This document shows positions 1 to 34,395 of a stretch of 34,395 bases of DNA, piece by piece. The DNA is from Terriglobia bacterium (lineage in GTDB: Bacteria > Acidobacteriota > Terriglobia > Acidiferrales > UBA7541). A program made the position numbers and the translations under genes. Each line of letters begins with the position of its first letter. Within the stretch, counting starts at the first letter, position 1. The stretch is taken from assembly GCA_020073485.1 (NCBI GenBank), contig JAIQFB010000037.1, positions 1 through 34,395 on the forward strand. Reading direction: 5' to 3'. Under the pieces are notes generated by a model, which saw nothing but the letters and a program-made list of their open reading frames with translations, was not told the origin of the DNA and did no database searches.

Positions 1-258
1 ACCATCGCTCCTCCGGACGAATGTTTGCTTTCCGTTACGCTGCTCGCCGAAACGCTCAAGAAGGAGGGAGCGGACAAGATCACGGCCGTGTTTCCATATC
101 TCGCGTATGGCAGGCAGGATAAAGACAAGCCGGGAGAAAGTCTGGGAACCGCGTGGGTTGGAGCGCTCCTCAGAAGTTCTGGAATTGAGCAGGTACTCAC
201 CGTCGATGTGCATAGCGAGCGTTTTTCGTTAAGTCGCTTCTGCCAATTGCAATTCTAG
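1..258 (+). pseudogene. ribose-phosphate pyrophosphokinase fragment, truncated at both ends
   Basis: The frame is open from base 1, so the 5' part lies outside the window. The visible residues match the middle of PRPP synthetase: a PPDE..L stretch, then FPYLAYGRQDK (the flexible-loop region with the conserved Tyr-x-Arg-Gln-Asp), GE.L, and VDVHS, which corresponds to the conserved VD(L/V)H metal/substrate segment. The enzyme normally continues for another 150-200 residues, including the PRPP-binding loop, but here the frame stops about 13 residues after VDVHS with a non-homologous tail. A neighbouring frame after about base 215 reads LLPIAILALLEF, faintly like the normal continuation, so a frameshift followed by a deletion is possible. 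It ends 2 bp from the stop of the convergent broken ACP gene. Family assignment is firm; loss of function is inferred. Confidence 0.75.
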
Positions 259-260
259 CG

Positions 261-503
261 CTACTGGAGTTCTCGGCGTGCGGCAGGATAATCGATACAA
301 CCGTCCAACGTAGCCAGCCTGGGATAATCTGTCTCCGGAATATCAACCTTAAACTCTTTGTACAGGCCGATGACCCAATTCAGCAAGTTCGTGGAATCAA
401 TGTGCAACTGATCGCGAATCCTGAGATTCGGTTGGATCTGCGACAAATCAGCCTCGGGCGCAATCCGGCCCAGAATGTGGAGAATGGTTTCTCTGATTTA
501 CAT
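261..503 (-). pseudogene. acyl carrier protein gene with a stop at codon 2
   Basis: Read from 503 downward the gene begins ATG TAA ATC AGA GAA, then stays open to a TAG at 261-263. The product after the stop is a full-length ACP of about 79 residues: an IRETILHILGRIAPEADL helix, the attachment region around IDSTNLLNW with the expected serine after Asp, and VDIPETDYPRLATLDGC, typical of small free-standing ACPs. A G-rich stretch (GGGGGAC) lies 7-10 bases before the ATG, so the ATG is well placed and the TAA looks like a nonsense change of a lysine codon (AAA to TAA). Translation could restart at ATC 497 or TTG 446, but TTG would lose helix 1. It could instead be a sequencing error. The stop faces the broken PRPP synthetase two bases away. 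Confidence 0.7.
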
Positions 504-673
504 CGAGAAAAAGTCCCCCGTGCGAGGCCTTCTTGACATTCCTTCGTGATGAAGTATGCGTGACCATGGGGACTAACTCTTCAGTCAGGCGTCAGGCTAC
601 TTGGCAGGAGGCGGATGCTCCGTGTTGCCACGCACCCTGCCTTGTGATCTAGGGAGGCGTAGCGCAGGCGGAA

Positions 674-1975
674 TTATGGCAACGGAGAGGATCTGGGACT
701 CATGAGCCGCGTCCCCAACTGCTTGAGCCGATCTCGGTATTCTTCGAGGTCGACGGACTGCTCCGCCACGCCCGATTCCATTGCCGCGCGTGCTATGGCT
801 GAGGCCACCCAGACCAACGCCCGCGGGTCGAACGGCTTGGGGACGATGTACTCAGGCCCAAACTTGATTTTTTCCACGCCGTAGGCCTGGCAGACCGAAT
901 CCGGCACGTCCTCTCTGGCCAATGCGGCCAAGGCATGAGTCGCGGCAAGTTTCATTTCTTCATTGATTGCGCGGGCGCGGACATCCAATGCCCCGCGAAA
1001 GACGAAGGGAAACCCGAGCACGTTGTTCACTTGATTGGGATAGTCGGAGCGCCCGGTGGCCATGATGAGATCGTTGCGGGCGCCTCGCGCATCCTCCGGT
1101 GTAATCTCTGGGTCCGGATTGGCCAGCGCAAACACAATGGGGCGAGGCGCCATGACCCTCAGCATGTCCGGGGTCAACGCGCCCTTGGCCGAAAATCCGA
1201 CCAGCACGTCAGCATCGCGCAACGCTTCCGTCAAGGTCCGCAATTCGGTCTGACGGGCAAAGCGCGCCTTGTAAGGATTCATGCCTTCGGTGCGACCGGT
1301 GTAAATCACGCCTTTCGTATCCACCATCAACATTCGTTCCCGCTGGACGCCCAATCGGAGGTAATGTCCGGCGCAAGCGATCCCTGCCGCTCCAGCACCG
1401 ACAAACACCACGCGCACCTGGTCGATTTGCTTGCCCACGATTGCCAAAGCACCCAGCAGCGCGGCTCCCGAGACTATGGCGCTTCCGTGCTGGTCATCAT
1501 GCATCACGGGAATCGACATGGTCTTACATAGCGTTTCTTCGATGAAGAAGCACTCCGGCGTCTTGATGTCTTCGAGATTAATGCCACCGACAGTCGGCTC
1601 GAGAAGCTGGCAAAACTTGATGACGTCTTCCGCTTTTTCCGAATTCACCTCCAGATCGAAAACATCAATATCCGCGAAACGTTTGAATAGTACCGCTTTG
1701 CCTTCCATGACAGGCTTTCCCGCCAGAGCTCCTATGTTTCCCAAGCCGAGAACCCGAGTGCCATTGGTGACGATCGCGACCAGGTTTCCCCTTGCGGTGT
1801 ACTCGTAACTCAGCTCGGGCGATCTTGCAATCTCTCGGCAAGGTTCCGCCACCCCCGGCGTGTAGGCCAAACTCAACTCCGCCTGGGTACGACAAGGCTT
1901 GGTGGCGACAACCTCGATCTTGCCCTTGCGGCCGGCGCGGTGATAATCGAGTGCATCCTGTTTGAGTGACTTCAT
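674..1975 (-). CDS. malic enzyme (MaeB-type, without phosphotransacetylase domain)
   Basis: Oxidatively decarboxylates malate to pyruvate with NAD(P)+ in the cytoplasm. About 433 residues. N-terminal malic domain with the signature YTPGVAEPC (residues about 38-46), conserved EDIK.PECF and MHDDQHGSA (about 158-165) for metal/malate binding, then a Rossmann fold with [11 protein letters not shown] (about 190-200) and ANPDPEI. The C-terminal phosphotransacetylase-like domain of long MaeB is absent, giving the length usual for the short bacterial form. I chose ATG 1975 over one 21 bases upstream because GGGGAG lies about 8 bases before it and [12 protein letters not shown] is the usual N-terminus. 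It follows carbamate kinase on the same strand after about 120 bp, so it may be the last gene of that unit. Cofactor preference cannot be read with certainty. Confidence 0.93.
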
Positions 1976-2097
1976 GAAGAAACTCCCCGTATCCAACGCC
2001 GACTAGGTTGAGGATGTGCCTATCTCTCAAGGCGAGAGGGCATTGTTTCATGAACGGTGATTATTCTACGATCGAAATCGCAGGGGTACGAATGAAG

Positions 2098-3087
2098 TTA
2101 TCCTGACGACACTTCGAATCCAGTCCGCGGATCCGGAGATGGACTGGAAGGGTCAGAAATAATATGCGTTCCGGCCTTGCCTGCGACCGCCGCACAAAGC
2201 GTGTCACAAGAAGTGATGATGGCTTCGACTCCTCCGCCGCGCATGAACTGCAGCACGGATTCAATCTTAGGTCCCATGTTCCCTAGCGGAAAATGACCTG
2301 CGCGAGCGTACGAGGCTAGCTCGGCCGTGCCGACGCGTTCGAGCGAGCGTTGTGTTGATTTCTTGTAATCGAGGTATACAGAATCGGTTTCTGTCGCGAT
2401 GACGAACAACTCCGCTCCCACCTTTGAAGCGAGCAAAGCAGAAGTGAGGTCTTTGTCAATTACGGCCTCGACGCCTTGCAGTCTTTGGTTCACCCACGCA
2501 ACAGGGATGCCGCCGCCTCCACATGCGATGACCAAAACACCGCGCTCCATCAAGTCGCGAATGACGTCGAGTTCGACGATCTCGACCGGTTCCGGCGATG
2601 GAACCACGCGGCGGTAGCCACGAGCCGCATCTTCGATGAGCCCCCATCCGAAGAGGCGCTTGCGCTCCTCGGCTTCCGCGTGCGAATAGAAGCGGCCTAT
2701 AGGTTTGGTTGGATTCCTCATGGAAGGATCGTCCAGTGAAATGACGCACTGAGTCACCAGGGTGACGACTGGTACACGCAAACCTGCGAGCCTCACTTCG
2801 TTGTCGAGGGCTTGTTGCAGGAGATAGCCAATCTCACCCTGCGTCGCGGCATCACACATATCCAAGGGGTATCCGGGCAGGAGGTTTACGGCTCGTTCGT
2901 GCAACAGAAGCTCCGCACCGACTTGCGGGCCGTTCCCATGAGTTAGAACGATCCGATAACCTTCGCGAATCAAACCGATGATCTGCGCTGCGATTCGTCT
3001 CGCATTGGAGATTTGTTCATAAATTGTCCCTTTCTCCCCGGCACGGATCAGGGAGTTACCTCCGACAGCAAGGACCATGCGTTTCAT
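2098..3087 (-). CDS. arcC: carbamate kinase
   Basis: Interconverts carbamoyl phosphate + ADP and ATP + carbamate (which decays to NH3 and CO2); in fermenting cells it yields ATP. Amino-acid kinase fold, 329 residues, slightly longer than the usual 310 because of a Ser/Pro-rich tail. Visible motifs: AVGGNSL at the N-terminus, THGNGPQVG (about residue 50), ACGGGGIPV (about 190-197), and IDKDLTSALLA (about 213) for nucleotide/substrate binding. The start ATG overlaps the stop of the upstream GTPase gene by 4 bases (ATGA), so the two are translationally coupled. No ornithine carbamoyltransferase or arginine deiminase gene is nearby, so the carbamoyl phosphate source is unknown from this window. 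Confidence 0.94.
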   Translation of the reverse strand: MKRMVLAVGGNSLIRAGEKGTIYEQISNARRIAAQIIGLIREGYRIVLTHGNGPQVGAELLLHERAVNLLPGYPLDMCDAATQGEIGYLLQQALDNEVRLAGLRVPVVTLVTQCVISLDDPSMRNPTKPIGRFYSHAEAEERKRLFGWGLIEDAARGYRRVVPSPEPVEIVELDVIRDLMERGVLVIACGGGGIPVAWVNQRLQGVEAVIDKDLTSALLASKVGAELFVIATETDSVYLDYKKSTQRSLERVGTAELASYARAGHFPLGNMGPKIESVLQFMRGGGVEAIITSCDTLCAAVAGKAGTHIISDPSSPSPDPRTGFEVSSG

Positions 3088-4433
3088 CGCTGTACTCGTG
3101 GTTGCAACTTCTCCGGGGCATGATCTCGCGCGAACTGGGCAAGCAGCTCTGCCAGCACCGGTTGCCCGAGTTCCTCCACTTCGTAGGTGACGCGCACATG
3201 AGGTTTATTAACCTTAATGATGCGGGCGAGGTCGATAGGAGTGGCGACTAGCACAAGGTCACATGGAACTCGGTTGATCGTTTCTTCCAGATCTTGCCTT
3301 TGTATGGGGCTATAGCCCATTGCCGGAAGGAGATTTGTCAGGTGCGGATAATTCTCGAACATGCTCCGGATGGAACCTACCGCAAACGGCCGTGGATCCA
3401 CCAGTTCGGCCGCACCGAACTGTCGTGCCGCGACAACTCCCGCTCCGTACGGCATCTCCCCATGCGTCAGCGTCGGGCCATCTTCTACCACCAGCACTCT
3501 TCGGCCCTTTATGGCTTCCGGGGCGGCGACCGAAACACGACATGCGGTTTCAATGATTTTGGCTTTCGGATTGGTATTCCGGATATTTTGCCGGATCGTC
3601 TCGATGTCCCGGGGTGACGCGGTGTCCACCTTGTTGATCACAACTACATCCGCACGGCGCAGATTCACCTCGCCTGGAAAGTACGACAATTCGTGTCCGG
3701 GACGGTGGGGATCGGCGATCACAATTTCCAAGTCGGAAGCGTAGAATGGCGTATCGTTATTTCCACCGTCCCATAGGATGATGCCGGCTTCCTTTTCCGC
3801 CTCGCGCAAGATTTTTTCGTAGTCGACGCCCGCATAAACGACAACTCCCCGGCTGATGTGAGGCTCGTATTCTTCTCGCTCCTCGATGGTACATTGCTGC
3901 CGGTCAATATCCGCCATCGTGGCGAACCGTTGCACAGCCTGTGCCGCCAGATCTCCGTAGGGCATGGGATGTCGGACGATAACCGGGACCAGGCCTTGTA
4001 GGAGCAATTCGTTGGCAACTAGACGGGCGAACGGGCTCTTGCCGGAACCAGTCCTCACGGCGCAGATGGAGAGAACCGGGACGGACGATTTGAGCTGGGT
4101 GTGCTCAGTTCCGAGCAACCAGAAGTCCGCGCCGGCGGCAACCGCGCGAGAGGCTAAATGCATCACGTTCTGGTGTGAAACGTCGCTGTATGAAAATACG
4201 ACGGCGTTGACGCCGAGCTTGACGACAAGGGTCTCGAGTTCCGCCTCTTCGAAGATCGGGATGCCGTCCGGATACAAGGTGCCAGCTAGCTCTGGTGGAT
4301 AGCGGCGGTTGGCGATGCCTGGAATTTGGGCAGCGGTAAAACCGACCACTTGAAACTCTTCCTGATCGCGGAATACAACATTGAAGTTATGAAAGTCTCT
4401 TCCCGCGGCACCAAGAATCAGGATCTTTTTCAT
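3084..4433 (-). CDS. cyclic 2,3-diphosphoglycerate synthetase-like P-loop GTPase
   Basis: About 449 residues. The N-terminal part is a Rossmann-like domain (KKILILGAAGRDFHNFN) and the centre a P-loop NTPase domain with VRTGSGKS at about residues 126-133, later DGGNND and VINKVDTA, which resembles the guanine-specificity NKxD motif. This matches the family named after archaeal cyclic 2,3-diphosphoglycerate synthetase; most bacterial members have no proven reaction and cDPG is not known as a general bacterial metabolite, so the product name should be read as a family label. ATG 4433 is chosen because the fold starts directly with MKKILILG; an ATG at 4445 is also open. Stop overlaps the carbamate kinase start. 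A CRP-type palindrome at 4495-4510 lies 60-70 bp upstream. Confidence 0.85.
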   Translation of the reverse strand: MKKILILGAAGRDFHNFNVVFRDQEEFQVVGFTAAQIPGIANRRYPPELAGTLYPDGIPIFEEAELETLVVKLGVNAVVFSYSDVSHQNVMHLASRAVAAGADFWLLGTEHTQLKSSVPVLSICAVRTGSGKSPFARLVANELLLQGLVPVIVRHPMPYGDLAAQAVQRFATMADIDRQQCTIEEREEYEPHISRGVVVYAGVDYEKILREAEKEAGIILWDGGNNDTPFYASDLEIVIADPHRPGHELSYFPGEVNLRRADVVVINKVDTASPRDIETIRQNIRNTNPKAKIIETACRVSVAAPEAIKGRRVLVVEDGPTLTHGEMPYGAGVVAARQFGAAELVDPRPFAVGSIRSMFENYPHLTNLLPAMGYSPIQRQDLEETINRVPCDLVLVATPIDLARIIKVNKPHVRVTYEVEELGQPVLAELLAQFARDHAPEKLQPRVQR

Positions 4434-4494
4434 AGAAAGCACCATCCCTATGTCTAACCTTGTGTAAAACTACGCTGGCCAGGACCTCGGCTGC

Positions 4495-4510
4495 CGTGAC
4501 AGGCATCACA
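4495..4510 (-). promoter_or_regulatory. CRP/FNR-family binding site upstream of the GTPase-carbamate kinase unit
   Basis: CGTGACAGGCATCACA matches TGTGA-N6-TCACA at 9 of 10 positions. Towards the minus-strand genes, TAGTTT (4472-4467) begins 30.5 bp from the palindrome centre, the position of a -10 hexamer in a class II activated promoter; it matches TATAAT weakly (3 of 6). Towards the plus-strand formate-THF ligase no -10-like hexamer is seen at the equivalent place. Confidence 0.55.
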
Positions 4511-4663
4511 TCAGCGATCGCCGGCCAATCGTGTGGTGGGAGGGTTCCTTCCTAAGATTGGGTGTAGAGTCAATTTTCGACAAGCACGGGGTAAGCACTG
4601 CCTCAAGTGTGATATTTTCAGTTTCTACACCAGTGAACTCCACTGGGAAGACTCAAGAGCAAC

Positions 4664-6277
4664 GTGCGAAAAACACTTCTCTCAATCCAAACCGTGGCGC
4701 GCAAGCTCGAACTTCCGGATCAGTATCTCGAGCAGATCGGCCCTCACGGCGCCAAGGTTAAGCTGGAGCTCCTTGCTGACTCTTTTTTACATCGGCGCGG
4801 AAAACTCATTCTCGTCACCGCAACAACGCCGACCATGTCCGGCGAAGGTAAGACCGTCACTGCCATCGGACTTGCACAAGGTCTCGCGCAGATTGAAAAA
4901 AAGGCCGTCGTTACGTCACGGCAGCCTTCACTGGGTCCCGTATTCGGCATGAAGGGAGGCGCCTCCGGGGGCGGGCTATCGCAAATTGAGCCTAGCGAAA
5001 AGATCAATCTTCATTTCCACGGCGATTTTCATGCGATTGCCTCCGCGCAAAATCTGTTGGCCGCGCTCATCGATGCCCATCTCTTCCACGGTAATGATCT
5101 GAACCTCGATCCGGATCGAATCAGCTGGTCTCGCACAATGGACATGAATGACCGCGCGCTTCGCCAGGTTTCTATCGCATTGGACAGCAAGAAGGACGGC
5201 GCGGGACGCCGCTCAGGATTCGTGATCACAGCCGCATCCGAAATCATGGCCATCGTGGCGCTGGCAACGGATCGGAGGAACTTGCGGAAGCGCCTCGAAT
5301 CTGTCGTCATTGGCATCACTCGGGACGGTAGACCGATCCGCGGGCGAGACTTGGAGGCCACGGGTGGCATGATGGCACTGCTCGCTGATGCCATCCTCCC
5401 GAACCTGGTGCAGACAACCGATGGGACGCCTGCACTTGTGCATACCGGGCCTTTCGGGAATATCGCGCCGGGAACCAGCAGCGTCCTCTGCCAGGAAATG
5501 GGGCTGCGCCTCGCCGACTACGTCGTTAATGAAGTCGGTTTCGGATCGGACCTTGGTGCCGAAAAATACTTCGACATTGTCATGCAACAGTCCGGCATCA
5601 CGCCTGCGGCTGCGGTTCTCGTAACCACTGTTCAGGGCATCCGGAATCAGGGAGAAGGCCGCATCGATCGAGGTTTGCCAAATCTCTGCAAACATATTGA
5701 GATATTGAAAGGCTTCGGCGTGCCGGTCATTGCCGCGCTCAACCGTTTTCCTGGAGACGCCGACGCCGATCTGAAGCAGTTGGCCGATTTTTGTTCGCAA
5801 CACGGCGCTGCCAGCGCGATCTCGGAAGCATTCACAAAGGGAGGATCTGGGGCGAAAGAGCTTGCCGAATGCGTCGTCGAAACCATTGCCGCGAACCCGT
5901 TGCCCAGAGTGCAACCGATCTACTCGCTGGATGAATCCCTGACGGAGAAGATTCGGCGTGTCGCTCAAAAAATCTACGGCGCAGCGGATGTGACGATCAG
6001 TGACCAAGCCAGGATAAAGCTCGATCAGTTTACCCAGTGGGGCTGCGCTCATTTGCCCATCTGCGTCGCGAAAACACAGTACTCCTTTTCCGATGATCCA
6101 AAACTCCTGGGCGCGCCTACGGGTTGGACGCTGCATGTGACGGATGCATTGCTGTCCGCCGGTGCCGGTTTTGTAGTGGTCGTCACCGGAAACATGATGC
6201 TCATGCCCGGGCTTCCCAAGGTATCTCGTGCCGCATCCATTGACGTGGACGATGCGGGACGCATTCTCAATGTGTAG
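4664..6277 (+). CDS. fhs: formate-tetrahydrofolate ligase, divergent
   Basis: Family reaction: formate + THF + ATP to 10-formyl-THF, reversible and able to yield ATP. 537 residues, about 20 short of usual. The ATP loop TPTMSGEGKT (residues 55-64), PSLGPVFG.KGGA (88-100), INLHF.GD.HAI (114-124), MDMNDRALR (159-167) and GFGSDLGAEK.FDI (292-305) are all recognisable. Several normally strict positions differ: REPSLGP reads RQPSLGP, the GGAAGGGY signature reads GGASGGGL, and the second family signature (VATIRALKxHGG type) reads VTTVQGIRNQGEG at 320-332. The start is GTG with no clear Shine-Dalgarno sequence. The Mut7-C gene follows 63 bp later on the same strand. Fold is certain; normal catalysis is not. 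Confidence 0.9.
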   Translation: MRKTLLSIQTVARKLELPDQYLEQIGPHGAKVKLELLADSFLHRRGKLILVTATTPTMSGEGKTVTAIGLAQGLAQIEKKAVVTSRQPSLGPVFGMKGGASGGGLSQIEPSEKINLHFHGDFHAIASAQNLLAALIDAHLFHGNDLNLDPDRISWSRTMDMNDRALRQVSIALDSKKDGAGRRSGFVITAASEIMAIVALATDRRNLRKRLESVVIGITRDGRPIRGRDLEATGGMMALLADAILPNLVQTTDGTPALVHTGPFGNIAPGTSSVLCQEMGLRLADYVVNEVGFGSDLGAEKYFDIVMQQSGITPAAAVLVTTVQGIRNQGEGRIDRGLPNLCKHIEILKGFGVPVIAALNRFPGDADADLKQLADFCSQHGAASAISEAFTKGGSGAKELAECVVETIAANPLPRVQPIYSLDESLTEKIRRVAQKIYGAADVTISDQARIKLDQFTQWGCAHLPICVAKTQYSFSDDPKLLGAPTGWTLHVTDALLSAGAGFVVVVTGNMMLMPGLPKVSRAASIDVDDAGRILNV

Positions 6278-6340
6278 CAGGATGCTGAAGAATTCTTACA
6301 ATTTTGTGGAGCCCTCTACCTTCATGCTGGGATCGCACCC

Positions 6341-7084
6341 ATGAAACGGGCCGATGTGCGGTTCTACGCGCAATTGAATGACTTTCTGCCTCCCGAGAAA
6401 AGAGCGCAAAACATCACGTGCAGCTTTGACGTGAGCGGCTCCGTCAAGGATATGATCGAATCGCTGGGCGTGCCTCACACGGAAGTGGACCTGATCCTAG
6501 CGAATGGAGAACCCGTGGATTTCTTCTACCGGGTACATGAGGGCGATCGGATCAGCGTCTACCCCGAGTTTCAGTGCATCGAAATATCGCCGCACGTGCG
6601 TTTACTCCCACAGCCCCTGCCCGAGGCGCGTTTTGTCGCAGACACGCACCTGGGACGGCTTGCGGCTTATCTAAGAATGCTTGGCTTCGACACTTTGTAC
6701 AGGAATGACTATGCTGATGAAGATTTGGCCAGACTTTCCGTGGACGAAGAAAGGATTTTGCTGACTCGTGACCGCGGATTGCTCATGCGAACTGTGGTCA
6801 CGCGCGGCAGCTACCTTCGAGCCACCGAGCCGGCCCGGCAATTGGCCGAGTTGTTACAGCGGCTCCACCTGGCCCGCGCAATTACGCCTTTTCGCCGGTG
6901 TATGCATTGCAACGCTGTCTTGCGTCCAGTTCCAAAGGAGGCGATCAGCGATCGCCTCTTGCCTCAGACTCGACGGCACTTCAACGAGTTTTACAATTGT
7001 CCTCAATGTGGCCGGATCTATTGGAAGGGTTCTCACTATCGCCGCATGCTTCGCCTCATTGAGAGCGTGACAGGGTCCAGCTAA
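6341..7084 (+). CDS. Mut7-C RNase-domain protein with N-terminal ubiquitin-like domain
   Basis: 247 residues. Residues 1 to about 85 form a MoaD/ThiS-like beta-grasp domain (VRFYAQLNDFLP..., NGEPVDFFYRVHEGDRISVYP). From about 95 the Mut7-C domain follows (RFVADTHLGRLAAYLRMLGFDT, then ILLTRDRGLL), a PIN-like fold with Asp residues typical of the metal site, and a C-terminal zinc ribbon from two CxxC pairs (CMHC near 190, CPQC near 225). The family is predicted to act on RNA; no substrate is established. It lies 63 bp behind formate-THF ligase and probably shares its transcript, though no functional tie is evident. Confidence 0.9.
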   Translation: MKRADVRFYAQLNDFLPPEKRAQNITCSFDVSGSVKDMIESLGVPHTEVDLILANGEPVDFFYRVHEGDRISVYPEFQCIEISPHVRLLPQPLPEARFVADTHLGRLAAYLRMLGFDTLYRNDYADEDLARLSVDEERILLTRDRGLLMRTVVTRGSYLRATEPARQLAELLQRLHLARAITPFRRCMHCNAVLRPVPKEAISDRLLPQTRRHFNEFYNCPQCGRIYWKGSHYRRMLRLIESVTGSS

Positions 7085-7142
7085 TCTCCAGGATGTTTCG
7101 TTTGCCAAGAAGCATGCCCTGCTGGAACTCCACCGCACATGT

Positions 7143-7604
7143 CTAGTGCTGGAACCGGCCAACAAGTTCGGCCTTAGCCAAAACGTGACGTTTCATGGCG
7201 CGCTCGAGTTCCCCCTTGCTGGCTCCTAGCTTGAGCTTCACTTTGCAGTCCAGAGCGTAAAGCTTGAAAAAGTAGCGATGTGGACCGCCCCGAGGCGGGC
7301 AAGGGCCGTTGTAACCGAGTTCGCCGAAATCGTTGCGTCCCTGCCGTGCTCCATCGGGGAGTTGGTGATCCTTAGCCACGCCTTCAGGCAATCCTCGAGC
7401 AATGGCGGGAAGGTTATAGAGGACCCAATGGACCCACGTGCCTGACGGGGCGTCCGGGTCGTCCACAATCAATGCAAGGGTTTCCGTCCCTGGAGGGGGG
7501 TCGGTCCAGATTAGGGAAGGCGAACTATCCGGTCCATCGCATGTAAATTCCTTTGGAATATCCTCACCGCTTTCGAACGCCGGGCTGGTCAGATGAAATG
7601 TCAT
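7143..7604 (-). CDS. YbhB/YbcL family PEBP-like protein
   Basis: 153 residues with the phosphatidylethanolamine-binding-protein fold of the bacterial YbhB/YbcL group. Diagnostic segments are FTCDGPDSSPSLIW near the start, LALIVDDPDAPSGTWVHWVLYNLP (the DPDAP ligand-pocket motif and HWVLYN), and YNGPCPPRGGPHRYFFKLYALD (the GPCPPxGxHRY motif). No signal peptide is visible, so it is cytoplasmic. The cellular role is not defined; it is often stress-associated by context only. A GGAGC-type ribosome site (AAAGGAGCGACTTGCC) precedes the ATG. It converges with the Mut7-C gene across about 58 bp and stands alone. Confidence 0.93.
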   Translation of the reverse strand: MTFHLTSPAFESGEDIPKEFTCDGPDSSPSLIWTDPPPGTETLALIVDDPDAPSGTWVHWVLYNLPAIARGLPEGVAKDHQLPDGARQGRNDFGELGYNGPCPPRGGPHRYFFKLYALDCKVKLKLGASKGELERAMKRHVLAKAELVGRFQH

Positions 7605-7720
7605 GGCAAGTCGCTCCTTTGCTGTGGCAAATCCTCCCTCATTGCCTTCCTGTATCTTCTCAACTTGTGTTGTGATGAGCCGTTCCCTATTTGCTCCTCA
7701 ACTATCGAATCAACCATAAC

Positions 7721-8083
7721 CTAACGACGCGGACCAAAACTGGGAGGAACAAAAACAAACCCCACGGGAACCTTGGATGCAATGGGATGGTCGTTGAGCC
7801 GAGCCGGCTGAAATTTCCATTGGCGGAGGGCGCGTATCGCCTCCTCCGTCAAGGAGGGGATCCCGCGCACGACTCGCACATTTGTAATTGCGCCCCCGTC
7901 ATCGAGCGCAGCCTCCAGAACGACCGTCCCTGACGCTACGCTTCTGATTGGGTAGACGGCCTCTGTCGCTGAGATTACAGTTGGCGGTTCGTAAGGTAGA
8001 GTTTCTTGATTTGTTTTTTGTGAAAGAACACCAGACGAAATCATGAAGAATGCGCTGTAGATGAGAATGAGAACGGAACGCAT
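7721..8083 (-). CDS. exported TonB C-terminal domain protein
   Basis: 120 residues. A hydrophobic N-terminus (about residues 1-22, ending near SSGVLSQ) looks like a signal peptide or anchor. The remainder is a small TonB_C/energy-transducer-like domain: YPIRSVASGTVVLEAALDDGGAITNVRVVRGIPSLTEEAIRAL followed by a W-K-F-x-P-A motif and VPVGFVF. The proline-rich spacer of true TonB is absent, so it is one of the short stand-alone domain proteins common in acidobacteria rather than TonB itself. A strong ribosome site, AAGGAGGTG, lies about 6 bases before the ATG. The palindrome at 8249-8264 is 166 bp upstream and also has an AT-rich hexamer (TAAATA) on this side. Confidence 0.82.
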   Translation of the reverse strand: MRSVLILIYSAFFMISSGVLSQKTNQETLPYEPPTVISATEAVYPIRSVASGTVVLEAALDDGGAITNVRVVRGIPSLTEEAIRALRQWKFQPARLNDHPIASKVPVGFVFVPPSFGPRR

Positions 8084-8248
8084 GCGTTACACCTCCTTGG
8101 CGCTAGGAGCCGATCCTTATTAATTATTCCGTGTTCGCACAGGCCGACGTTGCTCGCGGATTCATCTGCCGCAGAACATCCACACGTTCGTCCACGTGGC
8201 ACGTGACACGGCTGATGGCATATTTACTTCCTTCCCGATCCCAAAAGA

Positions 8249-8264
8249 TGTGATGAGCCTCACA
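8249..8264 (+). promoter_or_regulatory. perfect CRP-type palindrome upstream of the acyl ligase fusion
   Basis: TGTGATGAGCCTCACA matches TGTGA-N6-TCACA at all ten positions. On the plus strand TAAAAA (8286-8291) starts 29.5 bp from its centre, giving a predicted transcript start near 8298. This puts the GTG at 8298 at or before +1 and favours ATG 8334 as translation start. On the minus strand TAAATA (8226-8221) is 30.5 bp from the centre, so the site may serve both directions. Confidence 0.6.
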
Positions 8265-8333
8265 GAGACCGGACCACATCTGGGATAAAAAGCACACGTG
8301 GGGGAGTCTATTCGGTTACTCGCAGAGCAGGGC

Positions 8334-10811
8334 ATGTCGAACCATCCCGAATCACGGTCACGCTCTCGTCAGAACCTCGCAGACCTATTCTGCGAGTTCT
8401 CCCAATCTCCGGACGAGTTTATTGAGTACGATAATGGGTATCGCAGTTGGAAATACACGTACATAGAAGTGGCGCATGCCGCGCGTCACTTTGCGATGCG
8501 GCTGGACAAACACAAGGTTCGCAAGGGCGACAAAGTCATCTTCTGGTCTGAAAACCGCCCCGAATGGGTTGCGGCATTCTGGGGCTGCATCCTCTCCGGT
8601 GTCATCATTGTCCCAATCGACTACCGTACGTCACTGCGTTTCTTGCGGCACGTTCAAGAGATCGTCGATGCTCGCCTCATCCTGATTGGGGAGGAAGTTC
8701 AGTTGAGCCCGTCGGACCGCCAGCTGCCCGCATGGCGACTCTCGGAACTCGAGTGGTCCGATATGAACTGCGAAGCGCCTTCTGTTCGCATCGGGAGGGA
8801 CGATATCGCTGAAATCGTGTTCACCTCGGGTGCTACCGGAGAGCCGAAGGGAGTCCTTATCACGCACGGAAATATTCTGGCCAATATTGTGTCACCAGAG
8901 CAGATTGTTTCCAAGTACGCCAAATGGTTTCGACCATTCTTTCCCGTGCGTTTTCTGAGCCTGATCCCACTGAGCCACATGTTCGGGCAGGTGATCACGC
9001 TCTTTATTCTGCCACTCATTCCTGGAGTAGCGGTCTTCATGCGTGGGTATAGCCCGCACGAAATTGTGCGGCAAATCCGCACCCGGCGTATATCCGTAGT
9101 GGTCGCAGTCCCAAAGATCCTCGAGGTCCTCAGGAAACAAATTCTGCGCCAATTTCCGGAAGCCGCACATTTACCCCAGGTTAAATCGCATTGGGTATGG
9201 CGCTGGTACTACCACCGCTGTATACATTCCTCCTTCGGATGGAAGTTCTGGGCATTCATCGTCGGTGGAGCGCCGCTTGCCAAAGAGCTGGAAGAATTCT
9301 GGTCCGGCCTCGCATTCGCTGTAGTTCAAGGCTACGGTCTCACCGAGACGGCACCCCTCGTTGCATTCAACAATCCATTCGATACCAAGGAAGGGACTGT
9401 CGGCAAGCCTATAGCAGGGGTAGAAATCAAGATCGCACCAGATGGTGAAATCCTAGTGCGCGGTGAAAGCGTGACGTCAGGCTACTACCAAGCTTCCGCT
9501 GAGACTATGTCCGCGTTCGCGGGCGGCTGGTTTCACACGGGTGATCTTGGATCCTTTGATGATGCTGGGAACCTGATCATTCGAGGACGCAAGAAGGAAA
9601 TGATCGTCACCCCGGAGGGCTTAAAGGTCTTCCCCGAGGACGTGGAAGCGGTGCTAAATGAGATTCCAGGAGTCCGAGAATCCGCGGTAGTAGGCAGTGG
9701 ACGCGTGCATGCGGTGCTAGTACTTGAGGATATCGGTGACCCCAACGAAGTCGTCCGCCGTGCCAATTTACAACTCGAAGATCACCAGAAGATTCGCAGT
9801 GTTTCCATTTGGCCTGGAGAGCGGCTGCCGCGTACGGAAGGCACACAGAAACTAAAGCATGGCGAGATTCAAACGTGGGTCGAGAGTGGCACTTCAGCGC
9901 CAACGACATCAAGCGGACAGGAGATGATCGATCTTCTCCGAAGATATGCTCCAGACCGCGCCATCACGCCGAACACGACGTTAGACGAACTGGGACTAAG
10001 CTCTCTCGACCGGGTGGAACTCATGATTGACTTGGAGCAGCACTATGACACCAGCATCGACGAATCGCTCTTGACTGGCGCGCAGACGGTTTCAGCGCTG
10101 GCTGCAATCGGCATGCCTCCCAGCGCCTCCGTATTCCCCACATGGAACCGCGTTTACCTGGCGAAAGTGATTCGCAATGTCGCGTTACCGACAGTTTGGC
10201 TCCCCCTCACTCGGCTGTTCGCGCATGCCCGCATCTCCGGTCGCGAACATTTGGCCTCTCTGCGAGGACCTGTTATCTTCGCGCCAAACCATCAGAGCCA
10301 TCTGGATACGCCCTTGATTTTGTCTGCTTTGCCTGTGCGATACCGCTTCCGCGTTGCAGTGGCAATGTGGAAGGAGTACTTCGATGCTCACTTTTCGCCA
10401 GAGCGCCACACACGGTTCGAACGACTTGGGCATAGCCTAATCTATTGGCTCGTGGCGTTGTTCTTCAATGCGTTCCCGATTCCACAGACCGAAGCTGGCG
10501 CACGCCAATCGCTCAGGTACATTGGAGACTTGATTAGCGATAATTGGTCAATATTGTTCTTTCCAGAAGGTGAGCGTACTGAGGCGGGTGAAATTCACCG
10601 CTTCCAGCCCGGGATCGGCTTGCTCGCCGGAAGGCTGAGGTTGCCAGTGATTCCCATTCGGTTGCGGGGTGTGGAAAAAGTTCTCCACCGGCACCAGTGG
10701 TGGCCACGGTCCGGCAGCGTAGAGATTGTCTTTGGGGCACCACTGTACCTTCAGGGCGAAGACTATACAGCACTGGCCAAGCAGGTGGAGGACGCGGTCC
10801 TCGCGTTATAG
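8334..10811 (+). CDS. three-domain acyl-AMP ligase / acyl carrier / 1-acylglycerol-phosphate acyltransferase fusion
   Basis: 825 residues in three domains. (1) AMP-forming acyl ligase, about 1-520: FTSGATGEPKGV (163-174), GYGLTETAP (333-341), HTGDLG (401-406) and RGRKKEMIVTPEGLKVFPEDVE (417-438, adenylation loop and hinge). (2) Acyl carrier domain, about 525-595, with LGLSSLDRVEL (553-563) supplying the phosphopantetheine serine. (3) PlsC-type acyltransferase, about 635-825, with NHQSHLD (HX4D, 652-658) and FFPEGERT (about 742). The order suggests activation of a free fatty acid, loading on the internal carrier, and transfer to a lysophospholipid or similar acceptor, like Aas with a built-in ACP. 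GTG 8298 is a possible earlier start; ATG 8334 is preferred from promoter spacing. No signal peptide; probably membrane-associated through PlsC. Confidence 0.92.
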   Translation: MSNHPESRSRSRQNLADLFCEFSQSPDEFIEYDNGYRSWKYTYIEVAHAARHFAMRLDKHKVRKGDKVIFWSENRPEWVAAFWGCILSGVIIVPIDYRTSLRFLRHVQEIVDARLILIGEEVQLSPSDRQLPAWRLSELEWSDMNCEAPSVRIGRDDIAEIVFTSGATGEPKGVLITHGNILANIVSPEQIVSKYAKWFRPFFPVRFLSLIPLSHMFGQVITLFILPLIPGVAVFMRGYSPHEIVRQIRTRRISVVVAVPKILEVLRKQILRQFPEAAHLPQVKSHWVWRWYYHRCIHSSFGWKFWAFIVGGAPLAKELEEFWSGLAFAVVQGYGLTETAPLVAFNNPFDTKEGTVGKPIAGVEIKIAPDGEILVRGESVTSGYYQASAETMSAFAGGWFHTGDLGSFDDAGNLIIRGRKKEMIVTPEGLKVFPEDVEAVLNEIPGVRESAVVGSGRVHAVLVLEDIGDPNEVVRRANLQLEDHQKIRSVSIWPGERLPRTEGTQKLKHGEIQTWVESGTSAPTTSSGQEMIDLLRRYAPDRAITPNTTLDELGLSSLDRVELMIDLEQHYDTSIDESLLTGAQTVSALAAIGMPPSASVFPTWNRVYLAKVIRNVALPTVWLPLTRLFAHARISGREHLASLRGPVIFAPNHQSHLDTPLILSALPVRYRFRVAVAMWKEYFDAHFSPERHTRFERLGHSLIYWLVALFFNAFPIPQTEAGARQSLRYIGDLISDNWSILFFPEGERTEAGEIHRFQPGIGLLAGRLRLPVIPIRLRGVEKVLHRHQWWPRSGSVEIVFGAPLYLQGEDYTALAKQVEDAVLAL

Positions 10812-10890
10812 AGGAAACGCTGCCCAACACCATTTCGCATTTCGGGTCGCGCTAGAGTAAAGAAGGCGGTTCAGGCCTAGCAACTGGCAC

Positions 10891-11337
10891 TTAGAGACCT
10901 CCAAAGGTGAGGAACTCCGGTTCCAAAACTGCCTTGATTACGTCTCTCCGAGCAATGATCCCAATGAGTATATTGTCATTGGTCACAGGCACGCGGACAA
11001 TGCGGTTGTCTTCCAAGCTTTTCATCACATCCTCAAGAGAGGCATTTTGGTCCACTGTGATTGGGGGCCCGGTCATCACATCCGAAGCGGTTAAGTTCTC
11101 CAGCCACTTTCCCTCAAGCAACACACGGACGATATCGGCTTCTGTGATGACACCTATAACCCGGCCATCATCCGCGGCTACAGGCATTCCGCTGATTTGA
11201 TTGGTGACGAGCTGGCTTGCGACGTCCCGCAGAGAAGCGCGGGGAGTCGCGGCAAGAACAGATTGTTCCATGATGTCCTTGGCTGTCAGTGAGCTCTGAA
11301 CTGTCGTGCGTCGCACGGCGCTTGATTTTCCTGGCAT
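10891..11337 (-). CDS. CBS-domain pair protein
   Basis: 148 residues made of two CBS motifs: TAKDIMEQSVLAATPRASL...GVITEADIVR (about 18-75) and TASDVMTGPPITVDQNASLEDV...GIIARRDVIKAV (about 83-138). CBS pairs bind adenosine nucleotides and usually act as energy sensors; no enzymatic domain is attached. It begins with a basic, Ser/Thr-rich leader of about 15 residues. A palindrome at 11449-11464 with a properly spaced -10 hexamer lies about 110 bp upstream, so this gene is probably transcribed from there. It converges with the acyl ligase gene, leaving about 80 bp with no clear terminator. Confidence 0.93.
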   Translation of the reverse strand: MPGKSSAVRRTTVQSSLTAKDIMEQSVLAATPRASLRDVASQLVTNQISGMPVAADDGRVIGVITEADIVRVLLEGKWLENLTASDVMTGPPITVDQNASLEDVMKSLEDNRIVRVPVTNDNILIGIIARRDVIKAVLEPEFLTFGGL

Positions 11338-11448
11338 CGGTCTGACTCCTTTTTCAAATGCTTACGGGGACTGGCGATTTTTTCTCTCGTTTATTCCTGG
11401 TGAGAAATTCTCCCATTAGCAAATCTAGAGCGCGAACTGTCGAGAATC

Positions 11449-11464
11449 TGTGATGATCATCACG
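11449..11464 (-). promoter_or_regulatory. CRP/FNR-family site with -10 hexamer upstream of the CBS gene
   Basis: TGTGATGATCATCACG matches TGTGA-N6-TCACA at 9 of 10 positions and is a 14-base perfect palindrome internally. On the minus strand TAGATT (11427-11422; 4 of 6 with TATAAT) starts 29.5 bp from the centre, exactly where the -10 element falls when a CRP/FNR dimer is centred at -41.5. Predicted start of transcription is near 11415. Confidence 0.6.
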
Positions 11465-11594
11465 TTCTGGACATGGTGAAAAACCGCACCGGACGTTGGC
11501 CCAGACTGTCCATCGTTTGCCAAAGGATCGTTCATACATTTATTAGTTTGCCAATGGCGAATAAAGAAAGAGATGACAGGGGCCGCCATGCTCG

Positions 11595-12761
11595 TCAAGC
11601 CTGCGCATACTCTTTCTTCTCAGTCTCTCGGAGCCAGGCGCCCATCCCACCCGCCTCCTGCAGCCTGCGGGCAGCCTCGCCCGAGACGACTTCCACGGAG
11701 ACACTGTAGCGCCGGGCCAACTGGGGAAGAACCTCACGAAGCCTGACGACTTCCCGCTCACCTCCGCAAACCGGGCAAGCGGGGTCTTGCGTTCGGTCCG
11801 CCCACGAACATTTCAGGCACTGTCGCAGGCTTCCATCCAGCCCTTTGACGACCATCAGATTACGAATCCTCCCCTGCTGAAGTTGAACTAATGTCCCGTC
11901 GATCCCAAGCACAACGGCGCGGCTGTCGCCGAGCAGACTTTCCATCACCAATACCTTACGCTCGCGTTCGTGTTTTTCGACGAACGGTTCGATACGCTTC
12001 TCCAGTTCGGCTCGAGATTCGACCCAAACAAGATCCTTTTCGATCACAGTTGTTCTCTCCCGGAGCCCTGGCGGGAGTTCTTTCTGGATGCCCTTCGCCA
12101 TCTCGACCAAGCCGACCACAAACAATGAGTTCAAGTGTTCTGCCGCACACCAGCGATCGACATCCTTTGCGATCTGCTTTTGGTAGTGCTCATATTGAGC
12201 ATCGACGTGGTGCTGATAGACGTCGCGATTCGTCCCGTGAGACATCCGCACACCAGCAGCTCGCGAGACAGGGCCCATCTCCTTCACCTTCGATGGTTCT
12301 ATCCGGAATTCCTTCTCTTCGAGTTCGAGCATCTCCCCGAGCCACCAAAGGAAAATCTGCACGCGTTTTTGCCCTACGAGCACGATGCCGTGAGGCTTAT
12401 GTTCATCGAGCAGCCAAAATAATTGGGCGAGGGCTGGCGTGCCCCAGCGGACCTCATCTTCTACGTCCACCTGGAGTGGTATGAGTTCCCACGTGTCAAG
12501 TCCGGTGAAAATTACCACCCCGCGGCATTGTAGGGGGTGGTCCTGCAGATAGGCGCTGGCTCGCTGCACTTGCTCAAGGAAAAGTGGAAGGTCACCTGTG
12601 GGGACTGCTTGCGCGATCAACTTGGCCCGAGATTCGAACCGGTTCAGGTAGTCCGGCTTGAGTCCTCGAATCATTTGCTTTGTCGGGTTCGTGTCCAAAT
12701 AAATTGTCAAAAGCGGAACTGGGAGATCGGGAAGAGACTGAATGGTGCCAGATTTCAGCAT
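11595..12761 (-). CDS. eRF1-like (bacterial archaeo-eukaryotic release factor family) protein with zinc ribbon
   Basis: 388 residues. The N-terminus VPLLTIYLDTNP, the middle region (HGIVLVGQKRVQIFLWWLGEMLELEE) and the C-terminal part (LNSLFVVGLVEMAKGIQKELP, then KVLVMESLLGDSRAVVLG) follow the layout of bacterial eRF1/Pelota-like proteins. Near residues 315-335 a zinc ribbon with two pairs of cysteines (CLKC, CPVC) is inserted in the last domain, as in archaeal aRF1. The GGQ tripeptide that releases the peptide in true factors is absent; the matching loop appears to be SHGTNRDVYQHHVD. A role on stalled or hibernating ribosomes is plausible but inferred. The ribosome site GGAGG precedes ATG 12761. 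It lies 108 bp downstream of the GYD gene, same strand. Confidence 0.75.
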   Translation of the reverse strand: MLKSGTIQSLPDLPVPLLTIYLDTNPTKQMIRGLKPDYLNRFESRAKLIAQAVPTGDLPLFLEQVQRASAYLQDHPLQCRGVVIFTGLDTWELIPLQVDVEDEVRWGTPALAQLFWLLDEHKPHGIVLVGQKRVQIFLWWLGEMLELEEKEFRIEPSKVKEMGPVSRAAGVRMSHGTNRDVYQHHVDAQYEHYQKQIAKDVDRWCAAEHLNSLFVVGLVEMAKGIQKELPPGLRERTTVIEKDLVWVESRAELEKRIEPFVEKHERERKVLVMESLLGDSRAVVLGIDGTLVQLQQGRIRNLMVVKGLDGSLRQCLKCSWADRTQDPACPVCGGEREVVRLREVLPQLARRYSVSVEVVSGEAARRLQEAGGMGAWLRETEKKEYAQA

Positions 12762-12869
12762 AGGAACCTCCGCGCCTTAACGAACACAAGCTACCTTTTC
12801 ACGGCCCGGGAGGCGCAAATCCCGAGGCTCGCATATCAATGCAAACTTGCACATCCAACTGGACTTTGC

Positions 12870-13157
12870 CTACAACCTCGCCAGAAATTCCTTCCAAGGA
12901 GTTCCGACAAGCGTCTCCGTTGTCGAATGGCCATAAGCACGGATGATCATAGTCGCTCGCTCGACCTGTTTGGGGTCCTCGGTTTCTACGACGTCCACGA
13001 CATCGAAACGCCCGAGCGTGGCAAAGCTGTGTTTCCAGTTGAGTCCAGGACAATCTGTCTTGATCTTGTTTGAGACCGCTTCGGCTAATTTCTTGAAATC
13101 TCTCGGCTCTCGAAAAGCATCGGGTGAAAATCGGCTAAGAATTACATAAGTCGCCAT
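12870..13157 (-). CDS. GYD domain protein
   Basis: 95 residues. MATYVILSRFSPDAF at the start, then WKHSFATLGRFDVVDVVETED (the segment equivalent to the family's G-Y-D/G-R-F-D motif) and a tail ATMIIRAYGHSTTETLVGTPW, all typical of this small ferredoxin-like dimeric family of unknown function. ATG 13157 is chosen because GGAGGTG lies 7 bases upstream and the conserved N-terminus starts there; longer frames upstream are not supported. Probably the first gene of a unit with the eRF1-like gene. The CRP-type palindrome at 13505-13520 is about 350 bp upstream, implying a leader of about 310 bases if it drives this gene. Confidence 0.88.
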   Translation of the reverse strand: MATYVILSRFSPDAFREPRDFKKLAEAVSNKIKTDCPGLNWKHSFATLGRFDVVDVVETEDPKQVERATMIIRAYGHSTTETLVGTPWKEFLARL

Positions 13158-13504
13158 AGAACACCTCCGGGTGAAATGGATCGCCGTGGCGCAGATAAGT
13201 TCTTTCCAAAACTTGTAGGACAAATCGCATACAGTGGCCGGTGGCGAAGTGCTTCCGACAGTCGCGGGCCGATGCGTCGAAACTCTCCGCCGCTTAGCGT
13301 AGCTGACCACAACCACTGCCTAAGATCGAAGGATGGAAGACTTGTGACTGTTCAAACCCTGGCTGTCCCTTCGCTTTAGAAGGCCACCAAGGGAAATTTC
13401 TGTACTCTCGGATTTTTTCGATCCGTTGAGTCCCAGAAACTCTCTCCCATTGCCTTCTCCATCTTCCGATGTGTTTCTTCTATCCCACGAATCTGTTGCA
13501 AGGC

Positions 13505-13520
13505 TGTGATGTACATCACG
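13505..13520 (-). promoter_or_regulatory. CRP/FNR-family site upstream of the GYD unit
   Basis: TGTGATGTACATCACG matches TGTGA-N6-TCACA at 9 of 10 positions and is almost identical to the site at 11449 (only the central bases differ). On the minus strand TAGAAG (13482-13477; 4 of 6 with TATAAT) starts 30.5 bp from the centre, in the class II position. Predicted transcript start is near 13470. Confidence 0.58.
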
Positions 13521-13646
13521 AGTCCTGCCGAAGAATCGTTCCCTACGGTCAGCCACATACTCCCTCAGGATGGCTGAGCCCGAGCGATTCCAACGCTAGC
13601 GACCTGATATGGCAGCCGTCTTGTTGAACTCAATGTCCCTGACTGC

Positions 13647-13662
13647 GTCGGGCGGGCCCGAC
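13647..13662 (-). terminator. GC hairpin just after the rubrerythrin stop
   Basis: GTCGGGCGGGCCCGAC forms a 6-bp perfect stem with a 4-base loop, starting 5 bases after the rubrerythrin stop codon on the minus strand. No run of T follows, so it may act in 3'-end protection rather than as a full intrinsic terminator. Confidence 0.4.
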
Positions 13663-13667
13663 CCTTC

Positions 13668-14315
13668 TCAATTGACTTTTTCATATGCGTCTGCAGGCTT
13701 TCCACAGATTGGACACATTTCGTGGATAGGTTGTTGTTCTGAGGTGGCGCCGCAGGTGGGGCAGACGTAATACGTCCGGCTCTTTCCGCGCATGTGCTCC
13801 AGATTCTTCAAGGCTGCGGTAAGAAGCTTAAAGTGTTGCAGTTCTGCCGCGCGCGCATACTCAAATGTGCGGACCGCGTCCGTGTTTTCTTCAGCGCGTG
13901 CCTGGACAATGAACCTCGGATAAATCTTGTCGCCCTCGTAGAACTCAAACTTGTTGGCAGAGGATTCAATATTTTTCTGAGTAGATTGAGTAAAAAACTT
14001 CGCAAGTGTTGCTTGGGGCTCAGCTCCCATCTTCCGAATCACTTCCGCGTGGTTATTCATATGAATCTCTTCAGCCCGGGCCAACGCACGGAAGAGGCTA
14101 GCGACCTCCCCGTAGCCTTCCTGATCAGCTTTCTGCGCAAACGCAACATATCGGTTGTGCGCATTGCTTTCCCCTTCAAACCCTGACTGCAGATTCTGGA
14201 GTGTCTTGTTCACACTAGGCTTGGCCGCTGAAGAGACATCGCCCGCCACTACAACTAACAGCCCAGCGGTCAGCAGGATCAACGACAGTACGGTAATCTT
14301 CCTGAATGTTGCCAT
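13668..14315 (-). CDS. exported rubrerythrin (diiron + rubredoxin domains)
   Basis: 215 residues. Residues about 8-26 are a hydrophobic segment (VLSLILLTAGLLVVVAG) followed by DVSSAAKPS, read as a signal peptide or membrane anchor. The ferritin-like domain carries ligand motifs: FEGESNAHNRY (first Glu), ARAEEIHMNNH (E..H) and ARAEENTDAVRTFEYARAAELQH (E..E..H). The C-terminus is a rubredoxin-like iron site with CPTCG and CPICG. Rubrerythrin reduces hydrogen peroxide in anaerobes and microaerobes; here it would work outside the cytoplasm, which is atypical and would need a periplasmic electron donor. A strong ribosome site AAAGGAGG stands about 9 bases before ATG. It is downstream of CBS and Hsp20 genes on the same strand, after a 326-bp gap. 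Confidence 0.93.
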   Translation of the reverse strand: MATFRKITVLSLILLTAGLLVVVAGDVSSAAKPSVNKTLQNLQSGFEGESNAHNRYVAFAQKADQEGYGEVASLFRALARAEEIHMNNHAEVIRKMGAEPQATLAKFFTQSTQKNIESSANKFEFYEGDKIYPRFIVQARAEENTDAVRTFEYARAAELQHFKLLTAALKNLEHMRGKSRTYYVCPTCGATSEQQPIHEMCPICGKPADAYEKVN

Positions 14316-14641
14316 AGCCGTATTCCTCCTTTAATGCTTCTTTGCCACTTCCGCTCTTGGTCTTGTGCCGCTCGAAATGTCGTTCGGCTTGGCTCGTATC
14401 TATGTTTTAGGAATAGCTCCGTGTTTTGTGGAATCATTCCCACACTGATACTCTGTAGCCTGCAGACCACCAAAATGGATGTGACTCAACTCAACGCTTA
14501 TTGTGTTCAACCCACATCCAGACTATTTCGCGATACAGCTTTGGGTGAGACAAGCCACGCGAACTCGAGCTTCAATCAGCACTTGCGTGCTGATCCCGGT
14601 GTGACGCCCAGCGCGCGATCGCCAATGCTGCTCAACTCAGA
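14316..14641. other. 326-bp gap upstream of rubrerythrin
   Basis: Contains a perfect 8-bp inverted repeat, ATCAGCAC-TTGC-GTGCTGAT, at 14575-14594, 48 bases after the stop of the CBS gene and possibly its 3'-end hairpin (no T-run follows). Also an 18-base near-palindrome at 14427-14444 (TGTGG...CCACA) about 110 bp upstream of rubrerythrin; its half-site spacing differs from the TGTGA-N6-TCACA sites. No convincing coding frame. Confidence 0.4.
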
Positions 14642-15130
14642 TTAAGCCGCAGCGGCCTTCTGCTGTGCCGATCGCAGAGGTTTTGGCGCATAAAGGCTCT
14701 TCAGAGTATTAACGACATCCTCGAATGACAATTCGGAGTCTTTCTTGATTAGTTCTGTCTCGGTGCGCAAGACGACGTCGTCTATCGAGAGTATCCCCTG
14801 AAGCTTGCCTGCAGCGTCGATTACGGGCAAACGCCGTACTTTTGCCTGGGCCATCGTCGCCAATGCATCACGTAGGTCATCATCCGGTTTACATGCGATG
14901 ACTTTGCCGGAGGCTACCTCGCTCACTGTCATGTCGCTCGGCAGCCTGTTCCGTGTACCTAAAGCAACGCAGATGTCGCGGTCCGTGACCAAGCCAACGA
15001 CCTTTTCCTTAGAATCCACAATGGGAAGGATTCCACAGTTTTGTCGCCAAAGGATTTCCACAGCAGCTGCCAAGTTCGTCTGCGGACTGCAATAAGCGGG
15101 CGGCTTCGCCATAATGTCTGTAACTTTCAT
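14642..15130 (-). CDS. CBS-domain pair protein
   Basis: 162 residues with two CBS motifs: MKVTDIMAKPPAYCSPQTNL...GLVTDRDICVALG (about 1-70) and TVSEVASGKVIACKPDDDLRDAL...GILSIDDVVLRTE (about 75-130), then a helical tail rich in Lys/Ala. This tandem form probably senses adenine nucleotides. ATG 15130 is preferred: AGGAG lies 8 bases upstream and the CBS fold starts immediately. A longer reading frame reaches 15193 without support. It lies 135 bp downstream of hsp20 and is likely co-transcribed with it. Confidence 0.93.
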   Translation of the reverse strand: MKVTDIMAKPPAYCSPQTNLAAAVEILWRQNCGILPIVDSKEKVVGLVTDRDICVALGTRNRLPSDMTVSEVASGKVIACKPDDDLRDALATMAQAKVRRLPVIDAAGKLQGILSIDDVVLRTETELIKKDSELSFEDVVNTLKSLYAPKPLRSAQQKAAAA

Positions 15131-15265
15131 CGTCTTTCTCCTTTTCTCATAGAGGTCATTGTTTTCGTAGGGTGGAGGCGTGCCCCAGGCCATTGTGGCC
15201 AGAACACCATGGACATGATCCAGTCTCCATTTCCTAGATCTGCCTGTTATCCGAGGACCGGCGCA

Positions 15266-15790
15266 CTACGCGGCTTTGGCGTGAATCCGGACACTTCGTG
15301 ATTTAGCGACTTTGGGCATTGTCAACGCCAGGACGCCGTTCTTCAGTGTGGCGGTGACTTTATCCGTTTCGACTTCCTCGGGTAGGTCCACAACACGCAA
15401 GATTTGATCGCATCCCGTCTCGGAGTAGACGGTCTTGCCCTTCTTCTCCTTCTTGCTTGTCTCTCGCTTGCCGCTGATGGTCACGCGGCGCGGCTCAACG
15501 TTGATTTCCAGGTCCTTTTCGTCAAACCCAGGAAGCTCGGCCTGCACATCGAGCGACTCTCCGGATTCGGCGAGCTGGATGTGAACGGGATGGAGAAATT
15601 CTCTCTCGGCCTTTAGCCAGTCATCCAGTTCGCGGCCGAAAATACGGCCGTTTCCTTCAAAGATTTCAAAAGCCCTCTTGTTGATTCGGTCGAAGATATC
15701 ATCCATCCGATCAAGCAGACTCTCGAACTTGACCGGCTTGAGTGCCGAACGTTCCTCAGCGCGTTGTACTGCAAGGGATTTCTCTGACAT
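15266..15790 (-). CDS. Hsp20 / alpha-crystallin family small heat-shock protein
   Basis: 174 residues. ATP-independent holdase. N-terminal helical arm (about 1-70, with the repeated FDRINKRAFEIFEG pattern), then the alpha-crystallin domain: VDVQAELPGFDEKDLEINVEPRRVTISGKRE, a charged loop (ETSKKEKKGK), and the ending LKNGVLALTMPKV, the classic G-V-L motif. The C-terminus SRSVRIHAKAA carries an I-x-x-like tail. The N-terminal arm is longer than in minimal Hsp20s and resembles those of DUF2934-linked acidobacterial types. A ribosome site GGAGGCG is about 8 bases before the ATG. The CRP-type palindrome at 15931-15946 lies about 140 bp upstream. Confidence 0.94.
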   Translation of the reverse strand: MSEKSLAVQRAEERSALKPVKFESLLDRMDDIFDRINKRAFEIFEGNGRIFGRELDDWLKAEREFLHPVHIQLAESGESLDVQAELPGFDEKDLEINVEPRRVTISGKRETSKKEKKGKTVYSETGCDQILRVVDLPEEVETDKVTATLKNGVLALTMPKVAKSRSVRIHAKAA

Positions 15791-15930
15791 TGGGGTATCG
15801 CCTCCTGCTTTCGCTCAGCGCCGGCCTCGGTTCAATCGGCCATATCAGCCCAGTCTTCCAGCACGATTTGGCAGGATTTCCGATGGCCAGCGCCCTGGTT
15901 AACACAGTCGCAAACGACAAGAAATAGCAC

Positions 15931-15946
15931 AGTGATGCGGATCACA
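15931..15946 (-). promoter_or_regulatory. CRP/FNR-family site upstream of hsp20
   Basis: AGTGATGCGGATCACA matches TGTGA-N6-TCACA at 9 of 10 positions. On the minus strand the nearest hexamer is TGTGTT (15906-15901), 32.5 bp from the centre, a weaker and less well-spaced -10 than at the other sites. Confidence 0.48.
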
Positions 15947-15976
15947 CCCATATGTGCTCGCGGAGAGCTGGAAAGG

Positions 15977-16165
15977 TCACTTCCTTTTAATCTGGAATCC
16001 TGCGCCGCTGCGACCGAGCAGCCCTGAGATTTCACCCGCACTCACCAGTTCTGTACGCGACCGGCCCAGCGCCTCGTCGAACGTACGGTAACCGCCTTTC
16101 GAGGAGGACACGTCAAGAGAAGAGATCGGACCGAAAACAATCGGCTCACGGGAGAGAACTTTCAT
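15977..16165 (-). CDS. possible small hypothetical protein
   Basis: A 62-residue frame starting MKVLSREPIVFGPISS and ending in a basic tail (FQIKRK). Codon third positions look fairly natural and the amino-acid make-up is protein-like, but I recognise no family, there is no clear ribosome site before the ATG, and it lies in a decayed stretch next to an integrase remnant. It may be part of an older gene. Confidence 0.22.
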   Translation of the reverse strand: MKVLSREPIVFGPISSLDVSSSKGGYRTFDEALGRSRTELVSAGEISGLLGRSGAGFQIKRK

Positions 16166-16230
16166 TCTCGGGTCGCCAACATCGCTACTCGGCACTGGGG
16201 CGCAAAGTAATTGCCGAGATAATACGCGCG

Positions 16231-16430
16231 CCACTTTTCCGACACGGCTGCGCGACACGGAATGACCAGCGAATTATTTGAAGCTGGTGTAGCTCCGACA
16301 GTTGTGCAGCGCCAAAGGCGATACAGTGGCTCGGATCACTCTGGGAATATACGGCCATGTGGTGGGAAATGCTCATCGCAATGCAGTCGAAGCACACGCT
16401 AAGAACGTAGAGAAGTACGCAGTGAATTGA
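16231..16430 (+). pseudogene. tyrosine recombinase (integrase) C-terminal remnant
   Basis: Pieces of a phage-type integrase catalytic domain are readable in different frames. Around 16231-16262 PLFRHGCAT resembles box II (LRHT.AT). At 16268-16315 SELFEAGVAPTVVQRQ matches the helix between box II and the tyrosine. From 16311 in another frame GDTVARITLGIYGHVV, NAHRNAVE and an AKNVEKYAVN ending supply the (I/V)YGHV segment with the nucleophilic tyrosine, ending at TGA 16430. At least two frameshifts separate these, and the arm-binding and core-binding domains and box I are gone. It points toward, and ends 67 bp from, the 3' end of tRNA-Lys, the typical position of an island integrase. Confidence 0.72.
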
Positions 16431-16497
16431 TTTCAATTGTAGTTGAGTTGCTGAATTGTTGGCGAGTCGCCTACAACATCAATGATTGCAACAGAAT

Positions 16498-16572
16498 TGG
16501 TAGGGGCGGTGGGGATCGAACCCACGACCTTCGGCTTAAAAGGCCGCTGCTCTACCACTGAGCTACGCCCCT
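16498..16572 (-). tRNA. tRNA-Lys (anticodon TTT)
   Basis: Read on the minus strand it folds as a cloverleaf: acceptor stem AGGGGCG/CGCCCCT (7 bp), D arm GCTC-AGTGGTA-GAGC, anticodon loop CTTTTAA giving TTT, T arm with GTTCGATCC, discriminator A. CCA is encoded at 16500-16498. The first anticodon-stem pair is a G/A mismatch. TAAGAT (16594-16589) about 17 bases upstream could be its -10 element. The 3' end faces the integrase remnant. Between them, 16456-16476 carries a 21-base imperfect palindrome around GGCGA.TCGCC. Confidence 0.96.
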
Positions 16573-16722
16573 GCAATTGAATCTGAACATCTTACACGAA
16601 AAACTGCGAGTGCACATGCGCCGGTTCAGGCTCTGGGCAAGAAAGCGGGGGCTGGCGGCTCAAGCGATTTCACGTCTGCGGGCGAATGAAGGGCCCATGC
16701 TAGCATCAGCCGAGGGCTAAAC

Positions 16723-17601
16723 ATGCGCGAAGCGATGGCGTTCCTGATGATGCTCCCTCTGGTGAGCCTGCCGCTCGCGGCGGGGGAGGATGAGGAACGG
16801 GAAGACAAGCGGCTGGAAAACTGCGGCAAGATTCTCAACGAAATCCTGAATGAGCCAGAACACGGTATGCCGCAATTCATCCTCGACCGCTCTTACTGCG
16901 TGATCATGCTGCCGGGAACCAAGAAGGGCAACGGATTTATCTTCACCGGCGGATTTGGCGGCACATTTGAGCGCGGCGCGATGACGTGCCGGACAGGAGA
17001 GAAATTTGACGGCCCGTGGGGAGCCCCGACCATGGTGGCCCTGGAAGGAGTTACCTGGGGACTCGCGCTGGGGGGAGCTTCTACCGACATTTTGATTCTG
17101 GTCATGAACGACAAGGGCGCGAGTTCCATTCTGACCAGCAAAACAAAACTTGGCGGCGACGTGACCGCGACGGCCGGGCCCGTGGGCCGCGATGCGGCCG
17201 CGGAATCCGACGCCATGATGAAATCCGAACTTCTGACCTTCGCGCGGGCCAAGGGGCTTTTTGCAGGGGCACAATTGTCGGGATCCACTTTGTGCGCGGA
17301 CTGCCCTGCCAATGAAAAAATCTACGTCAAGAAGGTGGACACGAAGGACGTGGTGCTGCATGGCAGTGATGCTCCCCCCGCAGCCGCCAAGTTGCTGCTG
17401 GATACGCTGACCCAGCGATCCCCGAAGAGGCACGAGGGCGCGAAATCTTCGGACGATTCCGCGCCGAAACCTGCCGGAGACTCCGCTCCGAAGACGCCGG
17501 GCACTTCCGGCCAGCAGCCTCCGGCTGCTACCCCTTCCCAGCGAACGGGCAAGACCTATGTTCATGCTGAAGTTTTAACGCCCGGCTGCCATATTTGGTA
17601 A
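16723..17601 (+). CDS. exported SYLF (Ysc84-type) lipid-binding domain protein
   Basis: 292 residues. Signal peptide at about 1-20 (MREAMAFLMMLPLVSLPLAAG). Residues about 30-220 are a SYLF domain: ILNEILNEPEHGMPQFILDRSYCVIMLPG, GFIFTGGFGG, WGAPTMVALEGVTWGLALGGASTDILILVMNDKGA and AGPVGRDAAAES are the family's regular segments. Eukaryotic members bind phosphoinositides; bacterial ones are probably periplasmic or outer-membrane lipid binders. The last 65 residues are Pro/Ser/Ala-rich and of low complexity. Start chosen at ATG with GAGGG 8 bases before. First gene to the right of tRNA-Lys and markedly richer in GC than the genes to the left. Single-gene unit; a repeat hairpin follows. Confidence 0.9.
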   Translation: MREAMAFLMMLPLVSLPLAAGEDEEREDKRLENCGKILNEILNEPEHGMPQFILDRSYCVIMLPGTKKGNGFIFTGGFGGTFERGAMTCRTGEKFDGPWGAPTMVALEGVTWGLALGGASTDILILVMNDKGASSILTSKTKLGGDVTATAGPVGRDAAAESDAMMKSELLTFARAKGLFAGAQLSGSTLCADCPANEKIYVKKVDTKDVVLHGSDAPPAAAKLLLDTLTQRSPKRHEGAKSSDDSAPKPAGDSAPKTPGTSGQQPPAATPSQRTGKTYVHAEVLTPGCHIW

Positions 17602-17628
17602 AGAGCGCGCGGTGCGATTCGCGCTGTA

Positions 17629-17699
17629 GCGCCGGCGTCTCGCCGGCTGTTCTGTTTTAAATGTTAGATGAAAAGAAATCGCCGGCGGGAAGCCGGCGC
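17629..17699. repeat. GC-rich inverted repeat (dispersed intergenic type)
   Basis: The arms GCGCCGGCGTCTCGCCGGC (17629-17647) and GCCGGCGGGAAGCCGGCGC (17681-17699) are inverted copies with two mismatches in 19, separated by 33 AT-richer bases. It begins 28 bp after the SYLF stop and could act as its 3'-end structure. The look is that of the short mobile intergenic repeats common in acidobacterial genomes. Confidence 0.75.
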
Positions 17700-17866
17700 C
17701 ACGAAAATCCTGCCTACTTGGATCAGTCCCGCGAAGTTATTCCAATCCGCGCACTGACTCCACACAGGATGAAGGACGGCCCCTGCGCCAATTAGCAACA
17801 CTCCCGCGCGGAATTCCTTCGGGCTGGCCCACTACGCAAGCGCGCCGCAAGCGTTAAACCGCCGGT

Positions 17867-18214
17867 TCAGGCCAGCACTTTCGTGCGCGGCCGTTTGCGT
17901 TTCCATTCGTAGTCTTTGCGGAGCAAGGAAACATGCTTCTTAGTCTGCGTTTCGATTTCGGCGAAGGCCGCCTTGACGCACTTGCGGACGTCGGTGCCTT
18001 CGCCCGTCGCGTGCAAGGTTCCGGTCGGGAGTGAAAGATTCAGCGTGAACGAGTAGCTTTCCTTTCGCGGATGTTTTTCGATATTCCCATGCATCTGTAC
18101 CAGGTCGGGATCATAGCGGTTCAGCAGCTTCTTCAGCTTCACTACATGCAGATCCGTTTCCTTTTCGATTGGCTCGCGCCATTCCTCATTGCCATGCCGA
18201 ATCGCAAGTTTCAT
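17867..18214 (-). CDS. ribosome hibernation factor-like (HPF/S30AE-type) short protein
   Basis: 115 residues. Starts MKLAIRHGNEEW, has LKKLLNRYDPDLVQMHGNIEKHPRKESYSFTLNLSLPTGTLHATGEG, then DVRKCVKAAFAEIETQTKKHVSLLRKDYEWKRKR. This beta-alpha-beta pattern with a basic C-terminal helix is that of short HPF/YfiA proteins that bind the 30S decoding centre, and it lacks the dimerising C-terminal domain of long HPF. ATG 18214 is chosen since GGAAAGG precedes it by about 7 bases and the fold begins there; the frame is open further to 18457 without homology. Monocistronic, 166 bp from the zinc-ribbon gene. Confidence 0.75.
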   Translation of the reverse strand: MKLAIRHGNEEWREPIEKETDLHVVKLKKLLNRYDPDLVQMHGNIEKHPRKESYSFTLNLSLPTGTLHATGEGTDVRKCVKAAFAEIETQTKKHVSLLRKDYEWKRKRPRTKVLA

Positions 18215-18380
18215 GGGATGACCTTTCCGGGGAAGAGTTCGTAGCGGGTTCGAGTGGGCGGCACATGCCACAGACTCAACTGCAATTTCAGAATAGCAAT
18301 TCCGGAAGGCGGTTGCAAACGGCACTTCCGGATGACTTTCCTGAATGGAAAATCCCCGCGGGAAAACCGTGAAGAGCGGC

Positions 18381-18839
18381 TTATTTTTTGAACAGATTTT
18401 CAAACGCCTGGCGGGCATCGAGCGGCCGCGAAGGTCTTTCCGGAGAAGCCGGCGCATTGGCCGCGGGCGCCGACGGCGCCGTATCCTTCTCGATAGTGGT
18501 GCGGAATTCGTAGAACGTGCAATCGTTTCGCTGGTCTTTTCGCGCGATGCGCTCGGGCACGGGCTTCATGCATTCAAAACGCGCGGCGGTATCGAAATAG
18601 GCGCACTGCTTGCAGGAGTGCAATTCATACGCGCATTTCGGGCACTTGCCTTTCGGGTCGAAACCCTGCTGCAGCACCGCGCCGCAGTTGGAGCAGCGGG
18701 CGCGCGTGATGGTGCCGACCATGCGCGGCGTGCGCGGTCCGATTTGATCCTGTCTCGGGTGACCTTCCGGCGGACGCCGCTCTTTTTTCTGTGGCTTGTC
18801 CGCACTCATGTAGCCATGTTGCTTATACTTCCGCTCCAA
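18381..18839 (-). CDS. zinc-ribbon protein of unknown function
   Basis: 152 residues, likely starting at TTG 18839, because GGAGG stands 6-7 bases before it; the next ATG (18809) has no ribosome site. A basic, disordered head (about 1-48) leads to a cysteine cluster: CSNCG and CPKC form one zinc ribbon (about 49-70), followed by CKQCAYFD, C near 90 and NDCTFYEFR near 106, a second likely zinc site. The tail is Ala/Pro-rich with a final amphipathic stretch (ARQAFENLFKK). I do not recognise a named function; such proteins may bind RNA or protein. Same strand as its neighbours, with a 145-bp gap to hpnE holding a GC hairpin. Confidence 0.8.
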   Translation of the reverse strand: MERKYKQHGYMSADKPQKKERRPPEGHPRQDQIGPRTPRMVGTITRARCSNCGAVLQQGFDPKGKCPKCAYELHSCKQCAYFDTAARFECMKPVPERIARKDQRNDCTFYEFRTTIEKDTAPSAPAANAPASPERPSRPLDARQAFENLFKK

Positions 18840-18940
18840 AGAAAACCTCCAGGGGGATACTTAGATCATACTCTGAATTCCCGTACACAACACGCAAATA
18901 ACGCAATCTTACGAATTTTCTCTTAATTCGGGTCAGAATC

Positions 18941-18967
18941 GGGGGCCCGCGAAAGGCGCGCGGCCCC
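18941..18967 (-). terminator. GC hairpin downstream of hpnE
   Basis: Arms GGGGGCCCGCG (18941-18951) and CGCGCGGCCCC (18957-18967) pair with one bulged base around a 5-base loop, about 19 bases after the hpnE stop on the minus strand. No T-run follows, so it may end or protect the hopanoid transcript rather than being a standard intrinsic terminator. Confidence 0.4.
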
Positions 18968-18985
18968 TTGCGTCTTGCTTGCCTG

Positions 18986-20407
18986 TCAGGACTTGCGGGC
19001 CCAAAGACGCGCCAGACCTTCCGGCTTCAGGTCAGGCTGCAAGAATTTTCGCGGGGTTCCGGCATCGGCAAGAATCGCTTCCGCGGCCAGGTACCCGCTG
19101 CGAACCGCACCTTCCATGGTCGAGGGCCATCCGGTCGCGGTCCAGTCTCCTGCAAGAAATAATTTTGCCAGGGGGCTCTTCTGCGCGGGACGCCACTGGT
19201 CCGAGCCGGGCGCGGGCGAAAATGTCGCGGTCATTTCCTTGACGACGGTCCCCTTCACCAGCGTGGCCTCGCGCGTTGCAGGAAGGACGCCGCGCAGTTC
19301 TTCCAGGCAGAGGGCGATGATTTCCTGGCGCGAACGCTGCGTCAATCCGTAGGACGCGCTGATCACCAACTGCAGGTATTGTCCGCTGTTTTCCCCGCCT
19401 TCGCCATACAATTGCGTCTTATTGAACACCCACTGCGTCGTCGAGTCCACCAGCGTGAGAAACGGCTCGCTCATCACGGGCCGGTCAAACCAGAGGTGAA
19501 CCCCGGTGATCGGAGAAGCCCGCAAATTTTTCAGATTTGAGAACACCGGCTCGCGCTCGGCCACGTCCGGCGGCAACAATTCGGGCAAGACGTCTTGCGG
19601 CACCGCCGAAAGATAATAGTCCGCCGTTTCGACCGAACCGTCTTCTCTCTCCACGCCCTCGACGCCGCCATCGGCAACCAGAAATCCGCGTACTCCCGCG
19701 CGCAAAATCACTTCCCCGCCCCGCTTGGTGATCGCTTCCTTGCAGCCGTCGTACAGATTGCCGAGCGGAACGCACGGGATCCCGATGCGATATCCGCTGC
19801 TGGTCGAAAGAAACGCTTTCCAGAACACGTCGATACCGTACTGCGCGTCGATGCGATCCAACTCTTCATCAAGCGCGCTGACCAGAATCACTTCCCAGAA
19901 TCGGCGGATGGCACGGTCGGTCTGCCTGTGTTTCCGCAGCCAGGCCAGCATCGAGATGCCGCCACCGGCGCTGCAAATATCCGCCGGGCGACCGCCGCTG
20001 CGCGCAATCGCCAGAAGCGCCGCGGCGATAGCGCGCTTATCGGCCCAGTCGAGCAACGGAAACAGCGCGAAGGACAGCGCCATGTGCAGGGGCGCGGGCA
20101 GCGGGGCGGCCTGCATCGAACCGCGCCGCCCATCCGGCGCCGCAAAATACAGGCAGTCGAAAAATCGAATCTTGTCCGTGGCGCCGGCTCTTGCGTAGAA
20201 ATCGGCGAGGTTTGTGCAGCAGCCCAGCGTGACGTGCTGGCAATTGTCCACATGCTCGCCGCCCGGCAACACGTAGGACGCGGCGCGGCCGCCCAGATGG
20301 GGCCGCTGTTCGAGCATACGCACGCGGAAGCCGGCTTCAGCCAGCGCGACGCCCGAGGACAGTCCCGCCAGGCCGCCGCCGATCACGATCACGTTTTTCA
20401 AGGACAT
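18986..20407 (-). CDS. hpnE: HpnE, hydroxysqualene dehydroxylase
   Basis: 473 residues. FAD enzyme that reduces hydroxysqualene to squalene, the third step of the HpnD-HpnC-HpnE route. The N-terminus has the dinucleotide motif VIGGGLAGLSSG (about 8-19) and E-Q-R-P-H-L-G-G-R-A, and near the end FLAGDWTATGWPSTMEGAVRSG closes the FAD site as in phytoene desaturase relatives. The start is fixed by the FAD motif beginning 7 residues in. It overlaps the 3' end of hpnCD by 71 bases, so its ribosome site lies inside that gene and translation is probably coupled. Last gene of the hopanoid operon. Confidence 0.92.
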   Translation of the reverse strand: MSLKNVIVIGGGLAGLSSGVALAEAGFRVRMLEQRPHLGGRAASYVLPGGEHVDNCQHVTLGCCTNLADFYARAGATDKIRFFDCLYFAAPDGRRGSMQAAPLPAPLHMALSFALFPLLDWADKRAIAAALLAIARSGGRPADICSAGGGISMLAWLRKHRQTDRAIRRFWEVILVSALDEELDRIDAQYGIDVFWKAFLSTSSGYRIGIPCVPLGNLYDGCKEAITKRGGEVILRAGVRGFLVADGGVEGVEREDGSVETADYYLSAVPQDVLPELLPPDVAEREPVFSNLKNLRASPITGVHLWFDRPVMSEPFLTLVDSTTQWVFNKTQLYGEGGENSGQYLQLVISASYGLTQRSRQEIIALCLEELRGVLPATREATLVKGTVVKEMTATFSPAPGSDQWRPAQKSPLAKLFLAGDWTATGWPSTMEGAVRSGYLAAEAILADAGTPRKFLQPDLKPEGLARLWARKS

Positions 20408-22319
20408 TATCCCGGGTAAGCCGCGCGAAGCGCGCGCGGGCGATGAACATCATTTTTTCCGTTTTGCTGAGACGCACGCGCTCGCCGAACACCGCGAAGT
20501 CGAGCAATTCCATGCGGGCAAGCAGCGCGCTGTACGTGTGCACCAGCAGCCAAAGTGCGCCGCGGCTGTCCGCGTCGATAAGGTCGAGGAACTCGGCGCA
20601 CTCTTCGTACAGCCGCCAGGCGCGGTCGGCTTCGTAGCGAAGAAGTTCGCGGACCCCGAGCGTGGCTTCGTTGCGCGAGAAATCCTCCGGCGAGACGCCG
20701 TACCGCGCGAGGTCTTCATCGGGAATATAAACGCGGCCGAGCGCGGCGTCCTCGCGGACATCGCGAATAATGTTCGTGAGCTGAAACGCCAGTCCAAGTT
20801 TCTCGGCGAGATCGAGCGCCCGTGGGTCGCTATAACCAAAAACGTGCGTGCAGGTCAGACCCACGGTTCCAGCGACGCGGTAGCAATATTCGCGCAGCCG
20901 GTCAAATGTCGGATAGGACTTGACGGTGAGGTCCATTTCCGCGCCGGAGATTAAGTCATGCAGGTAGCGCGCGGGCATATTGTAGCGGCGCATGGTATCG
21001 ACCAGGGCCGGCAGGACTTCCCGTTCGCCGTAAAGGGGTTCTCCAACGGGCTTCAGGCCCGTGCCCTCAAAAACCTGAGAACGGCCGGTGACCGCCGCGT
21101 CAAATGCGGCGCGCCACTTGGCCAGGCCGCGCTGTTTCGCCTCCACGTCCTCGCCTTCGTCGGCGACGTCATCGACCAGGCGCATGAAGGCGTAGAGCGC
21201 GGCGAGGCCGTCGCGCTTGGGCTTCGGGAGGAGATAGAAGGCGTAGTAGAAATTGCTGCGGGCTTCGCGCGCGATCTGGTGGCAAAGCTCGTACGAGCGC
21301 GCAACTTCGTTTGCTGCGCCGAGCGGGTCCGGCACCGTATGGGAAGTGAGATTCCCCCCTTCCACAATCGCGGGGCGCTGGGAAATGGCCGGAGATGGCG
21401 GCGCGGGCGAATTGTCGCGAACAAACAGGCGCTGAACCAGCGCCCGCACAAGCAACATCGCCTGCTTCGATTTCGGAATCGACGGCCGGCGATCGAGCGT
21501 GTTGTATCCGGCGGCCTCGATGGCATCCAGCACAGCGAGCCCGCCCCTACTGAACATCTCGATGTCCACGCGCATGGCGGAATCCAGGGTTCGGGCCAGC
21601 GGCAGGCCTTCTTGGAACAATTCGCGCGTTCGCGAGAGCAAATCCTTCATCAGCGAAACGTACCGCGCATCGAAACGGCGCGCGACGATGTCTTGTTCGC
21701 TCAAGCCGTGGGCCGCGAGGGCATCCAGGGGAATATAAATGCGGCCTTTCTCGATGTCGCGGGAAACGTCCTGCCAGAAATTCGCAAGTTGCAGCGCCGT
21801 GCACGTGGCGTCGGAAAGTCTTTGGCGCTCGGCGTCGCGATACCCGCACAAATACAAAACCAGGCGGCCTACGGGATTCGCGGAATAGCGGCAATAGCCG
21901 ATCATGTCATTCCAGGTGGGGTAGCGGTGCACGGTCTGGTCCTGGCGAAAGGCGATCAGCAGGTCGGAAAACGGTTCGATGGGGATGCTGCAGGCGGCGA
22001 TGGTGCCCTGGAGCGCGATAAAAACGGGATGCGATACCCGGCCCGCGTAGCATTCGCGCAGTTCCTGCTCCCACTCGCCTAGCAATTCAAGGGCCCGCGC
22101 GGGATCGGAAACTTCGTCGCCCAGATCGTCCGCCCATCGGCAATAGGCGTAGAGATTGTAAAAATGCTGGTGCAGCCGCCGGGGCAGCAGCCAGGAAACC
22201 ACGTTGAAATTTTCGTAATGGTGCGTGGCAAGCCAGCGCGTGTAGCGCTCGGCCTCGGTTACCGTACAGCCGGACGCGGGCACATTGCGGGAGATTTCGA
22301 GTTCAGAAGGATTTTGCAT
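20337..22319 (-). CDS. fused HpnC-HpnD squalene-forming synthase
   Basis: 660 residues joining two trans-isoprenyl synthase domains that are normally separate proteins. Residues about 15-285 are HpnC-like, with YCRWADDLGDE (first Asp-rich motif) and NFWQDVSRDIEKGRIYIP (second). Residues about 345-625 are HpnD-like, with FMRLVDDVADEGED and NIIRDVREDAALGRVYIPDEDL. HpnD condenses two farnesyl diphosphates to presqualene diphosphate, HpnC turns this into hydroxysqualene, and HpnE finishes. The two are joined by a Pro/Ser-rich linker (about 300-340). All four Asp motifs are intact. The last 23 residues (basic, NVLEKRDRDRRRPGG...) are encoded in the overlap with hpnE and are probably a tail without fold. 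The upstream dehydrogenase ends 60 bp before its ATG. Confidence 0.92.
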   Translation of the reverse strand: MQNPSELEISRNVPASGCTVTEAERYTRWLATHHYENFNVVSWLLPRRLHQHFYNLYAYCRWADDLGDEVSDPARALELLGEWEQELRECYAGRVSHPVFIALQGTIAACSIPIEPFSDLLIAFRQDQTVHRYPTWNDMIGYCRYSANPVGRLVLYLCGYRDAERQRLSDATCTALQLANFWQDVSRDIEKGRIYIPLDALAAHGLSEQDIVARRFDARYVSLMKDLLSRTRELFQEGLPLARTLDSAMRVDIEMFSRGGLAVLDAIEAAGYNTLDRRPSIPKSKQAMLLVRALVQRLFVRDNSPAPPSPAISQRPAIVEGGNLTSHTVPDPLGAANEVARSYELCHQIAREARSNFYYAFYLLPKPKRDGLAALYAFMRLVDDVADEGEDVEAKQRGLAKWRAAFDAAVTGRSQVFEGTGLKPVGEPLYGEREVLPALVDTMRRYNMPARYLHDLISGAEMDLTVKSYPTFDRLREYCYRVAGTVGLTCTHVFGYSDPRALDLAEKLGLAFQLTNIIRDVREDAALGRVYIPDEDLARYGVSPEDFSRNEATLGVRELLRYEADRAWRLYEECAEFLDLIDADSRGALWLLVHTYSALLARMELLDFAVFGERVRLSKTEKMMFIARARFARLTRDNVLEKRDRDRRRPGGTVLGRRAG

Positions 22320-22379
22320 GTTGCGCGGCCCGCCGGAGAACCCGGCGCGGCCCGAAAAACTCCGTGAGGACGCGGCCTC

Positions 22380-23465
22380 TTACGGGATCACCGCGACTTT
22401 CATTTCGCCGTTGCGATGCTTCATATGCTCGAACATCTTGGGAAGTTCGGTGAGCGGGATTTCAGCGTTCACGAAGTCGCTGGAGCGAATTTCGCCGCGC
22501 GCCACCGAATCCAGCGCTTCCCGGATAAATTCGGGTGTGTGATGGAACGTGGACTTGATGGTGATTTCCGAATAGTGCAGCGTGTTCGGATCCACCGGCA
22601 CCAGCGTGCCGCGCGGGCAGCCGCCAAACAGATTGACGGTGCCGCCGCGGCGAACCATCTGCAGCGCCCATTCCCAGGTTTGCGAGGTACCCACCGCTTC
22701 GATCACGGAATCAGCGCCGCGCCCGTGCTCGGTCAGTTCGCGAACGGTTTTAATTGGGTCTGAAAGTTCCGGTGCGATAAAAGCGGCGCGCGCGCCGGCC
22801 TTTTCCGCGGCGCGAACCTGGTTGGTTCGCTTGCCGAGTGCGATGACCTTCACGCCGCGCGCGGAGAGCACGCGAATGAACTTCAGGCCGATCGGACCGC
22901 AGCCAATCACAATCGTGGTGTCTCCTGCCTGGATGCCGGTCTCGTGAATCCCGCGGAGGACGCAGGCCAAGGGCTCAACCATCGCGGCGTCCTGGAAGGA
23001 TACATGTTCCGGGATCACTAGCATGTTCTGGCGCACGATGCGGCCCGGGATGCGCATGTATTCGGCGTACGCGCCGTTGTTGAATAGCAAATCCTCGCAC
23101 AGGTTGCTCTGCCCCTTGCGGCAGAACAGGCAGACGTTGCAGGGCGCGGAATTGGAAGGCACCACGCGCGCACCGACGGCCAGACCGCCGTTCACGTCCG
23201 AGCCCAGCTGTTCGACCACACCGGCAAGTTCGTGCCCGAAGATGGCGGGCGGCGTAATCATGCGCGCGTGGTATCCGCGCTTCCACACTTTCAGGTCGGT
23301 GCCGCAGGTCAAAGCCACTTTGACGCGCAGCAGCGCTTCGTCCGCCGCGAGTTTGGGAATGTCCACGCTCTCTATTTTGAGATCCTCGCTGCCATAGAGA
23401 ACCGCAGCGGTCATGTGACCGTTGCGCTGGCCATTCTTCCCACTTCGTAATTCTTCAGTTCGCAT
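22380..23465 (-). CDS. zinc-dependent medium-chain dehydrogenase in the hopanoid operon
   Basis: 361 residues, MDR superfamily, sorbitol/threonine dehydrogenase-like. Catalytic zinc ligands at CGTD (about 55) and GHE (about 78); structural zinc lobe with four cysteines in CNVCLFCRKGQSNLC (about 108-122); NAD(P)-binding VIGCGPIGLKF (about 185-195). Family reaction: alcohol/aldehyde or ketone interconversion with NAD(P). Substrate unknown; the setting behind hpnG makes a side-chain sugar intermediate (ribosylhopane) a candidate, which is inference. ATG 23465 overlaps the TGA of the upstream paralogue (TGATG). An in-frame TTG directly before it is less likely. Followed by hpnCD after 60 bp. Confidence 0.88.
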   Translation of the reverse strand: MRTEELRSGKNGQRNGHMTAAVLYGSEDLKIESVDIPKLAADEALLRVKVALTCGTDLKVWKRGYHARMITPPAIFGHELAGVVEQLGSDVNGGLAVGARVVPSNSAPCNVCLFCRKGQSNLCEDLLFNNGAYAEYMRIPGRIVRQNMLVIPEHVSFQDAAMVEPLACVLRGIHETGIQAGDTTIVIGCGPIGLKFIRVLSARGVKVIALGKRTNQVRAAEKAGARAAFIAPELSDPIKTVRELTEHGRGADSVIEAVGTSQTWEWALQMVRRGGTVNLFGGCPRGTLVPVDPNTLHYSEITIKSTFHHTPEFIREALDSVARGEIRSSDFVNAEIPLTELPKMFEHMKHRNGEMKVAVIP

Positions 23466-24568
23466 CAAGGATGCATCACCACTTTCAAGGAATCTCCAAC
23501 CGGCCGGGCGGCCAACTGCAGCGCCCGGGCCATATCTTCCAACGAAAAACGGTGTGAGATCAAATCGCGCACCGGCAATTGGCGCGAAAAGATAAGCCGG
23601 GCGGCCTCTTCCTGCCGGTCCACCGCGGCGCTATAGCTTCCCAGAATCTCTTTCTCCTCGACGCCCACCGCCGCCGCCGGAAACTCGATCTTCATCTGCG
23701 GGTCGTTCTGCGCAAACAAAAGCACGCGCCCTCCGGGCCGGGCAAGAGCTAGCGCGTCGGTCAGCGCGGACGGAATCGGCACGGCCACCAGCACCACGTC
23801 GGCGCCGCGCCCGCCGGTGCGCGCGCGAATTTCCTCCGCCAGTAGGCCGTCGCGCGGATTCAGGGCCAGGTCGGCGCCCAGCGATTCGCTTTTCACGCGG
23901 CGCTCCGGCATGGGATCGCTGCCAATAACGGCCGCTCCACGCAGCTTCGAAAGCATCATCAACAGCAGGCCAATCGGCCCGAGCCCCATTACCAGGACTG
24001 TCTCTCCCGCCTCCACGCGCGCCTTTTCCACGGCTTTAACGCACGTATTGACCGGCTCGATGAACGTAGCCTCATCGAAGCTGATTTCGTCCGGAATGGC
24101 CACCATCCCGCGCTCGGCGACCCAGGGCATGGCCCGCACGTACTGCGCAAACCCGCCGCCATTGGGGTCGAATCCCGCCGTCAATCCCACTTTCTTATAA
24201 CCGGGGCATTGCGAATACAAGCGCCGGGCGCAATAAAAACACGCGCCGCAAGGAACGTGATGAAAACTCATGACGCGGTCGCCCAGCTTCCATCTCGTCA
24301 CACCGGCGCCCACGGCCACCACGGTTCCCGAAACTTCATGCCCGAAAATCTGTGGAGCGACGACGAATCCGTGCTCGATCTTCTTGATGTCGGTGCCGCA
24401 AATCCCGCAAGCGGCCACGCGAATCAGCACTTCCCCGTCAGATATCACCGGCACAGGCACGGTTTCGACCACCACGCGCCCCTTGCCGCGGTACACGGCC
24501 GCGCGCATCGTGGGCGGCACGAAGGGCGGCGTAAACGAGGCTTCGAGTATGGTTCCCGACTGGCTCAT
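23465..24568 (-). CDS. zinc-dependent medium-chain dehydrogenase in the hopanoid operon (second copy)
   Basis: 367 residues. Distinct paralogue of the following dehydrogenase, with CGICGTD (catalytic Cys), FGHEVSG, a structural zinc lobe CGACFYCARRLYSQC and an NAD(P) motif VMGLGPIGLLL. Substrate not identifiable from motifs. ATG 24568 overlaps the hpnG stop by four bases (ATGA), which argues strongly for this start over a longer frame running into hpnG to 24670. The coupling to hpnG and to the second dehydrogenase suggests the three act on one pathway. Confidence 0.88.
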   Translation of the reverse strand: MSQSGTILEASFTPPFVPPTMRAAVYRGKGRVVVETVPVPVISDGEVLIRVAACGICGTDIKKIEHGFVVAPQIFGHEVSGTVVAVGAGVTRWKLGDRVMSFHHVPCGACFYCARRLYSQCPGYKKVGLTAGFDPNGGGFAQYVRAMPWVAERGMVAIPDEISFDEATFIEPVNTCVKAVEKARVEAGETVLVMGLGPIGLLLMMLSKLRGAAVIGSDPMPERRVKSESLGADLALNPRDGLLAEEIRARTGGRGADVVLVAVPIPSALTDALALARPGGRVLLFAQNDPQMKIEFPAAAVGVEEKEILGSYSAAVDRQEEAARLIFSRQLPVRDLISHRFSLEDMARALQLAARPVGDSLKVVMHP

Positions 24569-25329
24569 CGCACGGCCACCGTATCCTGCTCGATCGGAAT
24601 CAGACGATCCGCAAGCGTTCCCGTAAACACGTCCAGGAAGCTCGACAGTTGTTTCGATGCTGCCCGGCAATCGCGCGCCAGGGCCATCAGGCCGGGCAAA
24701 CCGAACGGGCGGCGAAGCACCTGGGCGATGACCCCGGCGGTGCGAATCTGGCCGCGGTCGTCGCGCACGCTGTCAAAATCATAGGGCATGTCGAACTCGG
24801 CGGTGTCGCTGATGGCGCGCACGGCCAGAGCCGGCACGCCATAGCGCGCCGCTTCCGCCAGAATCGTGTAGCTTTCCATTTCCACGGCTTCCGCCTGGCT
24901 TCCCAGAACCCGCTTGTCTTCCGCTCGAGCCACCATCGTTCTCGATGTCGCAAAACGCTCGACCTGGCGCGCACCGCAATCCAAGGCAGTCGAAAGCAAT
25001 TCGCGATGGCTGGCCACGGCCACCGGTTCGCCCACTTCGCTCACCAGGCGCGCCGCCAAAATATCTCCGGGGTGATACGTGCTTCTCAAGGCGCCGGCCA
25101 ACCCGGTCGATATGCAAATATCGGGCCTGGACGGAAGTACCTGCCGCATCGCTTCCAACGCATAGGATTGTCCCATGCCGGTAAGAACGGCGCGGATCCG
25201 GGCCCCGCCCAGTTGGCATTCGAAGACAGGCAATTGCCCGGGCAGACGCATGAAATTCCTGCGCCTCTGCCAAGGCGAAAATTCCGCCTGAACCGCAAAT
25301 GTCACCAGTATGTTCATGGCCTCCGACAC
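24565..25329 (-). CDS. hpnG: HpnG, adenosylhopane nucleosidase/phosphorylase
   Basis: About 254 residues, nucleoside phosphorylase family. In hopanoid synthesis HpnG removes adenine from adenosylhopane, giving (phospho)ribosylhopane. Seen: LVTFAVQAEFSPW at the start, ISTGLAGALRSTYHPGDI (phosphate/ribose pocket), AEAVEMESYTILAEAA (the MES ribose-binding motif) and AVRAISDTAEFDMP. The frame begins at GTG 25329; ATG 25317 (giving MNILVTF) is the more usual N-terminus but has GGAGG only 2 bases upstream, so the start is undecided. It follows hpnA with 4 bases between. Confidence 0.9.
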   Translation of the reverse strand: MSEAMNILVTFAVQAEFSPWQRRRNFMRLPGQLPVFECQLGGARIRAVLTGMGQSYALEAMRQVLPSRPDICISTGLAGALRSTYHPGDILAARLVSEVGEPVAVASHRELLSTALDCGARQVERFATSRTMVARAEDKRVLGSQAEAVEMESYTILAEAARYGVPALAVRAISDTAEFDMPYDFDSVRDDRGQIRTAGVIAQVLRRPFGLPGLMALARDCRAASKQLSSFLDVFTGTLADRLIPIEQDTVAVR

Positions 25330-25333
25330 TCAA

Positions 25334-26359
25334 CTACGCCGCACGAGCGCGTACAGCAGGTTGCGCTCCCCTGGCGGCGATATATCCGTTCGATTCATAC
25401 CAGCGCGCGGCGCGTTCCACCGCGGCTTCGATCGGTCCAGCAACAAATCCAAGCTCCCGCCCGGCCCTGGACGCGTCCACGAACATTTTGTGCCGCGCCA
25501 TGCGCACGCCTTCCAGCGGAATCCTCGGCTCGCGCCCGAGCACCCGCGACACCGCCGTATCCACGCACCCTGCAGCATAGGCCAAGGCGTGGGGAAATTT
25601 CCATTGCGGCGCGCGCCGTCCGGTAATCCCGGCCAGAATGTCGAGCATACCCTTCAGCGTCAGGTTCACGCCCCCCAGGATATACCTTTCGCCGATGCGG
25701 CCGCGTTCGGCGGCAAGCAAATGGCCGCGCGCACAATCTTCCACCGGAACAAAGTTCAGGCCCGTATCCACGTAACCCGGCATGCGCCCGTTCATAAAAT
25801 CGACGATGATCTTTCCGGTCGGCGTTGGTTTCCAGTCTCCCGGGCCCACAGGGGTCGTCGGATTGACGATGACGACCGGCATTCCCGCTTCGGCGGCGCG
25901 CAAGGCGCACTGCTCGGCCATGAATTTCGAGCGCTTGTAATGGCCAATCATTTCGTCGACCGAAGACCGAGTCGCTTCGTTTGGCAATTCTCCTTCGCGT
26001 GGCACCGCGATCGTCGCCACGGTACTGGTGTACACAAACTTTTCCACTCCGGCGCGCCGCGCGGCATCCAGCAGATTCCGAGTACCGGTCACATTCGATT
26101 CGTAAATCTCCCGCGGGTCGCGCGCCCACAACCTGTAATCGGCCGCTACATGATAGATGCGCGTAACACCCGCCAAGGCACGTTCCAGCGAGGCCGCATC
26201 CCGCAAATCCCCCGTGCAGCGCTCTGCCCCCAGACCTTCCAGCGCGCGAACGTCGCTAGACGCACGCGCCAGTATGCGCACACCTTCTCCGCGTTCAACC
26301 AGTTGGCGGGCAACGTGGCTTCCCAGGAAGCCCGTCGCGCCTGTAACCAGCGTCTTCAT
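25334..26359 (-). CDS. hpnA: HpnA, hopanoid-associated sugar epimerase-type protein
   Basis: 341 residues, extended short-chain dehydrogenase family. N-terminal NAD(P) motif VTGATGFLGSHVARQL (about 4-19), IYHVAADYRLWARDP (the HVAADYRLW segment is characteristic of HpnA), VYTSTVATIA, and active-site Tyr-x-x-x-Lys at YKRSK (about 146). Precise reaction is not established, though its position is conserved with hpnG/hpnH. It overlaps hpnH by 4 bases (ATGA) and precedes hpnG by 4 bases. Confidence 0.93.
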   Translation of the reverse strand: MKTLVTGATGFLGSHVARQLVERGEGVRILARASSDVRALEGLGAERCTGDLRDAASLERALAGVTRIYHVAADYRLWARDPREIYESNVTGTRNLLDAARRAGVEKFVYTSTVATIAVPREGELPNEATRSSVDEMIGHYKRSKFMAEQCALRAAEAGMPVVIVNPTTPVGPGDWKPTPTGKIIVDFMNGRMPGYVDTGLNFVPVEDCARGHLLAAERGRIGERYILGGVNLTLKGMLDILAGITGRRAPQWKFPHALAYAAGCVDTAVSRVLGREPRIPLEGVRMARHKMFVDASRAGRELGFVAGPIEAAVERAARWYESNGYIAARGAQPAVRARAA

Positions 26360-27495
26360 AGCACCCGTAATCTGCCGTCCGAAGAAACCAAGTCGGCATT
26401 CGATGGCGGCGGAGGCATGAGCGTGGTTCCTCCTCCATTAGAGCCGCTGGTCGGCTTGTAGGTGCCGGCTTTTTCGGGGTGGCCGCCCATCTTTCCGGAA
26501 AGCTGCCACTTCAGCATGGTCCAGGTATCGCCCAGATTCCTTTTCGCGCCTAGCACCGGCGTGGTCTCAAATCCCACGTGCATCATGCAGTCGGCGCAGC
26601 GGGGGTCGTTGCCCGGGCCATAATTTTCCCACGGGGTTTGCTCTACCATCTCGCGGTAGGAATTGTAATGGTTGTCGGTGATGACGTAGCAGGGGCCCTT
26701 CCAGCCGCGCGGATTGTACGTGGGAGTGCCCCACGCGGTGCACTCCAGTTCGCGTTCGCCACGCAGAAAATCGAGATAAATGGGCGAAACCATGAGGTTG
26801 TGCTTATCGAGCAGTGACACCGCCGCGCGGAACTTCTCGCGAATGTCCGCGCGCGACATGAAAATGTCCGTGGTCTGCACCGCGGCGTAACCATAGGCCG
26901 GCGCCAGCATGAATCCATCCACACCCAGCGTATCCAGGTAAGCGTACAGGTCGGAAATTTCGCTGAGGTCGGTTTCCTTGTAGATCGTGGTATTTGAGCA
27001 AACCAGGAACCCGGCGGCCTTGGCGGCCTTGATTCCCTCGATGGCTTCGCGAAACACGCCGTCCCGCTCGACGCAAAGATCGTGCGTGCGCTCCATTCCA
27101 TCTAGGTGGACGTTGAAAAAGAAGCTGGAGGTCGGCTTGAACTCGTGCAGCCGCTTGCGGATAAACATGCCGTTGGTGCATAGAATAATGTGGCGGCCGC
27201 GGTCCAGAATTTCCTTCGAGAGCCGGCCGATTTCCGGATAGATCATGGGCTCGCCGCCGCAGATCGAGACGACCGGAGCTCCGCAATCATCCGACGCCGC
27301 CAGGCACTGCTCCACGGTCATAACTTCGTTGATCGTGGATTTGTACTCGCGGATGCGGCCGCATCCCGTGCACGTCAGGTTGCACGCGTGCAGCGGCTCC
27401 AGCATCATCACCATCGGAAACTTCTTCGCGCCGCGAAAGCGCTGTGTCGCCACGTACTTTGCCAGGTTCGCGGTCATCTTTAGCGGATATCTCAA
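26356..27495 (-). CDS. hpnH: HpnH, radical SAM adenosylhopane synthase
   Basis: 379 residues. Attaches the 5'-deoxyadenosyl group to diploptene to give adenosylhopane, the first step of side-chain formation. The radical SAM cysteines are CNLTCTGC (about 34-41), followed by VVSICGGEPMIYPEIG (GGEP motif) and a C-terminal cysteine group (DPRCADCMMHVGFE). The N-terminus reads RYPLKMTANLAKY, as expected for the family. TTG 27495 is supported by TAGGAG 7 bases upstream, which itself overlaps the shc stop; a second ATG lies 18 bases in. A Gly/Pro-rich tail of about 40 residues after AGTYKPTSG is extra to the core fold. Coupled to hpnA. Confidence 0.94.
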   Translation of the reverse strand: MRYPLKMTANLAKYVATQRFRGAKKFPMVMMLEPLHACNLTCTGCGRIREYKSTINEVMTVEQCLAASDDCGAPVVSICGGEPMIYPEIGRLSKEILDRGRHIILCTNGMFIRKRLHEFKPTSSFFFNVHLDGMERTHDLCVERDGVFREAIEGIKAAKAAGFLVCSNTTIYKETDLSEISDLYAYLDTLGVDGFMLAPAYGYAAVQTTDIFMSRADIREKFRAAVSLLDKHNLMVSPIYLDFLRGERELECTAWGTPTYNPRGWKGPCYVITDNHYNSYREMVEQTPWENYGPGNDPRCADCMMHVGFETTPVLGAKRNLGDTWTMLKWQLSGKMGGHPEKAGTYKPTSGSNGGGTTLMPPPPSNADLVSSDGRLRVL

Positions 27496-27504
27496 TTCAC
27501 TCTC

Positions 27505-29514
27505 CTAAGCGTTCTGCCGCTCGAGCTGCTCGGGCCGCAATTGCAGCCCGCAGAACTGGACGGTCCGGTTCTTCGTGTTGCGGTACCGCGCAAGCGCGTA
27601 CAAGGGAAAATAGTTCCGGTACAAATGATATTTCAAATAAAACACGCACGGAAATCCCGTGCCGGTAAATTCGTTTTCGGACCAGGAGCCGTTGGCCTCC
27701 TGCTGCTCGACCAGATGGTTCACCGCCCGGCCAATGGCCGGATCGTCGGCATCGCTGGCTGCCAGCAATCCGATCAGTCCCCAGGCCGTCTGCGACGCCG
27801 TGCTGGCGCCCTTGCCCTTCAGCGCGGGATCGTAATAAGACGCGATGGATTCACCAAATCCGCCATCGGGATTTTGCACCGCGCGTAGCCATCCCACCGC
27901 TCGCTGGCAGTACTGTTGGGCCGTCAACGCCACCGTTTCCAGCGCGCGCAGCACGCCGCTGGTTCCATACACGTAATTGACTCCCCAGCGCCCGAACCAC
28001 GGCCCTTCCGCGGTCTGATCTCTCAACAGGAACTGCACCGCCCGCCGGATCACCGGATGACTTGCCGGCCATCCATAACGCCCCAAACATTCCACGACGC
28101 GCGCCGTAACGTCCGCGGTCGAAGGATCGATCATCGCGTTGTGGTCGGCAAACGGAATATGGCACAGAAAATGGCGGTCGTTATTATGGTCGAATGCGCC
28201 CCAGCCCCCGTCGCGGTTCTGCATGGCCAGCAGCCATTCCAGGCCCCGCCGCGTGGCGGCTTCCATGCGCGGCTTGTCCGGATAATCCACGCGCTGCAGC
28301 GCCATCAGGACGAATGCGGTATCGTCCACGTCCGGATAAAAATCGTTGCGGAACTCAAACGCCCAGCCCCCCGGCATCACACCCGGAGTCTTGATCATCC
28401 AATCGCCCGGACCGACAATCTGGTTTTCCAGCAGCCAATCCGCTGCCTGCACTAGGGCCGGATGATCGGGCGGCAACCCCGCTTCTTCCAGAGCCACCAT
28501 GGCGATGGCCGTGTCCCAGACCGGCGAAACGCATGGCTGTACGCGGATGGTATCTCCCTGCTCGATCTCGAAGCGCGAAAATTCCCCGATCTCACGAGCC
28601 GTGAGCGGATCGTCCGGCGAATGGCCCAGCGCCAGAAGTGCAAAAATCGAGTTCATCATGGCCGGATAGATTGCGGCGAGTCCCTCTGTACGCTCCAGGT
28701 GCTCCAGCATCCACACGCGCGCCTGGCGCAGCGCCCGCTGCCGCAAAGGCTTCCAGGGCACGCGTTCGTACAGCTTGAGGCCGCGGTCCAGGGCCACAAA
28801 GAAATTCCGCCAGCTGAACAACTGCTTGTCCCATTCCAGGCCGAGCGCCTTGCGCGAAGGATCCCGGTATAACGTTTCCACGGAAATGCCGTCCGGAACG
28901 CTGAAACGTGGTTTGTGCGCGTATAGAATCGTCAGTGGAATCACGATCCCGCGCGTCCATGAGGACATTTCGTAAATATTGATCGCGAACCAATTCGGGA
29001 GGAGCATCAATTCAGGCGGGACCGCCGGAACCATGTCCCAGCCCACCGCGCCTACCAGGGCCAGGTACAGCCGCGTGTACGAATTCGAGGCTTCCAGCCC
29101 GCCTAATTCATGAATGCGCGTGCGGGCGCGAAGCAGGGCCTCGGAATCGGCCGGGTCGCCCGCCAGCCGCAACGCCACGTACGCCTTGATCGTGGCATTC
29201 AACTCGGACGGCCCGCCGAAATAAATATTCCAGCCGCCATCTTCCAGCTGCCGCCGGCGCACGTAATTCGCAAGTTTGGCAATGCGGTCGGGCCGCGCCT
29301 TGCCGATCACGTGCAGATAAAAAATGTAATCGGATTCCAGCGTTGTGTCCGCTTCCAGCTCACCCAGCCAATATCCCTCAGATGCCTGCAGGGAAAGGAG
29401 ATAATTCGCGCCGCGATCTATCGCCTCAGAAAGGCGCTCGGCAAGGATCGGAAAAACGCCCGAAGGTCGGGCGCCGCCGGACTCTTCAAATTGTACGCGC
29501 GTTCCTAATGCCAT
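27505..29514 (-). CDS. shc: squalene-hopene cyclase
   Basis: About 669 residues, the usual length. Cyclises squalene to hopene/hopanol at the cytoplasmic membrane. The catalytic DVDDTAF (DXDD) lies near residue 400; many QW repeats are visible, e.g. QASEGYWLGEL, QLEDGGWNIYFGG, QNRDGGWGAFDHNND, DQTAEGPWFGRW, QNPDGGFGESIASY and QQEANGSWSENEFTGTGFP. ATG 29514 is chosen; GTG 29529 is an alternative, both behind GAGG. First gene of the hopanoid unit, separated by 9 bases from hpnH and by about 260 bp from lpxD upstream. No strong promoter was identified in that gap. Confidence 0.96.
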   Translation of the reverse strand: MALGTRVQFEESGGARPSGVFPILAERLSEAIDRGANYLLSLQASEGYWLGELEADTTLESDYIFYLHVIGKARPDRIAKLANYVRRRQLEDGGWNIYFGGPSELNATIKAYVALRLAGDPADSEALLRARTRIHELGGLEASNSYTRLYLALVGAVGWDMVPAVPPELMLLPNWFAINIYEMSSWTRGIVIPLTILYAHKPRFSVPDGISVETLYRDPSRKALGLEWDKQLFSWRNFFVALDRGLKLYERVPWKPLRQRALRQARVWMLEHLERTEGLAAIYPAMMNSIFALLALGHSPDDPLTAREIGEFSRFEIEQGDTIRVQPCVSPVWDTAIAMVALEEAGLPPDHPALVQAADWLLENQIVGPGDWMIKTPGVMPGGWAFEFRNDFYPDVDDTAFVLMALQRVDYPDKPRMEAATRRGLEWLLAMQNRDGGWGAFDHNNDRHFLCHIPFADHNAMIDPSTADVTARVVECLGRYGWPASHPVIRRAVQFLLRDQTAEGPWFGRWGVNYVYGTSGVLRALETVALTAQQYCQRAVGWLRAVQNPDGGFGESIASYYDPALKGKGASTASQTAWGLIGLLAASDADDPAIGRAVNHLVEQQEANGSWSENEFTGTGFPCVFYLKYHLYRNYFPLYALARYRNTKNRTVQFCGLQLRPEQLERQNA

Positions 29515-29772
29515 GGCTTGTGCCCACACCTCAAACTTATGTGATGCAGTTCCACCCAGGAACGATCATTTGAATACACCAAATCTTGCGCCCTCAGTGA
29601 GGTAAATTTTTCCTTGGGATTTCTATCTCATCTGCCCGGATAGACGAATCCATCCGCCCCAAGCTTGCACACCTAGAACCCCCGATGTCTATTATCTTCA
29701 GTATTTAAACGCGGGTCAACAGGGATTGCGTCCGGTGTCAAATAAGTAGATAGCTTCTTTCTTTTCAATTCT

Positions 29773-30807
29773 TCAGCGGCCCCCGGCGCTGCCCGATTCG
29801 TGGCCCTTTTCGAGCTTTTCAATCCGTTTGGCAAGTTCCGGCAAGCGGCTGAACCAGGCAAACTGCTGCTTGAATTTGTCCAGCGGCCGTGCCGGAGTCC
29901 CCCAAACGATTTGCCCGCTGCGAACAATTTTCCCCGGCAGGATCCCTGCCTGCCCGCCGATGATGGCGCCGTCTTCGACCACGCAATGATCGCCCAAGCC
30001 GGCCTGCCCGCCGAAGGCAACGTCACACCCGATGACAACCGATCCGGAAATGCCCGTCTGGGCGGCGATGACCGTGTTTGTTCCAATGTGGACATTGTGG
30101 GCAATGTGGACGAGGTTGTCCAATTTTGAACCTGCGCCGATTTCCGTCCGATCGAGCGATCCGCGGTCGATGGTCGTATTCGCGCCGATTTCCACGTCAT
30201 CATGGATTTCCACTTCCCCAACCTGTGGAAATTTCCAGCGTTTTCCTTCCGATTGCACGTATCCAAACCCGTCCGAACCGATCACCGCCCCAGAATGCAG
30301 GACCACGCGGTTCGCCAGCCGCGCCCCGGCGTAGAGCGTCACGCGCGGATACAGCCTGCAGCGTTCTCCAATCGTGGCGCCCCGGCCCACGAAACAGAAT
30401 GCGCCGATTTCGGTGCCCGCGCCGATTTTCGCTCCGTCTTCGATCACCGCATAGGGACCCACGGCGACCCCATCGGCAAGCTTCGCGTTGGGAGAAATCA
30501 CCGCAGTCGGGTGAATTCCCATCGCAATGGGTGCCGCAGGCATGAGCCATTCCGCCGCGCGGGCAAAGGCCAGTTTCGGATTCTCGGCGCGCAACAGCGT
30601 TTTCCCCGCGAGCGCGAGGCCGGGCGGAATCACCACGCACTGGGCCGCCGAGGCTGCGGCCCGCTCCAGATGTTTGGAAGCATCCACATAGATCAAGTCC
30701 GAGGCGCGCGCCGATGCGGGCGCGGCAACGCCGGAGATCTGCGCCGCACCTTCTCCTTCCATCGTGCAGCCCAGAAATTGCGCGAGTTCGCTTGCCGTGC
30801 GTGTCAT
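29773..30807 (-). CDS. lpxD: LpxD, UDP-3-O-(3-hydroxyacyl)glucosamine N-acyltransferase
   Basis: 344 residues. Adds the N-linked hydroxyacyl chain in lipid A synthesis; indicates an LPS-type outer membrane. N-terminal uridine-binding domain (SELAQFLGC..., [15 protein letters not shown]), then a left-handed beta-helix of hexapeptide repeats (about 100-290: [25 protein letters not shown] and so on), catalytic His in [14 protein letters not shown] (about 235), and a C-terminal helix ([17 protein letters not shown]). ATG 30807 is taken since AAGGAG stands 10 bases upstream; the frame is open to 30879 without homology. It lies 37 bp behind the LpxL-like gene. Confidence 0.95.
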
Positions 30808-30844
30808 AGCGCGCTTCTCCTTTATGGAACGCTTCCCCATACTT

Positions 30845-31756
30845 TTATTTTGGGGAGGGATAGGCCTGTGATTCCCCAAGCGGGCGGGATTTCCACCGGC
30901 GGTGCAGCCAGAGCCATTGGTCCGGGTAGCGGCGCACGTAATTTTCGATCATGCGCGTGAACTGCTGGGTATTTTCCCGGATGTCCGTGGCGTCGTCGCC
31001 GCTACGGGTCAATGACACCGCAGGCTCGAAGCACAGCCTGTATTTTCGCAGCGCCGCGTCCCAGTGCAGAAAACCGGGAACGACGGCTGCGTCGGTGTGC
31101 AACGCAAACCGCGCCAGGCCTGCCGTGGTGCAGGCCGGGATGCCGAAAAAGTCGACGAACACGCCCTCCGTGTGCAGGGTATTGTGATCGGCCAGGATTC
31201 CCACCGTGCCGCCCTCGCCCAGCACCTTCAGCACCGCTCGCGCCGATTGATTTTTTTCAATGGGCAAATTTCCACTCAGGCAGCGGTATTTCGTGATCAG
31301 CGCGTCCACCAGTGCGTTATCAACCGGCCGCACCAGGAAATGCAGCGGGTGGCCGAACAGCGCCTGCGCGAACGGCGCAACTTCCCACGCGCTCATGTGG
31401 CCTGTGAGAAACAGAACTCCTTTGCCACGTGCTTGTGCCGACGCGAAATTCTCAAACCCGTCCAATAGAACGATGTGCTCGATATTCTGTTTCGTATATT
31501 TCGGAAAATGGGCAAATTCCGCCGCCATCCATCCCAACTGCCGCACCATTCCGCGGATGGCCGCGCGGCGCTGCTTCTTGTTCCAGTCTGGAAAGGCCAG
31601 ACGCAGGTTTTCCGCGGCCGCGCGCCGCAATCCTAGCCGAAGCCACAGGAGAAAAGCGGCCATGCCCGCGCCCGCAAATCTCGCAATGGGCCGCGGCATC
31701 GCGCCAAGCATCTTGAGCAGCAGCCACGCCGCCGTGTATTCCGCACGTTCTCGCAC
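30845..31756 (-). CDS. LpxL/HtrB-family lysophospholipid (lipid A) acyltransferase
   Basis: About 303 residues. Hydrophobic N-terminal anchor ([23 protein letters not shown]), [11 protein letters not shown] (typical of the family), catalytic HX4E in [11 protein letters not shown] (about 128-133), [13 protein letters not shown] and [20 protein letters not shown] (equivalent to the D-Q conserved block), and a C-terminal [13 protein letters not shown] as in LpxL. Probably adds a secondary acyl chain to lipid A. The start is uncertain: GTG 31756 fits the fold but a perfect TATAAT (31768-31763) lies 6 bases upstream, which would make the message leaderless. A longer frame to 31924 runs through repeat sequence and is unlikely. 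Confidence 0.85.
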
Positions 31757-31775
31757 CCGGGGATTATAACGGGTG

Positions 31776-31861
31776 CGGGCTCTACTTTTACGCTGAACGT
31801 TTGATGTGAAGTGCGGAGCCCGCATCGTAAAAGACCGGGCTCTACTTTTGTGCTGAACGTT
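31776..31861. repeat. direct repeat pair with the core CGGGCTCTACTTTT
   Basis: Two copies, 31776-31801 and 31836-31861, spaced 60 bp, share CGGGCTCTACTTTT and GCTGAACGTT with 2 differing bases between. An inverted partial copy (AGCCCGCATCGTAAAAG) lies between them at about 31816-31832, so the block can also fold on itself. Non-coding. Confidence 0.75.
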
Positions 31862-31862
31862 C

Positions 31863-31941
31863 TTGTAGGACAGGCACTCTTGCCTGTCCGCGTGAACCCC
31901 GCCGAGGTTGCGATGGACAGGCAAGAGTGCCTGTCCTACAA
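31863..31941. repeat. perfect 27-bp inverted repeat
   Basis: The arms 31863-31889 and 31915-31941 are exact reverse complements around a 25-base spacer; each arm also contains an internal smaller palindrome (GGACAGGCA...TGCCTGTCC). It stands between divergent genes (acyltransferase and glycosyltransferase), so it is not a shared terminator. The form suggests a mobile intergenic repeat of MITE/REP type. No flanking target duplication was evident to me. Confidence 0.85.
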
Positions 31942-32011
31942 AACAAACTGATCAACCCGTTTTTTCGCCGCGCTACTGAAAACTCCCGCCGCCAGTGCTA
32001 GACTCACTCGC

Positions 32012-33643
32012 TTGGATTCTTCCGCCCCAATTCGTTCGCGCGCCGCCGAGGAAGGCGATTTCCAGATTCCCCTCTGGAGCATTCCCTTTATTCTCATCGT
32101 TCTCTACGTGTGCTTGTTCAGCGGCCTCGGCGCGCTGGGGCTTGTCGGCCCCGATGAACCCCGTTACGCCGCGATTGCCCGGGCCATGGCCGAAACGCAC
32201 GACTGGGTCACGCCGCGGTTGTGGGGCACGCCGTGGTTTGAGAAACCTGTGCTCTATTACTGGGCTGCAGGAATTTCCATGCGCCTGTTTGGCGTCAGCG
32301 AATTCGCCGCGCGTCTGCCGTCGGCGCTGGCCGCACTCCTTGCCGTTTTAGTCGTGGCGTGGACCGCGCTGCGATCATTCGGCGTGCGCGCCGCGTGGTT
32401 TTCGCTGCTGATGCTGCCCACGTCGGTCGCTATGGTCGGTTTCTCGCGCGCTGCAAGTCCCGATATGCTGTTTGCCGGCCTGCTGACCGCCGCAATGGCC
32501 GTCGCCGTCGAAATTTTGCAAAAGCCGCGTCCCGGCCCGATTTTGCGCATCGCATTCGGAATTTTTCTCGGCGCCGCTGTGCTCGCGAAAGGTCCGGCCG
32601 CCGTAATCCTTGCCGGCGGCGCGACGCTGCTTTGGGCCGCTCTCTCCCGCCAGTGGCACGCGCCGTTTCGATTCCTGCATCCGTTGATCTTCGTAGTTTT
32701 CTGCGCCGTAGCGTTGCCCTGGTATGTCCTGTGCGCGCTGCGCAATCCCGATTTCTTGCGGGTCTTCATTCTGCAGCACAATTTTGAGCGCTATCTTTCT
32801 CCCATCTTCGAGCACCGCCAGCCATTTTGGTTTTATGCGCCGATTCTTTGCGTGGCGACCATGCCCTGGATTTTCGTTCTCGTCCGCGCCTCTTATCTGA
32901 GGCGGAGCCAGGAGGAATGGTCGCGTTCCCCGTTGCTTTTCTCTTTATGCTGGGCTGTCTTCCCGCTTCTTTTCTTCAGCTTTTCGCAATCCAAGCTGCC
33001 CGGCTACATCCTTCCGGCGATTCCTCCGCTGTTTCTTTTCATGAGCGGCGCGATGCAGCGCCTGTTTGCATCGAGCAACCGGGGAGCCGCCGTGTTGACC
33101 GGAATCACTGGAGCGATGTTCACCGCCTGTGCCATTTTTGCTGGAAAAGCTCTGCTCCGGACCGCCAATACATTCAATATTTCCAATTCCCGATCGATTG
33201 CACTGCTGGCTATTCTAGGAGTGGGCGGATTGATTGCAGTCGTATTCAGCACGCGAAAACGTCCCATGTCCGGGATTACCGCACTGGTTCTGGTCGTGGT
33301 TGCTGCTCTAGTTTTTCTGAATTCTGGCATTCTGCCGGCCACCGACGCGCGCATTTCCGCGCGCGCCGCCGCGAACGACGCCCTTCGGTTGGACCTTGCC
33401 GGCAAGAATATCGCGGTCTACGGCCTCAAGAGAGATTGGAACTACGGACTGAGTTACTACTTCAGGCGTGAGCTGCCGGAATGGACGCCCGGCAAACAAC
33501 TGCCGGAATGGCTGTTCACTTCAGACAAGAACTGCGCGGAACTCGAGCGGCAAAGGGACCGCATCCGTGAGGCGAGCCGCGCGGGCGCTCCGTTCGCCGT
33601 GCTGCTTCACATCTTGCCGGACGTTCCCAACGCGCCGCAATGA
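32012..33643 (+). CDS. ArnT/PMT-family (GT39-like) membrane glycosyltransferase
   Basis: 543 residues with about 10-12 membrane segments. After the first (IPLWSIPFILIVLYVCLFSG) comes GPDEPRYAAIARAM, the conserved acidic periplasmic-loop motif of ArnT-type enzymes, then TPRLWGTPWFEKPVLYYWAA, also diagnostic. It probably transfers a sugar from a polyprenyl-phosphate donor to lipid A or another envelope target on the periplasmic face. The C-terminal soluble region (AVYGLKRDWNYGLSYYF) matches the usual tail domain. The start is TTG 32012; no ATG or GTG and no ribosome site is seen nearby, so the start is tentative. Only 5 bp separate its stop from the stop of the convergent hydrolase. Confidence 0.88.
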   Translation: MDSSAPIRSRAAEEGDFQIPLWSIPFILIVLYVCLFSGLGALGLVGPDEPRYAAIARAMAETHDWVTPRLWGTPWFEKPVLYYWAAGISMRLFGVSEFAARLPSALAALLAVLVVAWTALRSFGVRAAWFSLLMLPTSVAMVGFSRAASPDMLFAGLLTAAMAVAVEILQKPRPGPILRIAFGIFLGAAVLAKGPAAVILAGGATLLWAALSRQWHAPFRFLHPLIFVVFCAVALPWYVLCALRNPDFLRVFILQHNFERYLSPIFEHRQPFWFYAPILCVATMPWIFVLVRASYLRRSQEEWSRSPLLFSLCWAVFPLLFFSFSQSKLPGYILPAIPPLFLFMSGAMQRLFASSNRGAAVLTGITGAMFTACAIFAGKALLRTANTFNISNSRSIALLAILGVGGLIAVVFSTRKRPMSGITALVLVVVAALVFLNSGILPATDARISARAAANDALRLDLAGKNIAVYGLKRDWNYGLSYYFRRELPEWTPGKQLPEWLFTSDKNCAELERQRDRIREASRAGAPFAVLLHILPDVPNAPQ

Positions 33644-33648
33644 AAGCG

Positions 33649-34395
33649 CTAAGGATTCCCTGCCGGCGACAAATTCACCAGGAAAAAACTCACGATGCGG
33701 TTCTCGTAGTCGCGCTTTTCATCGTCCAGCATCCCCGCGTAGTTTCCGTGCTCCAGAGTTACCAGTTCGTGCGGCACCGGCGAAACCTGGAATAGGTCCC
33801 GAGTGCTTGCGGCGAGAGCCGGCTCTTCCGGCGTTTGTAGGAAGAGCTGCGCGACGCCCGTGAGTTTCTGGATGCGCGGCCGCAGCGGCGGCACGCTTCG
33901 ATAGTCGGAGTTCATCCAGCCAAATCCTGTCTTCACCATGCTGGTAACAAATGGAATCGAACCGAGCCCCATGCGGTTGGCGAGCAGGCCGGCCATTTCC
34001 ACCGGATGGTCGTAGGGAGATTCCGCGGCGACCGCACGTACGCGGGTGTCACGCGCCGCTTCCGAGAGCGCCACGTACGCGCCCAGGTTGGCGCCCCACA
34101 GGCCGAAATGTTGGGCGTCCACGTCGCCGCGATTGGCCACCGCGTCCATGGCCGCGCGCAGTTCCGCCACTTCCTGAAAACCCAAGGTGGAACGCCCGCC
34201 GCTCGATCCATGCCCCGAAAAATCGATGAGCAACACGTTGTACTGATGATCCTGCAGGGCCGAAGCCAGCGTGAGCAACTCTCCGCGGCTCGATTCGTAG
34301 CCCGGGCAAAGAATCACGGCAGGAGCGGATTTCAGGCCGGGGAAAAACCAGCCGTCGCGCTGCCCTTCGCCGGGCACGCTGTACGGCATGACCAG
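33649..34395 (-). CDS. alpha/beta-hydrolase-fold protein with Asn at the nucleophile elbow (5' end beyond window)
   Basis: At least 246 residues. AVILCPGYESSRGELL, YNVLLIDFSGHGSSGGRSTLGFQEV and TGVAQLFLQTPEEPAL follow the serine-hydrolase layout, and the last His is likely in LEHGNYAGM. The nucleophile-elbow G-x-S-x-G reads GANLG (LWGANLGAY), so the usual Ser is Asn. The frame continues upstream past the ATG at 34389 to the window end, and these proteins normally have an N-terminal stretch or signal peptide, so the true start is probably outside. Function cannot be named; it may be a non-catalytic or altered hydrolase. Confidence 0.8.
   Translation of the reverse strand: MVMPYSVPGEGQRDGWFFPGLKSAPAVILCPGYESSRGELLTLASALQDHQYNVLLIDFSGHGSSGGRSTLGFQEVAELRAAMDAVANRGDVDAQHFGLWGANLGAYVALSEAARDTRVRAVAAESPYDHPVEMAGLLANRMGLGSIPFVTSMVKTGFGWMNSDYRSVPPLRPRIQKLTGVAQLFLQTPEEPALAASTRDLFQVSPVPHELVTLEHGNYAGMLDDEKRDYENRIVSFFLVNLSPAGNP

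Follow-up and report, generated by a model that had tools for sequence, protein, structure and literature searches.

Does a tRNA-Lys gene in the draft genome of a Terriglobia bacterium mark the edge of a genomic island, and are the stress and energy genes beside it the cargo of the element that integrated there? The window, that is, the whole stretch of DNA that was analysed (34,395 bp), is the entire contig C9 of this genome (G000, 46 contigs), and its base 1 is a contig end. The first-pass annotation had proposed both. We consider it very probable that this tRNA-Lys(TTT) gene is a site for a family of tyrosine-integrase elements, that the junction here is decayed, and that the left 16.5 kb is mostly a horizontally acquired mosaic with stress and energy genes. 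It is plausible, though unproved, that the gene set travelled here as cargo of this very element. The features of the window are summarized in Table 1.

Table 1. Features of the window, with positions counted from its first base
Feature	Position	Strand	Basis
Variable side: GC 54.9%, mean GC3 0.61 (14 genes); no far-end repeat found in it	1-16497		Composition, synteny
Malic enzyme	674-1996	-	Pfam/NCBIfam
Carbamate kinase	2098-3087	-	Pfam/NCBIfam
CobW-like protein, weak match	3084-4445	-	Pfam/NCBIfam
Formate-THF ligase, Mut7-C, PEBP, TonB-C, AMP-ligase/acyltransferase	4664-10811		Pfam
baeRF-type protein, homologue of Balon-like ribosome hibernation factors	11595-12761	-	PF18854, over cut-off
Rubrerythrin	13668-14315	-	Pfam
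CBS-domain protein	14642-15193	-	Pfam
Hsp20	15266-15790	-	Pfam
Integrase remnant, piece 1 (residues 379-403 of the G005 integrase)	16253-16327	+	tblastn; profile E 5.9e-4
Integrase remnant, piece 2 (residues 406-437 and stop, other frame)	16332-16430	+	tblastn; profile E 3.4e-7
Spacer of 67 bp, integrase stop to tRNA 3' end	16431-16497		Sequence; in 19 related loci, alignment end and tRNA are 71-136 bp apart
att core: final 23 nt of the tRNA gene, with further copies in relatives	16498-16520	-	Repeat searches
tRNA-Lys (anticodon TTT), CCA encoded; integration target	16498-16572	-	ARAGORN
Conserved chromosomal side: Ysc84, HPF-like (weak), Zn-ribbon-like (by eye) and hopanoid genes; GC 60.8%, mean GC3 0.72 (15 genes)	16573-34395		Pfam, synteny, composition

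The integrase survives as its last 59 codons, split over two frames and pointing at the CCA end of tRNA-Lys. Compared by tblastn with the 437-aa integrase of G005, a relative of the same genus (94% complete), the aligned span of piece 1 (16253-16327) is 60% identical and that of piece 2 (16332-16427) 62.5%, and the two pieces have a combined E of 2.9e-12. The stop codon occupies 16428-16430 and leaves 67 bp (16431-16497) to the tRNA, so the integrase gene adjoining the tRNA 3' end is present as a remnant 67 bp off. The initial description of integrase pieces in at least two frames, at this distance from the CCA end and facing the tRNA, was borne out by tblastn and by the sequence. Elsewhere in the window, the next-best matches of five integrase queries reach only E 0.008 or worse.

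Neither piece matches PF00589, Pfam names no integrase in them, and they do not contain a complete catalytic domain; the intact G005 integrase matches PF00589 at E 2.6e-19. Because Pfam is silent on both pieces, a related gene was needed as the yardstick, and in G005 an intact integrase gene occupies the equivalent position beside the same tRNA-Lys. The silence of Pfam would also be expected if there were no island at all and the pieces were a chance resemblance or the contig a chimera; the assembly is a draft, and a chimeric joint is possible between 15963 and 16253. However, the E value of the combined match, at the right place, on the right strand and in the right order, and a spacing like that of intact copies make this explanation highly improbable.

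The same integrase family recurs widely in relatives. At E 1e-25, the G005 integrase is matched in 46 of the 121 genomes searched, and 30 loci were taken, one per genome and including the query's own. At 19 of the 30 the integrase faces the 3' end of a full tRNA, convergently in every case and 71-136 bp from the end of the alignment; the targets are tRNA-Lys (9), Met (5), SeC (2), Gly (1), Leu (1) and Arg (1). The arrangement that had been called standard for integration into a tRNA 3' end is the one most of these loci have. Of the 11 remaining loci, eight match part of the tRNA-Lys 3' end over 20-26 nt, in one orientation or the other, and three match it over 10 nt or less. In a tree of 27 integrases, eight tRNA-Lys integrases fall in one supported half (100/99) together with one each of SeC, Gly and Leu and two untargeted rows, and the target thus follows the clade only loosely.

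Seen from the tRNA, tblastn of 28 tRNA-Lys loci gave an integrase-family match at E 1e-4 in 10, the window included; nine of the 10 point at the tRNA, and in G019 the match beside tRNA-Lys has the opposite orientation. A profile scan of stretches from 15 relatives added G003 and G022. By the two methods together, 11 of 29 tRNA-Lys loci, again with the window, have integrase-family sequence directed at the tRNA 3' end, and the other 18 have no integrase pointing at the tRNA (G019 being reversed and some flanks shorter than 100 bp). An integrase search of the genome contigs gave four loci, two of which (L179 and L180) have a 26-nt match to the tRNA-Lys 3' end adjoining the integrase. In the tRNA-Lys interval of G021 (L055:11669-14534), the integrase is followed by three overlapping tyrosine-recombinase ORFs, a series that we take to resemble the recombinase-in-trio arrangement.

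Composition changes at the tRNA. The best single change point by maximum likelihood is 16605, which confirms a step at about 16.5 kb; it lies 33 bp from the tRNA and was matched in 0 of 2000 permutations of 1-kb blocks. The GC3 difference between the two sides has p 1.4e-5 (14 genes on the left, 15 on the right). The left side is indeed the poorer in GC (54.9% vs 60.8%), as first proposed, but the ranges estimated by eye had overstated the step. Eleven other stretches of about 20 kb from G000, not randomly chosen (they were fetched for other reasons, and some are island-like), have a mean GC of 0.575 (SD 0.017); the left side is about 1.5 SD below this mean and the right about 1.9 SD above it, so that, measured against this sample, both sides are equally unusual in GC.

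Gene order also differs between the two sides. In the tRNA-Lys regions of 16 relatives, the HPF-like gene lies on the 5' side of the tRNA in 13 and HpnE in 11, and none of the left-side genes was found 3' of tRNA-Lys, within available 3' flanks of 92 bp to 10.2 kb, except for one 38% TonB hit in G033. Two marks of a tRNA island are thus present, as the left side is absent at the same site in relatives and differs in composition from its flank; the comparison of synteny came out as predicted, conserved to the right of the tRNA and not to the left. In the largest matching blocks, the right flank is 87% identical to G005 and 73-76% to G001-G004. Its last 220 bp (34176-34395, the right contig end) are identical to the beginning of contig C5, so C5 probably continues the chromosome. 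The broken genes noticed at the left edge are real to the extent that a reading frame there is truncated by the contig end and has an early stop codon (by eye); from its motif, we presume it to be PRPP-synthase-like.

Several other observations concern these flanks. Interspersed repeats with many copies in G000 and the genus lie at 31858-31943 and 31769-31823, and 31855-31945 folds into a hairpin with almost perfect pairing (z -10.1; none of 200 shuffled sequences was as stable); a further short interspersed repeat at 17625-17713 is matched many times in G002 and G005. For G001, the match beside the HPF gene (C91:6196-6282, L152) takes in the tRNA-Lys 5' start and the DNA upstream but no more of the tRNA, and tRNA detection gave none within the first 16 kb of the contig. 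A block found within 10 kb of tRNA-Lys in G006, G009 and G027, presumably hpt, rpiB, deoC, PP2C and lysA, was considered as a candidate flank for an empty site and rejected: in G000 it is on C17, where about 27 kb upstream is collinear with G005, and its adjacency to tRNA-Lys is therefore unusable for this genus.

In addition to the genes listed in Table 1, the left-side set has a GYD protein and a second CBS protein (Pfam and NCBIfam), and its CobW-like protein is, we assume, cyclic-2,3-DPG-synthetase-like. The baeRF-type protein scores 61.5 bits against a cut-off of 480, and 29.1 against 320, with the NCBIfam models of the hibernation factors MSMEG_1130 and Rv2629; judged by its sequence, it is a homologue of these factors and no member by the curated cut-off. 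Two of these genes are present in G000 a second time as diverged copies, the malic enzyme on C29 and baeRF on C36, and a second baeRF/Hsp20/CBS group is located on C36 (L093:13080-16630). In G009, homologues of Mut7-C, baeRF, GYD, carbamate kinase and the CobW-like gene occur together (L106:1596-8973), and the group stops about 300 bp short of a tRNA-Arg 3' end. A general link between baeRF genes and tRNAs is not claimed; 12 of 16 baeRF stretches elsewhere, one as short as 3 kb, have no tRNA. Hsp20 is given among the common neighbours in the Balon gene neighbourhoods described in PMC10901736, so the grouping of baeRF with stress genes is not itself new.

The left side is well matched only in G003, where identity is 76-92% across the eight strongest matches and 84-92% in six of these. 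The G003-like stretch that includes Hsp20 extends to 15963, less than 300 bp from the integrase remnant. In G005, which is the closest relative and nearer than G003, the left genes are almost missing: it has just three partial matches (malic enzyme, 69%; PEBP, 72%; positions 262-499, 82%), G001 has two, and G002 and G004 have one each; the absence of left genes in G001 (89% complete), G002 (72%) and G004 (71%) is weaker evidence than in G005 because of their lower completeness.

At fourfold sites, the 11 of 14 left genes with a counterpart in G003 have a median identity of 0.73 (range 0.49-0.91) vs a median of 0.51 and a maximum of 0.63 for 45 control genes from the right side, C29, C17 and C5, the G003 stretches with left genes having been fetched for matching and the control regions for other reasons. 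Nine of the 11 exceed the control maximum (p 9e-6), and the AMP-ligase gene (0.49) and rubrerythrin (0.54) are at control level. Carbamate kinase, the CobW-like gene and CBS1 have no counterpart in the G003 stretches searched. With G005, the median for 49 control genes is 0.68. The filter behind this comparison kept ORFs with a protein identity of 55% or more in which codon positions 1 and 2 are more conserved than fourfold sites, and among hits that covered half the gene the most similar one was used; its rules were set after a first comparison that had included wrong-strand ORFs (fourfold identity above 0.9, protein identity near 50%) and had given p 0.05. An earlier hand-picked version with 10 left and 8 control genes gave p 0.005. 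The C36 copy of baeRF is also unusually close to a G003:C2 gene (0.70), so DNA outside the window, too, can be more similar to G003 than expected. From their distribution and fourfold-site identity, most left genes look horizontally acquired, and transfer between the G000 and G003 lineages, or a common source, explains this better than inheritance.

If the left genes had come in with the integrase, where is the other end of the element? In relatives, the 3' end of tRNA-Lys is often repeated. A search of 121 genomes for its last 23 nt, with at most one mismatch, found at least one copy in 67, all of the same family, and two or more in 37 of the 67, some one-mismatch copies possibly being other whole tRNAs (inspected only in fetched stretches); the reversed pattern, used as control, was found in none of the 121. 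Two or more copies occur on 17 contigs, on the same strand in 16 and on opposite strands in one (G098:C29). Apart from full 37-nt matches, every tRNA-Lys 3' match in 27 stretches examined is 19-27 nt long.

Repeat copies bound 13 intervals of 1.5-19.1 kb in 10 genomes, and integrase-family sequence at E 1e-3 is present in eight of these and absent from five. Pfam results for 18 of the 64 interval ORFs (at least 120 aa; six genomes) include multihaem cytochromes in G018, a TrwC relaxase in G102, RHS and TPR proteins in G094, outer-membrane, ABC and glycosyltransferase proteins in G065 and an RND pump in G071; two G103 proteins had no Pfam match, and the ORFs of the G035 interval we read as amino-acid catabolism. 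By these Pfam names, interval content is varied. No homologue of a left-side window gene was detected in the 13 intervals (tblastn, E 1e-5), which counts against a dedicated stress element. In G003, a 1.3-kb stretch between two 23-nt copies (L141:14483-15784) contains one methyltransferase-like ORF (by eye).

Within the window itself, no tRNA 3' repeat was found besides the tRNA, at up to three mismatches and over the 16.5 kb to its left. The G003 homologues of the left genes are scattered over C1, C2, C10, C24 and C45 and, as far as fetched, are not on the tRNA-Lys contig C70; on C45, two tRNA-Lys 3' copies are found at distances of 3.0 and 4.3 kb from formate-THF ligase, in a stretch with no integrase trace. 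The remnant could then be an old integration scar, with the stress and energy set having arrived otherwise (by homologous exchange, transposition or rearrangement), and the tRNA would be a boundary without the set being integrase cargo. The several G003 contigs, the lack of a far-end repeat, the 13 intervals without left-side genes and the uneven fourfold identities are all consistent with this, but it is at the tRNA itself that composition changes, and the G003-like stretch containing Hsp20 nearly reaches the remnant. We give this alternative somewhat less than an even chance.

The second tRNA 3' copy that the first-pass annotation had proposed to look for, missing from the window, does exist once in the genome, on a contig not linked to C9. 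This copy, the only other one found in G000, is at C39:187225 (27 nt with one mismatch) and has its own integrase remnant pointing at it, 74% identical to the G035 remnant; the 17.4 kb beyond it is matched in five same-genus genomes by short pieces only (402 bp or less). Together with the same-strand tandem copies known in relatives, this suggests a tandem array, in which the left side of the window would be part of an element A reaching from tRNA-Lys to C39:187225, with an element B beyond the copy. However, C9 and C39 are not joined, and the element-side 2.5 kb of C39 carries a different, 450-aa integrase and a tRNA-Ser; we hold the array as a tentative reading, with the balance against it. 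The start of that integrase ORF (L010:1601-2953) overlaps the 3' end of the tRNA-Ser(GCT).

In short, the tRNA-Lys is a real boundary, and its junction with the left side is what remains of an integration site used by a recurrent family of tRNA-Lys elements. The composition step, the synteny on the right side only and the C39 repeat sustain the island boundary; the status of the stress and energy set as cargo of this element was not sustained, given the missing far-end repeat in the window, the scatter in G003 and the absence from the 13 intervals. In the sequence of events that we favour, an integrase would have fused the element to the tRNA gene at its final ~23 nt, rebuilding the tRNA 3' end (the chemistry is inferred), which would put the element on the 3' (left) side and the integrase stop about 70 bp from the tRNA. 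The left genes may have entered through this site. Since then, the integrase gene has shrunk by about 86% and is no longer in one frame, leaving a fossil junction that is probably unable to excise; the element is unlikely to be mobile unless an integrase is supplied in trans. What stands to the left today would be mostly mosaic DNA of horizontal origin with stress and energy genes.

The analysis connects an integrase family with a 23-nt core and numerous repeat-bounded intervals at one recurrent integration site in an acidobacterial family, with stress and energy genes on its variable side whose sharing between species is out of step with the chromosome. A bolder reading, which we regard as unlikely, is that this tRNA-Lys hotspot serves across the family as an exchange point moving dormancy and stress modules, including Balon-like hibernation factors, between species; if true, dormancy capacity would be horizontally tradable. 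Our search found no literature linking a ribosome hibernation factor, a genomic island and an integrase, and we make no wider claim of the link being unpublished.

A genomic island of a familiar kind is well supported here. The site resembles tRNA-integrated islands with tyrosine integrases in the integrase at the tRNA 3' end, the core repeat, the variable side, the tandem copies in relatives and the decay, and differs from them in that the integrase is a 59-codon fossil, the window has no far-end repeat and the left side is a mosaic. In actinomycete ICEs of the pSAM2 type, the integrase points toward the tRNA 3' end. The likeness to these elements is in that orientation; unlike them, the window has no transfer gene among its Pfam-named genes, and a TrwC relaxase occurs in the G102 interval. 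The candidate islands described for Candidatus Solibacter usitatus are likewise acidobacterial and low in GC, with tRNA genes and integrases (PMC3174227); those were called by IslandPath from composition, whereas the site here is marked by repeats, an integrase family and synteny. Finally, the neighbourhoods of Balon-type genes, as described in PMC10901736, share with this locus a baeRF-type gene near Hsp20 and other stress genes; in contrast, the baeRF-type gene here is found on a tRNA site's variable side, and its sharing between species does not keep step with the core.
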